A stretch of 64,000 bases of DNA from Methylocystis sp. MJC1 (lineage in GTDB: Bacteria; Pseudomonadota; Alphaproteobacteria; Rhizobiales; Beijerinckiaceae). Position 1 is the stretch's first letter; each line of letters begins with the position of its first letter. Position numbers and translations under genes: made by a program. The notes beneath the pieces are model-generated. The model made no database searches. It was not told the origin of the DNA and saw only the letters and a program-made list of their open reading frames with translations. Shown in pieces: positions 1 to 64,000 of this stretch. Location: assembly GCF_026427715.1 (NCBI RefSeq), contig NZ_CP107558.1, forward strand, positions 843,001-907,000, given 5' to 3'.

Positions 1-419
1 TGCATGAGCGCCTGGCGTTGAACGACCTGCGCGGTCTGGGGCTGAAGCTCGAGGACTTTCCCGAACGTTCGATTACAAAGGCGTTTTACGAGGCGCAGTA
101 TTACAAGATCGAGCGCCTCGATCCCACGGCGCTCTTTGGTTACATCCTTCTTCTGGAAGGCGTCGCCGTGTCTCTTTGCCCTGAAATTTATCAGCGCATC
201 GCGCGGGCGCATGGCAAGCAGTGCGCAAACTTCTTGAGGGTTCATGTCGAGGAGGACGTCGATCATTTGCCGAAAGCCTTCGCCCAGATCGAGGGCCTGT
301 CGGCGAGTCAGAAAAACGATATCATGATAAATATGGCTCAGACCGCTGATCTTTACGGCAAGATCATCGCGCAGGCGGCTCAAAGCCCGAGCGTCGATGC
401 GCGCGCAAGGGCGGCTTAG
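1..419 (+). CDS. Iron-containing redox enzyme (heme-oxygenase-like), C-terminal part
   Basis: The reading frame is open to the left edge of the window (codons for HERLA precede the first possible start, a TTG at 18), so this is probably the C-terminal part of a longer gene. About 138 residues are visible, nearly all helical. The segment HVEEDVDHLPKA has the H/E/D..H spacing of heme-oxygenase-fold di-iron proteins. That family includes varied oxidases and decarboxylases, and the substrate cannot be told from this fragment. The next gene starts 135 bases downstream after a hairpin. Confidence is moderate because the first half is missing. Confidence 0.55.
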   Translation, partial: HERLALNDLRGLGLKLEDFPERSITKAFYEAQYYKIERLDPTALFGYILLLEGVAVSLCPEIYQRIARAHGKQCANFLRVHVEEDVDHLPKAFAQIEGLSASQKNDIMINMAQTADLYGKIIAQAAQSPSVDARARAA

Positions 420-440
420 CAATATCGGGCTGATAAGCGC

Positions 441-471
441 GACGCTCGCGTCCCACATGGGCGCGAGCGTC
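441..471 (+). terminator. Hairpin after the first gene, possible terminator
   Basis: GACGCTCGCG (441-450) is perfectly complementary to CGCGAGCGTC (462-471), with an 11-base loop. It lies 22 bases after the stop codon of the preceding gene. There is no run of T after the stem, so intrinsic termination is possible but not certain. Confidence 0.45.
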
Positions 472-554
472 CTAACTGCGCGGCTTTACCGGAGCCCTTG
501 TCCCGGACCGGCGCCCTTTGCATATATTGTTGGAGGAATTTTTCGGAGCGGCGG

Positions 555-1670
555 ATGCGTGTCGGCGCGCCAAAGGAAATCAAGGACAATGAATATCGCG
601 TCGGCCTGACGCCCTCTTCCGTCGCGGAATTGGTCCATGCCGGCCATGCCGTGCTGGTCGAGAAAGGCTCCGGCGAGGGCGCAGGCCTGACGGATGACGA
701 TTATGCGCGCGCCGGCGCCCGACTCGTCGAAGGGCCGGCGGAAATTTTTGCGAGCGCCGATCTCATCGTGAAGGTCAAGGAGCCCCAGCCGAGCGAAATC
801 GGGCTGCTGCGGCCGGGACAGGTCCTCTTCACCTATCTTCATCTCGCCGCCGACGCCACGCTCACGCGGGCCTTGATGCAAAGCGGCGCAATCTGCATCG
901 CCTATGAAACGGTGACGTCGCCGGGCGGCGGTCTGCCGCTTCTGGCGCCGATGTCGGAAATCGCCGGCCGCCTCGCCCCGCAGGCGGGCGCGCGCTTTCT
1001 CGAAAAAGGCGAGGGCGGGAGAGGCGTGCTGCTCGCCGGCGCGCCGGGCGTTCCATCGGCGGAGGTTCTCATTCTCGGCGCCGGCAATGTCGGCTTGCAG
1101 GCGGCGGCGATTGCGCTGGGCATGGGCGCGAGCGTGCTCATCGCCGATCGCAACGTCGACGCCTTGCGCCGTCTCGAAGCGAGATTCGGTTCGGCGGTGC
1201 GGAGCATCTATTCCACCCGCACATCCGTCGCCGAAACGATCAAGCACGCCGATCTCGTCATCTGCGCCGCGCTGACGCCGGGCGCCCGCGCGCCCATTCT
1301 CGTCACGCGCGACATGCTGCACACGATGACGCGCGGCTCCGTCATCGTCGACGTCGCCATAGATCAGGGCGGCTGCTGCGAGACCTCGCGCCCGACGAGC
1401 CATTCCGACCCGGTCTATATCGTCGACGGCGTCGTGCATTATTGCGTGACCAATATGCCGGGCGTTGTGCCGCGCACCTCGACCTTCGCGCTCAATAACG
1501 CCACTTTGCCTTTCGTTCTCGCAATCGCGAACAAGGGCTGGCGGGCGGCGCTTGCGGACGATCCCCATCTCCGCGCGGGGCTCGAAATCCTGGACGGGCG
1601 CGTCGTCTCGGCCCCGGTCGCGGCCGCGCATGAGCTGCCGCTGGCGTCGTTACCCGATCTTTCCTATTGA
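555..1670 (+). CDS. ald: Alanine dehydrogenase
   Basis: The 371-residue protein matches NAD-dependent alanine dehydrogenase, which interconverts L-alanine with pyruvate and ammonia in the cytoplasm. The N-terminus [20 protein letters not shown] carries the family signature with the substrate-binding Arg and the Lys of the active site. A Rossmann motif, [12 protein letters not shown], lies near residue 175, and the C-terminal part has the conserved [10 protein letters not shown] segment. The ATG at 555 was chosen because it starts the conserved N-terminus and follows a GGAGG-type ribosome site (around 532); a longer frame from 498 adds residues unlike the family. It appears to be a single-gene unit. 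It may serve ammonium assimilation or alanine use, which is inference. Confidence 0.95.
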
Positions 1671-1902
1671 GCGATAGGCCCGGTCCCGCGACATCGTGGC
1701 GGGATGGCGGCGTTGCGACTTCTATGTGATTGTAACAGACCGAGGATATCCTTTCTTCGGCTCCCGAGGGGGCGCGGCGTCGGCGGCTTGTCACTTTTTT
1801 GGCCGCCGAAACGGCGATAGACCAAGGGGCGCCCGATCGTTATGGGCATAGCGCCCAGGCCGCCTCAAGCAGCCGCCCGCGGGAAAATTTTGAGGAGAAA
1901 GC

Positions 1903-3936
1903 ATGACGGTCACGCGCGACGAAGAGCCTGCGGTCAAGGGGCGGAAGGCTCCGCCAGGGATCGAGGCGACGTCGGAGTCGGCTGAGCACAAGAAGAAAAA
2001 GAAGGCCGGGAAAAAAGCCAAGGCGGCGGCCGTCAAGGCAAGTGAGGCGGCGCCGGCGAAAGCGGAGCCTCCCGCGAGCGCCCCGCGCAAGGAGCGGAGA
2101 GCCGAGCCGCGGGCCGCCGAGGCCGGCGCGCAATCGATGTTGATGCCGCCGATTCCATCTCCGATGACGAGCGCCGAACTCGAGCTCATGGCCGAGAATA
2201 TGGCCCAGCTCGTCGATCAAGGTCGCAAGGCCATTGCCGCGGCGATCGGCAATGTCGACGCGGGCGGGCCGCGCAGCGAGCTTGCGGCGAGCGTCGCCGA
2301 CGCCACCAAGACGCTGGGCGTCGTCGCAGAATATTGGCTTGCGAAGCCAGATCGCGCCGCGCTGGCGCAGGCCGAGCTTTATGGCGGCCTGAGCGAAATC
2401 TGGCGTCAGACCATGCGCCGCTACACGGGCGAGAATGTTCCGCCGATCGTGCCGTCCGATCCCGCCGACAAGCGCTTCGCTTCGCCCGAATGGGAGCAAA
2501 ATCCCTTCTTCGATTGGCTGCGCCAATCCTATCTCTACACCTCCCGCTGGGCGGGCGAGTTGGTCGATAAAGCCGAGGGGCTCGATCCGCAAACGCGCGC
2601 CAAGGCGGCTTTCTACACGCGGCTACTCTCGAGCGCCGTATCGCCGTCGAACTTCGTCGCCACCAATCCCGAATTGCTGCGCGCGACGATCGAGAACAAG
2701 GGCGAAAACCTGATCCGCGGCCTGAAGATGTTCGCCGAGGACATCAACGCGGGCGGCGGCGTTTTGAAAATTCGCCAAAGCGACGACAGCAAATTCCGCC
2801 TCGGGATCGATCTCGCCAACACGCCCGGCAAGGTCATCTGGCGCAATGACGTGATGGAGCTCATTCAATACGCGCCGACGACCGAGGAGGTCTATGCGCG
2901 TCCGCTGCTCCTCATGCCGCCCTGGATCAATAAGTTCTACGTGCTCGATCTCAACAAGGAGAAGAGCTTCGTTCGCTGGGCGGTCGAGCAGGGCTTCACC
3001 GTCTTCATCATCTCCTGGGTCAATCCCGACGAGAGCAAGGCCGAGATGGGTTTTGAGGCCTATATGCACGAGGGGATTCTCACAGCGCTCGACGTCATCG
3101 AGAAGGCGACGGGCGCGCGCAAGGTGACGGCGGCGGGTTATTGCGTCGGCGGCACGCTGCTGGCGCTGACGCTCGCCTATATGGCGGCGAAAGGCGACGA
3201 CCGCATCGAGAGCGTGACCTTCTTTGCGACGCAGGTGGATTTCAGCGAAGCGGGCGATCTGCAGATCCTGATCGACGAGGCGCGCATGGCGGCGCTCGAC
3301 GAGGCCATGGCCAAGACCGGCTATCTCGAAGGCGTGAAGATGGCCAACGCCTTCAACATGCTGCGGCCAAACGAGCTGATCTGGACCTATGTGGTCAACA
3401 ACTACATGAAGGGCGTCGAGCCCGTGGCCTTCGATCTGCTTTACTGGAACTCGGATTCGACGCGCATTCCGCGCGCCAACCACTCCTTCTACATGCGGAG
3501 CTGCTATCTCGAGAACCGCATCACGCGCGGCGAGATGGTGATGAGCGGCGTGCCGATCAATCTGCGCCTCGTGAAGATTCCCGTCTATTCGATCGCGACA
3601 AAGGAAGATCACATCGCCCCGGCGCGCTCGGTTTTCCGCGGCGACAAATTCTTCGGCGGCGAGGTCACCTATGTGCTCGGCGGCTCCGGCCATATTGCGG
3701 GCATCATCAATCCGCCGGCGAAGGGCAAATATGACTATCTGACCGGCGGACCGGTGAAGGGCTCGTTCGACGACTGGGTCGCGAACGCCGAGGCGCATCC
3801 CGGCTCCTGGTGGCCGCATTGGCTGGAATGGATCACGGCACAGGCGCCGCGCAAGGTTCCGGCGCGCGAGCCCGGCGGCGGCAAGCTGAAACCGCTTTGC
3901 GACGCGCCAGGTGAATATGTGCGGGTGAAGGCGTAA
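1903..3936 (+). CDS. phaC: Class I poly(3-hydroxyalkanoate) synthase
   Basis: This 677-residue enzyme polymerises (R)-3-hydroxyacyl-CoA into storage polyester at the granule surface. The alpha/beta-hydrolase core has the lipase-like box GYCVGG with the nucleophilic Cys near residue 414, the Asp in KEDHIAP, and the His in GGSGHIAGIINPP. The PhaC N-terminal domain precedes it (VATNPELLRATIENKGENL region). An unusual Lys/Ala/Glu-rich, low-complexity extension of about 85 residues sits at the extreme N-terminus (KKKKKAGKKAKAAAVKA), making the protein about 80 residues longer than typical class I synthases. No phaA, phaB or phasin gene adjoins it. The start at 1903 follows a GAGGAG ribosome site. 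Confidence 0.95.
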   Translation: MTVTRDEEPAVKGRKAPPGIEATSESAEHKKKKKAGKKAKAAAVKASEAAPAKAEPPASAPRKERRAEPRAAEAGAQSMLMPPIPSPMTSAELELMAENMAQLVDQGRKAIAAAIGNVDAGGPRSELAASVADATKTLGVVAEYWLAKPDRAALAQAELYGGLSEIWRQTMRRYTGENVPPIVPSDPADKRFASPEWEQNPFFDWLRQSYLYTSRWAGELVDKAEGLDPQTRAKAAFYTRLLSSAVSPSNFVATNPELLRATIENKGENLIRGLKMFAEDINAGGGVLKIRQSDDSKFRLGIDLANTPGKVIWRNDVMELIQYAPTTEEVYARPLLLMPPWINKFYVLDLNKEKSFVRWAVEQGFTVFIISWVNPDESKAEMGFEAYMHEGILTALDVIEKATGARKVTAAGYCVGGTLLALTLAYMAAKGDDRIESVTFFATQVDFSEAGDLQILIDEARMAALDEAMAKTGYLEGVKMANAFNMLRPNELIWTYVVNNYMKGVEPVAFDLLYWNSDSTRIPRANHSFYMRSCYLENRITRGEMVMSGVPINLRLVKIPVYSIATKEDHIAPARSVFRGDKFFGGEVTYVLGGSGHIAGIINPPAKGKYDYLTGGPVKGSFDDWVANAEAHPGSWWPHWLEWITAQAPRKVPAREPGGGKLKPLCDAPGEYVRVKA

Positions 3937-3982
3937 CACGCGCTGTATCCCCGACGCTCGCAACGCGAGTGCTGAGGAATCC

Positions 3983-4069
3983 CGCCGTCATTGCGAGCGA
4001 AGCGAAGCAATCCAGGGCCGCGACGTGGCTCTGGATCGCTTCGTCGCTTTGCTCCTCGCAATGACGGCG
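3983..4069. repeat. Palindromic intergenic repeat (REP-like)
   Basis: An imperfect inverted repeat: CGCCGTCATTGCGAGCG... on the left is answered by ...CTCGCAATGACGGCG on the right, with CAATCCAG/CTGGAT inner arms. It lies just after the PHA synthase gene and could fold when transcribed. Palindromes of this kind recur between genes in many alphaproteobacterial chromosomes. Confidence 0.75.
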
Positions 4070-4108
4070 GTGGTTAGACAAGCGTCGATGTGGGCTGCTC
4101 AAGCAGAG

Positions 4109-4336
4109 TCAGATCCCATGACCGCGCGCGAGATAGGCCAGCCGCGCGGCCATGCGTTCTATCTCCAGCGGATCATAGTCTGTGGGCAGGTCTTCGGGCG
4201 GCACGTCGGATTCGCTTGTGCGCGTCTCCATGCCGTCGTCGCGGAAGAAGAAACGGGCGCCGGTGGGGGTGAAGGTCACGACCCACTCGGCATTGTGTTT
4301 TTCGACGCGGAAGTCGTCGGTTCTCAGCGCGTTCAT
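4109..4336 (-). CDS. Small conserved-looking hypothetical protein
   Basis: A 75-residue acidic protein starting MNALRTDDFRVEKHNAEW, with a beta-rich first half (WVVTFTPTGARFFFRDDG) and a helical tail rich in Glu and Arg. I do not recognise a family. The internal Met was preferred to a start nine codons upstream because the upstream codons are low-complexity (PPPTGAAA). It sits alone between a palindromic repeat and a second region of short repeats (4389-4430, with the hairpin CCCGC-TTT-GCGGG). Confidence 0.5.
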   Translation of the reverse strand: MNALRTDDFRVEKHNAEWVVTFTPTGARFFFRDDGMETRTSESDVPPEDLPTDYDPLEIERMAARLAYLARGHGI

Positions 4337-4484
4337 TGCAGCCGCTCCGGTTGGCGGCGGCAATTAGGGCAGGGCGGGCGGCGGGCAAGAGCCCCCTCCC
4401 CAACCCTCCCCCGCTTTGCGGGAAAGGGAGCAGATCGTCGCCGTCACCGACTTGTGGATCGCAAGCGTCTTCTCTCCCGGGATA

Positions 4485-5585
4485 TCACGCCCCCGGAATG
4501 ACGCCGATGCGCTGCAGGAACCAGAAGGCTCCGGCGAGCGCGATCAGCCCCGAGAGGGCGTAGACGAGCTTGTCGTGGCGTTTTCCGTCGGTGTGGCGGT
4601 CGATGTAGAAGAGGATCGGCAGCACCGCCATGACGATGGCGATCTGGCCGGCTTCGACGCCGATGTTGAAGGCCGCCAGCGCCGGCACGACCGCGCCCTG
4701 CGGAACGCCCATCTCCGTCAGCGCCGAGGCGAACCCGAAGCCGTGGATGAAGCCGAAGAGAAAGGTGTTGCGCCAACGCTGGTCGACCTTGTGCGACCAG
4801 AAATTCTCGGCGGCGACGAAGATGATCGAGGCGGCGATCAGCGCTTCGGTCAGCGACGAGGGCAGGGTGAAGATATTGAGCGCCGCGAGCGAGAGCGTGA
4901 TCGAATGCGAGATGGTGAAGGCCGTGACGATCTTCACCACGGGCATGACGCTATGCGCCCATAGGATCAGCGCGAAGAGGAAGCAGAGGTGGTCGTAGCC
5001 GGTGACGATATGTTCGACGCCCGCCTCGAAGAATTTCTTCATGAGCTGCGCGGTCGTCTCCATGGGCTGCGAGAGGTCGAGCGGCGGGTTCTGCGGATAG
5101 AGCATGGTTTCGCCGGCGTTCTCGCCGAAGAGCGAGACGAGGTGCTTACCCTTCGAGCCCTGAGCGGCGAGAAGCTTGGTCGCGTCGTAGAAGGCCTTGC
5201 CAGTCGCCCCCGAGCAGTCGAAGCGCATGACGATGAGGGCGCTGTCCTGGTTCGTTGGGTCTTCGCCGGCTTTCTCGACCTTGGAGAGGCAGGCGCGGCC
5301 AGCCTCGTCGCGCATGGCGACGCGCTTGGCGACGAATTTGCCGATCTCTTCCTCCAGCACGCCCGGCGGCGAGAGATCGACGCCGGCGCGCTCGTCCATC
5401 GTGTCCTGGAACATGCGCTCGAGGTCGGTTGCGAGGAAGCCGACGTCCACCACATAGACGCGGTTTGGCTGCGGCGTGATTTTGGCGGTGGAAATATCCG
5501 GCGTATGCGCCAGCGCCGGCGCGGCAAGCCCGATCCCCATGCAGAAGAGTAGAAGGGCGGCCAGTCTCCTCCCGAACCCGGTCAT
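4485..5585 (-). CDS. HupE/UreJ-family membrane protein, predicted nickel permease
   Basis: A 366-residue protein with an N-terminal signal segment, a periplasmic domain of about 160 residues and a C-terminal membrane domain. The membrane part carries HupE/UreJ_2 features: FEAGVEHIVTGYDHLCFLFA, then AFTISHSITLS and FGFIHGFGFASAL, all with His residues inside helices that are thought to carry Ni(II) or Co(II). The start at 5585 gives a clean signal peptide; an upstream in-frame start at 5627 would add 14 unrelated residues. It is divergent from a second copy of the same family, and the NikR-type operator at 5688-5723 lies between them. Nickel as substrate is inferred from this context and the adjacent nikR. 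Confidence 0.85.
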   Translation of the reverse strand: MTGFGRRLAALLLFCMGIGLAAPALAHTPDISTAKITPQPNRVYVVDVGFLATDLERMFQDTMDERAGVDLSPPGVLEEEIGKFVAKRVAMRDEAGRACLSKVEKAGEDPTNQDSALIVMRFDCSGATGKAFYDATKLLAAQGSKGKHLVSLFGENAGETMLYPQNPPLDLSQPMETTAQLMKKFFEAGVEHIVTGYDHLCFLFALILWAHSVMPVVKIVTAFTISHSITLSLAALNIFTLPSSLTEALIAASIIFVAAENFWSHKVDQRWRNTFLFGFIHGFGFASALTEMGVPQGAVVPALAAFNIGVEAGQIAIVMAVLPILFYIDRHTDGKRHDKLVYALSGLIALAGAFWFLQRIGVIPGA

Positions 5586-5687
5586 CTCGACGTTCCTTTT
5601 TGTTATGGTTGGCGCGCACCATGCCAAAGGTGGGGAGGGCGGACAAGATCACGCGCATGTGATTCTCTGGCGCGAGCGTGTCGTTGA

Positions 5688-5723
5688 CGCTGTATGATGT
5701 ATTTATCGAATCATCATACAGCG
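5688..5723. promoter_or_regulatory. NikR operator (nickel-responsive)
   Basis: The sequence contains GTATGA (5692-5697), exactly 16 bases, then TCATAC (5714-5719), the consensus described for E. coli NikR. The symmetry extends to perfect 12-base arms at 5688-5699 and 5712-5723. It lies between two divergent HupE/UreJ genes, about 100 bases from the left start and 34 bases before the right start, and nikR is the next gene on the right. It is therefore likely to repress both directions when nickel is plentiful. Confidence 0.9.
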
Positions 5724-5756
5724 CCGTTTGCAAGGCGCCGAGGGGAGCAGGCGTCC

Positions 5757-6895
5757 ATGTTTTTGAAATTGGCTATTCTTCCAGTGTGCTTCGTCGCAAC
5801 TTTGAGCTTCTCGACCCCGGCGGCGGCGCATACCGCCGACATTTCCAGCGCCCGAGTCATCCCGCAAGGCGAGAGCAAATACCGCGTGGATGTCGGCGTG
5901 CTGGGAACAGACATCGAGCGCATGTTTCAGGAAACCCAGGCGGAGCGCGCGGGCGTGGATCTTTCCCCGCCAGGCGTGCTGGAGCAGGAGATCGGCAAAT
6001 TCGTCCAAAGCCGCGTCTCCCTGCAAAATGAGGGGGCGTGGCCTGCAAGAGCCGGGTCGGCTCGGTCGGGGAGGACCCGACCAACCCTTACGACGCCAAA
6101 ATCGTCCTGCATTTCGACTGCACGGAAGCGCCGGGACAAATCTTCTATCACCCCGAAAAGCCCCTTGCTGCGCAAGGGGCGCGCGGCAAGCATCTCTTCA
6201 GCGTCGGCGAAAAGAAAGCGAACGAGCAGCTAACCGAAGCCCAGAAGCGTGGCGCCGAGCCCGGGCCGGGGCAGGAGATGCTGTTTCCCGGCGACGCCCC
6301 CGTCGACCTCTCCAAGCCTTTGCTATCGCCTTGGGAGCTCGCGCCCAAATTTTTCGCCGCCGGCGTCGAGCACATCATGACCGGTTACGATCATTTGTGC
6401 TTCCTCCTCGCGGTCGTCCTGTGGGCGACGCGCGTGTGGCCGGTCGTGAAGATCGTCACCGCCTTCACGGTCTCGCACTCGATCACTTTGACGCTGGCGG
6501 CCTTACAACTGGTCAACCTGCCGAGCTACTGGGTCGAGATCGCCATCGCATTGTCCATCATCTATGTCGCCGTCGAAAATTTCTTCACCCGCAAGACAGA
6601 GGGCCGGTGGCGCGACACTTTCGCCTTCGGCTTCATTCATGGCTTCGGTTTCGCCAGCGGCCTGATCGAATTGGGCGTCCCGCAACGCGCCATCGTGCCG
6701 GCGCTCGCAAGCTTCAACCTTGGCGTGGAAGCCGGTCAGATCGGCGTGGTGCTTGTCGTGCTGCCCCTGCTTATGGCCATCGACAAGGTCTTCAACAAGG
6801 GTGAGCGCAGTCCGCGGCTTGCCTACGCATGTTCCGCGATCATCGCCGCTTTTGGGATGTATTGGCTGCTGGTGCGGGTCGGCGTTGTAAAATAG
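5757..6895 (+). pseudogene. Second HupE/UreJ-family permease, interrupted by a one-base frameshift
   Basis: The protein starts MFLKLAILPVCFVATLSF (signal peptide) and matches its divergent neighbour throughout: periplasmic part, then FAAGVEHIMTGYDHLCFLLA, AFTVSHSITLT and FGFIHGFGFASGL. The frame changes at a run of five G (6032-6036): upstream it reads VSLQNEG and downstream it resumes at VACKSRVGSVGEDPTNPYDAK. One extra G would restore a continuous protein (LQNEGGVACKS, against MRDEAGRACLS in the paralogue). This is a real inactivating deletion, phase variation at a G tract, or a sequencing error. A restored protein would be about 379 residues. nikR follows 48 bases later and may be co-transcribed from the NikR-controlled promoter. 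Confidence 0.8.
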
Positions 6896-6943
6896 GGCGC
6901 GCGTTGCTAGTTGCTTCGGGGTTCACAAGCCGGAGCAACTGCC

Positions 6944-7399
6944 TTGCAACGCGTGACGGTGACGATCGACGACGAGCTGATGAGCGCGCTCGATCTCTAC
7001 ATGGAGGCCGGCGGACATCAGAACCGCTCGGAAGCCGTGCGCGACCTCGTGCGGGCGGGGTTGCTCAAAGAGCCCAAGACGGACGACGGCGCGCGCAATT
7101 GCGTGGCGGCGCTCGTGTATGTCTATGACCACGAGACCCGGCAGCTCTCCAAAAAGCTCGTTCACGACCATCACAGCCACGCCGATATGTCCATCGCGAC
7201 GCTGCATGTGCATCTGGACGAAGCCAGCTGTCTCGAGGTCTCGCTGCTGAAGGGGCAGAAATCCGAGGTCGAGCATTTCGCGAGCCATCTCATCGGCGAG
7301 CGCGGCGTGCGTTATGGGCAGCTTGTCGTGGTTCCCGCGCAGCCGGAGGATGAGGAGGCGCCGCCGGTTCACGCCAGCCACGGCCATGCGCATCGGTGA
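6944..7399 (+). CDS. nikR: Nickel-responsive regulator NikR
   Basis: A 151-residue ribbon-helix-helix repressor with a C-terminal ACT-like nickel-binding domain. The DNA-binding part is QRVTVTIDDELMSALD followed by NRSEAVRDLVRAGL. The nickel ligands are visible at His77, His88, His90 and Cys96, the same spacing as the E. coli ligands. The tail is His-rich (HASHGHAHR). The TTG at 6944 was chosen because GGAG precedes it by eight bases and it begins the conserved beta-strand. It follows the frameshifted permease and precedes the TonB receptor, forming a nickel uptake and regulation locus. Confidence 0.95.
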   Translation: MQRVTVTIDDELMSALDLYMEAGGHQNRSEAVRDLVRAGLLKEPKTDDGARNCVAALVYVYDHETRQLSKKLVHDHHSHADMSIATLHVHLDEASCLEVSLLKGQKSEVEHFASHLIGERGVRYGQLVVVPAQPEDEEAPPVHASHGHAHR

Positions 7400-7402
7400 G
7401 TT

Positions 7403-7433
7403 TTTTTGCAACGCGGTATTTCTGTTGCAAAAA
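7403..7433. promoter_or_regulatory. Perfect inverted repeat between nikR and the TonB receptor
   Basis: TTTTTGCAAC (7403-7412) and GTTGCAAAAA (7424-7433) form a perfect 10-base palindrome with an 11-base centre. It starts three bases after the nikR stop. It could be a terminator hairpin for nikR or an operator for the receptor gene. The arms do not match the NikR consensus. Confidence 0.5.
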
Positions 7434-7472
7434 TGTGACGTGGCGCCCAATTCGGTCGCGGCCTCGTTGACA

Positions 7473-7526
7473 GCCTGAGTTTGGCGTAAGAAACTTTTAA
7501 AAAAAGATCACACGCCTAAGTTTGGC
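7473..7526. promoter_or_regulatory. Tandem direct repeats upstream of the TonB receptor
   Basis: GCCTGAGTTTGGC (7473-7485) recurs as GCCTAAGTTTGGC (7514-7526), 41 bases apart (about four helical turns). The second copy overlaps the region just before the ribosome site of the receptor. Such spacing suits a pair of binding sites for a regulator on one DNA face; the regulator is unknown. Confidence 0.4.
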
Positions 7527-7536
7527 TGGGGGGCTA

Positions 7537-9969
7537 ATGAAACACCGTCTCACGTCCGTCTCTGTCTTCGCAATTGGAGCGGCTCTCGGCGTTTCCCCGG
7601 CCCTGGCGCAGCAGGCGCTGCCGACGATCACCGTCGGCCATACGCATGCCGTCACCCATACCCATGGCGGCCAGACCCATACCCATGCGGTCTACCACAC
7701 CCATATCGTGCCGGCGCCGCGTCCGCTGACCGTGGCTCAGCCGGCCCCCGCTGCGCCCGCCGGCCCCACGCCGCCGCCGATCACTTCGTCGAGCGAGAAG
7801 TTTTTCACTGGCAAGGAGGTCAACGCCATCCCCTTCTCGCGTCCCGGCGAGGCTCTGGAGATCGTGCCCGGCCTCGTCGTGACCCAGCACTCGGGCGAGG
7901 GCAAAGCCAATCAGTATTTTCTGCGCGGCTTCAACCTCGACCACGGCAGTGACCTCGCGCTTTATCTGGACGGCATGCCGCTCAACATGCGCACGCATGG
8001 CCACGGCCAGGGCTATGCGGACGCCAACTTCATGATCCCCGAGCTGCTCGGTTATATGGTCGCGCGCAAGGGGCCCTATGACGCGCAGGACGGCGATTTC
8101 TCCTCGGCCGGCTCGATCTACCTGCAATACAAGGACAAGATCGATAAGGGGCTCTACCAGGTCACCGGCGGTAGCTTCGGCTATGGGCGCGCGCTCGCCA
8201 TCGCTCCCTATAAGGATTTCGCCGGCGGCTCCGCCTATGGCGCCGTCGAGTCGCAATATTACAACGGCCCCTGGGAGCGCGGCGACAATCTGCGCCGAAT
8301 CAACAGCGTGTTCCGCTGGCAGCGGGGCACGCAGGAAGACGGCGCGGCCGTCACCTTCATGGGCTACGCCAACCGCTGGTATTCGACGGATCAAATTCCG
8401 GAGCGGGCGGTCAACAGCGGGCTTCTCTCGCTCTGGGGCACATTGAACCCGACGGACGGCGGCGACACCACCCGCTTCTCGCTTTCCGGCCGATGGAGCC
8501 AGACCGAGGGCAACCATTCGAGCCGCGTCGAAGCTTATGTCGTGCGGTCCACGCTCGATCTCTACAACGACTTCACATATTTCGTTTCGAACCCCACTCT
8601 CGGCGACCAGTTCCGCCAATTCGACCGGCGCTGGATCGCGGGCGTCAATGGCCTGCATACGATCAAATGGGACAGTTTCGGACTGCCGGTCGAGACGCGG
8701 ATCGGCGTCCAGGGCCGCTATGACGATATTCGCGTCGGCTTGCAGAACTCGTTCCGCCGCACGCCCTATGAGACGGTGCGCAATGACGGCGTGGGCGAGG
8801 GCAGCATCAGCTTCTGGACCGACACTAGCGTGCGCTGGACGCCCTGGCTGAAGACGGTCGCGGGCGGACGCTTCGATTACTACAACGCCAACGTCAATTC
8901 GCTGCAATCGCTGTGGGGCGCGCCGGTGGTCGCTTCAGCCGCCGGAACGCCGGCCTTCCTTTGGACGGGGCCGTTCAACAGCGGCTCGAAGGACGCGGCG
9001 CTCTTCAGCCCCAAGGCCTCGATCATCCTCGGGCCCTGGGCGAAGACGGAGCTCTTCGCCAATTATGGGGAAGGCTTCCATTCGACCGACGCGCGCGGAA
9101 CGGTGCAGCAGGTCGACACGACGGCGCTATCGGCTCAGGACACGTTCTTGCCCGTGGCGCCCATCCCGCTGCTCGTGAAGTCGCGTGGCGCGGAAATTGG
9201 CGCGCGCACCAAGTTCCTCGAAGGGCTCGATTCGAGCGTCAGCTTCTTCTGGCTCAATCTCGATTCCGAGAATCAGTTTCAGGGCGATAGCGGCACGACG
9301 ATCTTCGGTCGTCCGAGCCGCCGCTACGGCGTCGAGATCGCCAATCATTACCGACCCGTCTCCTGGGTCAATTTCGACGGCGACGTGGCGCTGGTGCATG
9401 CGCGCTATCGCGGCGTCGATCAGCAGCAGGCGCTTGCCTACGCCGATCTGCTGACGCCGCAGGCGCTGCCTTACGGGACCTTCCTCGGCAATGCGCCGGG
9501 CAATTTCCTGCAAAATTCCGTCGCCATAACGGCGATGGGCGGGCTGGAGCTCGGCGAGGCGACGGGCTGGTTCGGAGCGATCAAATATCGCTACATCGGC
9601 CCCCGCCCGCTGACCGAGGACGGCTATCTGAAGTCGCCGGCGACGGGCACGGTCAACGCCAGGCTCGGCTATCGCTGGGCGGACGGCTGGCGCGTGCAGC
9701 TCGACGCCTTCAACATCTTCAACTCGCGCTCCGACCAGATCACCTATGGCTATGGCTCGCTGCTGCCGAGCGATCCGCTCTACGGTCAATGCCGCGCGGG
9801 CGTCGCGCCGAGCGCGGTTTGCGCCATCGGCGTAATGGACCGCCATTTCAAGCCCGTGGAGCCGCCGGCGGTGCGCGTGACGCTCTCGGGGCCGCTGAGC
9901 TTCGACGGCGGGCCGGTGACGACGCTGCCGAATTTTGGGGAGCCGTTTCGGGCATTTGCGAAGAACTGA
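7537..9969 (+). CDS. TonB-dependent outer-membrane receptor with His-rich N-terminus, probable nickel receptor
   Basis: An 810-residue receptor: signal peptide ending near residue 25 (ALAQQ), a His-rich stretch, a plug domain (NAIPFSRPGEALEIVPGLVV; FLRGFNLDHGSDLALYLDGM) and a long beta-barrel. In residues 35-56 eight His occur in HTH repeats (VGHTHAVTHTHGGQTHTH...), directly before a proline-rich linker to the plug, so the segment should lie in the periplasm where a TonB box normally sits. The start at 7537 follows a GGGGGG ribosome site; a TTG at 7522 in the same frame is less likely. Its position after nikR suggests nickel or nickel-chelate import; this is inference. Confidence 0.9.
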   Translation: MKHRLTSVSVFAIGAALGVSPALAQQALPTITVGHTHAVTHTHGGQTHTHAVYHTHIVPAPRPLTVAQPAPAAPAGPTPPPITSSSEKFFTGKEVNAIPFSRPGEALEIVPGLVVTQHSGEGKANQYFLRGFNLDHGSDLALYLDGMPLNMRTHGHGQGYADANFMIPELLGYMVARKGPYDAQDGDFSSAGSIYLQYKDKIDKGLYQVTGGSFGYGRALAIAPYKDFAGGSAYGAVESQYYNGPWERGDNLRRINSVFRWQRGTQEDGAAVTFMGYANRWYSTDQIPERAVNSGLLSLWGTLNPTDGGDTTRFSLSGRWSQTEGNHSSRVEAYVVRSTLDLYNDFTYFVSNPTLGDQFRQFDRRWIAGVNGLHTIKWDSFGLPVETRIGVQGRYDDIRVGLQNSFRRTPYETVRNDGVGEGSISFWTDTSVRWTPWLKTVAGGRFDYYNANVNSLQSLWGAPVVASAAGTPAFLWTGPFNSGSKDAALFSPKASIILGPWAKTELFANYGEGFHSTDARGTVQQVDTTALSAQDTFLPVAPIPLLVKSRGAEIGARTKFLEGLDSSVSFFWLNLDSENQFQGDSGTTIFGRPSRRYGVEIANHYRPVSWVNFDGDVALVHARYRGVDQQQALAYADLLTPQALPYGTFLGNAPGNFLQNSVAITAMGGLELGEATGWFGAIKYRYIGPRPLTEDGYLKSPATGTVNARLGYRWADGWRVQLDAFNIFNSRSDQITYGYGSLLPSDPLYGQCRAGVAPSAVCAIGVMDRHFKPVEPPAVRVTLSGPLSFDGGPVTTLPNFGEPFRAFAKN

Positions 9970-9980
9970 GAGTTGCAAAA

Positions 9981-10009
9981 CGATTTCAGGAATTGATTTC
10001 CTGAAATCG
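9981..10009. promoter_or_regulatory. Perfect 12-base hairpin/palindrome before the toxin-antitoxin pair
   Basis: CGATTTCAGGAA (9981-9992) and TTCCTGAAATCG (9998-10009) are exact complements with a five-base loop. It lies between the TonB receptor stop and the antitoxin start 34 bases further on. It has no T tract. It may be the operator at which the Xre-type antitoxin represses its own operon, or a terminator for the receptor gene. Confidence 0.55.
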
Positions 10010-10042
10010 CCCGCCATATGATGTTCCAGATCGGAGCGGGAA

Positions 10043-10381
10043 ATGGCGACGGCTGTTGCAAAAATTATCGACCACCTCCGGGAAGACGGCGGTCTCCAGG
10101 GGAAGGACATTGCCAATATCGTCGAGGTCTCCCCCGCCACAGTCTCCCGCTGGTCCAGCGGCAAGGCGACCCCGGATTTACGCACACAGACGGTCATCGC
10201 CGAATTGCGCTACGTGGTCGACCGGCTTGGGGATTTCTATACGCCCGAAGAGACGCGCCTCTGGCTGCATACGCCGCATCCAATGCTAAAGGGCGAGCGG
10301 GCGATCGACCTCATCAATAGCGGCCGCACGCAAGAGGTGCTCGCCGTGATCGAGGCTTTGGATTCGGGCGCCTATGTCTGA
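10043..10381 (+). CDS. Xre/MbcA/ParS-type antitoxin
   Basis: A 112-residue protein with an N-terminal helix-turn-helix (GKDIANIVEVSPATVSRWSS) and a C-terminal toxin-binding region typical of RES-partner antitoxins (HPMLKGERAIDLINSGRTQE, then VLAVIEALDSGAYV). It should neutralise the RES toxin encoded next and bind its own promoter. The ribosome site GGAGCGGGAA precedes the ATG. The stop overlaps the start of the toxin gene by eight bases, so the two are translationally coupled. Confidence 0.9.
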   Translation: MATAVAKIIDHLREDGGLQGKDIANIVEVSPATVSRWSSGKATPDLRTQTVIAELRYVVDRLGDFYTPEETRLWLHTPHPMLKGERAIDLINSGRTQEVLAVIEALDSGAYV

Positions 10382-10937
10382 GTCGCGGCGCGCCCGTGAC
10401 ATCGCGCTTCTCGACGCCATCGACGCCTTCAAGCGGGAGCCCTTTGCCCAGCCGGTCTGGCGGATATGCCGGGAGGGACGAGACCCGACGCTTGGCTCCG
10501 CTTCAAATAGCCGCTGGTGTAACGGGACCTACGACGTACTCTACACGTCTCTCGAACGCGACGGCGCACTTGCTGAAATCCATGCGCTTCTGAGCCTTCA
10601 GCCCGTTTTTCCGTCGAAACTGGTCTCGTACGTGAACAAGCTGAAGGTCGAGGCCAGGGAGACGCTGCGCATCGCCGATCTTCCGACGCTCGCCGCCCTT
10701 GGCGTCGATGTCGCGCACTATCGCGAGCGTGATTACGCCCGCACGCAGGAGGTCGCCGACGCTGCTTATTTCCTGGGTTTCGACGGGCTGGTGGCGCCGA
10801 GCGCCCGCTGGGAGTGTCTGAACGCCATGCTTTTCACGGACCGGGTTGCGCCGGGGGCGATAGTCGTGGAGCATTCCGAACCCCAGCCTGTGGATTGGCG
10901 GGCCTGGCGCGCGACCAAGGCCAAAAGCGGCGCCTAA
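10374..10937 (+). CDS. RES-domain toxin
   Basis: A 187-residue RES-family protein. Characterised members degrade or modify NAD and arrest growth. Family features are the Arg in SRWCNGTYDVLYTSLE, the Glu in that segment (Y...LE), and the downstream Ser in LSLQPVFPSKL, with the C-terminal strand VAPGAIVVEHSEP. It overlaps its antitoxin gene and appears full length. The dnaG start is 29 bases downstream. Confidence 0.88.
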   Translation: MSESRRARDIALLDAIDAFKREPFAQPVWRICREGRDPTLGSASNSRWCNGTYDVLYTSLERDGALAEIHALLSLQPVFPSKLVSYVNKLKVEARETLRIADLPTLAALGVDVAHYRERDYARTQEVADAAYFLGFDGLVAPSARWECLNAMLFTDRVAPGAIVVEHSEPQPVDWRAWRATKAKSGA

Positions 10938-10966
10938 ATCGACGCCCTTCATGCTAAACCCCCCTC

Positions 10967-12877
10967 ATGCGCTTCTCTCCCTCCTTCCTCGACGAAATCC
11001 GGGCGCGCGTGCCCGTCTCCGAGGTGGTGCGCAAAAAGGTCAAGCTTACTAAACAGGGCCGCGAGTGGCGTGGGCTCTCGCCCTTCAACGCCGAGAAGAC
11101 GCCGTCCTTCTACGTCAACGACCACAAGGGCTTCTTCCATGACTTCTCTTCGGGCAAGCACGGCGACGGCTTTGCCTTTCTAATGGAGACGGAAGGGCTG
11201 ACCTTCCCCGAAGCTGTGGAGCGCCTTGCCTCCCTCGCCGGCCTGCCGATGCCGGTCGAGACCCAGGAGCAGCGGGAGGAAGACCAACGCCGCGCGACGC
11301 TCGGCGACGCGCTGGAGTGGGCGGCCGAGTTCTTTCAAAAGCAGCTCGCGGCCCCCGCGGGGCGTGAGGCGCGGGCCTATCTCGACCGCCGTCAGGTCTC
11401 CGCCGCCTCGCGCGAGAAATTCCGCCTCGGTTTCGCGCCGGCTGAGCGCCACGCGCTGCGCGATTATCTCGCAGGGAAGGGCGCGGCGGTCGAGATTATG
11501 ATCGAGGCCGGGCTGCTCATTCACGGCGACGATATCCCGGTTCCCTACGACCGTTTCCGCAACCGCGTGATGTTCCCGATCTGCGACCGGGGCGGGCGGG
11601 TCATCGCTTTCGGCGGGCGCGCCATGGAGGCGGACGCACAGGCAAAATATCTAAACTCCCCCGAGACGCCGCTCTTCCATAAAGGGGCCACGCTCTACAA
11701 TCTCCACAACGCCCGCAAAGCCGCCCATGACGCCGGGACCGTCATCGCCGTCGAGGGCTATATGGACGTCATCGCGCTCACGGCGGCAGGGTTCGCGCAT
11801 GCCGTCGCGCCGCTGGGCACCGCGCTCACGCCCGAGCAATGCAATCTCCTCTGGCGCATGGCCGAGGAGCCGATTCTGTGCTTCGACGGCGACAAGGCGG
11901 GGCTCAAGGCGGCCTTTCGCGCGGTCGATACGGCGCTCCCGCTCATCGGCCCCGGCAAGACCCTGCGCTTCGTGCTGCTGCCGGATGGGCAGGACCCGGA
12001 CGAATTGCTGCGCGCCGGCGGCCAAAGCGCCGTGCAGCTGGCTTTGAGCCAGACCCTGCCGCTCGTGGATCTACTGTGGATGCGCGAAACCGATGGCGCC
12101 GTCCTCGATACCCCGGAGCGGCGGGCCGGGCTGGAGCGGCGCCTGCGCGAGATCGCCGGCCAGATCGGCGACGAGACTTTGCGCCGCTATTACGGAGAGG
12201 AATTACGCGATCGTCTTACCCGCCTTTTTGGCCGCGCGCCCGCGGCGCCTTCCAGGGGGCGTGATTTTACGCCGCGGCGCGGCCGCCCCTTCCGTCCCGG
12301 CGCGCCCGAGGCGTCGGGGCCGGTGCGGATCAGCCAATCGCTCGCCAATTCGCCGCTCTTTCGCGGCGTCAAGCCGCCAATCGCGCCGCGCGACGCGCTG
12401 ATTCTCCTGATTTTGATGAATCACCCCGAAGTGCTTGCGGCCCAGGTCGAGGAGGTCGCGGGACTGGAGTTTGCCTCAACCGAGGCGTCCACCCTGCGAG
12501 ATGCGCTGGTGCGCTGGACCGAAGCGGGGGGCGGCGAACGCGCCGATCTATTGCAAGGCATTGAAGAGTCGGGTCTTAGTGGCTCCGCTTCGCGGCTCGA
12601 AGGCATGGTCGCCCATGCGGCGCTCTGGAGCGTGCGGCCGGAGGCGTCGCCCGCCGACGCCGCAGAGAGCTTGCGTCAGGCTTTGGTCTTGCATCGCCGT
12701 TTCTGGGCGCTAAATAAGGAGCTTCGCGCGGTGGAAGCCCGACTGGCCGAGAATTCCAGCGAGCAAGATTTGGCGCGTCTGAGGGATATTCAAACGCAAC
12801 TCTCCGCGCTAGATGGCGCGGAAGCGGCTCTCGAAGGGTTCGGGGCTTCTTCGGGCCGTTCGACGCGTTCGCTTTGA
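10967..12877 (+). CDS. dnaG: DNA primase
   Basis: A 636-residue primase that makes RNA primers at the replication fork. The N-terminal domain aligns with the CHC2 zinc-binding domain (GLSPFNAEKTPSFYVN, FHDFSSGKHGDGFAFL), but the metal-binding Cys and His positions are replaced, as I recall for other Hyphomicrobiales. The TOPRIM core follows: VIAVEGYMDVIAL with the catalytic Glu and CFDGDKAG with the Asp pair. A basic Arg/Pro-rich linker near residue 430 leads to the C-terminal DnaB-binding region. rpoD follows, the usual dnaG-rpoD arrangement. Confidence 0.97.
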   Translation: MRFSPSFLDEIRARVPVSEVVRKKVKLTKQGREWRGLSPFNAEKTPSFYVNDHKGFFHDFSSGKHGDGFAFLMETEGLTFPEAVERLASLAGLPMPVETQEQREEDQRRATLGDALEWAAEFFQKQLAAPAGREARAYLDRRQVSAASREKFRLGFAPAERHALRDYLAGKGAAVEIMIEAGLLIHGDDIPVPYDRFRNRVMFPICDRGGRVIAFGGRAMEADAQAKYLNSPETPLFHKGATLYNLHNARKAAHDAGTVIAVEGYMDVIALTAAGFAHAVAPLGTALTPEQCNLLWRMAEEPILCFDGDKAGLKAAFRAVDTALPLIGPGKTLRFVLLPDGQDPDELLRAGGQSAVQLALSQTLPLVDLLWMRETDGAVLDTPERRAGLERRLREIAGQIGDETLRRYYGEELRDRLTRLFGRAPAAPSRGRDFTPRRGRPFRPGAPEASGPVRISQSLANSPLFRGVKPPIAPRDALILLILMNHPEVLAAQVEEVAGLEFASTEASTLRDALVRWTEAGGGERADLLQGIEESGLSGSASRLEGMVAHAALWSVRPEASPADAAESLRQALVLHRRFWALNKELRAVEARLAENSSEQDLARLRDIQTQLSALDGAEAALEGFGASSGRSTRSL

Positions 12878-13083
12878 CTTTGTGGACCCAGCGCGCAATT
12901 TGAGTGTGGTTAGCGGGACGTTAAGAGCCCGCACGGAATGTGGATATGAGTCGGCGCCCAGGCTGTTGCCCGCGCCGGGCAGGGGAAAGGCCGGAGTTCG
13001 GGACCTCTGGAGACCATCGACGAATACGAGGTCCTGCAAGCAGCCCCGTGAGGCGCGGCGCTCGGGACCGTGTGGAGCTGTGT

Positions 13084-15099
<2,016 letters not shown>

Positions 15100-15117
15100 G
15101 CCCCAGTTAGGGCAGGT

Positions 15118-15183
15118 GATGCGAGCCTGAAGGGTCGTGGTCCAGAGGCGACAAGGACCGCGAGCCTTCAGGCTCGCTGCATC
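15118..15183. terminator. Long hairpin downstream of rpoD
   Basis: GATGCGAGCCTGAAGG (15118-15133) pairs with CCTTCAGGCTCGCTGCATC (15165-15183), allowing a small bulge, and GTGGTCC/GGACCGC extend the stem inward. It lies 19 bases after the rpoD stop. It may terminate rpoD transcription or be a copy of an intergenic palindromic repeat; there is no clear T tract. Confidence 0.6.
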
Positions 15184-15232
15184 TTAGAAAAACCACGCCG
15201 CCCTGGCGCGCGGCGTGTTATCATCCTCCGCC

Positions 15233-15850
15233 ATGAACCCGCATCTGCGACCAGACGCTTTGCCTCTTGTCACCCAGGCTGCCGACGGCATGCTCCGGCG
15301 GCGCTTTAGCGTGGGTGAGATCGAGGAGATGGTCCGCGTCGGCATCATCGACGCGGACGAGCGGTTCGAGCTGATCGGCGGGGAGGTCGTGCCCATGTCG
15401 CCAAAAGGCGCTCGGCATGAGTGGTTCAAAATTGAACTCAATCGTTTCTTTCAAAGAGTCGCGCCACAGAATTTGACCGTGGCGCCGGAAACAACACTGC
15501 GTCTCGACGCCTCAACTTTCGTCGAGCCCGATTTTTGCGTCTTTCGGCGCGACCTCGATTTGAGGGCGCTCGACGGCCCAGCGGTTTTGCTCGCAATCGA
15601 GGTCGCGGATTCGAGCCTGAATTACGACAAGGGCCGCAAGATCGGGATTTACGCCGCCTATGGCATTCGAGAAATCTGGGTCGTCGACGCGATACGAGCG
15701 ACGATCTGGGTTCATCGCCATCTGGGCGCGGCGGGCTATGCGGAAATCATTGAGGCACCGGCGAGCGCTCTGGTTACGCCGATGCTCGCGCCCGAGCTTG
15801 CCGTCCGCTTGGCGGATTTGGGCATAGGGCCGGTTTCGGAGAACGTTTAA
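15233..15850 (+). CDS. Uma2-family (DUF820) restriction-endonuclease-fold protein
   Basis: A 205-residue protein of the Uma2 family: FSVGEIEEMVRVGIIDADERFELIGGE, then SPKGARHEW, VEPDFCVFR, LLAIEVADSSLNYDKGRK and YGIREIWVVDAI. The Glu/Asp/Glu-x-Lys-like pattern (EPD...EVADSS...K) is that of a PD-(D/E)XK nuclease fold. The cellular role of this family is not established. The ATG at 15233 starts MNPHLRPD; upstream codons do not extend homology. The gene stands alone. Confidence 0.85.
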   Translation: MNPHLRPDALPLVTQAADGMLRRRFSVGEIEEMVRVGIIDADERFELIGGEVVPMSPKGARHEWFKIELNRFFQRVAPQNLTVAPETTLRLDASTFVEPDFCVFRRDLDLRALDGPAVLLAIEVADSSLNYDKGRKIGIYAAYGIREIWVVDAIRATIWVHRHLGAAGYAEIIEAPASALVTPMLAPELAVRLADLGIGPVSENV

Positions 15851-15871
15851 CTGCCCGTCCCACTAGCTAGT

Positions 15872-17143
15872 CTAGCTCCGCATCCTCTCCTTCGTCTCCG
15901 GCATCGTCGCATAAACAGCAAGCGACACGAAAATCGCCGCGCTCGCATACCAGTAGAACCAGCTTTCATGGCCCTGCGCCTTGAACCACAGCGCCACATA
16001 TTCCGCCGAGCCGCCGAAGACCGAAACGGTCGCGGCATAGGGCAAAGCGACGCCGGTCACGCGTATCGCAGCGGGGAACAATTCGGCCTTCACCACCGCA
16101 TTGATCGAGGTGTAGAGGCTGACGATTAGCCAAGCCACGCAGATGAGGGTGAAGGCCGTCCATGCGCTGCGCGCCTCTTGAATGGCGGTCAGCAGCGGCG
16201 CGGTGAAGAGCGTTCCGAGCAGGCCGAAGGCGATGAGCATGGGGCGGCGTCCGACGCGGTCGGAGAGCGCCCCATAGATCGGTTGCAGCAGGAGCGCGAA
16301 GAGCAGAGAACCTGCGGATATCCAGGTGGTCTCCGCGGCGCTCAGCCCCGCTGAGAGCTTGAGGAACTTCTGCATATAGGTCGTATAGACATAGAAGGCG
16401 ATTGTGCCGCCCAGCGTCAGACCCACGACTGTCGCCGTCTCGCGCTTATGCAAGAGCAGCGCGTGTAGCGAGCCGCGGGCCTTCTCCGAGCGCGTCGCTT
16501 TGAAAGCGGCCGTCTCGACAAGATCGCGTCGCATGAGCAGAGCGACGACGGCGAGAAGCGCGCCGATGGCGAAAGGAACGCGCCAGCCCCATGCGCGTAG
16601 CGCATGATCGTCGAGCAAAACATTCTGCAGCACGAGCAGCACCACGAGCGCGAGGAGTTGCCCCGCAATCATCGTGACATATTGGAAACTCGAATAGAAA
16701 CCGCGTTTCTCCGGCGTCGCCGTCTCGGCGAGATAGGTCGCGCTCGATCCATATTCGCCGCCGAGGCTCGCGCCCTGCAGCAGCCGTGCGAACAGCAACA
16801 GCGCTGGCGCCGCGCTGCCGATCGTGGCGTAGGTTGGCGCAAAGGCGATGATGAGTGAGCCTGCGCACATCAGGAGCACGGAGAGCATCAGGGCCGCGCG
16901 CCTGCCGCGCCCGTCGCCGATGCGTCCAAAAATATAGGCGCCGATGGGCCGCATGAAAAAGCCGAGCGCGAAGACGCCCGAGGCCGAGAGCATCTGCGCC
17001 ACGGGATCGTCGCCGGGAAAGAAAGCGTCGGCGAAATAGAGGGAGAACGCCGAATAAACGTAGAAGTCGAACCATTCCACCAGATTGCCGATCGAGCCCA
17101 CGAGAATGGCGCGGATGCGCGCTTTGTCGTCGGCGCCGAGCAT
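15872..17143 (-). CDS. MFS transporter, metabolite:H+ symporter (MHS) family
   Basis: A 423-residue permease with 12 predicted membrane segments. The start, IRAILVGSIGNLVEWFDFYVYSAFSLYFAD, and the GFFMRPIGAYIFGRIGDGRGRR loop are characteristic of MHS symporters such as KgtP, ProP and citrate or shikimate permeases. The substrate cannot be assigned from sequence alone. Its ATG overlaps the stop of the upstream DUF1345 gene (ATGA at 17141-17145 on the minus strand), so the two are co-translated. Confidence 0.9.
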   Translation of the reverse strand: MLGADDKARIRAILVGSIGNLVEWFDFYVYSAFSLYFADAFFPGDDPVAQMLSASGVFALGFFMRPIGAYIFGRIGDGRGRRAALMLSVLLMCAGSLIIAFAPTYATIGSAAPALLLFARLLQGASLGGEYGSSATYLAETATPEKRGFYSSFQYVTMIAGQLLALVVLLVLQNVLLDDHALRAWGWRVPFAIGALLAVVALLMRRDLVETAAFKATRSEKARGSLHALLLHKRETATVVGLTLGGTIAFYVYTTYMQKFLKLSAGLSAAETTWISAGSLLFALLLQPIYGALSDRVGRRPMLIAFGLLGTLFTAPLLTAIQEARSAWTAFTLICVAWLIVSLYTSINAVVKAELFPAAIRVTGVALPYAATVSVFGGSAEYVALWFKAQGHESWFYWYASAAIFVSLAVYATMPETKERMRS

Positions 17144-17892
17144 CAGACGAATTGGCTCGAGATATTCACCATCAAGGCGAGGATGGTGGTGTTGAAGAAA
17201 AACGAGACAACGCCATGCACGAGCGCCACGGCGCGCATCGGCCGCGAGCAGATATCGACGTCGGCGGTCTGGCAGGCGACGCCAATGACATAAGAGAAGT
17301 AGAGGAAGTCGATATATTGCGGCGTCGGCGTCGCGGGAAAACTCAGCCCGCCGCGCGACAGCAGGGCGCTATCCGACGCATGGGCTTCCTCACTGTAATA
17401 TTCATGCGCGTAATGGAATGCGAAAATCAGATGCATGAATGTCCATGAGGTGACGACGGTCGTCACCGCCAACGCAATATGCGCGCCTTTTTCATCGGCG
17501 AAGAGCATCTTCGATTGCCCGAGCTCTGCGATGATGGCGCCGATCGCCACGAAAGTTGTCGTGGCCGTGAGAAAAAGCACGGCGCTGCGGCCTTCGTCGG
17601 AAAGCTGCGCGCGACGGCGGATCGACTCATGCGTCGATCGCAGAACGATCCGCGCCGCGGTGAGGAGATAAAGCAGCACGGCGATATCCCAGCCGATCAG
17701 CGCGCGCGTCACGAGCGCGAATTCGGTTGGAAGCCAGTCGATGGCGATCGCGGCTCGATCGATCGCTTGCGGGATGGCGAGCCCGGCGGCGGCGCCGATC
17801 GCGCCGCAGATGACAAGCCTATAATGCGCGCGCAGAATCCGCCACGGCGCGAGAAACCGCGATCGGCGCGGATTCGTTTCGCGCGTGGGCAT
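17143..17892 (-). CDS. DUF1345-family membrane protein
   Basis: A 249-residue integral membrane protein with about five hydrophobic segments. FHYAHEYYSEEAHAS, FPATPTPQYIDFLYFSYVIGVACQTADVDI and RAVALVHGVVSFFFNTTILALMVNI match the DUF1345 family of unknown function. It sits directly upstream of and overlaps the MHS transporter gene, suggesting the two work in the same process or complex. Confidence 0.85.
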   Translation of the reverse strand: MPTRETNPRRSRFLAPWRILRAHYRLVICGAIGAAAGLAIPQAIDRAAIAIDWLPTEFALVTRALIGWDIAVLLYLLTAARIVLRSTHESIRRRAQLSDEGRSAVLFLTATTTFVAIGAIIAELGQSKMLFADEKGAHIALAVTTVVTSWTFMHLIFAFHYAHEYYSEEAHASDSALLSRGGLSFPATPTPQYIDFLYFSYVIGVACQTADVDICSRPMRAVALVHGVVSFFFNTTILALMVNISSQFV

Positions 17893-17898
17893 GTGGCT

Positions 17899-18831
17899 TC
17901 AGTTGCGCCGCGCGGCGACGAAGCGGGCTGCTTCGGCAAGGATTTCGGTTTTCTCCGCGAGCCCCGTGTCGGCGAGCGCCGTGGTTGCTTCTTTCACGAG
18001 CGCGTCGCAACGCGCCTTTGCGCCGTCCAGTCCGAGAAGACCGACCAGCGTCGCCTTGCCGCGTTCGGCGTCCTTGCCCGCGCGCTTGCCGAGCGCCGCG
18101 GTGTCGCCTTCGGCGTCGAGGATGTCGTCGGCGACCTGGAAGGCGGCGCCGAGCGCCTTGCCGTAACGGGTGAGCGCCGCCGCCTGCGCGGCTGTCGCGC
18201 CGCCGAGAATGGCGCCGGCGTCGACGGCGAAGCGCAGCAGCGCGCCCGTCTTCATCGCCTGCATCTGCAGCGTCTCTTCGATCGTGAGAGGCACCGCCGC
18301 CGTCTCGGCCGCGAGGTCGAGCGCCTGGCCTCCAACCATGCCGCCGAGGCCCGCGGCGCGGGCGAGCGCCAGCACCAGCGCGGCGCGCAGAGTGGCGTCG
18401 GCGTGAGTCGCGGGATCGGCCACGACGTCGAAGGCGTAGGTCAGCAAGCCGTCGCCGGCGAGAATGGCGGTCGCTTCATCGAAGGCTTTATGCGCGGTTG
18501 GGCGGCCGCGGCGCAGATCGTCGTCGTCCATCGCCGGGAGGTCGTCATGGACGAGCGAATAACAATGGATCATCTCCAGCGCGCAGGCCGTGCGCAGCGC
18601 GCTCGCGTCTTCGACGCCAAAGAGGCGCGCGCTCTCGATGACGAGAAACGGCCGCAGCCTCTTGCCGCCGCCGAGCGTCGAATAGCGCATCGCCTCCAGC
18701 AGGCGCGCGGGGCGGGTAATTTCGTCCGGCAGCGCCGCCGGGCCGAGCAAGGCGTCGAGCGCGGCTTCCGTCGCTTCGGCGGCGGAATCCAGGCGGCGGC
18801 GAAACTCTTCGGCGCGGTGGGCGGCGTCCAT
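17899..18831 (-). CDS. ispA: Farnesyl/geranyl diphosphate synthase
   Basis: A 310-residue trans-prenyltransferase that condenses isopentenyl and allylic diphosphates. The first Asp-rich motif is in HDDLPAMDDDDLRRGRPTAH and the second is FQVADDILD. GGGKRLRPFL (substrate-binding Lys/Arg) and GGQALDLAAE are also present. The ATG at 18831 begins MDAAHRAEEFRRRLD; a longer frame upstream is low-complexity Pro/Arg. It precedes the DUF1345 gene by six bases on the same strand. FPP feeds ubiquinone, undecaprenyl phosphate, hopanoids and carotenoids; the specific chain length cannot be set here. Confidence 0.93.
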   Translation of the reverse strand: MDAAHRAEEFRRRLDSAAEATEAALDALLGPAALPDEITRPARLLEAMRYSTLGGGKRLRPFLVIESARLFGVEDASALRTACALEMIHCYSLVHDDLPAMDDDDLRRGRPTAHKAFDEATAILAGDGLLTYAFDVVADPATHADATLRAALVLALARAAGLGGMVGGQALDLAAETAAVPLTIEETLQMQAMKTGALLRFAVDAGAILGGATAAQAAALTRYGKALGAAFQVADDILDAEGDTAALGKRAGKDAERGKATLVGLLGLDGAKARCDALVKEATTALADTGLAEKTEILAEAARFVAARRN

Positions 18832-19235
18832 AGGTTGTCCTTTGCAATCGAGGGGGTGGCGCTTTGCTACCAAATTTGGCTGGCGAGCCCAAGCCCACCC
18901 CCCCAAGCCCACCGCGCAAGCCCGCCGCGATGATCGCCGCCGCAAAGGCGCCCGAAAGGCCAAGTTAGAATGGCCCCCGGCGGAAACAAACGGCCTGTTG
19001 CATTTTCGCGACAGCGACGCGCGGAGCTTTTCTTTAGTCTCACCGCCACGCCAGAAGCATCGCTGGCGCGTCACCCTCGCGGCGGGTCGATTGAATGTCG
19101 CTCAGCCGTGCGGCGGGTTCCTGGGCGTTTGCGTCGAAGACTTGGTTTCGCCGAAGACCTGAAAACTTAGTTTTGGCGAAGATTTGGCGGCCGCCGCGCG
19201 AGGCGCGAGCGGGTCATTTCCGAAAGGAGACGGAT
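18832..19235. other. 404-base stretch without a recognised gene
   Basis: It lies between the divergent ispA and lipoprotein genes. It contains C-rich tandem AAGCCCACC-like repeats (about 18889-18925) and the leader of the lipoprotein gene with a GAAAGGAG ribosome site just before 19236. No convincing coding frame or RNA gene was seen. Confidence 0.6.
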
Positions 19236-19523
19236 ATGAAAAAGGTTCTGCTGCTGACGGCGGCGATTATTGCGGCGCCGCTGGCTGGCTGCAACTCGCC
19301 CGGCGATCGCGCCCTTGGCGGCGCGGCGATTGGCGGTCTGGGCGGCGCCGGCATCGGCGCGCTGGCCTCGGGCGGAAGCGCCACCGGCACGCTCGCGGGC
19401 GCTGCGATCGGCGCCGGAACGGGCGCGCTTGTCGGCGCCGCGACGGCTCCGGCGCCGCGCTGCGCGAGATGGGGTTATGATTACTACGGCCAGCGCGTCT
19501 GCGTCGCTTATTACAACCAATAA
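19236..19523 (+). CDS. Small glycine-zipper lipoprotein
   Basis: A 95-residue protein with a lipoprotein signal (MKKVLLLTAAIIAAPLAGC, Cys19 as the lipidated residue), a glycine-zipper segment rich in GGAAIGGLGGAGIGALASG repeats, and a short C-terminal tail WGYDYYGQRVCVAYYNQ. Proteins of this build are outer-membrane-associated in alphaproteobacteria; their role is not well defined. A strong intrinsic terminator follows. Confidence 0.85.
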   Translation: MKKVLLLTAAIIAAPLAGCNSPGDRALGGAAIGGLGGAGIGALASGGSATGTLAGAAIGAGTGALVGAATAPAPRCARWGYDYYGQRVCVAYYNQ

Positions 19524-19531
19524 GTTACGAA

Positions 19532-19567
19532 GGCCGCGCGGCGTTTGTCCGCGCGGCTCTTTTTTAT
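19532..19567. terminator. Rho-independent terminator (shared by convergent genes)
   Basis: GCCGCGCGG (19533-19541) pairs perfectly with CCGCGCGGC (19549-19557), and TCTTTTTT follows immediately. It terminates the lipoprotein gene; the convergent gene on the other strand ends at 19564 in the T tract, so its transcript would also read into the same stem. Confidence 0.9.
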
Positions 19568-19995
19568 GCGTTTGGCCAGAGGAATTGCGAAAGGCCCGGA
19601 ATAGGGTCGGTCATCACGCGCAGCTTGGCCTTCCCGATGACGAGCTCGGCGCCGCCGAAAATTTCATGGGCGAGGCGCTTGAGTTGATTCGCCGAGAGGC
19701 CGAGCGCTGAAAGCTCGGAGGTCAGCGCGAGCATATCGCCTTTGGCGCCGCCCATCAGCCCGGCCGCCCCGCCCAGCACGCCGCTGAGCAGGCTCTTTTT
19801 GCGCGGCGCCGTTTCCGCCTCGGCGATGGCCGCACGGGAGCCCGGGATGGCGTCGATCAATTCGTCGGCGGGGCCGTCGGGATATCGCTTGAGGAGGAAG
19901 CCAAAGACATGGCCGACTGCAAGGCGCGCAATGGCGGGGTCGGTCCCGACGGAATTGGCGACATGGGCAATCCATTGATCCATAAAACGCTCCAA
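19564..19995 (-). CDS. Hypothetical protein, helical, about 143 residues
   Basis: Mostly helical sequence with a central Gly/Ala-rich segment (SGVLGGAAGLMGGAKGD) and a C-terminal half, ELSALGLSANQLKRLAHEIF followed by GGAELVIGKAKLRVMTDPIPGLSQFL, that resembles small DUF proteins of bacterial envelopes. I cannot name the family with confidence. There is no signal peptide. It is convergent with the lipoprotein gene and shares its terminator. Confidence 0.7.
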   Translation of the reverse strand: MERFMDQWIAHVANSVGTDPAIARLAVGHVFGFLLKRYPDGPADELIDAIPGSRAAIAEAETAPRKKSLLSGVLGGAAGLMGGAKGDMLALTSELSALGLSANQLKRLAHEIFGGAELVIGKAKLRVMTDPIPGLSQFLWPNA

Positions 19996-20067
19996 GATCG
20001 ACAGTCTGGGCGCTTTTCGCTTATCGGGACAAGAGGCGCAACCATTGGGCTGGCGAGGGCTCGCAGA

Positions 20068-20964
20068 TCAGACTGCGACTGATATCGCGCCGTTCTCGAA
20101 CGAAGCTCTGAGCATCCCTGGAGTCGAATAAGCGGCGCCGCAGCCGCCATTGCGATCGACGACGATCAGACCGCCCGAACCTTTCACTTTTCTCACGAGA
20201 TAAGCGATCGCCGCCGCTGCCGCGTCCGCCGCAGTCATCCCTTGTGCTTCGACAAAGAAGGCGGCGGCGCGCGCCAGCGACGTGCGCAAGAATTGCTCCC
20301 CGATCCCCGTGCATGAGACTGCGCAGGATTCATTATCGGCGAAGACGCCCGCGCCGATGACAGGCGAGTCGCCGACGCGGCCGATCATTTGATTGACGAG
20401 GCCGCCCGTCGAGGTCGCCGCCGCGACATTGCCGGCGTTGTCTCGCGCCACGGCGCCGACGGTCCCGAGCTTGCCCTCGTCGGTCGCAGCGTGATCGAGC
20501 GTCCTTGCGCCACGGGCCTTTGCGCGGGCGAGCTGCGCTTGCCTGTCGGGCGTGAGAAAATAGGAGTCTTCTTCAAAGACCGCGCCCTGTTCGCGGCCGA
20601 AGCGTTCGGCGCCTTCGCCGATAAGGAAGACGTGGGGCGTCCGCTCCATCACGAGCCGGGCAAGCAGCACAGGGTTGCGCACATGTCTGACGCCAGCCAC
20701 GGCGCCGGCCGACAGGTCGCGTCCATCCATGATGGACGCGTCGCAATAGACAGCCCCATCCGCGTTCAGAACGGAGCCTCGCCCCGCGTTGAAGATCGGA
20801 TCGTCCTCGAGGAGGCGGACGCATTCCGTCACAGCGTCGAGCGCGGAGGCGCCTTTTGTGAGCAGGTCGGCGCCGGTCTCGATGATGGCGCGTAGCGAGG
20901 GAGCGAAGCGCTCGGGCGCGCCTATGGCGCCAGCGCCGCCGTGGATCATCAGTGAGTAGCTCAT
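20068..20964 (-). CDS. iaaA: Isoaspartyl peptidase / L-asparaginase (Ntn-hydrolase)
   Basis: A 298-residue precursor of the plant-type asparaginase family, which cleaves itself to expose a catalytic Thr and then hydrolyses isoaspartyl dipeptides and asparagine. Visible are the N-terminal SLMIHGGAGAI, NAGRGSVLNADG, the autocleavage site GKLGTVGAVARD with the nucleophilic Thr, and RVGDSPVIGAGVFAD and SCTGIGEQFLR of the beta subunit. The ATG at 20964 is preferred to 21045, whose extra codons are not family-like. It appears to be a single gene. Confidence 0.92.
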   Translation of the reverse strand: MSYSLMIHGGAGAIGAPERFAPSLRAIIETGADLLTKGASALDAVTECVRLLEDDPIFNAGRGSVLNADGAVYCDASIMDGRDLSAGAVAGVRHVRNPVLLARLVMERTPHVFLIGEGAERFGREQGAVFEEDSYFLTPDRQAQLARAKARGARTLDHAATDEGKLGTVGAVARDNAGNVAAATSTGGLVNQMIGRVGDSPVIGAGVFADNESCAVSCTGIGEQFLRTSLARAAAFFVEAQGMTAADAAAAAIAYLVRKVKGSGGLIVVDRNGGCGAAYSTPGMLRASFENGAISVAV

Positions 20965-21072
20965 GTCGTAAGAATGGCATTTCACCCGCACACCGGCAAT
21001 GTCGTTGCGTTTCTGGATGCTGAATAAAAACACAAAGCCAGTCATTGCGTGTGCGAGATTTTGCGTACGATA

Positions 21073-21240
21073 ATACGAGATCCGCTTGCTTGGTTCGGCG
21101 TCATTCCCGACGCTCGCAAAGCGAGCGATCGGGAATAGAGAGCAAAACCAGCGTGCCTATGGCTCTGGATTTCCGGTCGGGCTTTCAGCCCGCCGGGGAA
21201 TGACAAGCCCCCATGCGAGCTGTTCAAACGGAAATGGTAT
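21073..21240. repeat. Dispersed palindromic repeat, copy A
   Basis: It begins ATACGAGATCCGCTTG and ends CGGAAATGGTAT. Inside is TCATTCCCGACGCTCGCAAA followed by the reverse arm GCGAGCGATCGGGAAT. The same ends and core recur at 37325-37462, and the core alone at 31926-32030. It sits between the isoaspartyl peptidase and AraC genes and is 168 bases long. Confidence 0.8.
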
Positions 21241-21243
21241 AAC

Positions 21244-22134
21244 TCAATCGCTGGGCCAATTGCCGGGGGCCGCATCAGGCGGAGCGGCGTGCATATATCT
21301 TCCATGCTTGGCTCGAGCCTGCCGCCTTATCATGCGCGGCGAGGCGCCAAAACGTTTCTTGAAGCAACGATTGAAGTGGGATTGGTCGGAAAAACCCGCC
21401 TGATAGGCAATGTCGCCAATGCGACTCGCGTCGAAATAGGCGGAATTCAGCATGCGGTGGGCGGCGGTCAATCGAAGCTCTTGCAAGCGTTCCGAAAACG
21501 ACTTCCCGCTCTGCTTGAGAAGTGCGTGAACATATCGAACGGTGATCGACAGACTCCGCGCGATCCTCGACGGGGATAGTTCCGGATCCGTATAGTTCTC
21601 CTGAATTTCATTCAGGATATTGCTCATATGCCTCGCGCGCATTCCCGTCAGCCTGGGTGATGCGTCCCGGTCCTCGCAGGCGCTCAGCAGGTAAAAAATG
21701 CTGTCGATGACGAACAACTTTAGCATCGAGTTGATCAGAATGTTCGTTTTCTTGCCTATTCTCTCATTCTTGACGCAACTATCCAAGACGCTGTCAATGA
21801 CGCTGTCGAGCAGTCTGAACAGACACGCAATTTCACTGTCCGAGGCGGACGGGTCGTATTTCTTGTGGAACGTTTGCGAGCTAGTTTTGTTTCTGTCCTC
21901 GACGCCGATCACCCGGTACAGGCAGGAACTCCGTGTTCCCACCAAGCGACCTCGCTCTGCGCTCACAATGCGATGCAAATCAGTTGAGAGGTGCACGAGC
22001 GTTGCTTGGCTATTCAAGGCTGAAACATACCATATGCGGTTCTTCTCGGACGCGGGAGGCAGGCTGTCGCACAGCTCGGCTTCCCCTCGGGCTATGAAGA
22101 AATCCTCATTGTTGGCTTTGCTGAAATAATTCAT
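21244..22134 (-). CDS. AraC-family transcriptional regulator
   Basis: A 296-residue protein with a C-terminal AraC/XylS DNA-binding domain: LSPSRIARSLSITVRYVHAL (first helix-turn-helix) and RIGDIAYQAGFSDQSHFNRC followed by FKKRFGASPRMIRR (second). The N-terminal domain resembles the AraC-binding-like fold with SQATLVHLSTDL. The ATG at 22134 is taken as the start; a TTG at 22176 would add 14 residues. Base composition is less GC-rich than the surroundings, hinting at transfer. No operon partner is adjacent on this strand. Confidence 0.85.
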   Translation of the reverse strand: MNYFSKANNEDFFIARGEAELCDSLPPASEKNRIWYVSALNSQATLVHLSTDLHRIVSAERGRLVGTRSSCLYRVIGVEDRNKTSSQTFHKKYDPSASDSEIACLFRLLDSVIDSVLDSCVKNERIGKKTNILINSMLKLFVIDSIFYLLSACEDRDASPRLTGMRARHMSNILNEIQENYTDPELSPSRIARSLSITVRYVHALLKQSGKSFSERLQELRLTAAHRMLNSAYFDASRIGDIAYQAGFSDQSHFNRCFKKRFGASPRMIRRQARAKHGRYMHAAPPDAAPGNWPSD

Positions 22135-22434
22135 TGCGTCCGCCGCCGATCGTTTTGTCGCGATGCTCCGAGGCAAAATATTGATGCGCTCCCTGCCGCG
22201 AGGGCTGGGTGAGCTGAATTCGTCTGTATCAGCAATTAAATGTGCAGATAAAGCTCAGGTCAACAGAATTGTGATAGTAAACAGCATTTAATCTTCTGCT
22301 GGTTGTTGTGTATATATTGACTGTAGACGCTGCGAAGCGCGGTTTTATCTGGCAAGAGCCGGCCGGGTCGGCTTTCGAGATCACAAACAAGGCGCCGACT
22401 GCATCGCGCTTCCGCGCCCAGCCGTCGCCCCTCG
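22135..22434. other. AT-richer gap between two AraC genes
   Basis: About 300 bases holding the presumed promoter of the AraC gene to its left. The part 22225-22325 is clearly poorer in GC than the rest of the window. No gene is recognised; short frames present do not look coding. Confidence 0.5.
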
Positions 22435-23295
22435 TCATTCTCGGCGATGACGCTGCGGGCCGGCCTCGCCGTCGTCGGCTGCGCTGTGCATGATCATTTG
22501 CGTCGTTCGTGCGATCCTTCGACCATCGGAAGCGGCTTTGCCAAAGGTCCTCCGATACTCGCGCGCAAAGTGGGCCGAATCGAAGAAGCCCGAGGCATGT
22601 GCGGCCCTGGTAAGGGAAGCCCCCTCGGCGACGTCGCGCCAAGCGCCCCGCAGCCTGCTCCACGCGCGGTACCGACGAAATGGAACGCCAATCTGCTGTG
22701 TAAACAGGTGCTGAAAACGAGAGGCGGATAAGCCGACACTCCGCGCGAGATCGTCCACTGGAGTCAGATCAAAATAACGTTCATGGAGAAAATCGACGAC
22801 GTCGGAAAGACGGGGATCGATCGGCTCTGCGTGCGATGTCTTCTTGGCAAACATCGTTAGGTCGCACAGCGCATTTTCAACCCACTGCGGACTCGATGAA
22901 TTTTCATAGAATGAGCGAAACAGCGGGATTTCCGCCGAGTCGCCGAGCAGGACGCCGTCGATTTCTCGAAAACCACGGAGAAGAGGGAACAGGGCATCTA
23001 ACGCGCCCAGGTTCGGTTCTATGTACAGAGCAGCGAACGGCTCTCCGCCAAAATTCAACTCATGCCATATACCGGAAGGAATGATTGCAGCGCGGCACGC
23101 AAGCCAGGAGCCGCCTCGCAAGCGCAAACGAAACTTACCGTAGAGGCCAGCCAAGAGAACCGGGGCGCCTCCTTGGTGGTCTCCGAGATAGGCTGTGGCG
23201 CCCGCCCAAAATGCGCACCCCCTCCCGATATGCAGGAGCGGAGCTGGCTGTTCGATCACCGCAGCACGTTTATACAAGCGCGTCTCATCCACCAT
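22435..23295 (-). CDS. AraC-family transcriptional regulator
   Basis: A 286-residue regulator. The N-terminal cupin-like sensing domain includes LRGGSWLACRAAIIPSGIWH and the C-terminal AraC domain has LTPVDDLARSVGLSASRFQH and LTRAAHASGFFDSAHFAREY. The start at 23295 is supported by AAGGAG seven bases upstream. It is divergent from a small membrane protein gene at 23358, the usual geometry for a regulator and its target, which is inference. Confidence 0.88.
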   Translation of the reverse strand: MVDETRLYKRAAVIEQPAPLLHIGRGCAFWAGATAYLGDHQGGAPVLLAGLYGKFRLRLRGGSWLACRAAIIPSGIWHELNFGGEPFAALYIEPNLGALDALFPLLRGFREIDGVLLGDSAEIPLFRSFYENSSSPQWVENALCDLTMFAKKTSHAEPIDPRLSDVVDFLHERYFDLTPVDDLARSVGLSASRFQHLFTQQIGVPFRRYRAWSRLRGAWRDVAEGASLTRAAHASGFFDSAHFAREYRRTFGKAASDGRRIARTTQMIMHSAADDGEAGPQRHRRE

Positions 23296-23357
23296 CGATA
23301 ATCTCCTTATCGCAATTCGACGCGGAAACGCGCGTCATCATTTAAAGAAGGTCAGGA

Positions 23358-23876
23358 ATGCGCAATACTTTCCTTTTAGCGTTTGCCAGCCTGCTGTTGG
23401 CAATCGCCCTTACGATCGCCTGGGTTTTGGCGGTAACCCTGTTCTTCCCGCACGGGCAACTCGCAGGGCTCATTGTCGATCGCAACAGTCTCATCAGAGC
23501 GCATATAGACTACCTGATGATGGCCCAATTCATATTTCTCTTTGCGCTGCTTTTTCGGCAGTATTCGATCATTCCGCCGTGGTGGGTGATTGGCGCTAGC
23601 TGTTATGGCGCTTTCTTCAATCCTCTGGGATTTCTGAAGAGGGCCTTGATTGCGAAGCCCCCTGCAGATGCGCCGGCGATCGAGCCGTATTTCCCACTTT
23701 CCGCAGCGGTGAGTTTCACCTTCATTACTGTCGCATTTCTCGCGGCCGCAGTGCTCATAATCAGAGCTGCATGGCGATCGTCAAAGGCTGTGAGCGAGGC
23801 TCTCGCATCGCAAGCCCGCTCGGACGCCAGCTCTAATTTAAACCTGTCCGCTGCCCGGCCAAAGGGTCCGCTTTAA
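23358..23876 (+). CDS. Small integral membrane protein of unknown function
   Basis: A 172-residue protein with four hydrophobic segments: residues about 5-30, 50-70, 74-90 and 112-138. There are no recognised catalytic motifs. It lies opposite the AraC gene, 62 bases away, and is probably controlled by it. Its stop overlaps the convergent efflux gene by four bases. Confidence 0.7.
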   Translation: MRNTFLLAFASLLLAIALTIAWVLAVTLFFPHGQLAGLIVDRNSLIRAHIDYLMMAQFIFLFALLFRQYSIIPPWWVIGASCYGAFFNPLGFLKRALIAKPPADAPAIEPYFPLSAAVSFTFITVAFLAAAVLIIRAAWRSSKAVSEALASQARSDASSNLNLSAARPKGPL

Positions 23877-25522
23877 TTCGCCGGCCTGCCCGGCGGCATC
23901 GGCGCCGCTTCGTAATCGGGCGGCAGCAGCAGCGGCGTTTGCGCGGCCGGCGTAGGCAGGGGTAGTGTTTCGGCGGGCGGCGGGGTTTCGGCGGGCAGGA
24001 GATTGCCCCAGTCGGTGCGGTTCATCATGCCGGCTTGCATGATCTCCGGCACGATCGGCTTGCCATTGCGAATTTCCCAACCGCCGCCGAGGGCCTTGTA
24101 GAGCGCCACAAGGTTGGTGGCGATGTTCGAGCGCGTGTCGGCGAGCCGGTTGCGCTCCTCCAGCAATCGCGTCTGAGCGTCGAGCACGCGCTGAAAATTT
24201 TCCGCGCCTTCGCGATATTGGATGAAGGAAAGCTCGACGGCGCGCTCGGCCGCTTTCACCGAATTTTGCAAACTGGCGGCGCGCTGCTGCGCCTTCAGGA
24301 AACCGATGAGCGCATCCTCGACCTCGCGGGCGGCCTTGAGCACCGTATCTTCGTAATTGACCAGCGCCTGCTGGAAGCGCGCGTCCTGCGCGCGGATATT
24401 ATTGGCGATGCGGCCATAGTTGAGAAGCGACCAGCGGAAGCTCGGACCCGTCGTGAGGAACAGACTGCCGGGCGCAAAGATTTTGCCTAAATCCGACGCC
24501 TGCACGCCGATCTCGCCGAAGAGAAAAAAGCGCGGATAGAGATCGGCTTCCGTAACGCCGATGCGCGCGCTCTCCGAGGCTGCGTTCATCTCGGCCTTGC
24601 GGATGTCGGGCCGGCGGCGCAGCAGCTCCGCCGGCAGGCCGACGGCGACGCGTGGCGAGGCGGAGGGGATTTGTCGCGGCCCGTGCAGCAATTTATCCAC
24701 GCCGCCCGGCGGGCGGCCGAGCAGCACGCTCAGCGCATTTTTGGCGCGTTGCAGGCCGGTCTCCAAATCGGGAATGCTGGCGATCGTATTTTCGAGCAGG
24801 GCGCGCTGCTGGGCGACGTCGAGCTCCGAGGTCGCGCCATTGCGGAAGCGCGCTTCGGCGATCTGCAGGCCGTCCTTTTGCAGCCTCACGTTCTCGCGCG
24901 CGATCTCGATGAAAACCTCGAAGGTCCGTACGCTGACATAGGTGCGCGCGACTTCCGCCGTGAGCGAAACGAACGCATTGTCGTAATCGGCGATCGAACT
25001 CGACATTTGCGCTTCCGCCGCCTCGACGTTGCGACGGTAACGGCCCCAGAAATCGATCTCCCAGCTGGCGTCGAAGCCGATCGAATAATCGGCGAAGGCG
25101 TGTTTCGGCAGGCTCGCTCTATTCGCGGCCTGCTCGCTGAGCTTGTTCCAGGTCGCGGCCCCGTTGCCCTCCTGCTGCTGCGGGAAGAGTTGGCCGATGG
25201 CGATTCCCAACTGGGCGCGCGCTTCGAGAATGCGCAGCCCGGCGATCTGCACGGGAAGGTTCTGCTCGGCGGCGAGATTGACGAGGCGATCGAGCGTCGG
25301 GTCCTTGAACGCGCGCCACCAATTGCTCATCACTTGTTTATTGGAAACGCGCTTGTCGGTTTTTTCGATCCAATTGTCCTGGACCGACGCTTCCGGCGGC
25401 TGGAAATCCGGGCCGACCGCACAGCCGTTCATCGCGAGCGCCAAGCCCATAAGCGAGAGGGCGTCTTTGTGGGGCAGGCGGGAATAAGCCGCCGAACGCA
25501 GCTTTTTCTTTGCGCGCATCAT
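23873..25522 (-). CDS. Outer-membrane efflux lipoprotein, NodT/TolC family
   Basis: A 549-residue outer-membrane factor. It has a lipoprotein signal (ALAMNGC), then VGPDFQPPEASVQDNWI typical of NodT-type factors, two coiled-coil hairpin repeats, and LYKALGGGWE at the C-terminal end of the core followed by a Pro-rich tail. The start MMRAKKK overlaps the stop of the ABC-2 permease gene by four bases. It would form the exit duct for the HlyD/RbbA/ABC-2 efflux complex encoded upstream on the same strand. Confidence 0.92.
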   Translation of the reverse strand: MMRAKKKLRSAAYSRLPHKDALSLMGLALAMNGCAVGPDFQPPEASVQDNWIEKTDKRVSNKQVMSNWWRAFKDPTLDRLVNLAAEQNLPVQIAGLRILEARAQLGIAIGQLFPQQQEGNGAATWNKLSEQAANRASLPKHAFADYSIGFDASWEIDFWGRYRRNVEAAEAQMSSSIADYDNAFVSLTAEVARTYVSVRTFEVFIEIARENVRLQKDGLQIAEARFRNGATSELDVAQQRALLENTIASIPDLETGLQRAKNALSVLLGRPPGGVDKLLHGPRQIPSASPRVAVGLPAELLRRRPDIRKAEMNAASESARIGVTEADLYPRFFLFGEIGVQASDLGKIFAPGSLFLTTGPSFRWSLLNYGRIANNIRAQDARFQQALVNYEDTVLKAAREVEDALIGFLKAQQRAASLQNSVKAAERAVELSFIQYREGAENFQRVLDAQTRLLEERNRLADTRSNIATNLVALYKALGGGWEIRNGKPIVPEIMQAGMMNRTDWGNLLPAETPPPAETLPLPTPAAQTPLLLPPDYEAAPMPPGRPAN

Positions 25523-26643
25523 TTCGTCACCGCGATGGATTTTCGAAACAGCGAGAGGCTGTAGCTGAAAAAGGCGAGGCCGATGGCCGCGACCATGACA
25601 AATTGCGGCCAGACCGCGCTCAAGCCGCCGCCGCGATAGATGATCTTCTGCGAGAAGCTGACGAAGTGCCGCGACGGCAGAAAGAAGGTGATGTATTGCA
25701 GCCAGACCGGCTGGCTTTCGACCGGCGTATTGCCGCCCGAAAGCAGCTCCAGCACGACGACCACGAGAATGATGAGCAGCGCGAATTGCGCCATGGAGCG
25801 CGAGACCGTGCCTAAAAATATGCCGAGCGCAGTGGCGAAGAAAAGATAGAGCCCGACGCCGGAGAACCATAAGGCGACAGAGCCAGCGAAGGGAACTTCC
25901 AGCGCCTTCATCACGATGAGATAGAGCGAAGCGGCCGTTGCGCAGAGGATCACGAGACTATTCGCCCAGACCTTCGCCATCGCGATCTCGAAGGCCGTCA
26001 GCGGCATGACGAGGAGATGCTCCAGCGTTCCATGCTCGCGTTCGCGGATCACCGCGGCGCCGGTGAGAATGATGGTCAGTATCGTCACCTCGTTGATGAT
26101 GCCGACAATGCTCGCAAACCATGCGGTTACGCCGTTGGGATTGAACAGGCGGCGAATGACGAGATCGATCGGCTGAGGCGTCGCGCCGCTGGCGCGGCTG
26201 AAGAAGGAGGTAATGCGCTGATTGACGATATTCTTGATATAGCCCGCGCCGATCGACGCCTGCTGCATGGCGGTGGCGTCGATGCTGAGTTGAATGTCCG
26301 GATGGCGTCCGGCGCTCAGATCCGACTGGAAGCGGGGTGGAATAGAAACAACGAACATATATCGGCCTTCGTCCATGGCCGGCTCCGCCTCGTCGGCGGT
26401 GATCAACTCGGGCTCCTGGAAGCGGGGCGGATAGAAGGCGTTGATGAGCTCGTTGGAGAGCGCCGAACGGTCCTCGTCCACGAAGGCGATGGAGGCGTTA
26501 TTCACTTCGCTCGACGTGCCGGTGGCCTGGGCGTAGATCGAGCCCGTGAAGGCGTAGGCGACGAAGAAGAGCATGACGGAGTCGCTCGCGAGGCTGCGAA
26601 GCTCCTTCAGTCCAAGCCAGAAAATATTGAGCAGGGACTTCAT
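25519..26643 (-). CDS. ABC-2 type permease (YhhJ-like)
   Basis: A 374-residue membrane subunit with one N-terminal membrane helix, a large extracytoplasmic domain (about 45-180) and five C-terminal helices. VIREREHGTLEHLLVMPLTAFEIAMAKVW is the coupling helix region of ABC-2 permeases. Start at 26643, two bases after the RbbA-like gene stop; the stop overlaps the NodT gene. In E. coli the equivalent yhiI-rbbA-yhhJ genes have the same order. Confidence 0.9.
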   Translation of the reverse strand: MKSLLNIFWLGLKELRSLASDSVMLFFVAYAFTGSIYAQATGTSSEVNNASIAFVDEDRSALSNELINAFYPPRFQEPELITADEAEPAMDEGRYMFVVSIPPRFQSDLSAGRHPDIQLSIDATAMQQASIGAGYIKNIVNQRITSFFSRASGATPQPIDLVIRRLFNPNGVTAWFASIVGIINEVTILTIILTGAAVIREREHGTLEHLLVMPLTAFEIAMAKVWANSLVILCATAASLYLIVMKALEVPFAGSVALWFSGVGLYLFFATALGIFLGTVSRSMAQFALLIILVVVVLELLSGGNTPVESQPVWLQYITFFLPSRHFVSFSQKIIYRGGGLSAVWPQFVMVAAIGLAFFSYSLSLFRKSIAVTK

Positions 26644-26645
26644 CG

Positions 26646-29423
26646 CTACTTCTCCTGCTTTCTGAGCCCGAGCGTGCTCACGGTCCAGAGAACGGGGATG
26701 CAGCAGGCGAGGAAGATCACGTCGCGCATGAGAAGATCGGGCCCCAGCCCCTTGGTGAAGGCGCCGGTGCTCGCATGCATGTAGTAGCTGGTGGGCCAGA
26801 TCGAGCCGATGATCTTGGCGTTGCCGGCGAGCGTCGAAACCGGTTGCAGCATGCCGGAGAATTGGATGGTGGGCAGCAGCGTGACGATGGCGGTGATGAA
26901 GACCGCGGCGACCTGGCTGCTCACAAAGGTCGAGATCACGAGGCCGATGCCGGTCGTCGACGTGACATAGAGCAGCGTGCACAGGGTGAGCATCAGGAAG
27001 CTCCCCTTGATCGGTATGCCGAATACGGTGACCGCCATGGCGACGAGGATGAGGTAATTCAGCATGCCGATGGCGATATAGGGAATTTGCTTGCCGAGCA
27101 GATATTCGATCCGCCGCGTCGGCGTGACGTAGAAATTGATGATGGAGCCCAGCTCCTTCTCGCGCACCACGCTGATCGCCATCAGAATGGCGGGGATCAG
27201 GATCAGCAGGATCGGCGGGACGCTCGGGACCATCGCATAGACGCTCTCGAACGTCGGATTATACATGTAGCGTTCCTGGAAATTCGCGCTGTATTTCTGC
27301 GGTTTCAGATCGAGACCATTCGCCGGATCGCGCAAAGCGGTGCTCTGCACATTCTGCACATATTGCGACACCGTCTCGCCGCGAAACGTATTGGCGCCGT
27401 CGATCTCAGCCATGACCTCGGGCCGTGCGCCTTTGCGTAAATCTCTTCCGAAACGAGGCGGAATTTCCAGAACGAGCGATATGTCGTCGGCCTGGAGCCG
27501 CTTCAGAGCCTGCTCGGCGGACTCCACTGCCGGCGTTTCTACGAAATAGCGCGGCGTGCCACGGAACTCGTCGAGATAGGCGCGGCTCTCGAAAGATTGG
27601 TCGTGATCGAAGGTCGCATAGCGGACATGCTCGACATCCGTCGTGATGCCGAAACCGAAGACGAGCATGAGCAAGGCCGAGCCGACAAAAGCAAAGGCGA
27701 GGCGAACGGGATCGCGCAGGATTTGCATAGCTTCATTGGCGCTATAGGCGCGCATGCGTTCGAGCCGCAGCGCCAGGCCGGAGAGAGGCGCCGGCGCTTT
27801 CTTCTCTTGGCGCTCCTCCGCGGATTTGGCGGCCGAGTCGCTCTTGCTCGCGGCGTCAACGCCGATCGCGTCTTCCATATAGCCGATGAAGGCTTCCTCC
27901 AGCGTCGCGGCGCCGCGCGCCTCGATGAGCTTCTGCGGGGCGTCGCAGGCCAGCACCTTGCCGGCGTTCATGAGCGAGATGCGGTCGCAGCGCATCGCCT
28001 CGTTCATGAAATGGGTGGTCACAAAAATCGTCACGCCCTGATTGCGCGACAGATCGATCAGCAGTTCCCAAAAGCTGTCGCGCGCGACCGGATCGACGCC
28101 GGAAGTCGGTTCGTCGAGAATGAGGAGCGGCGGATCGTGCAGAACTGCAACCGCGAGCGACAGGCGCTGGCGCAGGCCCATGGGCAAATCGCCGGCGAGC
28201 GCGTCCATGTAAGGACCGAGGCCGAATTTCTCGACGAGGCTATCGATGCGCGCCTGCGCCGTTTCGTCGGGGATATGATAGAGCTTGGCGTCGAGCAGGA
28301 GGTTCTGACGCACGGTCAATTCGCCGTAGAGCGAAAAGGCCTGCGTCATATAGCCGATATTGTTGCGCACCTCTATGCTGCCGGCTTCGACAGACTGGCC
28401 GAAGAGCGTCGCCGTCCCTTCCGTGGGCGGCAGCAGGCCGGTGAGCATTTTCATCGTCGTCGATTTGCCGCAGCCGTTCGAGCCGAGGAAGCCGAAGATT
28501 TCGCCGCGCTCGATGGTCAGCGTCACATGGTCGACTGCAACGAAATCGCCAAAACGACGCGTCAGCCCTTTTGCGTCGATCGCGATTTCCGTCTTGCCTT
28601 CCGGGCGCGGCGGGATGGTCAGATCGACATGCCCCGTGCGCTTCTCTTCCGGCAGAAGCTCGATGAAGCATTTCTCCAGATCGCTCACGCCGGTGCGCGC
28701 CATCAGCTCGGCGGGCGCGCCGGTGGCGAGCACTTTGCCCGCATCCATGGCGACGATCCAATCCCATTGCTGGGCTTCGTCCATATAGGCCGTCGAGATG
28801 ATGACGCTCATAGACGGATGGCTGGCGCGGATATCGTCGATCAGAGCCCAGAATTGGCGGCGCGACAGCGGATCGACGCCGGTGGTCGGTTCGTCGAGTA
28901 TGAGCAGGTCCGGCTCGTGCACGAGCGCGCCGCACAAACCCACTTTCTGCTTCATGCCGCCGGAGAGCTTGCCGGCCGGGCGGTCGGGGAAGGGGCCGAG
29001 ACCCGTGGCGTCGAGAAGCTCTTTGACTTTATCCGCGCGCTCACCCTTCGAGAGCCCGAAGAGCCGCGCCATGAAGTCGACGTTCTCCTGCACGCTCAGC
29101 TCGAAATAGAGATTCTTGCCGAGGCCCTGCGGCATATAGGCGATGCGCGGGCAGGCCTCGCGGCGGTGGCGCGCGTCGGACATATCGCCGCCAAGCGCCA
29201 TCACCTTGCCTTGCTGAATCTCTTTCGATCCGGCGATCAACGCCAGCAGCGTGGATTTGCCGACGCCGTCGGGCCCGATCACGCCGACCATGCGGCCTGA
29301 CGGGATCTCGAGCGAGAGATCATCCACGGCGATCGTCGCGCCATAGCGGTGGGTGACGCGCTCGATCGAGACGACGGCGTCAGGCGTTTCGGCCTTTGTG
29401 GCGGAGAGCGGCTCTGTGCTCAT
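26646..29423 (-). CDS. rbbA: RbbA-like ABC transporter, two ATPase domains fused to an ABC-2 permease
   Basis: A 925-residue fusion. The first nucleotide-binding domain (about 20-240) has Walker A GPDGVGKST, signature LSGGMKQK and Walker B LLILDEPTTGVDP. The second (about 285-510) has Walker A GSNGCGKST and Walker B LLILDEPTSGVDP, but its signature is the variant LPMGLRQR. Residues about 560-925 form an ABC-2 permease with VREKELGSIINFYVTPTRRIEYLLG. E. coli RbbA has been reported to bind ribosomes, but this operon with HlyD and NodT partners argues for a drug or small-molecule exporter. Confidence 0.92.
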   Translation of the reverse strand: MSTEPLSATKAETPDAVVSIERVTHRYGATIAVDDLSLEIPSGRMVGVIGPDGVGKSTLLALIAGSKEIQQGKVMALGGDMSDARHRREACPRIAYMPQGLGKNLYFELSVQENVDFMARLFGLSKGERADKVKELLDATGLGPFPDRPAGKLSGGMKQKVGLCGALVHEPDLLILDEPTTGVDPLSRRQFWALIDDIRASHPSMSVIISTAYMDEAQQWDWIVAMDAGKVLATGAPAELMARTGVSDLEKCFIELLPEEKRTGHVDLTIPPRPEGKTEIAIDAKGLTRRFGDFVAVDHVTLTIERGEIFGFLGSNGCGKSTTMKMLTGLLPPTEGTATLFGQSVEAGSIEVRNNIGYMTQAFSLYGELTVRQNLLLDAKLYHIPDETAQARIDSLVEKFGLGPYMDALAGDLPMGLRQRLSLAVAVLHDPPLLILDEPTSGVDPVARDSFWELLIDLSRNQGVTIFVTTHFMNEAMRCDRISLMNAGKVLACDAPQKLIEARGAATLEEAFIGYMEDAIGVDAASKSDSAAKSAEERQEKKAPAPLSGLALRLERMRAYSANEAMQILRDPVRLAFAFVGSALLMLVFGFGITTDVEHVRYATFDHDQSFESRAYLDEFRGTPRYFVETPAVESAEQALKRLQADDISLVLEIPPRFGRDLRKGARPEVMAEIDGANTFRGETVSQYVQNVQSTALRDPANGLDLKPQKYSANFQERYMYNPTFESVYAMVPSVPPILLILIPAILMAISVVREKELGSIINFYVTPTRRIEYLLGKQIPYIAIGMLNYLILVAMAVTVFGIPIKGSFLMLTLCTLLYVTSTTGIGLVISTFVSSQVAAVFITAIVTLLPTIQFSGMLQPVSTLAGNAKIIGSIWPTSYYMHASTGAFTKGLGPDLLMRDVIFLACCIPVLWTVSTLGLRKQEK

Positions 29424-29471
29424 GGTCTCCGAGCTTCTGCGCGCTTGTCGGTTGGGCGCATCAGCGCCGGC

Positions 29472-30500
29472 TCACTGGCCGTTGTCTCTGGCGGCGGCCG
29501 CCTTGCCGTTGGTCTCGGGCGGTTCCAGCGTCTTCTGCAGCCAGGACGGCCACTCGACGGAGTCGTCGAGCTTCACATAACCGACGCCGCGCACGCCGGT
29601 TTTCAAATATTCGATGAAAGCAGAGACGGTCTTCTCGGGCACTTTGATCTTGACGCGGAACATCAACTTTTCGCGCTCGCTGCGCGTCTCGACCTGCTTC
29701 GGCGTGAATTGCGCCTCCGGCGAGACGAAGCTCACATAGCCCGCGACGGTACGGCCCTCGACGTGATCGGGGACGATGCGCGCCTGTGCGCCGAGCTTCA
29801 CATGCGCCGCGTCGGCGGCGGGAAGATAGATTTCCATATAAACGTCTTGGAGATTGACGAGCGTCATCGCCTTGCCGCCGGCCGCCAGCACTTCGCCGAC
29901 CTCCGCGAGCTTGTAGAGCACGCGCCCGAGCACCGGCGAGCGCAGCGTTGCGTCGTCGATGCGCGTCTGGATCGTCGCAACCTTCGCTTGCGCGACGGCC
30001 ACCTCCTGCAGGATCGTGCGCAACTTGGCTTCTTCTTCCTGGAGACTCGCGGTCGTGGTCTTCAGTTGCGTATTGCGCACATCAAGCTCACGCTGGGAAC
30101 CGGCGCGCTGAGCGACAAGATTTTTGCTGCGAACGACCTCGACCTTTGCAAGTTCGATCTGCGCCTTGATCCGCTCGATCGTCGCCTTTTCCACCGCTTC
30201 TTTTTCCTGGGTGGCGACGACGTTGAGCTTGGCTTCCTCGAGCTGCGCCTCGATCGTGTTGGTGTCCATTAGAACGCAGATGTCGCCGGGCCTGACGAGG
30301 TCGCCTTCCTGAAAGCGGATTTCCTTGACGCGCAAGGATTCCTTCGGCGAGATGTCGACGAGCTTGGCCTCGACGCGTCCATTGCCGGAAGCAATGCCGG
30401 CGGGCAGCGCATTCTGCTTGCTAAGCCAATATTGATAACCGAAATAGCCGCCGATCCCGACGACGGCCGCGACAATCACCAAGGTCGTTTTACGAGACAT
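29472..30500 (-). CDS. HlyD/YhiI-type membrane fusion protein
   Basis: A 342-residue periplasmic adaptor with one N-terminal membrane helix (TTLVIVAAVVGIGGYFGYQY), a split lipoyl domain (ASGNGRVEAKLVDISPKESL; DATLRSPVLGRVLYKLAEVG), a long coiled-coil hairpin between them, and a beta-barrel domain. The ATG at 30500 (MSRKTT) gives the membrane helix directly; a start nine codons earlier is possible. First gene of the four-gene efflux operon, 48 bases before the RbbA gene. Confidence 0.92.
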   Translation of the reverse strand: MSRKTTLVIVAAVVGIGGYFGYQYWLSKQNALPAGIASGNGRVEAKLVDISPKESLRVKEIRFQEGDLVRPGDICVLMDTNTIEAQLEEAKLNVVATQEKEAVEKATIERIKAQIELAKVEVVRSKNLVAQRAGSQRELDVRNTQLKTTTASLQEEEAKLRTILQEVAVAQAKVATIQTRIDDATLRSPVLGRVLYKLAEVGEVLAAGGKAMTLVNLQDVYMEIYLPAADAAHVKLGAQARIVPDHVEGRTVAGYVSFVSPEAQFTPKQVETRSEREKLMFRVKIKVPEKTVSAFIEYLKTGVRGVGYVKLDDSVEWPSWLQKTLEPPETNGKAAAARDNGQ

Positions 30501-30621
30501 CGGAGCAAATTCCCCGGCCGCCGCCACAACGGAGCGATTCCGCCCGCTTTTCGGACCCTAGCATCTTTTCGGCGAGAGCAGGGCCGTTTGCGCCCTTGTA
30601 TTCACAGGAGATGGCGCGCCG

Positions 30622-31797
30622 TCATGTCCCGCTCAAGAACTCTCGGGCGCTTTTCGCGATTTCGAGTTCCTCGTTGGTTTTTATGACGAAAACGGCGACG
30701 CGGGACTGTGCGGCCGATATCTTCTGCGCGCCCGTCCGATTCGCGTCGCTGTCGAGTGTGACGCCGAGCCAGGCGCAGCCGTCGCAGACCTCCGCGCGGG
30801 TCTCTGTGTCGTTTTCCCCGATTCCCCCCGTGAAAACGATGGCGTCGAGCCCGCCGAGCGCCGCGGCGAGCGAGCCGATCTCACGCAAAATGCGATAGAC
30901 GAACAGCGCGGTCGCTTCTCTCGCGGCAGGCTCGGATGAGGCGCGCAGCGTTCGCATGTCGGAGGATATGCCGGAGACGCCGAGAAGCCCCGACTTGCGA
31001 TAGATCAAATCTTCGATCTCGCGCGCGCCGAAGCCGTAATGGTCGATCATATGCAGCAGCACGCCGGGATCGATCGCGCCGCAGCGCGTGCCCATCATCA
31101 ACCCGTCGACGGCGGTAAATCCCATGGTGCTCGCGACGCTGCGCCCGTCCTTTACCGCACAGAGGCTCGCGCCATTGCCGAGATGCGCGATGATCACGCG
31201 GCCTCTGGCGATCTCGGGCGCGATCTCTCTCAATCGACCGCTCACATATTGATAGGAGATGCCGTGAAAGCCGTAACGTCTGACGCCCCCTTCCGAATAT
31301 TTTCGGGGAATGGCGAAGGCCTGGGCGATCGGCGGCTGAACGCGATGGAAGGCCGTGTCGAAGCAGGCGACCTGCGGCAGTTGCGGGTGCTCGGCGTGCA
31401 TGGCGCGGATGACCGCAAGATTATGCGGCTGATGCAACGGCGCGAGCGGAATGAAGGAGGCAAGCCTTTCGGCGATCTCTTCGGTCACGATCAGGGGCGC
31501 CGCGAAATCCGGCCCCCCATGCACGACCCGATGGCCGACGATGGCGATATCCTTGCCGTCGAGCCAGTCGGCGGCGATGCGCATCATCGTCCTTGTGGCG
31601 GCGGCGTGATCGAAGCCTTGGGGCGGCGGGCTTTCCGTCAGAAGCGTCTCGCCGGCCGCGTTGGAGAGCCTGGCGCGCGGCGTCGCGCCAATGCCTTCGA
31701 TCAGCCCCTTGAGCCGCAACTGTGGGGCGGCCGCCACGTCGAAGACCGCGAATTTGATGCTGGAGGAACCGGCGTTGACGACCGCAATGCTGGACAT
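30622..31797 (-). CDS. ackA: Acetate kinase
   Basis: A 391-residue kinase interconverting acetate + ATP with acetyl phosphate + ADP. Signatures are VVNAGSSSIKFAVFD at the N-terminus, GHRVVHGG, ACFDTAFH with the catalytic Asp, RRYGFHGISYQYVS, HLGNGASLCAVKDGRSVASTMGFT (first 20: HLGNGASLCAVKDGRSVAST), and FTGGIGEND near the end. No phosphotransacetylase or phosphoketolase gene adjoins it in this window. It stands alone between the efflux operon and a palindromic repeat. Confidence 0.95.
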   Translation of the reverse strand: MSSIAVVNAGSSSIKFAVFDVAAAPQLRLKGLIEGIGATPRARLSNAAGETLLTESPPPQGFDHAAATRTMMRIAADWLDGKDIAIVGHRVVHGGPDFAAPLIVTEEIAERLASFIPLAPLHQPHNLAVIRAMHAEHPQLPQVACFDTAFHRVQPPIAQAFAIPRKYSEGGVRRYGFHGISYQYVSGRLREIAPEIARGRVIIAHLGNGASLCAVKDGRSVASTMGFTAVDGLMMGTRCGAIDPGVLLHMIDHYGFGAREIEDLIYRKSGLLGVSGISSDMRTLRASSEPAAREATALFVYRILREIGSLAAALGGLDAIVFTGGIGENDTETRAEVCDGCAWLGVTLDSDANRTGAQKISAAQSRVAVFVIKTNEELEIAKSAREFLSGT

Positions 31798-31925
31798 GTC
31801 GTTGATCCGCTAGGCGACGATAAGGGCGCCGCTGTCAGTATAAACTGCGTCGATGGCCGGGTCCGCCGCGAAAACTGTGGCGGATGAGCTGCCTCGGGCT
31901 GGTTTTTACCAATCGGCGCGGGCCT

Positions 31926-32030
31926 GTCATTCCCGACGGGCCGAAGGCTCGATCGGGAATCCAGAGCCACGAGAACGGTGTTTTTGCCCTGGATTCCCGA
32001 TCGCTCGCTTCGTGAGCGTCGGGAATGACA
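31926..32030. repeat. Dispersed palindromic repeat, copy C (core only)
   Basis: GTCATTCCCGAC at the left end is answered by GTCGGGAATGACA at the right, with inner arms CGGGAATCCAGAG and CTGGATTCCCG. It shares the core with copies at 21073-21240 and 37325-37462 but lacks their outer ends. It falls in the 346-base gap between ackA and the marR gene, which otherwise holds only the marR promoter region. Confidence 0.75.
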
Positions 32031-32110
32031 GCGAAACAAATCAAGCGATTCGGTATGACGGGCCGATTACGAAAACGCGGGTTGTCGCGTTTGCGCTTAA
32101 TTGGGTGCTT

Positions 32111-32123
32111 GCTTATTATAAGC
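32111..32123. promoter_or_regulatory. Candidate MarR operator
   Basis: GCTTATTATAAGC is a perfect 13-base palindrome centred 27 bases before the marR start and lies in an AT-rich promoter-like stretch (32110-32137). MarR regulators commonly bind such sites in front of their own operon. Confidence 0.5.
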
Positions 32124-32143
32124 TAGCATACTATCTGACGGGC

Positions 32144-32629
32144 ATGCAGAAATCCATGCCCATGAAGCCCGCCACGCGCGAATTGGCCTTCACCCTCAAC
32201 GACGTCGCCCGACTGCTTCGGACCAGCGCCGACCAGAAGGCGGCGGAATTCGGCATGAGCCGCGCCAAATGGGCGGTGCTCGCTCGTCTCGACCGCTTCG
32301 AGGGGTTAAAGCAGGCCGAGCTGGCCGACATGCTCGACCTTCAGCCCATCACGCTGACGCGGCTGCTCGACGGCCTGTGCGAGAACGGATTGATCGAACG
32401 CCGCCCGGACCCGGACGACCGGCGGGCGAAGCGGCTGTTCCTCACGCCTGCGGCGCGCCCGCTGCTCGAACGCCTGAGCATCCTCGGCGGAGAAATCATG
32501 GATACGGCGCTCGCGGGCTTGGATGAGTCCCGTGTCGCGACGCTGCTTGCTGACCTCTGCGTCATCAAGGAGAACCTGCGCCGCTCCGCGCAGCGCCGCG
32601 AGGCCGAGGCGGAGCGGCATCATGGCTGA
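32144..32629 (+). CDS. MarR-family transcriptional regulator of the emr operon
   Basis: A 161-residue winged-helix regulator: LKQAELADMLDLQPITLTRL is the helix-turn-helix and LIERRPDPDDRRAKRLFLT the wing. The ATG at 32144 was chosen as the first after the palindromic operator; 32156 and 32162 are also in frame. It overlaps emrA by eight bases (ATG at 32622, stop at 32627-32629), so it is the first gene of a marR-emrA-emrB operon and probably its repressor. Confidence 0.92.
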   Translation: MQKSMPMKPATRELAFTLNDVARLLRTSADQKAAEFGMSRAKWAVLARLDRFEGLKQAELADMLDLQPITLTRLLDGLCENGLIERRPDPDDRRAKRLFLTPAARPLLERLSILGGEIMDTALAGLDESRVATLLADLCVIKENLRRSAQRREAEAERHHG

Positions 32630-33752
32630 GGCGACTGCGACCATTTCGAAAACCGAGCGCGTCTCGCCGGCGGGGAGGCTCGTGACCGCCGCGCGCCGGC
32701 GTCTGCGGCTCCTGCTCATGGCCGGCGTCCCGGCGCTGGCAGGGCTTGCCGGAGTAGGGCTCTATCTCTCGGGCGGGCGCTATATCTCGACGGACAACGC
32801 TTATGTCGGCGCCCAAAAGGTGCTGATCACCCCGGATATTTCGGGAAAGGTGAGCCGCGTCCTCATTCGCGAGGGACAGCATGTCGGGGCGGGCGATGAA
32901 CTCTTCGACATCGACCCCGTTCCTTTCCAGCTCGTGCTGCGGCAGGCGCAGAGCAAGCTCGAGACGGTGCGCACCGACTTCGCCACCCTGAAGTCGAATT
33001 ACAAATCGCTCAGCCGGTTGATCGAGCTTGGCGAACAGGCCATCGGCGTCAAGCGGCGCATGTTCGACCGCAAGGCGGCGTTGGCCTCGCGTCAATTCAG
33101 CACGCAAAGCGACGTCGATAATGCGAGCACGGCGTTGCTCGCAGCCGAATTGCAGCTGCAGCCGGTGCGCCAGCAGCTCACCGCGACGCTGAACCAGCTG
33201 CAGGGAAATCCTGATCTCACGATCGAAGATTATGCGCCATACCGGCAGGCCAAGGCGGCGCTCGACCAGGCGCAGCGCGACCTCGATCACACAATTATCA
33301 AAGCGCCGATCTCTGGCGTCGCCACGCAAGTCGACAACATCCAGCTTGGCCGTTTCGTGACGGCGGGCGCGGCCATCTTCAGCGTGGTCGACGACGCCGC
33401 GCCATGGGTCGACGCCAATCCGAAGGAGACCGACATCACCCATCTGCGCGTTGGGCAGGCTGCCGCTCTCCACATCGACACATTCCCCGGCCAATCGTTC
33501 CATGGCCATGTCGCCTCTGTGGGGCCGGGAACGGGCGCGCAATTTGCGATCCTGCCGCCGCAGAACGCCAACGGCAATTGGGTGAAGGTGGTTCAGCGCG
33601 TGCCCGTGCGCATCGAATTCGACGCGGGGCAGAGGCTTTCGGCGTTGCGCGCCGGAATGAGCGTCACGGTCGAGATCGATACGCGCCGCCAGCGCGGCCT
33701 CGCCTCTCTCTTCGGCGCACAGGAAAGCTACGCGGAAGAACAGGCGAAATGA
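32622..33752 (+). CDS. emrA: EmrA-type membrane fusion protein
   Basis: A 376-residue adaptor with one membrane helix (about residues 31-50), lipoyl halves GGRYISTDNAYVGAQKVLIT and IKAPISGVATQVDNIQLGRF, a coiled-coil hairpin and a C-terminal barrel (RVPVRIEFDAGQRLSALRAG). The sequence TDNAYV is diagnostic of the EmrA/VceA group. It should link the EmrB pump to an outer-membrane channel that is not encoded in this operon. The stop overlaps the emrB start by four bases. Confidence 0.93.
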   Translation: MAEATATISKTERVSPAGRLVTAARRRLRLLLMAGVPALAGLAGVGLYLSGGRYISTDNAYVGAQKVLITPDISGKVSRVLIREGQHVGAGDELFDIDPVPFQLVLRQAQSKLETVRTDFATLKSNYKSLSRLIELGEQAIGVKRRMFDRKAALASRQFSTQSDVDNASTALLAAELQLQPVRQQLTATLNQLQGNPDLTIEDYAPYRQAKAALDQAQRDLDHTIIKAPISGVATQVDNIQLGRFVTAGAAIFSVVDDAAPWVDANPKETDITHLRVGQAAALHIDTFPGQSFHGHVASVGPGTGAQFAILPPQNANGNWVKVVQRVPVRIEFDAGQRLSALRAGMSVTVEIDTRRQRGLASLFGAQESYAEEQAK

Positions 33753-35260
33753 GCGGCCCGAAACCCGGCGCCAACCGGACGATGGTGACGATCTGTGCGA
33801 TGAGCGCCACCATCATGCAGGCGCTCGACACCACGATCGCCAATGTCGCCTTGCCTTATATGCAGGGCAGCCTGTCCGCCTCGCTCGACCAGATCAACTG
33901 GGTCCTGACCTCTTATATCGTCGCCGCCGCGATCATGACGGCGCCGATCGGCTGGATCGCGGAACGGTTCGGCCGCAAGCGCCTCTTCATCATCTGCGTC
34001 GCGGGCTTTACCTTCGCGTCCGGCCTTTGCGGCTTCGCACAAAGCATCGAGCAGATGGTTCTGTTTCGCCTGTTGCAGGGAGCCTTCGGCGCCGCGCTCG
34101 TGCCTTTGTCGCAAGCCGTGCTGCTCGACTCCTATGACGCGCAGGAACGCGGCTCCGCCATGGCGATCTGGGGCGTCGGCGTGATGCTCGGCCCGATCAT
34201 GGGTCCAACGCTCGGCGCCTGGCTGACCGACAATTACAACTGGCGCTGGGTCTTCTTCATCAACCTGCCGATGGGCGTTATCACCGTTCTGGGCCTTCTC
34301 TTCTTCATGCGCGAAACGCCGCTCGACCACAGCCGCCGTTTCGATTGGTTCGGTTTCGCCGCCCTTGCGCTCGGCATCGGCGCCTTGCAGGTGATGCTGG
34401 ATCGCGGCGAGCAGCAAGGCTGGTTCGAGTCGCACGAAATCGTCACCGAAGCAGCCATTTCCGCTACTGGCTTCTATTTCTTCTTCGCGCATTCGCTGAC
34501 GACATCAAATCCATTTGTGCGCTTCGAATTGTTCAGGGACCGCAATTTCATTGCCGGTAGCCTGTTCATGCTGGTCATTGGCGTCGTGCTGTTCGCGACC
34601 ATGGCGCTGGTGACGCCTTATATGCAGAATGTCGTCGGCTATCCTATCCTGACGGCAGGCTTTCTTCTTGCAAGCCGCGGCGCCGGCACGCTGGTCGCAA
34701 TGCTGATTGTCGGCCGCCTGCTCAAGATCATCGAAGCGCGCTATCTCGTTTTCGCTGGCCTGTCTCTTTCGGCCCTGACGCTGCATCAGATGTCGCTGTT
34801 CACTGAGCAGACGTCTTCGGCCGTAATTGTTGCGACGAGCGTGTTGCAGGGCTTCGGGCTCGGCCTGGTCTTCGTGCCGCTGAACACAGCGGCTTTCGCG
34901 ACCTTGCCGGCCGTGCTTCGCACCGAGGGCACGGCCATGTTGACCCTCCTGCGTAACATCGGCAGCTCGGTCGGCATCTCTCTCGTCATTGCGCGCCTGA
35001 CCGAGGGGACGATCGAGGCGCATGCGCGCCTCGTCGAATTCGTCACGCCCTTCAATAGCGCGTTGTCTGCTTCGCCTCTCGACGCCGCGACGGACAAGGG
35101 ACGCGCCATGCTCGAAAACCTCGTATCGCAGCAGGCGGCCATCATCGCTTATGGCGACGATTTCAAGTTCCTGATGGTCCTCGTCGTCGCGTCGCTCCCG
35201 CTGGTCGCAATTATCGGCGCTTCCAGGGTGGGAGCGCAGGCTGAAGTCGCGTTCGAGTAA
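33749..35260 (+). CDS. emrB: EmrB-type DHA2 multidrug transporter
   Basis: A 503-residue MFS permease with 14 predicted membrane segments. DHA2 features are LDTTIANVALPYMQGSLSAS near residue 25, WIAERFGRKRLF (motif A), and GWRWVFFINLP-like NWRWVFFINLPMGV. It is the drug-proton antiporter of the operon and should expel hydrophobic compounds. The start, MSGPKPGANRT, is fixed by the ATGA overlap with emrA. Confidence 0.95.
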   Translation: MSGPKPGANRTMVTICAMSATIMQALDTTIANVALPYMQGSLSASLDQINWVLTSYIVAAAIMTAPIGWIAERFGRKRLFIICVAGFTFASGLCGFAQSIEQMVLFRLLQGAFGAALVPLSQAVLLDSYDAQERGSAMAIWGVGVMLGPIMGPTLGAWLTDNYNWRWVFFINLPMGVITVLGLLFFMRETPLDHSRRFDWFGFAALALGIGALQVMLDRGEQQGWFESHEIVTEAAISATGFYFFFAHSLTTSNPFVRFELFRDRNFIAGSLFMLVIGVVLFATMALVTPYMQNVVGYPILTAGFLLASRGAGTLVAMLIVGRLLKIIEARYLVFAGLSLSALTLHQMSLFTEQTSSAVIVATSVLQGFGLGLVFVPLNTAAFATLPAVLRTEGTAMLTLLRNIGSSVGISLVIARLTEGTIEAHARLVEFVTPFNSALSASPLDAATDKGRAMLENLVSQQAAIIAYGDDFKFLMVLVVASLPLVAIIGASRVGAQAEVAFE

Positions 35261-35279
35261 GCGTCTGTCAGGCGCACCT

Positions 35280-35993
35280 TCAATCCAGGACGGCGCTCAG
35301 CGCCTCCTTTTGCGCGGCAAGCGGCAAAGCCGCGATGTTTTCGCCGAGCGGGTCCAGGCCCAAGGAGTTCATTTTGAAATAGAGTACCTTGGAGCCCGCA
35401 GCGTTGGTTCGCTCGTGCCAAATCGTAGACCCCCAGAAGACAATCAAATCGCCTGGCCTCGTGTCTATGACAACCGGGTCTATGTCCCTTAACGCGTTTT
35501 CGGGCCTCTCCGCTTCGGAAAGCGAGGCGAGGAACAGGTCGTAACTATCGAAGGTGTTTTCGCCAAGCTCGTGATACGGATAAAGAATGAGCCGGGAGTC
35601 CGATCCGACTTCCAGCGGGATTCCAATCGAGAGTTGGGTTCCGCGCCTGTCCTTGTGCGGCGGCGGAGTTTGAGGCGCGTCCTCACGATAAACTTTCAGA
35701 TGCCGTTCCGAGATGATGAGGTCCTCGTAAGGCAGCCCGGTCAACCGACCAATCGTCTCGACAAATTCCGCGACCGTCTCTCGCTGTTCGGGGAACGCAA
35801 AGAGATATTCCTGCTTGAGACGCCGCTTCGAGCGGGAGATGTCGCCGCCGTCTATGCATTGCTCGATTTGGGCTTCGGCGTAATCGAGAAACTCGGCGTG
35901 TATTCCCTGCTTGATGACGATAAAGCCGTTTTTGTCGAAGTCGGCGGCGTATTCGCTCAGATTATCCCGCCACGAACCGAACAGCTTGATCAT
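35280..35993 (-). CDS. Fe(II)/2-oxoglutarate dioxygenase, phytanoyl-CoA hydroxylase-like
   Basis: A 237-residue protein with the PhyH-type double-stranded beta-helix. The metal triad is visible as His113-x-Asp115 (PPPHKDRRG) and His193 (VFWGSTIWHERTN), and GDLIVFWGS is typical of the family. The start at 35993 has AGAGGA about eight bases upstream; an ATG at 36044 has no ribosome site. The substrate is unknown. It is divergent from the ATP-grasp gene and the small peptide frame, with 62 bases between, which suggests joint function. Confidence 0.82.
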   Translation of the reverse strand: MIKLFGSWRDNLSEYAADFDKNGFIVIKQGIHAEFLDYAEAQIEQCIDGGDISRSKRRLKQEYLFAFPEQRETVAEFVETIGRLTGLPYEDLIISERHLKVYREDAPQTPPPHKDRRGTQLSIGIPLEVGSDSRLILYPYHELGENTFDSYDLFLASLSEAERPENALRDIDPVVIDTRPGDLIVFWGSTIWHERTNAAGSKVLYFKMNSLGLDPLGENIAALPLAAQKEALSAVLD

Positions 35994-36055
35994 AGCTTCA
36001 ATCCTCTTGTGAACAATGAATAGCTCGCACAAACCGTCATGCAAAGAAATCGGGC

Positions 36056-36187
36056 ATGATGCGTAAGCCGTTTTTTCCGGGCGCTACTCCCCGATACGTC
36101 TTTCCTCCGCAAGCCCGGAGGCCCATTTATATGGGCGGCGGAGGAAATACAGGTGACTCGATCTTTTGGAGAAGCCGGGAGAGTTAG
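36056..36187 (+). CDS. Candidate 43-residue peptide upstream of the ATP-grasp gene
   Basis: A short frame beginning MMRKPFFPGATPRYVFPP and ending MGGGGNTGDSIFWRSRES. The stop (36185-36187) lies eight bases before the ATP-grasp start and within its ribosome site (TTAGGGGGC), the geometry of a coupled small gene. The peptide is Pro/Arg-rich in the first half and has a Gly4 stretch followed by Asn, Thr, Asp, Ser, Trp and Glu residues, side chains an ATP-grasp could join. No strong ribosome site precedes it. A chance open frame of this length is quite possible, so confidence is low. Confidence 0.3.
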   Translation: MMRKPFFPGATPRYVFPPQARRPIYMGGGGNTGDSIFWRSRES

Positions 36188-36195
36188 GGGGCAAA

Positions 36196-37296
36196 ATGAT
36201 TTTGCGTGGGGCGTATCTTCTTCGCCGGTTTCTAAACTCGGCCCGTCGTAACGAGAAGCAGGCGCAGGCGGACCGGATTCGCGACCAATTCTATGAGAAA
36301 TGCTGGAGAGAGGCCGCCCAATCGTGCGGGGGCGAATTTGCGCGCGTGGATGACGGAGCTGCGTGGATCACTCTCAAGGCGGTTCCCCGGCCTATTTATG
36401 TCGACCGAAACACGAACGTAATCGACAGTCATGCGTCGGTTCGCGCGACTGATGATAAGCCGGCGACCTACCAATTGATTGAAGAACTTGGGGCGCCTGT
36501 TCCTGATCATGTCGTGCTTCGCATAGATGCGCACAAGGCAGCCCTGGATTTCATCGAGTCGCACGGCGGAGCATTCGTTGTAAAACCGGCGTCAGGAACC
36601 GCGGGCGGCATCGGCGTGACGGCAAATGTTCGAACGGCGTTTGAACTGAGACATGCGATGGCGTGGGCGGGGGCTTATTGTCCGCGCGTGCTCCTAGAGC
36701 GGCAGATCAAAGGAGACACGTATCGGCTCCTTTACCTCAACGGCAATCTCTTGGATTGCGTCCTGCGTAGTTCTCCAAGTCTCGTCGGCGACGGAATCTC
36801 AACAGTCCGAAAACTGGTCGAAGAGGAGAACCGTCTCCGTCTTGCCGAAGGGTTCAAACGAAGCCAGTCCCTTCTGAAAATAGACCGAGACATGACGGCG
36901 ACGCTTTCGGCGCAGAGCCTCAACCTGAACTCCGTCCCGAAAAAGGGCCAAAAATTTATTATAAAGCACGTCGCTAACGATAACGCGGCAAAAGAAAATG
37001 TGACGATGATGGACGACCTGTCCGAGTCAACGATCGAGATCGGCCGAAATATATCGGCGAGGTTCGGATTGAGATTGGTTGGAATGGACATAATGACGCC
37101 GGATATCAGCAAAACGCTCGAGGATGCGCATGGCGCAGTGATCGACATAAATGGCGATCCGGGTTTTTACTACCATTATTGCAAGGACAGCGGGCGGGTC
37201 CGACTTGCCGAACTAATCCTGCGCGAGGTTATAAAATCATCCCAAGCGGCTCGTGAACACGATAAGTTCCACAGAGAGCCGAGCTTGCCCGGCTAG
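36196..37296 (+). CDS. ATP-grasp ligase resembling the cyanophycin-synthetase central domain
   Basis: A 366-residue protein. The ATP-grasp core includes DDKPATYQLIEELGAPVPDH, FVVKPASGTAGGIGVTANV (nucleotide-binding loop and Lys), LERQIKGDTYRLLYLNG, SPSLVGDGISTVRKLVEEEN and the Mg-binding GAVIDINGDPGFYYHY. The order and wording resemble the ATP-grasp part of CphA and GshAB, which form peptide bonds from acyl phosphates. There is no Mur-ligase half, so it is not a cyanophycin synthetase. The ATG at 36196 follows GGGGG. Partners nearby are the divergent 2OG oxygenase and the 43-residue frame. Confidence 0.8.
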   Translation: MILRGAYLLRRFLNSARRNEKQAQADRIRDQFYEKCWREAAQSCGGEFARVDDGAAWITLKAVPRPIYVDRNTNVIDSHASVRATDDKPATYQLIEELGAPVPDHVVLRIDAHKAALDFIESHGGAFVVKPASGTAGGIGVTANVRTAFELRHAMAWAGAYCPRVLLERQIKGDTYRLLYLNGNLLDCVLRSSPSLVGDGISTVRKLVEEENRLRLAEGFKRSQSLLKIDRDMTATLSAQSLNLNSVPKKGQKFIIKHVANDNAAKENVTMMDDLSESTIEIGRNISARFGLRLVGMDIMTPDISKTLEDAHGAVIDINGDPGFYYHYCKDSGRVRLAELILREVIKSSQAAREHDKFHREPSLPG

Positions 37297-37324
37297 CGGC
37301 CCACACGTCGCGAAAGCCCCTATG

Positions 37325-37462
37325 ATACGAGATCCGCTTGGTTGGTTCGGTGTCATTCCCGACGCTCGCAAAGCGAGCGATCGGGAATCCAAAGCAGAAC
37401 CAGCGCTTTTGTGGCTCTGGATGACAAAGCCCTAACGAGAGCTCTTCAAGCGGAAATGGTAT
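37325..37462. repeat. Dispersed palindromic repeat, copy B
   Basis: It begins ATACGAGATCCGCTTG, includes GTCATTCCCGACGCTCGCAA and GCGAGCGATCGGGAAT, and ends CGGAAATGGTAT, matching copy A at 21073-21240 at both ends. It is shorter (138 bases) because the inner region differs. It occupies much of the 299-base gap between the ATP-grasp and FkbM genes. Confidence 0.8.
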
Positions 37463-37595
37463 TCTGAGCTAAAGAGCCTGACGTCAGATCGGCTTGCGTT
37501 TTTTTGTCGCGAGCCGTCGTATGAAAGCTTGATTGAGAATTCTATGCGCGCCTCAACGCATGATATACGCTAACGGTAAAAACTGACCCCTCGCC

Positions 37596-38360
37596 TCACG
37601 CGGGCATTCCCGACGTTTCCCTTGCGCGGGCAGGATCCACGCTCTCAGACTGAGGCAGGAGGCAAAGCGTGTCGAACTCGAGCTCACTCAAGCGATAGCC
37701 TTCCTTTACGAGCCTGTCGTAAAGTTTCTCGAGCGCGGGGCGCGACGAGTGGCAATGTTCGAAATGGATTATTTGCGGCCTCAATCCGCAATCGAGAAAT
37801 TGGCTGACAATCTCGACATCATAGCCCTGCACGTCGGTCAGCAGCACATCGATTGAGTGAACGCCGTGCTTTTGAAGCAGGGAACGAACCGATAGGCAAT
37901 TCACTTCGATCGAGCGCGTCTTGGCGTCGAACTCATGCACGCCGCGCTGCAACGCGTCTTTCTTGAGGCTTGCGAAGACAGTGAGGTTAGCCGAGCCGTC
38001 CCGCGAATCCGCGACGTGAAGCTGCGCGGTTCCGTCGACGTCGCCAATAGCCGCATTTTCAAATGAGAGCTGCGCCTCGCAGGCGTAGTTCTGCTTGAGC
38101 TTTTCGAACACTTTTGGCTGGGGCTCGACAAGCAGGCCGCGCCAGTGATGCTTCAGCACGAAGCGGCGGAGCGGATCGTCCTTGACGCCGTCATTGGCTC
38201 CGATTTGCACGAAATAAAAGCCGGGGCGGTCCACCGACGCCTCGCTCAACGCCAATTCGAGGAAATCGATCGGAGCCTCGATGCGACGCCGGATCGGCGC
38301 CAGCCGGTAGCCGCAGAGCCCAAGACTTTCTTGAATGAAGGATTTGATTTGTCTCATCAT
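37596..38360 (-). CDS. FkbM-family methyltransferase
   Basis: A 254-residue SAM-dependent O-methyltransferase of the FkbM type: FYFVQIGANDGVKDDPLRRF (SAM loop), LLVEPQPKVFEKLKQNY, then VNCLSVRSLL and VLLTDVQGYDVEIV. Members methylate sugars, polyketides or glycolipids; this one's acceptor is unknown. It is transcribed towards the copy B repeat and is not clearly in an operon. Confidence 0.88.
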   Translation of the reverse strand: MMRQIKSFIQESLGLCGYRLAPIRRRIEAPIDFLELALSEASVDRPGFYFVQIGANDGVKDDPLRRFVLKHHWRGLLVEPQPKVFEKLKQNYACEAQLSFENAAIGDVDGTAQLHVADSRDGSANLTVFASLKKDALQRGVHEFDAKTRSIEVNCLSVRSLLQKHGVHSIDVLLTDVQGYDVEIVSQFLDCGLRPQIIHFEHCHSSRPALEKLYDRLVKEGYRLSELEFDTLCLLPQSESVDPARARETSGMPA

Positions 38361-38663
38361 TTATTCCTTCCTCCGGTCGCGACCATTGTCGTCCGCGGCG
38401 CTTCGAATAAAAGCGACCTTCCGGGGTAATTCGATTGACCCAGACGGAGCGCAATAAGATGTTGTTGGCTCGTTCATTCTCGCGATTAGTCGTTTCGACT
38501 CTTTGACGCCTGAACTAAAGATGTGTGATCTGCGCTTTCATGACATGCGCCAGAAGAAAGGCGCTGGCTCGCCGAAGGGTGAAAGCGCGGCCGAAGCGGA
38601 ACAAAGCGCAGGCTACCGGCTTTGGGAAGAGCCGGCCTATCCGTCCAACAGAAGGAAGCGGTG
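38361..38663. other. Gap with leader of the CusF-like gene
   Basis: About 300 bases between divergent genes. GAAGGAAG just before 38664 is the ribosome site of the CusF-like gene. No gene, repeat or operator could be recognised with confidence. Confidence 0.5.
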
Positions 38664-39011
38664 ATGGAAACAGCTTTGGGACGAGTACTCATTTTGGCGG
38701 CCGCCACGGGGCTGGCGATAGCGGGCGTGGGGGCGGTCGCCGCACAGAGTCGGGGCGGTGCGGCAATCGCGGAGGCAGTAGAGAAGGCGACGGGAAAAGG
38801 GGTCGTCGAGGCGGTGAATAAGGAGGAGCGGCAGCTCCGGATTACACATGAGGCGATTCCCGCGCTGAAGTGGCCGGGGATGACGATGGCCTTTAAGGTC
38901 GCGCCCGAGGTAAGCCTCGAGGGACTGGCGCCGGGCGCCCAGATTACCTTCACCCTCTCCAAATCCCCACATGGAGGCTATGTGATCGACCAGATTCAAC
39001 GTGTGCAATAA
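38664..39011 (+). CDS. CusF-like periplasmic copper-binding protein
   Basis: A 115-residue exported protein: signal segment to about residue 27, then a small beta-barrel domain. The sequence THEAIPALKWPGMTMAF places His62, Trp70, Met73 and Met75 with exactly the His/Trp/Met/Met spacing of E. coli CusF (36/44/47/49), the Cu(I)/Ag(I) site. The ATG at 38664 gives a normal signal peptide. It opens the metal-related region and may once have served the broken Cus pump downstream. Confidence 0.9.
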   Translation: METALGRVLILAAATGLAIAGVGAVAAQSRGGAAIAEAVEKATGKGVVEAVNKEERQLRITHEAIPALKWPGMTMAFKVAPEVSLEGLAPGAQITFTLSKSPHGGYVIDQIQRVQ

Positions 39012-39120
39012 ACCGAGCGGCGCCTAAGTTTTTGACTGCGTCAATATTCGCGGTTGAACGCCGGTTCCCGCGCCCCCACTATTTCTGTGAGCAGCAACGC
39101 TCGACCTGAAGGGGGATGAA

Positions 39121-39339
39121 ATGCGCAAGATTTTGCTTTTTATCATAGCGTCCCTGTTTGCCTTCACTGCTCCGGTGATGGCGCAGAGCGAAGAGCATAG
39201 AGAACATAGCGCGATGCAGCACATCGGCGGTCACTGGCGGCACGGGCACCGCGATTGGAGTGGGCAGGAAGGCCGCCATGTTCACAACGTCTGTTGGGAC
39301 TGGGACGCGGCTCAGGGCTGGGTCTGGAATTGCCGCTAA
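39121..39339 (+). CDS. Small secreted His/Trp-rich protein
   Basis: A 72-residue protein with a signal peptide (MRKILLFIIASLFAFTAPVM, cleavage after AQS) and a mature part of about 50 residues containing nine His, five Trp and two Cys (HIGGHWRHGHRDW, HVHNVCWDWD, WVWNCR). The composition suggests metal binding in the periplasm. I do not recognise a family. It follows the CusF-like gene by 109 bases and precedes a hairpin. Confidence 0.7.
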   Translation: MRKILLFIIASLFAFTAPVMAQSEEHREHSAMQHIGGHWRHGHRDWSGQEGRHVHNVCWDWDAAQGWVWNCR

Positions 39340-39427
39340 CGGCGTGCCGCCTCAGGAGAGCCTGCTAGCCGAGTTGGCAAGCTCTCCCGCAATTAGCCGA
39401 TGCAGCTTGAGCAAGGCAGATACTGCG

Positions 39428-39454
39428 GTGAGCGCGCTTCAATCGCGCGCTCAC
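39428..39454. terminator. Hairpin between convergent genes
   Basis: GTGAGCGCGC (39428-39437) and GCGCGCTCAC (39445-39454) form a perfect 10-base stem with a seven-base loop. It lies between the small His-rich gene and the end of the convergent TonB receptor gene, fitting a two-way terminator, though no T tract follows. Confidence 0.6.
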
Positions 39455-39460
39455 GCATGA

Positions 39461-42145
39461 CTAGTCGATGTTGAACCCCGCCGGACGGAACCACGTGGAA
39501 AAATCCGGCATGCCGCCTTCATTGCCCGCCAGGAAGATTCCGTTCCCTTTTTGGCCATCCTCGAACTTGTAGCGCATTGCTGCGAAGAAGGTGCGCGGGT
39601 ATTGGTCGCGGCTGTTGAAGTTGCCGATATTGTCTATGCCGAGATCGAAAGTGAAACGATCGTTCCACTTGTAGTTGATCTTAGCGTCGATCGAGAAAAG
39701 ACGGTGCTGCAGATTATAGGATTGCGCCAACCCGCAGCACGACACGTCGTTATTCGCCGTCGTTTGCCACGCTAGACCCGCCCAACGGACGTTACCCGCG
39801 AAAGACCAACGCGCGTCTGGCGAGTAAATGAAGCCTACCTTCCACCGCCAATCCGGCAAGCCGGGGACGCGCTTGCCGGCGTCGTTCAGCAGCCAGCAGC
39901 TCTGCGCCAAATTGGCCGCGCCGGGGCCAGCGACGCCGCAGCTGCTGGCGCTCGCCACGAAATCTCTGTTCGAGACGATGTGAGAGTCGAGATAGACTGC
40001 GTTCGCATAGGCCTCCATTCCCTGGAATAAGACGTTGCTCTTGCGCAGGTCGATCTCGACGCCCATGTTGCGGACGCGCTCTATGTTGGCTGGGCCGCTC
40101 GCGGGGACTAAGGCGCCCGGAATCGGGATCAGCTGATTGACGATGTAATCGCGGATGTCGTCATGGAAGAGCGACACGCGCATCCATCCCCCCGTCTCGA
40201 AATCACGTCTGATCGTGAGCTCCTTGTTGAGCGCGACTTCCGGGCGCAGATAGGGATTTGGCGACACGGGCTGGGAAAAGCCTTGCGGCGTCGTCAGTGC
40301 ATAGAGCTCCGAAACAACCGGGAAGCGGTTCGCCATACCGACCGAGCCGTATATCGTCCAATGATCGTCGGGCTTCCACTCCAGCACGCCTTTCGGCGAG
40401 AAGCGCGTGCTGGCGCGATAGGGCTGGTAGATTGGGACGCCGGGGCGCGTAACGAAACCACCGGACGCAGCCGTTGTGTTGGACTGGTTGAAGCCGTCGG
40501 AAGCATTCCAATGCTCGCCGCGAACGCCGACCGTCAATTTAAAGTTGGGATGGAAACGCCAGGCTTCCTGCACCCACATCGCTTGCGTGCGCGTCGTCCC
40601 CTTGGCGATGGTCGAATAGAGGTGTCCAATCGTCGATGCTTCGCCCGACGGCCAGCTCATGGAAAGATAGGTCGGCGCGGCTACATGCGCTTCGTCGCCA
40701 TAAATACCAAAGCTGACCTCATGGGGGCCCTTGGGGCCGAAGGGACGGTAAATCCCTTTCAGGTCCAGCGTTCCCCAATAATCTCCGGTTTCCTTTCGCA
40801 CGAGGCCGGTCGAGGTGAAGCCGCCGACCGGATTTTTCGCCGACGTCCCGAGATTGGCGAGCGGCGTATTCCAGACGTCGTGCATCAGGTAAAAGTAGGA
40901 TCCCGACAAATCGAAATCGAAAACCCCGCCGGTGTTTTGCTTGAGCGATAACGCATTGACCAGGACGCTGCTCTGATGGCGTCCATAGAAGCTCGAATAA
41001 TCGCCGTAGCCGGTGGGGTTCTGCGCCGTGCGCGGACCGAACCATGTGTACCAGCGATTGTTGTTGGGGCCAAAGAGCGTCTCGCCATAGACGTTCCGGT
41101 CTTCCGTGAAGACGCCGACCGTGTGCGAGAGACGCAATGTGGGCGTAAAATCATAGGCGATCTTGAGCTTGCTGTTCACAAGATCGGTGTCGAACATGCC
41201 GCCGATGCCGACGATCCGTTGCGGAAAACCGGTCCGGTTCCACGCGAGGAACTCGTTATAGACAGGCGGAGCCGCGTTGCTCGCCAGCGGCGTCCATGAG
41301 TTCGGGGGAGACTGATAGGTCTGGTAGGATGTCGTCAGGAACTAGGAGAAGTTGCCGATGCGATCGCCTGCAGTGAGTTCGGTGAGCGAACGCGGAAAGG
41401 CGCGCTGCGTCTTCGCCCAGTCATAATCCATGACCGACACCGTCTCTTTGGCGGTGAGGCGCAGCTTGTCGGGCATCTTCGTCGTATAGGTCAGGACGCC
41501 GCCCATCGAGCGGCCGTCATATTGGGCGGCGAAGGGCCCCGTGATGAAGTCGACGCGGTCGATCTCTTCCGGGCTTACGAGCTTGAAGAAAGTCTGCAAG
41601 CCGCCATAAAAGCCGCCCTGGCCGCCGCGCCCGATAAGAGAGTTCAGCGGGATGTTGTCGAGATAAACGAGATTGCGCTCCGTGCTGTTGGCGAATTCGC
41701 GCGTTTGAAGCGATCCTTGAGTGCCGCCGCGATTTTCGCTGACATAGAGCGACGGCATATATTTTACTGCATCCTGCGAATTGACGATGTTGATCTGCTT
41801 GTCGATCTGCTGATGCGTGACGCTCGACACGACGGCGTTGGGGATCTGGTATTTCTCGATGAAAGCCCATCTTCCGTCAGGCAGCGTTGGATTCCAGATT
41901 TGCTCCGCAGTGCGCGCGGTTGGGACAGTCCCCGCGGCGCTTGAGGGGTCGCCAGTTGCAGGCGCCGAGGCGCGCGCGGCGGGGGAGCGTTCGGCATTGC
42001 CGTTGGCTGCATGGCTGCGGCGGGCGCCGCCAATATCAATGGTGGGCAGCGACTGCTGAGCGGACGCCGGCGCGAGCCAGGCTGAATGGCAGCATATGAT
42101 GAGCGCGCAGGCGGAGACGCCGCGCCGTAAGGCGGTACGAGACAT
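39461..42145 (-). pseudogene. TonB-dependent receptor interrupted by one in-frame TAG
   Basis: Read through, this is an 894-codon receptor: signal peptide ending ALA/SAQQ-like PASAQQSLPTI, a plug (DAVKYMPSLYVSENRGGTQG; VDFITGPFAAQYDGRSMGGV) and a complete barrel ending KFEDGQKGN...WFRPAGFNID. The frame is continuous except for a TAG at 41342-41344, between GDRIGNFS and FLTTSYQTYQ; the codons on both sides remain receptor-like, so a single base change explains it (for example TGG or CAG to TAG). The rest shows no decay, so the event is recent, or it is a sequencing error. It heads the DUF2946/PepSY/CobN-like region on the same strand and was probably the uptake receptor for that metal system. 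Confidence 0.85.
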
Positions 42146-42223
42146 GAGAATAGGTTCCCGATTGTGCTGAGACGCAGCGCTGAAGGGCGCTGGAAACATT
42201 TGGCCCCAAGGGCCTCTCGACGA

Positions 42224-42586
42224 TCAGGAGAAAAAGGGAGGCGCGCGCGTTGGCGGGCGCAGCGCTTGAAAGGCCGCCGGTTTGAAGTCTTGCCGGACGA
42301 ATGCGACGATACGCTCGGGGAAATCGCCGGATAAGACCAGCGCGAGGACAACAGCGGTGAGCGCAAGGAAGTTAGCCCCGCAGAGGATGCAGGCCGAGCA
42401 ATGGTCTTTCAGCGGAGCATTATGCGCCGGAGCGTTGTAATCGCCGGCTCCGCCAGCCTTTGCGCAAGTGAGCGCGAATGTGTCGTCTCCTTGCGCCGTT
42501 GTCGCAAGATGCGAATGGTTCAGCCACGCGCCCTGAAAGATGAGGGAGCATGCCACCAGAAGAACGGTGAGCCAACAACGCAACAT
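42224..42586 (-). CDS. DUF2946-like small membrane protein
   Basis: A 120-residue protein with an N-terminal signal-like helix, a central DHCSACILCGANF with the Cys-x2-Cys-x2-Cys pattern seen in DUF2946-type proteins, then a second hydrophobic helix (LALTAVVLALVLSG). Such proteins often lie beside copper or heavy-metal TonB receptors. It sits 78 bases upstream of the interrupted receptor on the same strand. Function is unknown; the Cys cluster suggests metal binding. Confidence 0.7.
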   Translation of the reverse strand: MLRCWLTVLLVACSLIFQGAWLNHSHLATTAQGDDTFALTCAKAGGAGDYNAPAHNAPLKDHCSACILCGANFLALTAVVLALVLSGDFPERIVAFVRQDFKPAAFQALRPPTRAPPFFS

Positions 42587-42704
42587 CTTTTGCTTCCCGC
42601 CGCGGATACAATTGCGGCTGTATTTCTAGATCAATGCTAGGAATCGTCAACTATGATTAATTGTTTCTATAATAAAAAACTGCAGAAATATTATTTATAT
42701 ATAG

Positions 42705-42727
42705 ACGTTGTGACAAATATACAACGT
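42705..42727. promoter_or_regulatory. Inverted repeat in an AT-rich promoter region
   Basis: ACGTTGT (42705-42711) and ACAACGT (42721-42727) are perfect arms nine bases apart within the AT-rich stretch 42640-42740, the likely promoter region of the DUF2946-like and receptor genes. It could be a metalloregulator site; the regulator is unknown. Confidence 0.4.
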
Positions 42728-42810
42728 TTATAACGCGTAGTATGACCCAATACATGGAATCCGCTATGGAGACGAAAAACACTACGCATGTACCTGCACC
42801 AATATTTGGT

Positions 42811-42833
42811 GCCCGGGGTTGAAAGCCCCGGGC
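42811..42833 (-). terminator. GC-rich hairpin after the PepSY gene
   Basis: GCCCGGGG (42811-42818) and CCCCGGGC (42826-42833) form a perfect eight-base stem with a seven-base loop, 13 bases beyond the stop of the PepSY gene on the minus strand. It probably ends the CobN-like/PepSY operon. Confidence 0.6.
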
Positions 42834-42845
42834 GCGGTTTACTGC

Positions 42846-44609
42846 TCAAGCCCATTTCTTTCGCCACCAACGGATGAGGCCGGTGACGCTCAGGAAGACA
42901 GCGAGGACTGCGAAGACGTCGTTCACCCATTTCCACTCGGACCAGAAGATCGTGCCCACATGCAGGCGCAGGAACCAGGTGAACCATGGCGTGCCCGGGT
43001 CGGATGGCATGTTGATGTCCTGCTTGCCGAGCGATTTGCCCTCCCGATCGGTGATCCAGAGTTTGTCGGAACTCTTCCAAAGCAATTTATCGTCAGCCAT
43101 GGCGACGTCGGACGGCATGAACATATTCTCCATTCCGCCCATGCCCATGCCTGCCAATTGAGCGCGCCTCGAAAGGCTCTGCTCTCCGCCGCCCGTCGCG
43201 CCATGATTCACGCCGCCATGGCCGCCTTCCATGCCCATTCCCATGGGGCTGGCTTTGACTTCGCGGTTGACGCCGTCGCTCCCGCGAATGGCCGACGCGC
43301 CGCCCATGCCATTGACCATCACGATCCGATCGCCAAATCGACGCATGCGCGCGGCGAGGCGAACGGGCTCGCCTGAAGGATTATCTTCGCGCGCCCAGGT
43401 CTGGCCGCCGTCGACCGTCGTAAACATGCCGATGCGATTGCCGATAGTGCAGGCGCCGGGCATGTCCGGATAGGCGACAATGGAATCGATCCAGCCGTCC
43501 CAGGAGGAGAGCGCAAAGGCCGGCGTGAGATAGGCCTGCGGGATCTTCACCGACCGCATCCACATGAACAACTCGCGGCCATGGCCAAGGAAGACGCCGG
43601 TAATCGACAAATAGAGCATCATGACCACGGAAGCGATGCCCAGCGTGACGCTGTGCAGGCGAAACAGCCAGATGATCGTCGTCTTCTTGGCTTCCTTGGA
43701 GGTGCGGGTCGTTGTCGCGGTTCTGCCTTGCCGTTTGCCCTGCGCCTTCCACCATTTTGGCAGCCCCCAATAGAGCAGGCCGGTGATGGACAGGACGAAC
43801 ATGCCGATCCCGCCGATGTCGTTTGCGACGAGCGACGTCGTCGGTCCCGCAAGCGCGCGGCCGAAATGCAAATCGTGGACAAAGCGGTTGAGCGGAGCGT
43901 CGAGCGGCCGCGCCGCCTTCTCCAGCGGCGCAAATTCGATCGGCTCGATTTTCCCAGGCGCATCGGCGTCGAAGCGATACACTTTGGCGCGATCGACGAT
44001 GGCGAGCATGTTTCTGGGCGTCGCATCAGCGGCGAGGCCGGTGACATAATTTCCTTCCAGCGCCGCGAGACGCGCGCTGGCACCGCCGTCTTCCGAAAGA
44101 TAGACCCCATCGTCGGTCGCAAGCCAAAGGCGCTCCCATCCCTTGGCGCCATCAGGCTCGATCGCCAGCAATTGCGGGTGGTCTCCCTTCTGGAAAACCG
44201 TCGGCGTCCACGTCGCGCCACTATCGCGCGAGACCCAGACGCCGCGCGGACCGCCCGCCACCCGGTGGGCGTTGTCGGCTGGGTCGATCTGCAAATAGCG
44301 GATCGTGTTGCGTGCGGATTGCTCGTCCAGCGCGCGCGTCGTCAGCCAGCTCGGCGTTTTGGCCTGCATTTGCCAACGCCAGCTGTCGTGATCCAGAAAG
44401 AACCCCGTCAGGCCCAAAGCCGCCAGCCAGCCCGCGCCTGCAAGGCCGGTCCATTTGTGGATGACGAAGGACCATCGATAGACCTTCGAGCCGCCCGGTT
44501 GGACCTTCTTTGTCGCGTGTTGCAGACGCTTTGTGACGGGCGAGGCGTCACGGGTGACGTCTGCGCCATCGGCCCCGCGCCTTCTGAACATCGTATCGAG
44601 AAAGGCCAT
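42846..44609 (-). CDS. PepSY-associated membrane protein with Met/His/Gly-rich loop
   Basis: A 587-residue protein of the PepSY-TM type: helix 1 in FVIHKWTGLAGAGWLAALGL, then FLDHDSWRW, a long extracytoplasmic region with two beta-propeller-like repeats (GVWVSRDSGATWTP; GVYLSEDGGAS), further helices GMFVLSITGLLYWG and SVTLGIASVVMMLYLSITGV, another BNR-like repeat (GMFTTVDGGQTWAR), and a last helix. Residues about 470-510 are rich in Met, Gly and His (SPMGMGMEGGHGG; GMGMGGMENMFM), as in copper-binding segments. PepSY-TM proteins near TonB receptors are thought to reduce or handle imported metal chelates. It lies 33 bases after the CobN-like gene on the same strand. Confidence 0.82.
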   Translation of the reverse strand: MAFLDTMFRRRGADGADVTRDASPVTKRLQHATKKVQPGGSKVYRWSFVIHKWTGLAGAGWLAALGLTGFFLDHDSWRWQMQAKTPSWLTTRALDEQSARNTIRYLQIDPADNAHRVAGGPRGVWVSRDSGATWTPTVFQKGDHPQLLAIEPDGAKGWERLWLATDDGVYLSEDGGASARLAALEGNYVTGLAADATPRNMLAIVDRAKVYRFDADAPGKIEPIEFAPLEKAARPLDAPLNRFVHDLHFGRALAGPTTSLVANDIGGIGMFVLSITGLLYWGLPKWWKAQGKRQGRTATTTRTSKEAKKTTIIWLFRLHSVTLGIASVVMMLYLSITGVFLGHGRELFMWMRSVKIPQAYLTPAFALSSWDGWIDSIVAYPDMPGACTIGNRIGMFTTVDGGQTWAREDNPSGEPVRLAARMRRFGDRIVMVNGMGGASAIRGSDGVNREVKASPMGMGMEGGHGGVNHGATGGGEQSLSRRAQLAGMGMGGMENMFMPSDVAMADDKLLWKSSDKLWITDREGKSLGKQDINMPSDPGTPWFTWFLRLHVGTIFWSEWKWVNDVFAVLAVFLSVTGLIRWWRKKWA

Positions 44610-44642
44610 GATTATTGCCTCCTTGCCGCATCAGGATTTCGA

Positions 44643-47600
44643 TCAAGCGCGTCGACGCACGACCATTGCGAGCGCCAGCTCGAACGCGACGCCTGCGCCG
44701 AATGCGCCGAGCACCGCGGCATAGAGCCGCCATTGTGGCGTATCGGGGCTATTGTCGTTCTGCGCCTGCTTTTCGAGCTTCATGCCGGTGACCTGCTGAG
44801 AGGATGCAGGCGCCGCGGCCTCGGTTTGCGCAGAGGGCTGCGGCGACGCGGGCAGGGCGGCTGCAAGACCGTAGCCCGCGACTTTCGCCGCGATGAACTC
44901 CGCCGCCTTCTCGTTGCTCATGTGGAGATCATGCGCTTTCGCGACCTCCTCATGCGTCTCGACGAGCGTCTTCACGACCTCTTCGGGCGCATCCCAATAG
45001 CCCTTGCGCACGGCTTCGAGCATGCGTTCGGAGAGTTGCGCCAGCGCGGCCGGATGGTTCTTCTGGAAATAGTCCTTGAGGCCGAGATTATATTTGTCCT
45101 TGACGTAGACCTCGTAGAACTCCTGCCATTGGTCGGCGCGCACGCTCGCGCGGTCCATCACGTTCCAGCCCCAGAAATTATTGAGGCTGTCGACCATCTT
45201 GGTTGCGCCGGAATAACGCTCCTTCATCAGCCCTTCGATGTAGCGGGGATGGAACATGCGCGAGCGCAGCTCCTGGCTCACCGCCTCGGCGACCGTCTGG
45301 TTCTTGAACTCGCGCGCGTTGCTCAAGTCCGAGAAGTAGAGCGCCGGCGTCTTGCCATCGAGGTGACGCACGGCGAGCCCGATGCCGCCGAGATATTCGA
45401 AGAAGTGGTCGAGCGAGACGATGCCGATGGCGTTGTTGGAGCGCGACAGGACGCTGGCCTTCGTTCCGCGAAGCGCCTCCGCAAAGAGATTCAGCCCGTC
45501 GATTTTCAGGCTATGGAGATCGGGCTCCAGGCCGTAGGCGTAGCTCAGCCGGTCGAGATAGACCTCGGCCAGCGCGCCCTCCTTGTCCCAGGCGCCGGAA
45601 GCGACGGTCGCCTGTGGCAGTTTGCTGCCGTAGACGCCGCTCTCATTGCCGAAGAGACGCACGCGGGCGAGCCGCTTGGCGCGGTCTTCCGGAACGCCTT
45701 TGGCGAGCAGCGCCTGCAGAGTCTTCTCGACATTGAGCGCGACGGGATTGTCGTCCTCCTTCAGCGCCGCGACCTTGTTCACCGCGCCCTGCAGCAATTG
45801 CATCAGCTCCGGCAGATTGTCGCGATAGCCGCCGGTGATCTGCAACACTGTGTCGACGCGCGGGCGATCCAGCTTGTTACGCGGAATAACATTCACGCCG
45901 GTGACGTCGCCGCGCTGGTTCCAGACCGGCTCGACGCCGAGCATATAGAGAATCTGCGCTTCAACCACGCCGAAATGATTGATCGTTTCCGGCTGCCACA
46001 GCGAGAAGGCGACCTTGTCGGGGTAGGCGCCTTTGTCCGCCTTGTATTTCTCCATCAGATCGCGCGCGAGCTTGGTTCCTGCTTCCCAAGCCGCTTTCGT
46101 CGGGATCTTGCGCGGATCGAAAGCATAGAGATTGCGCCCTGTCGGAATTGCAGCCGGATTGCGCAGCGGATCATTGCCGGTCGACGTCGGTATCGAGCCG
46201 CCGGCAAGCGCTTTGGCGAGGTTCTGCAACTCCATCGGGTGGGTGAAGTTGTCGTAGTGCTTGCGCGCTTCCTCGAGGAATGGGCGCGCCTTTTCTGGAA
46301 AAGCGCTCAGATCTTCCTTGTCGATCACGGCGCGGCGCAGTGCGACGAAAACCTCGTCCTTCTCCAGCTTGTCATATTGCTGGCTCGTCAGCAGCGTCGG
46401 GTTCTTGCCGAAGGCCTTGATGTAGTCCGGCGGCAGCATCTGGATGATGGTGAGCAGGATTTTTTCGGGCTCGACGGTCTTGCCGAAGGTGCGGAAGCCC
46501 AGCGGCTGCGGCATGCCCGCCATCGAGTGCAGGAATTTGTCGACGCCTTTGAGAAATTTCTCCTCGTCGGCGGCAACCGCCGCGTCGTCCATGCCAATGT
46601 CCTTCAGGATGTTGGTCTTTTTGGCCTTCTCGATGATCTGTTGCGTAAGATTGGCTTTCATCAGGCCGGGCGTCGCCGCCTCGTGCTGATTCATCAGCTC
46701 GTGCAGCTCGGTCAGCTCGCCGTAAAGTCCCGAGGGTGCGAAGGGCGGTTCGTCATGCGAGATCGTCACCGCGCGGCCGCGGCGGCGCGCAATGATCGCT
46801 TCTCCCGGGTCGTGCACCGCGTAAGGATAAATCAACGGCACATTGCCGATTGTCGTCTGCGTGTCGTTATAGACGGAAGGCGCGCGCTCCTTGCCGACGG
46901 AGAATTCCTGCGTGCCATGCGTGCCGATATGCAGAATGGCGTCGACCTTCTCCTTGTGCACGAGGTCGTAATAGACGGCGCGATACGCGTGATGCAGCGG
47001 GCGCTTCTTGTCGTGGAGGATGTCGGCTTCCTCCGAGCGCCGCGCGCCGCGCAGCGGCTGCGGCAGGATGAGAAGATTGCCGAGCTTCCAGCGCGGCACG
47101 ACAAAGTCGGCGCGCGCGCCATCCTTCAAGGTGAGATAGGTGTCTTCCGGCTTTTCCCAGCCCTCGGCAATCTGCTTCTGGGTCTCCGCGGGCAGCTTGG
47201 CGATGAAGTCCTTATATTCCGCGACCGGCACGCGCTCGGCGAGCCCGGCGTCGAGAAGCTTGCGCAGCTCGGCGTCATCCTTCGTGCGGTAATAGGGTCG
47301 GATCAGCTTCTTGATATTCTCGATCGCCGTCTTCTCGTCGATCTCGGGAATATCGTAGCCCTCGCTGCGTAGGGTCTTGATGATTTCGACGAGGCTTGCC
47401 GGAATGTTGAGATAGGAGGCGGCGAAGTTCTCCTCGCCTTCGGGCGTATTCCAGACCAGCGCGGCGAGTTTTTTGTCCTTGTTCGGCTTGTGGCGGAGAT
47501 TGGCTTGGGCGAGCGCGCGTTCGACCAGCGCCTCCGCCTGTTCCGGAATGGCTACAAGCTGTTCGTCGCCGCGGCGCTTGGCGGCGACGAGCGTATTGTC

Positions 47601-48734
47601 GATGCGACCCGCCATCTCCGGGAGCGTGTAATAGACGCCCATGCGAAAGACGGGCAGGCCTTCGTCGCTCTTGCGCCAGTCGTCCTCATAGCCCGTGCCA
47701 TAGGTCATCGCCTGGAGGATCGGGCGCTGGAATTTCTCGGCGAACTTCTTTTGATTATCGACGGAACCGTAAATGCCGGTGAAGGAGATCAAGATGTCCG
47801 GCAGAATTTTGTCGCCCTGAGAGAGCAGGGGCCAGACCGCCTCGCCGTCATTTGGGTCCCAGAACGGAAGCGCGAAAGCGCCCTTCTTCTCGATGCGGCG
47901 GATAACGTCGTCGATATGCAGCGTCGCGTCATTCGCAAGCTCGATACGGTGGAATCCGACGGCCACGATTTTCTGGCCAGGCTTGGGCGCGCGCCATTTG
48001 AGATAGTCGTCGAGAGAAACGAAGGTCTTCTTCGCAGCGTCCGGGTGATAAATCCCTGCTTCCGGCATGATCGCCGGCGCGCCGCCCTTCTTGCCCGGCT
48101 TGCCGAAAATATCCGTGCGGATGTAATCGGCGAGATAGCCCTCGTTCTGCGCCCCGCCATTGCGCATATAGGCCATGATGCGCTCGCATTGTTCCGGCGT
48201 CAGGCCGCGGGTGAGATCGGGCCGCTTCCACATGGGACCGCCCCAGACCCGCCCGTCGAAATCGCCAAGCAGCGGTTCGACCTTGCCGAGGAGGATCGGG
48301 AAGGTCGACTCCATCACCCAGTCGAACATCGCAAGATCACGCCCAGCGAGCTTTTTGCGGATCGCGTCTTCGTCGAGGAGATCGACGAACACATACTCGG
48401 CATCCACGCCGCGTTCGTGCGCGAGTTTTTCGATGAGCTTGCCTTTGGCGGGGCTCGACGGCTCGCGCGCGAAAATGACCACGGAAGGCTTGCCGGCGAT
48501 GGGTTTCGCGACGAAGGGACGAACGTCCTTCGGCTTCTCATCGGCTGGAGATCCACCGTTGGCGCTGCGCCCCATCGGACGGCCCATGCCCTCAGGGGGC
48601 GTTCCGGAGACGGTTGCGGCGGCGGGCGGCGCATTGGCCGGCGTTTGAGCGCAGAGCGCTTGTGGTTGCGCGAGCGCGCCGAAGGCCAGCGCTGCGGCAA
48701 AAGTGATCCAAAGACGGTTCTGTTTGATCGCCAT
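44643..48734 (-). CDS. Exported CobN-like protein with C-terminal membrane anchor
   Basis: A 1363-residue protein homologous to the CobN/ChlH/BchH large chelatase subunit. It has a cleavable signal (ITFAAALAFGALAQPQALCA), a Pro/Gly-rich linker, then the CobN domain with HIGTHGTQEFSVGKERAP, PLIYPYAVHDPGEAIIARRR, RNLYAFDPRKIPTKAAW, LGVEPVWNQRGDVTGVNVIP and VRLFGNESGVYGSKLP. The last 27 residues form a membrane helix ending in VVRRRA. True CobN is cytoplasmic and acts with CobS and CobT, which are absent here. An exported, anchored form next to ExbB/ExbD-like subunits and a TonB receptor points to metal or tetrapyrrole handling in the periplasm; the actual reaction is unknown. Antisense frames are long but not coding. 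Confidence 0.88.
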   Translation of the reverse strand: MAIKQNRLWITFAAALAFGALAQPQALCAQTPANAPPAAATVSGTPPEGMGRPMGRSANGGSPADEKPKDVRPFVAKPIAGKPSVVIFAREPSSPAKGKLIEKLAHERGVDAEYVFVDLLDEDAIRKKLAGRDLAMFDWVMESTFPILLGKVEPLLGDFDGRVWGGPMWKRPDLTRGLTPEQCERIMAYMRNGGAQNEGYLADYIRTDIFGKPGKKGGAPAIMPEAGIYHPDAAKKTFVSLDDYLKWRAPKPGQKIVAVGFHRIELANDATLHIDDVIRRIEKKGAFALPFWDPNDGEAVWPLLSQGDKILPDILISFTGIYGSVDNQKKFAEKFQRPILQAMTYGTGYEDDWRKSDEGLPVFRMGVYYTLPEMAGRIDNTLVAAKRRGDEQLVAIPEQAEALVERALAQANLRHKPNKDKKLAALVWNTPEGEENFAASYLNIPASLVEIIKTLRSEGYDIPEIDEKTAIENIKKLIRPYYRTKDDAELRKLLDAGLAERVPVAEYKDFIAKLPAETQKQIAEGWEKPEDTYLTLKDGARADFVVPRWKLGNLLILPQPLRGARRSEEADILHDKKRPLHHAYRAVYYDLVHKEKVDAILHIGTHGTQEFSVGKERAPSVYNDTQTTIGNVPLIYPYAVHDPGEAIIARRRGRAVTISHDEPPFAPSGLYGELTELHELMNQHEAATPGLMKANLTQQIIEKAKKTNILKDIGMDDAAVAADEEKFLKGVDKFLHSMAGMPQPLGFRTFGKTVEPEKILLTIIQMLPPDYIKAFGKNPTLLTSQQYDKLEKDEVFVALRRAVIDKEDLSAFPEKARPFLEEARKHYDNFTHPMELQNLAKALAGGSIPTSTGNDPLRNPAAIPTGRNLYAFDPRKIPTKAAWEAGTKLARDLMEKYKADKGAYPDKVAFSLWQPETINHFGVVEAQILYMLGVEPVWNQRGDVTGVNVIPRNKLDRPRVDTVLQITGGYRDNLPELMQLLQGAVNKVAALKEDDNPVALNVEKTLQALLAKGVPEDRAKRLARVRLFGNESGVYGSKLPQATVASGAWDKEGALAEVYLDRLSYAYGLEPDLHSLKIDGLNLFAEALRGTKASVLSRSNNAIGIVSLDHFFEYLGGIGLAVRHLDGKTPALYFSDLSNAREFKNQTVAEAVSQELRSRMFHPRYIEGLMKERYSGATKMVDSLNNFWGWNVMDRASVRADQWQEFYEVYVKDKYNLGLKDYFQKNHPAALAQLSERMLEAVRKGYWDAPEEVVKTLVETHEEVAKAHDLHMSNEKAAEFIAAKVAGYGLAAALPASPQPSAQTEAAAPASSQQVTGMKLEKQAQNDNSPDTPQWRLYAAVLGAFGAGVAFELALAMVVRRRA

Positions 48735-48745
48735 GTTGCGCGCTC

Positions 48746-49099
48746 CTACTGCTGGCCCGTTTTTGCAGGCGCTTTTGCGGCGACATCGGCTTCGGGGACA
48801 TAGACGAAGGAGCCGTCCTTCATCCGGTAGGCGACGCCGGCGCGGGCGCCTTCGCCGCTGCCGATCGAGTCCGTCGCCTTGTATTTTTCGATTTTCTTGC
48901 CGTCCTTGACGACCATCTCCATGTCCGGCTGGCCGGGGTTCTTCACCACGACGGCCTTTTCGGAAGCGAAGGGATTGAGCGGATTGGCGGCGATGACCAT
49001 CATCAGCGCGCCGACCAGGACAAGAAAGACATCGACGAGATTGACGACCGAGAGGATCGGGTCGAGTTCCTCGTCTTCGTTCAAGATTCGCAGGGTCAT
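48746..49099 (-). CDS. DUF2149 protein, ExbD-like
   Basis: A 117-residue protein with one membrane helix near the N-terminus (DPILSVVNLVDVFLVLVGAL) and a periplasmic domain. The NLVDVFLVLVG segment, with an Asp in the membrane helix, resembles the proton-handling helix of ExbD/TolR. DUF2149 genes are, as I recall, found beside CobN-like and MotA/TolQ genes in several bacteria and archaea. The start at 49099 overlaps the stop of the ExbB-like gene (ATGA), and the CobN-like gene begins 11 bases after its stop. Confidence 0.85.
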   Translation of the reverse strand: MTLRILNEDEELDPILSVVNLVDVFLVLVGALMMVIAANPLNPFASEKAVVVKNPGQPDMEMVVKDGKKIEKYKATDSIGSGEGARAGVAYRMKDGSFVYVPEADVAAKAPAKTGQQ

Positions 49100-49620
49100 G
49101 CCGCCGCTCCAGATCCGGAGAGGCGGCGACGGATGGAGACGAGCTCCTCCGCGTACCATCGGCGCTTGACGCTGGCGATGCAAAAGCACAGGGAGGCGGC
49201 GGCAAGCGCTAGGACCACCGACGAGAAGGCCGAGCGCAGCAACTCGCCCATCTGCGACACGTCGTTCTTGGTCAATGCGACGAGCGCCGGTCCCATGGGA
49301 ATGAGCGTCGCCATCAATCCCAGCAGCGGCGTCACGCGGGTTGCGATGCGAATGAGCTCCAGCCGTTTCATGGCGGCGACGTCGAGATCGTCGATCGTCA
49401 GGCTTTCATCGGCGGCGTGAAGACGCGCAATGGGGTAGGCGTCCCCAGCGTCGTCGAGCGCGCCGAAGCTTTGCGTCCGGAAAGCCTGCCGGCCGCTGAA
49501 GCGCAGATAGGCCTGCACCGCCATGCGGCCGGTTTCGAAGAGGGCGTAGACGAAGGCGAGGAGAATGGCCACTTGCACGGGCGCGAGCAGCAGGTCGGCG
49601 ATATTGGCGAAAAAGGACAT
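49096..49620 (-). CDS. MotA/TolQ/ExbB-type proton channel subunit
   Basis: A 174-residue membrane protein with three helices: ADLLLAPVQVAILLAFVYAL, then RVTPLLGLMATLIPMGPALV and SSVVLALAAASLCFCIASV. The T-P-L-L-G-L-M-A-T-L-I-P-M-G segment is the hallmark of the family. The ATG at 49620 (MSFFANIADL) was preferred to 49692 because family similarity begins there. It is first in the ExbB-like/DUF2149/CobN-like/PepSY operon and, with the DUF2149 protein, should supply proton-motive energy to the system. Confidence 0.9.
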   Translation of the reverse strand: MSFFANIADLLLAPVQVAILLAFVYALFETGRMAVQAYLRFSGRQAFRTQSFGALDDAGDAYPIARLHAADESLTIDDLDVAAMKRLELIRIATRVTPLLGLMATLIPMGPALVALTKNDVSQMGELLRSAFSSVVLALAAASLCFCIASVKRRWYAEELVSIRRRLSGSGAAA

Positions 49621-49761
49621 AAGGCTCACTCTGCCATTTCGTCGGCTGTCGGGCGCGACGAAGGCTCCAATGGCGAACGCAAAGGCGCGCAAGAGCGCCT
49701 TGGCCGCGTCAGTTTTCAGCGATGGGGAAGATGTGCGCGCTCAGCGGCGCGCTAAAAAAAA

Positions 49762-49971
49762 TCAGGAAAGACGCGGGGGCGCGCGTGATCGTAAATCGTC
49801 CGGCGCGGCGTCGGATACATGGCCGAAACGCTGCGCGAAATAGATGCGCGCTTTGCGCTCGATTTCGAGACGGGAGAAGCCCGCTTCGAGAGGCGCCAGC
49901 CCCGAAGCAGAAATCAGCATACAGGCGTCGCAGCAGGCGTCAGCGGCGCTTTCATCTCCATGCTGAGCCAA
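49762..49971 (-). CDS. Possible small Cys-rich protein
   Basis: A 69-residue frame beginning MAQHGDESAADACCDACMLI and containing GFSRLEIERKARIYFAQRFG, which reads like a genuine helical segment. The Cys-Cys-x2-Cys motif could bind metal. I recognise no family. It is upstream of the ExbB-like gene on the same strand and ends 142 bases before it. Its 5' side adjoins the broken edge of cusA. Apart from this frame, the 49621-50000 gap has no recognised feature. Confidence 0.35.
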   Translation of the reverse strand: MAQHGDESAADACCDACMLISASGLAPLEAGFSRLEIERKARIYFAQRFGHVSDAAPDDLRSRAPPRLS

Positions 49972-50000
49972 GCCAGCACAGAAAGACGCCGTCCCACTTG

Positions 50001-52928
50001 TTTGAAGCGGTCCGGGCCAGCAGCTTTTATGGAGAGTCGCTTGTCTATGTGATTTTTGAAGATGGCACGGACCTCTACTGGGCGCGCAGCCGCGTGCTTG
50101 AATATCTCAGCGGCATGTCCGGAAAGCTGCCCCAGGGAGTTTCGCCCAAACTTGGACCAGATGCGACCGGCGTCGGCTGGGCGCTTGAATATGCGCTGGT
50201 CGATACAACGGGCAAACATTCGTTAGCCGATTTACGAACGCTGCAGGATTGGCAGGTCCAGTATCAGCTGCGCGCCGTTCCAGGTGTGGCTGAAGTCGCG
50301 CCCATCGGCGGTCTGGTCAAACAATACCAAGTCACGATCGATCCCGATAAGCTCCTCGCTTATAAGGTTCCGATCAACAAAGTCGTAGACCAGGTACGCC
50401 GCAGCAATCAGGAAGTCGGCGGACGCGTGCTCGAATTCACGGGCCGCGAGTATATGGTCCGTGGTAGAGGATATATCCTAACACCCGCTGATATAGAAAA
50501 CATCGCTGTCGGGGCGCAGCCAGATGGAACCCCGATTCTCATTCGCGATATCGGCTTCGTTCAAATCGGCCCGGACATCCGCCGGGGCGTCGCCGACCTA
50601 AATGGCATGGGCGACGTAGCGGGTGGGATCGTCGTCGTTCGCTTTGGCGAGAGCGTCTACGGAGTCTTGGACCGCGTTAAAGAGGCGATCAAGACCACTG
50701 TTCAGCCCTCTCTACCCGAAGGCGTCGAGCTTGTCGTAACCTACGACCGCTCCGAGCTCATTGCGCATTCTGTCAAAACGCTTCGCGATCGGCTGATCGA
50801 GGAGAGCGTCATTGTCAGCCTTGTCTGCCTGGTGTTTTTATTTCATGCACGCAGCGCGCTCGTCGCCATTATCACGCTGCCCCTCGCGGTGTTGATGGCT
50901 TTGGTGGCCATGCAATGGATCGGGCTCACGAGCAATATCATGAGCCTCGGGGGCATTGCGATTGCTATCGGCGCCATGGTCGACGCCGCTATCGTCATGA
51001 TCGAAAACGCTCACAAACACATTGAGCGCGAGGATGCCAAGCCCCTTGCAGAGCGCCTGCCGCGCCTCGAAGTCTTGATTGCGGCGGGGCGTGAGGTCGG
51101 GCCGTCGCTGTTCTTCTCGTTGCTGATCATCACCGTGAGCTTTTTGCCGGTCTTCGCCCTACAGGATCAGGAAGGGCGGATGTTCAAGCCTCTCGCCTAT
51201 ACAAAATCTTTCAGCATGTTCTTCGCGGCGATGCTGTCGATCACCGTCACCCCGTTCCTCATGACGCTCCTCATTCGGGGTCGCGTGCCGCCAGAGGAAT
51301 CGAACCCGATCAACCGCCTTCTGATCTGGCTCTATCGCCCCGTCGCGCAGATGGCGCTCAAATTCCGCTATGGGATGGTGATCTTGGCGGTGCTCGCTAT
51401 CGCCTCAATAGCCCCTATTTACGCCAGTCTGGGCAGTGAATTTATGCCGCCGCTCTGGGAAGAGTCGCTCCTCTTCATGCCCGCGACGCTGCCGGGGTCG
51501 TCGATCCAGACCATGAAGCAAACCATCCAGGAGCAGGACAAGATTCTGATGAGCTTCCCGGAAGTGGCGAGCGTCTTCGCCAAGGCCGGGCGAGCCAATA
51601 GTGCGACGGACCCTGCCCCACTCGAGATGGTCGAGACCATTATCAACCTCAAGCCGGCGGATCAGTGGCGCGCTGGCATGACCCCGGAAAAACTCATTGC
51701 CGAAATGAACGCGGCGATGAAGCAGGGTATGCCGGGGTTTTCCAACAGCTGGACGATGCCGATCAAGGCGCGCATCGACATGCTTTCTACCGGCATACGC
51801 ACGCCGATTGGCGTGAAGGTTTACGGACCAAGGCTGAGCGAGATCGGCCGCATCCTGTCGGATGTCGAAGCGGCCATTAACACCGTCCCCGGCACGCGCA
51901 GCGCTTTCGCGGAGCGCGTGAGCCAGGGTTATTATCTCGACTTCGACATCAATCGCGCAGCAATCGCGCGATATGGGCTGTCCGTGATGGACGTTCAGGA
52001 CGTGATCGTCGCGGCTGTCGGCGGTTCGAATTTGACGCAGACCATCGAAGGGCGCCAGCGCTTTCCGGTAAACGTCCGTTATGGGCGAGAACTGCGGGAT
52101 GACATCAACAAGCTACGGCGGGTGCTCGTCGCGACGCCCACTGAGGCCCAGATTCCCCTGGAAGAGCTTGCAGACATCCGTTTCGTCGACGGTCCCACTC
52201 TGATCAAAAGCGAAGCGGCCCAGCTCGTTGGCTATGTTTACGTCGATTTCTCTGGCCGCGATATGGGCAGTTACCTGGATGATGCGCGAAAGGCTGTCGC
52301 CGAAATGGTGAAGCTGCCATCCGGTTATCGACTCGAGTGGAGCGGTTCCTTCGAAGGCATGCAACGCGCCGGACAGATGTTGAAATATGTGATCCCGATC
52401 ACGCTTTTTTTGATCGCGGTGCTTCTGTACTTGAACGCCCGCTCGTTGCCGAAGGTGCTTATCGTCATGGCGGCGGTGCCCTTCTCTCTTGTGGGTGCGT
52501 TCCTGCTGCTTTGGGTTCTGGGCTATAACCTCAGTGTCGCCGTCTGGGTCGGGATTATCGCGCTCGCGGGCGTTGATGCGGAAACTGGGATGGTGATGCT
52601 GCTTTATCTTGATGTCGCGTACGAACGCTGGAAACGTGAAAACCGAATGAACAGCCTTGCCGATCTGGAAGCTTCGGTGATGGAGGGCGCGGTCCAACGC
52701 GTGCGCCCCAAAATGATGACCGTCCTCGCAATTCTAATGGGCTTATTGCCGATCATGTGGGGCGGCGGCGCCGGGTCGGATGTCATGAAACGAATTGCCG
52801 CTCCGATGGTCGGCGGGGTCGTTACAAGTTTCATACTGGAGTTGATGATCTACCCAGCGATTTATGTGCTGTGGAAATGGTGGGCGGAGGTGCGTCGCGC
52901 CGCAGTCCGCGCACCGGAGCGGGTCTGA
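50001..52928 (+). pseudogene. CusA/CzcA-type heavy-metal RND pump, 5' truncated
   Basis: Homology starts abruptly at FEAVRASSFYGESLVYVIFE (codon at 50001), which in CusA lies about 75-85 residues from the N-terminus, so the first membrane helix and any native start are missing. From there about 975 residues are intact: GAMVDAAIVMIENAHKHIER, PDQWR-like PADQWRAGMTPEKLIAEMN, the Met-rich pore region, and the proton-relay helix GVDAETGMVMLLYLD. Upstream in-frame codons (Arg-rich, 49722-50000) do not resemble any protein. Without its first helix the pump is unlikely to work. Its partner genes lie on the opposite strand at 54-56 kb, so a rearrangement separated them. Confidence 0.85.
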
Positions 52929-53091
52929 AGAAGGCATTGGTACGTGAGCAACCCACACGGTCGCTCTTCACCAGCTCACAGAACAACTCGAAGGATTAAG
53001 TGCGCCGTACAATTGGGCTTGTTCGCGCTGCGCAGGGTGCTACGCTCCCATGCGTAGCCTAGTCACAACGATTTGAAGGAGGGCGCTTAGG

Positions 53092-53430
53092 ATGAGGACG
53101 GTCCTTTTTACGGCGGCGATCATAGCCGCGACTGCAGGTACGGCGGCTGCGGATTGCAACGCGGAGATCGAGAAGACGAAGGCCGACTGGGCGGCGTTAA
53201 AGCTCGAGCCTGGCAGCAAGCCGAGTTCCATCGAGAAGGGAGTTCGCGGTCACGAGCACATAACGGCGGCCGTGACGTCGATGAGGATTCATCTTCATGA
53301 AGCCGAGGAGCTTTGCAAAGCCGGAAACGAACATGAGGCTCTGCTTCATGTGAATGTCATTCGCGCCTTCCTCGACTTACCCGAGTTTCAACACCCCAAA
53401 AGCCACCTGTATCTCTACAAGAAACAATAA
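53092..53430 (+). CDS. Small secreted helical protein
   Basis: A 112-residue protein with a signal peptide (MRTVLFTAAIIAATAGTAAA) and a helical mature part containing two Cys (DCNAEIEKTK; EELCKAGNEH) and several His (VRGHEHITAAV; IHLHEAEELC; ALLHVNVIRAF). The family is not recognised. It follows the truncated cusA by 163 bases on the same strand and may be a periplasmic accessory protein of the efflux locus. Confidence 0.7.
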   Translation: MRTVLFTAAIIAATAGTAAADCNAEIEKTKADWAALKLEPGSKPSSIEKGVRGHEHITAAVTSMRIHLHEAEELCKAGNEHEALLHVNVIRAFLDLPEFQHPKSHLYLYKKQ

Positions 53431-53632
53431 ATGCGGAGGTGCGGCGGCTAACCAGCGCGCCGCACCCAATTTGTCTCGAGCCCCGGCGCCCTTCCTACCA
53501 AGGCTGCGTCCGGCTGATGCCAATCGAGTAGCGAGCGAAAAGCTTGCCGGAGGCTCAGCAAATTTAGATTGCTTTCCTTTCGTTGGGAGGCTCCATAGAT
53601 AAGCGTTGGCCAAGGCTCTTAGGATCTCGGCC

Positions 53633-54203
53633 GTGCCACACTTCCTGTTCGCCACCGGAATAGAGAACAGTAGCCCGACCGTTAACAACGGCCGCAAGCG
53701 CATCGATGAAATGGCCTCCTGCCGACATTACGAGCTTTGGCGGGACGATTTCGCCTTGGTGCGGGAACTTGGGGTCGTCGCGCTACGGTATGGTCCGCCT
53801 CTCTATAAGACGTTTTTGGGCCCCAACCGGTTCGATTGGGAGTTTGCCGACCTTGCTTTCACTGAACTGAAGAAGCTCGGTCTGATCCCAATTGCTGACC
53901 TATGCCATTTCGGCGTCCCCGACTGGATCGGGGATTTCCAGAACCCTGACTTTCCCGAACTCTTCGCGAGCTATGCTGCGGCGTTTGCTCAGCGTTTTCC
54001 CTGGGTGCAGCTGTTCACGCCGATCAATGAGATGTTTGTCTGCGCGACATTTTCGGCGGCCTATGGATGGTGGAACGAGCAACTCCATACCGACAAAGCT
54101 TTTGTGACGGCGATCAAGCATATCGTCAAAGCAAACGTGCTTGCGATGAAGGCGATTCTGACTGTGCGGCCGGACGCGATTTTCATACAAAGCGAATCTT
54201 CGG
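53633..54203 (+). pseudogene. GH1 glycosidase, N-terminal fragment
   Basis: From a GTG at 53633 (AGGA eight bases before) the sequence reads PHFLFATGIENSSPTV, DEMASCRHYELWRDDFALVR, ELGVVALRYGPPLYKTFLGP, and FTPINEMFVCATFSAAYGWW. The NE of TPINEM matches the acid/base Glu motif of family 1 glycosidases. Similarity stops at FIQSESS (about 54203), after roughly 190 residues; the catalytic nucleophile half is missing. At that point the sequence becomes the reverse complement of cusB. Confidence 0.8.
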
Positions 54204-54920
54204 CGGCAGCTCATAGGCGAAGACCTTCGCTTGCACCCAAACTGTCGCCAAGTCGGCAACAGTGTAAAGTTCGGCTTGAGGCATCACATATTGACCTTCG
54301 AACGCCTTTTTCTCCAGAATCGTGCCAGTGATTGGACTTCTCAGGATCAGCGATTTGCTTGGCCGGCCCGTGCGTTCCAACTCGTCGATGGTCGACTTTG
54401 GCACGTCCCATAGCGCCAAACGCTGTCGCGTGGTCTCCACCACCGTGCGCTGAGCCTCCGAAGGGGCGGTCCGGTTGTATTGTAGAGCGGCCAGGAACTC
54501 GCGTTGGGCGGCGAAGAAAGCGGGGCTGTAGATTGACAGCATCGGGTCCCCGACTTTGACTTTCTGTCCAGTGACGGCGATGAACAGCTTCTCGACCCAG
54601 CCTTCCGTTTTCAGATGGATATGGGCGACCTTGGTTTCGTTCGGTCGTACGATCCCGACGGTGCGAATATTCATCATCAACTCGGTCTTCTCGACGCGGC
54701 CGGTCGTAACGCCGATGCGCTGCTGAACCTCAGGAGCGATCTGGACCTCGGCGTATCCCGAAGGCAGCGGCGGGCCGGAGGATGGAGACGTAGCCGGCGG
54801 CGTGCTCATCCCTGGCATTTGATGTCCGCTATGGTCCTGCGCACCCGCGACGGTGGCGGCGACAATCGCCAAAAACGCAGCCAAACCGCCGAGGCTTAGA
54901 TATCGCGTCATTGGCAGCAT
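54183..54920 (-). pseudogene. CusB/CzcB-type membrane fusion protein, 3' truncated
   Basis: A 245-codon remnant: signal peptide, a His/Met-rich segment (DHSGHQMPGM), YAEVQIAPEVQQRIGVTTGR, HIHLKTEGWVEKLFIAVTGQ, YSPAFFAAQREFLAALQYNR and ADLATVWVQAKVFAYELP. Family similarity ends there (about 54204) and PKIRFV-stop follows from the neighbouring GH1 sequence. The C-terminal barrel and membrane-proximal domain, needed to bind the RND pump, are lost. The start at 54920 lies 13 bases after the outer-membrane factor gene, keeping the usual cusC-cusB order. Confidence 0.85.
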
Positions 54921-54933
54921 CAGAGTCTCGTTT

Positions 54934-56334
54934 CTAGGGCTTGTATTGGGGAGCCAGGGGCGGAGGCGGTTCGGTCGTCGCGATAAGCGCCGGTCGTCCA
55001 AGTGTTTCTATATCGACGCCAGCGATCGCTTCGAGTTCAGCTAGTCGTTTTTCACGCTCGATTCGCGCCTCTGCGACCAAGCGCCGAATGTTGATGTACG
55101 TTCGCTTGCTGTCGATCAGGTCGGCAAAGGCGACCGTGCCTGCGGCATAGGCCTCTCGCGAGCTAACGAGCAATTGCTCGACGAGGGGGGTCAAACGTCG
55201 GTGGAAAAAGCTCGTCTGGCGTTCGGCGTTGCGCATGAAATAAAGCGCGGCAACGAAGCTGGCGGCCCGGTCCTTCTCTGTCTGGCGAATGACGGCCTGA
55301 GCCGACCGAACCATCGCCCCGGCGTTGTCGATCGCGGCCTGGATCTGCGGCAAAGTTGTCGGCAGCATCACCATCGCTCCGACGGTCTGTGAAATGCTGC
55401 CATTGACGCTGAAGGTCGGGCTGATATCCGGCAGATAGGCGAGAAGCGCCTGCTCGACCGCGTTTTCGCGTCCGGCGACCTGATGCGCGAGAGCCGCTAG
55501 TTCCGGATTGCGATCCACCGCGATCTCGATCAGCCGCGCGTCATTGCGAATGACCGAGCGCGGCGCCGGCAAGCCGCCGACCTCGAGCGGCGTATTAGGG
55601 TCGCGCGCAAGGAGACCATTCAGCACGCTGCGCGCCGCACGCACCTCAGCCTCCAGGTTGCGAAGGTTGTTCTTCGCCAACTCGGAGTCCGTCTCTACTT
55701 TCAACAAATCCTGCAACGGCGCGCCCGCTTGCGCGCGAGCCGCCGCAGACGCCGAGAGTTGCTTGAGCAGATTGACATTATCCCGCTCGATGCGCGCCCG
55801 CTCCGCGGCGAGCGCGAGATCGAGATAGGCGTTGAGAACGCGTCTTTGAAGGTCGAATTTGGCGACTCTGAATCTTTCGCCAGCTTCTCTCGCCGCCTCG
55901 AACGCCACCCGACCCGCCGCCTCGACTTTGACGGGCAGCTGCAAATTCATCGAAGGATCGAAGCCGGCGCTGATCGTCATGCGATCCCAGGCCTTCATGT
56001 TCTCCCGCGAGAACATGTAGCTGTAGCTGAGCGCAACACGGCTATTGGGCCAGGCAGCGGCCTGGTTGACCTGGATCAACGCCCCTTTCCAGTTGAAATA
56101 AGCCGATTCGAGGTCGCCATTGGCGAGGAAGGCCCGATAAAGAATATCTCGCCAGCTTGGTCGAAGCGGTAGTTCGGGAAGCTCCCGGATTTCCGCAGGA
56201 GGCTCGAAGGTCGCGCCAGCCGTCGCCAGCTTTTCCTGCTCTTCGACCATCCCCGGAGGCGCAAGCACGCAACCACTCAGAGTGGGCAGGCCGCCAAGAA
56301 GGCAGATCAGAAGCGCACAACGCCGAGAAAGCAT
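54934..56334 (-). CDS. Outer-membrane efflux lipoprotein, TolC family (CusC/CzcC-like)
   Basis: A 466-residue outer-membrane factor with a lipoprotein signal (LICLLGGLPTLSGC). It has two helical-hairpin halves, including VLNAYLDLALAAERARIERD and FVAALYFMRNAERQTSFFHR, and AGTVAFADLIDSKRTYINIR. Length and pattern match the TolC family of heavy-metal efflux systems. It appears intact, but its operon partners cusB and cusA are truncated, so it may now be an orphan. Confidence 0.88.
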   Translation of the reverse strand: MLSRRCALLICLLGGLPTLSGCVLAPPGMVEEQEKLATAGATFEPPAEIRELPELPLRPSWRDILYRAFLANGDLESAYFNWKGALIQVNQAAAWPNSRVALSYSYMFSRENMKAWDRMTISAGFDPSMNLQLPVKVEAAGRVAFEAAREAGERFRVAKFDLQRRVLNAYLDLALAAERARIERDNVNLLKQLSASAAARAQAGAPLQDLLKVETDSELAKNNLRNLEAEVRAARSVLNGLLARDPNTPLEVGGLPAPRSVIRNDARLIEIAVDRNPELAALAHQVAGRENAVEQALLAYLPDISPTFSVNGSISQTVGAMVMLPTTLPQIQAAIDNAGAMVRSAQAVIRQTEKDRAASFVAALYFMRNAERQTSFFHRRLTPLVEQLLVSSREAYAAGTVAFADLIDSKRTYINIRRLVAEARIEREKRLAELEAIAGVDIETLGRPALIATTEPPPPLAPQYKP

Positions 56335-56968
56335 TCATGTTTATCGCAATTCGCCTAAAACAAAGTCTAGCGTAAGGCGAGCAATTCAGATTGGCTATTA
56401 TTGATCTCCACAGAATATTTAGCTGCCCGCGTCGGAAATCAGTTTACGAGCAGCCGCGCCGCCTCGGCAACCTCGTGCGCTTTCGTCTGATGCCGGGGCA
56501 GCGTCCCTACTCTGCAACGTTGGTCGCGTCGAAAGCAACGCTGGTTCGACTTTGCTCATTTGAACGGCCACCAGGAACAGCCCACTTAGGACCATGCGAA
56601 GCGGCGACAAATAGGCGACTCTCGAGAGAGAAACCGTGGTCAAGCCAACCGAGCGAGAGATCTTGGGTAGGAGAAAACAATGAAGCCTCTCGAGCAGGCG
56701 GAAGACGGGGAGTTTTCGAGCGTTCGCTTCGTCCTGACCGACACATGGACGAGACGCTCACTTTTCGCGGGCGATTTAACGCGGCGACATATTCCGCGCT
56801 GGAGCGCCTTCGCGACGCCGGACTGGTCGTCATTCCCGTGACCGCCGTGGCGTGATTCAAGCTTGGGATGCATCGCTTCGAATTGAAGGACGCCCAATTG
56901 GCGAAGATGGAGCCACTTCGCCCGAGTCCAATATTGAATTGCCAATCGACAGCTGCGACCACTCCGGC
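56335..56968. other. 634-base gap without a convincing gene
   Basis: It should hold the promoter of the cusC-like gene. A minus-strand frame at 56419-56643 has a hydrophobic segment (MVLSGLFLVAVQMSKVEP) that could be a small exported protein, but it lacks a good start and ribosome site. Other open frames here show no recognisable features. The region may contain gene remnants. Confidence 0.45.
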
Positions 56969-57451
56969 TTATACTGCGGGCGCATCGGAGGAATCCACGA
57001 TTGTCACGCCGGCTCGGGGCCGCACGACAACTTTGGCGGAGCCCGATAATGCGGCCGCTCTATTTTGTTCGCATCGTCCCGAAAGCGATACGAGATAGCC
57101 ACGAAGTTTTTCATTGCGTGCGATGCCGATAATTTCCCAGACAATGCGAAACGGCGCGTCGGACGTAACGGGTCGAAGAAAACGCACATGCAGCTCCAAA
57201 CCGAGCGCCTGTCCAAATCTTACGAAATATGTAGCTAGCAATGCGCCGAAAAGCGCCGACGTATGCGGCCCGGAAGCGATGATGTCGTCGAACCCCCAGC
57301 CATGCGCTGCTTTATCGTCGACGTGAATCGGATTGGCATCACCGCACGCGTGTGCGAAGTCTGCGATCGACTGACGGCTGAGCGTCATTTCTGCGTCAAA
57401 GCGGTCGCCGACGGCGATAGTCGGCGCTCTGGTCGACTCTTCAACGCTCAT
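56969..57451 (-). CDS. MaoC-like (R)-enoyl-CoA hydratase
   Basis: A 160-residue hot-dog-fold protein. SIADFAHACGDANPIHVDDK is the hydratase 2 motif with the catalytic Asp and His, and GFDDIIASGPHTSALFGALL follows. RPVTSDAPFRIVWEI is also family-like. It should hydrate a 2-enoyl thioester or dehydrate a 3-hydroxyacyl thioester. It is last of the minus-strand biosynthetic series, 44 bases after the radical SAM gene. Confidence 0.85.
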   Translation of the reverse strand: MSVEESTRAPTIAVGDRFDAEMTLSRQSIADFAHACGDANPIHVDDKAAHGWGFDDIIASGPHTSALFGALLATYFVRFGQALGLELHVRFLRPVTSDAPFRIVWEIIGIARNEKLRGYLVSLSGRCEQNRAAALSGSAKVVVRPRAGVTIVDSSDAPAV

Positions 57452-57495
57452 AAGGATCAGCTATTAACGCAGCAGGAACGGTCAAGCTGCTTACC

Positions 57496-58674
57496 TCAGC
57501 TGCATTTGCATTCTTCAAGTTCATGGACCGTCTGCGTCGATAGAGCATCCCCTGCGCCGAGCGATTTACTGTGCGCAGGATGGTAGGGAGACCAAATAAA
57601 TTGGCTCCAGTATGACTCAGCCATCTCAATCCATTCGACAAGCCGCTCTCGTGACTCGAGATAGGCGCCCACATTTACCAGCAGCCAGCTGTATACGGCT
57701 TGGCTATCACGGCATCCGTCGCAGTGGCCGGACGTGCAGCAGAATTCGACGGATTTTAGATCTGATTTATACGCGTTGAACAGCGGTAATGTCGGGTTTC
57801 CGTTCAAGCGCCGCTCGCTATGTCCGGGATGATCGACGCTAACGCTCGGGCAAGAATGATAGCCGAAACTTCCCCGGTCGTTACCACCGGTGACAACGGC
57901 GCGAATATGCATCGGATGGCTGACGACAGTCTCTGGGTAGAGGGTTTTGACACGCAGCGCCTCCGACAGAAGTTCTTGCTCATGCGTTTGCCGAATTGGG
58001 GCGCGCTTGTCATATTCGCTATAATAGTTGAACGTGACGCGGTTCCCGTTCTCCGCGATGCGCCCGATGGTCTCTTCAATAACGTCTAGTCCGCGCTCAG
58101 AAAGCCCATATACGAAGCAGGCGCGGTCGTCGTTGCGATAATTATCGAGCACAGTTTCGAAAAGACCGCTGAAGCGCTGGCCGCCGGGCTTTATGGCGCG
58201 CAATTCGTCGTCAAGGGGCCCGCCGCCGAAAAGCGTCAACATGATGTTGACCGTTTCGAAATCGGCATCAAATGGAAGCTTTCTTAAGCCGTTCGACGAA
58301 ACGGTGACATAATCGAACGCGCGCGCATAGGCGCGCACGCGTTCCGGAAATAAGGTCGGTTCGCCGCCGATTAGAAGGGCCGATGTTATCTGCCGCGACT
58401 TTTCTTTATCTATAAAACGGTTTAGCTCCTCGAGCGATTTTTCTTCCTGCGCAGCGGCGTCATGCCCAAATTCGAAAAACCAACAGCCTCGACACCGCAG
58501 ATTGCATGCGTCGGTTACGTGGTATTCCGACACGCGTATAGAGGAAGAGAAGTTTTTGAGCCGCGCGAGCCGCTCCGCGAGTTTCTGGTCGCCTGCGACA
58601 AGGGCCTCGATGGCGCTTTGGCGCCGCGATGGGCGATCCTTGGCAGGCTGTTTATGCAACAATGGTTCGGCCAC
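57496..58674 (-). CDS. Radical SAM protein with C-terminal cysteine cluster
   Basis: A 392-residue radical SAM enzyme: HVTDACNLRCRGCWFF carries the CxxxCxxC cluster at Cys57, Cys61 and Cys64, and ALLIGGEPTLFPERV is the SAM-binding GGE motif. The C-terminal part has further Cys (YHSCPSVSV; CCTSGHCDGC; ECKCS), suggesting an auxiliary cluster of SPASM or related type. The GTG at 58674 is chosen as start, with GGGAG seven bases upstream. The substrate is unknown. It lies between the ferritin-like and MaoC genes on the same strand. Confidence 0.88.
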   Translation of the reverse strand: MAEPLLHKQPAKDRPSRRQSAIEALVAGDQKLAERLARLKNFSSSIRVSEYHVTDACNLRCRGCWFFEFGHDAAAQEEKSLEELNRFIDKEKSRQITSALLIGGEPTLFPERVRAYARAFDYVTVSSNGLRKLPFDADFETVNIMLTLFGGGPLDDELRAIKPGGQRFSGLFETVLDNYRNDDRACFVYGLSERGLDVIEETIGRIAENGNRVTFNYYSEYDKRAPIRQTHEQELLSEALRVKTLYPETVVSHPMHIRAVVTGGNDRGSFGYHSCPSVSVDHPGHSERRLNGNPTLPLFNAYKSDLKSVEFCCTSGHCDGCRDSQAVYSWLLVNVGAYLESRERLVEWIEMAESYWSQFIWSPYHPAHSKSLGAGDALSTQTVHELEECKCS

Positions 58675-58725
58675 GGCTCTGCTCCCGATCTTCCTTTACC
58701 CGTTGGCTTGCACACCGACGCGGCC

Positions 58726-59478
58726 TCAAACGAATTTTCGGTTCTCGACATCCGGTGGAACGCGCAGGCCCAATGCCTCGAGACGTGGACGCATGTTCGC
58801 ACTAAAGGCGAGCCTTAATTCCTCGTTTCCGGTCTTGCGGATTCCCCATTTCAAATACAGCTTTGAGCGCTCGGAATTAGCGCGACCGAACAGGTCGAGA
58901 ACGGCGGGCCAAAGTCGGTTAAGCGCTGCTTGCGCCTCCGCGCGGCCTTCATCCGTTCGGCATGCGTCGCGCACGATCCGAAAGCCATGCGCGACGTGAA
59001 TGCGCTCGTCCCGTAGAATTTTCGGGAAAATTTCGGCGAATGGCTTGTAGCTGCATTCAGCGAATTCGGTCAGGTGGTCGAAGACGACCTGTTCGCCAAG
59101 GAAGGAATAAATGCCGCGCTCCATCCAAGTGCGAATGTCGCGCACGAGTTCCGTCGTGTAATAGCGACGCTCGTGTATCTTCTGGGTCAGCATATAGCTC
59201 GTGTCGACGCCGATCTCGGCTAGCACCGCCGCGCTCAACATATAGTGATCGATTTCCTCAGCCGCGCGTTCGCAGCAAATCATGCGCTCATATGCGTTCG
59301 GCGCCAGCGGATAAAAAAGTTGCACGTAATCGTCGGCGCCCGTCAATTCGCCTTCGGTGTGAACCAACATCAGATGCGTTACGACATCCTGATATTCCTT
59401 AGGCATATGACGAAGACCGTTCCTATCGACCGCTATTGTCGCGTTTTCTGCCGCTTTAATATTCGCAGCAATGTCCAT
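58726..59478 (-). CDS. Ferritin-like di-iron protein, possible oxygenase
   Basis: A 250-residue helical protein with two E/ExxH-type sets: ERAAEEIDHYMLSAAVLAEI and ERGIYSFLGEQVVFDHLTEF, plus KILRDERIHVAHGFRI. This matches ferritin-like oxygenases such as the PaaA/MiaE group. It may hydroxylate, epoxidise or desaturate a CoA- or carrier-bound substrate, but the reaction cannot be told. GGGAGA six bases before the ATG supports the start. It precedes the radical SAM gene by 51 bases. Confidence 0.82.
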   Translation of the reverse strand: MDIAANIKAAENATIAVDRNGLRHMPKEYQDVVTHLMLVHTEGELTGADDYVQLFYPLAPNAYERMICCERAAEEIDHYMLSAAVLAEIGVDTSYMLTQKIHERRYYTTELVRDIRTWMERGIYSFLGEQVVFDHLTEFAECSYKPFAEIFPKILRDERIHVAHGFRIVRDACRTDEGRAEAQAALNRLWPAVLDLFGRANSERSKLYLKWGIRKTGNEELRLAFSANMRPRLEALGLRVPPDVENRKFV

Positions 59479-59635
59479 TCGGCAGTCTCCCTATATAAAA
59501 CGTATCGAATATCTTTGCAGCCGGTACAACCCCTCGCGGACGTTGCGAGACAGCCGCGCGCCGCTGCCTCATCTGGCGCCTTCAAAATCGTTTAGCGTCG
59601 CCAGTATCGCGATACCGCTCGAAACATTAGTCACG

Positions 59636-60007
59636 TCAGCGCGCAATGCAATGAAGTGCTTCAGCCTCGAACACTCGTCCATTCTGATCAAATCGCAACC
59701 GTTCGATCACCACGCGATCACGAGTTACATTCCGATACAGAATTGCGATTACGTCCATTCCGCTGAACACATCCATCAGTTCGAAACGCAAGGACGGCGT
59801 TGCCGAAAGGCTCTTTAGCCAATAACTCCGTATCTGCTCTTTGCCGGAGAGTCGGCCGCATTCGACCCCAAGGCGTTCGAGAATGAAAGGGGACGACATT
59901 TCAAAGCCATCTGTATAATGCGCGAGTATGCGATCGAGATCGGCGGCATTCCAGGCGTCGATCCATTCGGCGGCAAAGGCGCGCGCCCATTCCTTTTCGA
60001 TCAGCAT
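59636..60007 (-). CDS. SnoaL/NTF2-fold protein
   Basis: A 123-residue protein of the NTF2-like superfamily: FAAEWIDAWNAADLDRILAH then YTDGFEMSSPF at the N-terminus, LRFELMDVFSGMDVIAILYR in the strand region. Members include polyketide cyclases, isomerases and dehydratases as well as non-enzymatic binding proteins. It is in the biosynthetic gene series with same-strand neighbours 116-157 bases away. Confidence 0.78.
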   Translation of the reverse strand: MLIEKEWARAFAAEWIDAWNAADLDRILAHYTDGFEMSSPFILERLGVECGRLSGKEQIRSYWLKSLSATPSLRFELMDVFSGMDVIAILYRNVTRDRVVIERLRFDQNGRVFEAEALHCIAR

Positions 60008-60123
60008 TCACCCAAGGTCCGCGACCCCGACCAATTCGTGCTGACAACTTTAAAGGAGCGCCGCGACACGCCGCAGCGCTTCTTAAAGGACAAGGTGCTA
60101 CCGCTTCGCTAGAAGCGGAGTTG

Positions 60124-60441
60124 TCACTTCGCGCTGTGAAGCGTCTGCGTGGTCGCTTCGACTGCGTCGTCAGCGACTTTCAGTGAAGCCTGCAGCGCTT
60201 TCAACGAACCAGACACCGCCTGAAGCGACGCCGCGACCGCGGAGCGTTCTATGTCTTGAAGCGATTTACCTGCAGCCCGGAGGGTTTCGTTCACTTCGCG
60301 CAGACGAGCGATACGTTCGCTCGCCGTTGCAAGCACCTGCCGCATTGAAGCAGCCATTTTCCCGCCTGCATGGACGAGATCTTTCAATTCTTCTTCGGAA
60401 AGATCCCGCTTGAAACCACCTTGTTGAGACTCGCTGGCCAT
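60124..60441 (-). CDS. Small coiled-coil protein
   Basis: A 105-residue soluble helical protein starting MASESQQGGFKRDLSEEELK. Heptad-like repeats run through ATASERIARLREVNETLRAA and SLQAVSGSLKALQASLKVAD. The composition (Ala, Ser, Leu, Lys, Glu) resembles phasins and other surface-associated helical proteins, but I cannot assign a family. It lies between the KAS III-like and SnoaL-like genes. The internal Met at 60441 is preferred to 60513 because upstream codons are not helical. Confidence 0.6.
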   Translation of the reverse strand: MASESQQGGFKRDLSEEELKDLVHAGGKMAASMRQVLATASERIARLREVNETLRAAGKSLQDIERSAVAASLQAVSGSLKALQASLKVADDAVEATTQTLHSAK

Positions 60442-60606
60442 GTCGCGACCCCTGTAATTTAATTTGCCTAACGCTTCGACTATGTGGCACACGCGCGCCT
60501 GCGTCAAGCACAATTCAATACAATTGTTTGCTCGGTAAGACGATAGAGCTTCGCGTGAATTTTGATTTTGCTGGGCAGAAGGGCGAACGCGGATCGGGGC
60601 GCCCTA

Positions 60607-61572
60607 CTACAGTGCTTGGAGCGCGATGGCGCCGCAAGAAACCGGACCACATAAAAATACAAGCACTTGATCTGTCGAGCGCACAAGATCGTCTGAGGCG
60701 AGCTTAGTGAGGTTTATGAGCGGATCAAAAGGGATGTGTCCAAATTGTCCGACATTTTTCATAAAGATGCGATCCGGCGAAAAGCCTAGCAGTTTGCCAT
60801 GAGTCAATGATGTCAAAGCATTATAGTCGCCAAGTAGGATCCAGCGAAACGCCTGGGGCGACAGGGCGCATGCGTCGTAGCAATCCGCAGCCGCATTGCG
60901 CATCGCGCGGAACATTTCAAGCAAAGCCTTGGCACGGTCGTCTGCGGCGGTGAATTGCTTATAAGGCGCATTGCCGACATATCGAAGCCTGAAGGCGCGC
61001 GGATCACCCTTTTGCGTCGCGCTGACAATACAGGCGGCGGCGCCGTCTCCGGCGATCGAGACGGCCTCTGGCATGAGGCGCGCCCCCGTGGCGCCGAACT
61101 TCTCGCCAACTATAATAAGAGCGTTACGACTCAAATCTTTGTTGATCAGCGCTTCCGCCATCAGGAATGAGTGCAAGAGATTCGCGCAGGCGCCGTAAGT
61201 GGCGCAGGAAACGGAAGCTTTGCGAATCCCGAGGCTATGGAGAAAAGCAAATATTTGATTGCGGGTGTCGCGAAACGGTCCGACCACCGCATGGCCCTTG
61301 TCGTCGAAGAGATATCCAAAGCTCTCGGTGGCGAGGATCACCGCGTCAATGTCCGACGCCGCAATGTCCGCGGCCGCCAGCGACCTGAGAATGCATCGCT
61401 CCATCGACTGTGACAGCGGATGCTGCAACACGGACACGCGTACAACACCTTGCTCCAGCAACTGTTTGGCGTCGCCGAGCGTGACGCCTTCGCCGACAAG
61501 GTCGGTGATGGATACGCTTTGGCCGACCTCGTAACAAATCGCACTAATTACGACTTCTTTGGATATAAGCAT
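60607..61572 (-). CDS. KAS III-like ketoacyl synthase with atypical active site
   Basis: A 321-residue thiolase-fold protein of the FabH type: LPLSQSMER-like start region, DIDAVILATESFGYLFDD, SVSCATYGACANLLHSFLMA with the probable nucleophile Cys129, and VSIAGDGAAACIVSA. In FabH the sequence HQAN supplies the catalytic His; here the matching segment reads LLGDYNALTSL, so His is absent, while the Asn of KNVGQFGHIPFDP is kept. This suggests an acyltransferase or ester/amide-forming relative rather than a decarboxylating condensing enzyme. The start at 61572 was preferred to 61602. First gene of the minus-strand series; the divergent AMP-ligase gene starts 295 bases away. Confidence 0.82.
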   Translation of the reverse strand: MLISKEVVISAICYEVGQSVSITDLVGEGVTLGDAKQLLEQGVVRVSVLQHPLSQSMERCILRSLAAADIAASDIDAVILATESFGYLFDDKGHAVVGPFRDTRNQIFAFLHSLGIRKASVSCATYGACANLLHSFLMAEALINKDLSRNALIIVGEKFGATGARLMPEAVSIAGDGAAACIVSATQKGDPRAFRLRYVGNAPYKQFTAADDRAKALLEMFRAMRNAAADCYDACALSPQAFRWILLGDYNALTSLTHGKLLGFSPDRIFMKNVGQFGHIPFDPLINLTKLASDDLVRSTDQVLVFLCGPVSCGAIALQAL

Positions 61573-61867
61573 ATTTGATTGTCCGCGACGGCACGTTCCC
61601 AAAAGAACGCTTCAAATTGGAAACTATTGATTGCATTTGGCCGCCAATCGGGCAAGTTTGACATTCAATGCGATCCATGGCGCGCTCACAGTTGCGGAGC
61701 GCTGGGGAATGATTTAGCCTTTTTGTATCTGCCACGCTCCCGCTTTCATGAGAGTGGCGCGATTTTCAACAGCCTCGCGATGGAGGGATAAGCGTTATTA
61801 CAGTGGGGCCCTGAGCGCCCCGCAAATTTTCAATCGTCCTATCGAAAAGATTTGCTGGAGCACGACT

Positions 61868-63442
61868 TTGCTCTCCTCAGTCACAAACATTTCGGAATTG
61901 GTGCGGGGCGCGCGCGAACGTTTCGGCGAGCGCGCCTATATCAATCCGTTCGAACGCGGCTTGAACGCTGTCACTTATGCGGATCTCGCGCATTTTGTGC
62001 GTGGTCTCGACGCTTTTTTTGACGATCATTCGGTTGGCGAGGACGCGGTCGTTGCAGCCGTCTTGCCTAACTGCACTTTAATGGCGCTTTTATTTATCGC
62101 CATTCCCGCCGTCGGTCGCCAGTATTTGCCTTTGCACCCTGCGCAAACGCCCTCGGAGCGCTGTTATGCGCTCAGTGCTGCTCCAGTGCGCGCCGTCTTT
62201 GCGCGTAGCGCGGACACTTCAAGCGACGGTTTGGCTAGAATCGAGGGCGTCGTCTGGCTGATCGCGGACGACAGTAAGTTCATTCGCGAGATGATCGTTC
62301 GCGGCAAGGAAGTGACCGATGCGCCCGCGGCGTCGCCCGATGCGGACAGCGTCGCGGAAATCGTTTTTACGTCGGGGTCCTCAGGAAAGCCGAAAGGCGT
62401 ATTGCTGTCGCACCGTAATCTGCTTGCAAATTCCGCTGCGCTCGTGACCCGCTACGGGATCCGCGCCGAGGATCGCCTCCTGACCGCCATTCCGCTCGTC
62501 CATGCAGGCGGGCAATGCTTCACGACGTTGGGCCCGCTATGGGTCGGCGCCGCGGCGACGGTGGTCCCGCCGGACCTCGCGATGGTCGGGCTGTGGAAGA
62601 TGGTCGAGCTGCATTCGATCAGCTGGACGGTAGTGATGACCGCCTTTCTCAACGCCGCGTTGGCGCGCAGCGGCGCGCCGCCCGCGATGCGGCTGAAGGG
62701 CGTGCTGGCGGGCGGATCGGCGGTGAGCGCCGAGACAATCCGGGATTTCGAGGCGCGTTTCAGCGTCCCCATCTATCAAGTTTACGGGCAGACGGAGATG
62801 GCGGCAATCGTCGTGTCAGAGCCAGTCGGCGACGCCGGGCGCCGGGTCGGCAGTGTCGGCAGGACGCTTCCCGGCTTCGAGGTGAAAGTCGTTTGCGAAG
62901 ACGGTTCCGACGCGGAGCCTGGCCAGACCGGCGAGATTTGGCTTGCGGGCCCCTCGCGCTTCCTCGGCTATCTCAACGCGTCGGAAGAAACGGCGCGCAA
63001 ATCGGCGGGCCGCTTCGTCCGCACTGGCGACGTCGGGCGTTTCGACGACGCTGGCAATCTTTGGGTCGTCGACCGAAAGGACAATCTGATTATCGTCGGC
63101 GGCGAGAACATTTATCCCGCGGAGATCGAAAACGTCGTGCGGACTCTTGGCGCGGTCGAGGACGTGATCGTGACAGCGGTGCCGGACGCCGTACTCGGCC
63201 AACAACTGGTGCTGGTTTACAAGGAGCGCGACGCGCAAGGGATCGACGACCGTGCAATCGACATGGCGCTGCGGCGGGAATTGAGCGGCTGGAAGGTTCC
63301 GCGCTTGCGCCTCACTCTGCCAGAACTTGGCTTGGACGATTGGCCGCGCACATCGAGCGGCAAGATTGCGCGACCCGAGGTCGCACGGCTAGTGCGCGCG
63401 TTTTGCGCGCGGCGCGCTGCTCCGGTCACTTTGGGAAAATAG
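61868..63442 (+). CDS. Acyl-CoA synthetase / AMP-forming ligase
   Basis: A 524-residue ANL-superfamily enzyme. P-loop-like IVFTSGSSGKPKGVLLSHRN, then QVYGQTEMA, GEIWLAGPSRFLGYL, VRTGDVGRFDDAGNLWVVDR and GENIYPAEIENVV, ending with the catalytic-Lys region PRTSSGKIARPE. It should adenylate a carboxylic acid and load it onto CoA or a carrier. No ATG fits; the TTG at 61868 has GGAG seven bases before it and starts the conserved region. It is divergent from the KAS III-like gene and 20 bases before the P450 gene. The acid substrate is unknown. Confidence 0.92.
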   Translation: MLSSVTNISELVRGARERFGERAYINPFERGLNAVTYADLAHFVRGLDAFFDDHSVGEDAVVAAVLPNCTLMALLFIAIPAVGRQYLPLHPAQTPSERCYALSAAPVRAVFARSADTSSDGLARIEGVVWLIADDSKFIREMIVRGKEVTDAPAASPDADSVAEIVFTSGSSGKPKGVLLSHRNLLANSAALVTRYGIRAEDRLLTAIPLVHAGGQCFTTLGPLWVGAAATVVPPDLAMVGLWKMVELHSISWTVVMTAFLNAALARSGAPPAMRLKGVLAGGSAVSAETIRDFEARFSVPIYQVYGQTEMAAIVVSEPVGDAGRRVGSVGRTLPGFEVKVVCEDGSDAEPGQTGEIWLAGPSRFLGYLNASEETARKSAGRFVRTGDVGRFDDAGNLWVVDRKDNLIIVGGENIYPAEIENVVRTLGAVEDVIVTAVPDAVLGQQLVLVYKERDAQGIDDRAIDMALRRELSGWKVPRLRLTLPELGLDDWPRTSSGKIARPEVARLVRAFCARRAAPVTLGK

Positions 63443-63462
63443 CCGATTTGGATGCTGCACCC

Positions 63463-64000
63463 ATGGATCTAGCTGACCCCGCGACTTATCAAAACGGCGC
63501 GCCCATAGGTTGGTTTGAGCGCGCTCGCGACGGCGGCGCATTGCAATGGCGCCATAGCCCCTATCTCGGACGTGGCTTTTGGGTCGGACTCACAGGGAGT
63601 GTGTTTGATCGCGTGTTCAGCGAACCGCAGCTGTTTTCGTCGAGCGAGGGCACGGTGACGCTCGACGATCCCCAGGGACTCGACCTCGAAAAGCGACGGC
63701 TGTTCCTGATCAATATGGACCCGCCGAGACATACGGCGTTCCGGAAAATCGTCGCGCGCGCTTTTAAGGATGACGCCGTCGACGTGCTCGGCAAGAAGAT
63801 CGATGAGTTCACCGACGCTATTTTTCGGGATTTGCCGAACCACGGCGAAATCGACGTCGCCAAGACGATCGCCAACGACCTGCCGCTTCGCGTCATGTGC
63901 GAGCTTTTGGGCGCCGATCCCGAGGATCGCTTCCGGCTTGGCGTCGACGCGGAGGTGATGAATTTTCCCGAAGACCCCGATTTACACCCGGATCGTGCGA
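63463..64000 (+). CDS. Cytochrome P450, N-terminal part (cut by window edge)
   Basis: 179 residues are visible. Soluble bacterial P450 features include SPYLGRGFWVGLTGSVFDRV, SEPQLFSSSEG, and LFLINMDPPRHTAFRKIVAR, the conserved helix C region with the DPPRH motif. The heme-binding Cys lies beyond the window. The start at 63463 follows the ligase gene by 20 bases on the same strand, so the two are probably co-transcribed. It would oxidise an intermediate of the cluster. Confidence 0.9.
   Translation, partial: MDLADPATYQNGAPIGWFERARDGGALQWRHSPYLGRGFWVGLTGSVFDRVFSEPQLFSSSEGTVTLDDPQGLDLEKRRLFLINMDPPRHTAFRKIVARAFKDDAVDVLGKKIDEFTDAIFRDLPNHGEIDVAKTIANDLPLRVMCELLGADPEDRFRLGVDAEVMNFPEDPDLHPDRA

Follow-up and report, generated by a model that had tools for sequence, protein, structure and literature searches.

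A PaaA-like diiron protein and a radical SAM enzyme as the conserved core of a putative acyl-processing gene cluster in Methylocystis sp. MJC1

Among the closest known systems to the cluster described here are PaaA, the catalytic subunit of 1,2-phenylacetyl-CoA epoxidase, which works together with PaaC and PaaE, and BoxB, the benzoyl-CoA epoxidase. The window analysed is a stretch of 64,000 nucleotides from Methylocystis sp. MJC1, probably a methanotroph, whose right-hand end carries eight genes. A first-pass annotation had placed six of them on one strand and two divergently, each with clear family motifs and together without a familiar counterpart. All eight were recovered as open frames at those positions, and seven matched a Pfam profile above the Pfam cut-off, so that the family motifs stand for all except the 105-aa ORF, for which Pfam and NCBIfam scans at 1e-3 returned no match. 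The genes, together with the one that follows them beyond the window, are:

56969..57451, minus strand: MaoC-like hotdog hydratase/dehydratase (PF01575, 57.5 bits)
57496..58674, minus strand: radical SAM enzyme with a GTG start, CX3CX2C and five further invariant cysteines (PF04055, 36.3 bits against a cut-off of 29.5)
58726..59478, minus strand: PaaA-like non-haem diiron enzyme of the invariant-Cys68 subfamily (PF05138, 93.7 bits against a gathering score of 28.5)
59636..60007, minus strand: SnoaL-like protein (SnoaL_2, PF12680, 44.2 bits)
60124..60441, minus strand: 105-aa ORF, ATG at 60441
60607..61572, minus strand: KAS III-like protein with an altered triad (ACP_syn_III, PF08545, 29.4 bits against a cut-off of 24, scored on the longer frame 60607-61602)
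61748..63442, plus strand: AMP-forming acyl-CoA ligase (AMP-binding, PF00501, 221.7 bits)
63463..64000 and on past the window, plus strand: cytochrome P450 (PF00067, 54.9 bits)
L002:12037-13458, 3' of the P450 gene: aldehyde dehydrogenase (L002:11666 corresponds to window-equivalent 64665)

The most probable start codon is ATG 61572 for the KAS III-like gene and ATG 63463 for the P450 gene, while the start of the ligase gene is uncertain between ATG 61748 and a downstream TTG/GTG, both in frame. The P450 gene is cut by the window end, and the rightward extension proposed in the first-pass annotation completed it to contig position 907665 (window-equivalent 64665), with the aldehyde dehydrogenase gene next. 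Scans for promoters and terminators gave signals no higher than those of shuffled sequence. The cluster was probably acquired horizontally. An HMG-CoA-synthase operon lies near it.

The product of the diiron gene, described earlier as a ferritin-like oxygenase, keeps that name at the family level and is more precisely a member of PaaA_PaaC; its score with the NCBIfam PaaA model TIGR02156 is 94.4 bits, below the cut-off of 280. Alignment to PaaA gives a ferritin-like fold with six putative diiron ligands, to which the roles of their PaaA counterparts are ascribed. These six residues are kept throughout the subfamily, as is Cys68, which is absent from 30 PaaA-like proteins outside the subfamily and sits two turns of helix away from Glu75, a putative iron ligand; Cys69 is not invariant. 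With the subfamily profile, searched in 398 genomes, the home protein scored 403.7 bits and the next match at most 116.3. No paaB, paaC or paaE partner was matched among the cluster genes scanned with Pfam and NCBIfam, the weak PaaC-model match in the cluster being the PaaA-like protein itself. A stop-containing diiron gene in Streptomyces was considered and rejected, since the reported stops are gene ends.

Its neighbour belongs, by its PF04055 score, to the radical SAM superfamily. The CX3CX2C cysteines are present in 33 of 33 aligned proteins, and invariant cysteines amount to eight, the five after the core motif being putatively of the iron-sulphur type as judged from sequence. The Foldseek and VIA-align matches comprised numerous radical SAM folds of middling score, with BlsE, from blasticidin S biosynthesis, as the top fold match. 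No SPASM-type family of NCBIfam reached its cut-off for the home enzyme. Assignment to viperin was rejected (NF038283, 33.7 bits against a cut-off of 180).

The distribution of these genes was evaluated in genome contigs, plasmids and genome samples only. A single radical SAM sequence scanned against genome contigs gave no match, and a four-row alignment used as query of the same contigs gave 38 loci, a count that, like all those out of 38, includes near-duplicates. At 33 of them a PaaA-like gene adjoins the radical SAM gene or is separated from it by one hotdog gene, a hotdog gene of the MaoC/PaaI type lies at the pair in 17, and the PaaA-like and radical SAM genes are the only part constant across loci. 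In the reverse direction, a radical SAM gene was close by for 12 of 12 PaaA-subfamily genes from three genome samples (1 in 398, 4 in 195 and 7 in 286 genomes), with a profile built from rows already linked to radical SAM genes; the genome-sample searches scored part of the first-look candidates (at most 6 to 13 per genome), and absences apply to the scored ones. Both proteins diverge in parallel, with r = 0.89 in a Mantel test in which species ancestry is uncontrolled and the B. stagnalis row draws its two proteins from different strains, L009 and L021. L032 was trimmed to end ahead of its stop codon, and L044, with a stop in frame, was omitted from alignment A5; neighbour clustering was run without the near-duplicates L010, L016, L021, L040, L041 and L042; and four of seven Streptomyces matches were inspected with wide flanks, alongside L103. 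The pair occurs in three phyla, and it and its invariant residues are conserved more than chance would give.

The explanation we favour, with a probability of about one half, is that this conserved module of diiron oxygenase and radical SAM enzyme, at the heart of a pathway, oxidises an acyl thioester and remodels it by radical chemistry. Two observations on the pair count against it. In a whole-genome subfamily check covering 32 of the 38 loci (all except L016, L021, L040, L041, L042 and L051), the radical SAM genomes L035 and L046 yielded no member of the subfamily at E 1e-35, nor was one seen adjoining the radical SAM gene; and three myxobacterial loci carry two PaaA-like genes per radical SAM gene. 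Both also bear on another role for the radical SAM enzyme, that of a maturase which modifies the diiron protein, for instance at the invariant Cys68, leaving a modified residue in the active site. Together with the variability of Cys69, and with BlsE being a small-molecule enzyme, they make this maturation unlikely. A modification installed at or near Cys68 might go further and create a new kind of O2-activating centre, reused by diverse pathways on acyl thioesters, which we regard as decidedly improbable.

The surroundings of the pair vary from locus to locus and consist mostly of acyl-thioester enzymes. Several loci contain ACP, FabF-like ketosynthase, FabI-type reductase, fatty-acyl-type ligase, thiolase or hotdog genes; ligase-family genes recur at several loci, without clear orthology (66-86 bits by phmmer for the four long matches, at L031, L032, L033 and L050), and a MaoC gene adjoins the pair also in Alteromonas (L039), Pseudomonas (L043) and Parvularcula (L049). 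Compact versions of the pair-bearing clusters have three and four genes. The acyl theme of the first-pass annotation is therefore borne out by enzymes at several related loci, but its eight genes were not found travelling as a unit: the full combination of families was not found at the other loci examined, and what is conserved as a group in relatives is the pair and, at a Polyangiaceae locus, five families out of the eight, among them that of the rare KAS III-like protein. Its remark that no pathway with this exact combination was known agrees with the listed titles and abstract starts of open-licence PubMed Central papers, where neither such a pathway nor the PaaA-like/radical SAM pair was found described. 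The absence of the exact set at the other loci, together with the gaps of 116-165 bp between the upstream minus-strand genes, would suit a chance gathering of unrelated neighbours; this is contradicted for the core by the conservation of the pair, often with a hotdog gene, and argued against more widely by the Polyangiaceae locus, so that we consider it highly improbable. The ligase and P450 genes are divergent from the core genes, which counts against a single-pathway reading, and we only infer that they belong to it.

Nine loci carry a PLP aminotransferase-type gene (annotated from one representative, and ~9 kb from the pair in L009), branched-chain aminotransferases occur at L103 (Streptomyces) and L047 (Sorangium), and an adenylation domain, an ACP and a chlorinating enzyme accompany the Burkholderia pair. 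The aminotransferase-type gene would also suit an amino-acid-derived substrate, against the acyl reading, and these genes taken together would fit a pair that makes an unusual amino-acid-derived unit, loaded and extended differently by each cluster. Nonetheless, no aminotransferase or peptide-synthetase gene was found among the home cluster genes tested, although the best PDB matches of the ligase are peptide-synthetase adenylation domains, followed by malonyl-, oxalyl- and fatty-acyl-CoA ligases, and the Alteromonas cassette, at L010:14210-16565, holds only PaaA-like, radical SAM and MaoC genes. Such a unit appears rather unlikely.

Regarding the accessory enzymes, the MaoC protein is HadB-like by NCBIfam yet under the cut-off (39.5 against 203). 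In a HMMER alignment to FabH (2ebd), the KAS III-like protein keeps the Cys of the FabH triad and has Gly aligned to its His and His to its Asn. Among 299 genomes it was detected at E 1e-15 in the home genome only (at most 7 candidates scored per genome), and a 27% identical partner, with Ser in place of Cys, lies beside the pair in the Polyangiaceae MAG. The best PDB relatives of the P450 are CYP125, with CYP124 lower down.

These families also parallel paaK, paaA and both paaZ domains of the phenylacetate pathway, with paaI at other loci. A route of that kind would have the ligase form an aryl-CoA, the PaaA-like enzyme epoxidise its ring, MaoC and aldehyde dehydrogenase stand in for the two halves of PaaZ, and the radical SAM enzyme divert an intermediate, in a manner comparable to tropone formation. 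Considering that (i) no PaaB, PaaC, PaaE or PaaG was matched among the cluster genes tested, (ii) at E 1e-25 the home genome, with 6 of 10 candidates scored, showed no further PaaA-type match, (iii) several related loci carry fatty-acid-synthase-type genes, and (iv) the similarity of the P450 is to hydroxylases of steroids and lipids, it is very doubtful. Ordinary phenylacetate catabolism was rejected, there being no PaaB/C/E match in the cluster and the home protein falling in a separate subfamily.

In the favoured acyl-thioester pathway, the ligase would convert a carboxylic acid into an acyl thioester, and the diiron enzyme, binding acyl-CoA or acyl-ACP as PaaA does, would use O2 to give an oxygenated or desaturated acyl chain. 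Before or after this step the radical SAM enzyme would take hydrogen from the same acyl unit, whose skeleton might be rearranged, closed or cleaved. MaoC could hydrate or dehydrate the unit, the KAS III-like protein, with its triad unlike that of FabH, could transfer or join the acyl group, and the P450 and aldehyde dehydrogenase might oxidise the product further. A substrate common to both core enzymes, its identity as an acyl thioester and every type of reaction named here are what we infer, and the missing PaaC/PaaE partner among the cluster genes counts against the scheme.

Found in three phyla, with its diiron member accompanied by the radical SAM gene in all 12 reverse cases, and joined to a wide variety of acyl-processing gene sets, the module suggests a single useful, apparently undescribed reaction, and coupling an O2-dependent enzyme with a normally O2-sensitive radical enzyme is chemically odd. 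Its small versions, of three and four genes, open the reaction to direct tests, and a radical SAM protein with FCCTSGHCxxCRDSQAV next to a PaaA-like protein with Cys68 provides a search handle for uncharacterised clusters.

Compared with known systems, the KAS III-like protein is weakly similar to FabH among FabH-type KAS III enzymes and their acyltransferase relatives. In contrast to SPASM/twitch peptide and protein modifiers such as SkfB, anSME and ChlB, the home radical SAM enzyme has an oxygenase-type protein as its neighbour. Finally, with respect to PaaA and BoxB, the home diiron protein forms part of a distinct subfamily, distinguished by its invariant Cys68 and by its radical SAM partner.

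The first-pass annotation described eight genes, six on one strand and two divergent, an arrangement borne out by the layout of the home locus as extended to the right of the window:

56969-61572, minus strand: KAS III-like gene, unknown 105-aa ORF, SnoaL, PaaA/PaaC-family, radical SAM (rSAM) and MaoC genes, in transcription order
61748-63442, plus strand: AMP ligase
from 63463, plus strand: P450
beyond the window, after the P450: aldehyde dehydrogenase (profile match)
past the aldehyde dehydrogenase: LysR regulator, and efflux genes for a membrane fusion protein, an RND pump and an MFS transporter, all named by eye
L003:1267-7968 (917266-923967 on contig 1), further right, past the efflux genes: HMG-CoA synthase operon that also encodes enoyl-CoA hydratase, asparagine synthase, FAD monooxygenase, acyl-CoA dehydrogenase and a thioesterase of hotdog fold

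The right-hand operon may be the second half of the same cluster; its HMG-CoA synthase scores 476 bits, above the NCBIfam cut-off, and at E 1e-40 is found in one of 119 family genomes, that of the home strain. Since three ammonia/methane monooxygenase family genes exceed the Pfam cut-off in this genome (4.54 Mb in four contigs, the window being contig 1 bases 843001-907000), the host is probably a methanotroph. Consecutive TonB-receptor-like, PepSY-like and large CobN-like genes, named by eye, occupy window 39461-49692, perhaps a metal-uptake locus.

Two of the eight genes, those for the PaaA-like diiron-family enzyme and the rSAM enzyme, form a conserved pair, because every genome with the diiron subfamily in three samples had an rSAM gene close by, a result beyond what a reading of the sequence alone could show. 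For this reverse comparison, a PaaA-like subfamily profile built from rSAM-linked rows was run against each sample. Among 398 genomes of the phylum, the home protein was the sole high scorer (403.7 bits, the next reaching 116.3), the remaining PaaA-like matches listed at E 1e-25 scoring about 91-104 bits. In the 195-genome sample (the family of one Oxalobacteraceae strain), the four proteins above 365 bits all lie at previously known rSAM loci; a further protein of 131.6 bits lacked the subfamily's cysteines and had no rSAM gene within its 3.7-kb stretch. At E 1e-35 the 286 Streptomyces genomes gave seven matches, each with rSAM adjacent; six of these were new. A second PaaA-like copy in Cupriavidus basilensis also adjoins rSAM, PaaI-type and MaoC genes. 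Across 28 loci, the PaaA-like and rSAM identity matrices correlate with r = 0.893, a value reached in none of 5000 permutations, in a comparison that ignores shared species ancestry.

In the plasmid collection, rSAM relatives of 48-59% identity are present in Tistrella and Burkholderia, in 11 records from Alteromonas and in one from Enterobacter (E. hormaechei NZ_OR497351.1, at the same 48.6% identity as Alteromonas). PaaA-family and hotdog genes lie near rSAM in all four of the closer records examined (two plasmids from Alteromonas, one record each from Tistrella and Burkholderia stagnalis). Scanning the species-genome collection with a four-row rSAM alignment gave 38 loci spanning Pseudomonadota, Myxococcota and Actinomycetota, near-duplicates being counted (the Alteromonas-type L039-L042, and L016, a Tistrella plasmid also present as L011). 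The PaaA-like gene adjoins rSAM, or is separated from it by one hotdog gene, in 33 of these. Among the others, rSAM lies at or near a contig end in L037 and L048, L051 is a weak partial rSAM match, and no PaaA-like gene was found at the rSAM loci L035 and L046. At E 1e-35, 27 of 32 whole rSAM genomes contain the PaaA subfamily, those of L035, L037, L044, L046 and L048 giving no match; at L044, broken PaaA-like pieces adjoin rSAM. Methylomagnum carries a plasmid rSAM relative of 23% identity (L012:13386-22178), one of the distant relatives (23-34%) that include L068-L071, and no PaaA-like gene was noticed adjoining any of these; neighbours are acyl carrier protein (ACP), TauD-type dioxygenase and peptide synthetase genes in L012, and by eye methyltransferase and P450 genes in L068 and L069.

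The surroundings of the pair vary, the commonest theme being the handling of thioester-bound groups, because some loci carry FabF, ACP and ligase sets and others aminotransferase or adenylation and chlorinating sets. A hotdog-fold gene (MaoC, PaaI or 4HBT type, phmmer) stands directly at the pair in 17/38 loci. FabF-like genes, grouped by mutual similarity, lie near it in all five Streptomyces loci examined (L103 and L119-L122), and ACP-like genes in four; L122, the only one fully profile-annotated, has an ACP, a fatty-acyl-type ligase, a FabI that passes its cut-off and a ketosynthase whose 381 bits fall short of the 493.75 required for FabF. In L031, ligase, ACP and ketosynthase are fused in one gene, and L032 and L033 encode large proteins related to its product; nine other loci share a PLP aminotransferase-type gene (one protein cluster). 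In the Burkholderia stagnalis plasmid (L009:9967-20061), genes for an acyl-homoserine-lactone synthase, a chlorinating enzyme and an adenylation domain, together with two small carrier-protein-type genes, stand opposite the pair, a set repeated in L017, L021 and L026. A second recurrent protein, AurF- or ferritin-like by eye, occurs near the pair in seven loci (L034, L011, L015, L031-L033 and L036), and its L034 copy (2151-3209) matches neither Pfam nor NCBIfam at 1e-3. The Polyangiaceae locus L045 shares five of the eight families with the window; it carries PaaA-like, rSAM, second PaaA-like, KAS III-like, thiolase, ACP, FabF, P450 (117 bits, phmmer) and SnoaL-type (51 bits, phmmer) genes.

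Oxidation and remodelling of an acyl thioester would be the role of the pair, a reading to which we give roughly even odds. The most interesting rival, in which the rSAM enzyme would act as a maturase modifying the diiron protein, appears unlikely. The acyl-derived metabolite or lipid proposed earlier is a putative product, supported in kind by the thioester-handling genes around the pairs.

Regarding origin, the segment from MaoC through KAS III-like into the ligase gene (L002:3970-9366) would be an acquired island, because it gave no listed DNA match outside the home genome among 31 same-genus genomes including it (up to nine candidates scored per genome), and the rSAM protein occurs in 2/199 family-sample genomes, home and one with a 34% relative. 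At E 1e-15, rSAM is absent from the nine other same-genus genomes listed in that sample. Genes left of the segment do match other same-genus genomes. In the rSAM tree, Pseudomonadota and Myxococcota intermix within well-supported clades, which fits horizontal spread; the window protein forms a long branch (0.73) of weakly supported placement. Alteromonas plasmids carry a three-gene cassette of PaaA-like, rSAM and MaoC genes (L010:14210-16565 and L013:11210-13565) near Tn3-type transposase/recombinase genes, perhaps the smallest working version.

At the left edge of the region, window 56720-56968 holds a short reading-frame remnant resembling, by eye, a phosphatase gene start, followed by a 67-base stretch that recurs at several places in same-genus genomes (81-85% identity) and is perhaps an insertion-sequence remnant. 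To the right are an integrase-like gene (L003:12291-13502, by eye) and a mobile element, IS66 type by eye (L003:18068-20000), with five more identical copies in the home genome.

The KAS III-like protein was found at E 1e-15 in the home genome only, among 299, and the plasmid collection gave no match covering 80% of it. Aligned with FabH, it keeps the Cys and has Gly for His and His for Asn; its L045 relative, 27% identical over its length, has Ser in place of the Cys. These residues make the role of an ordinary condensing KAS III unlikely for it. The top PDB matches of the AMP ligase are peptide synthetase adenylation domains, with malonyl-, oxalyl- and fatty-acyl-CoA ligases ranking next. 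For the P450, the nearest PDB relative is CYP125 (named steroid C26-monooxygenase), and the methyl-branched lipid hydroxylase CYP124 ranks lower.
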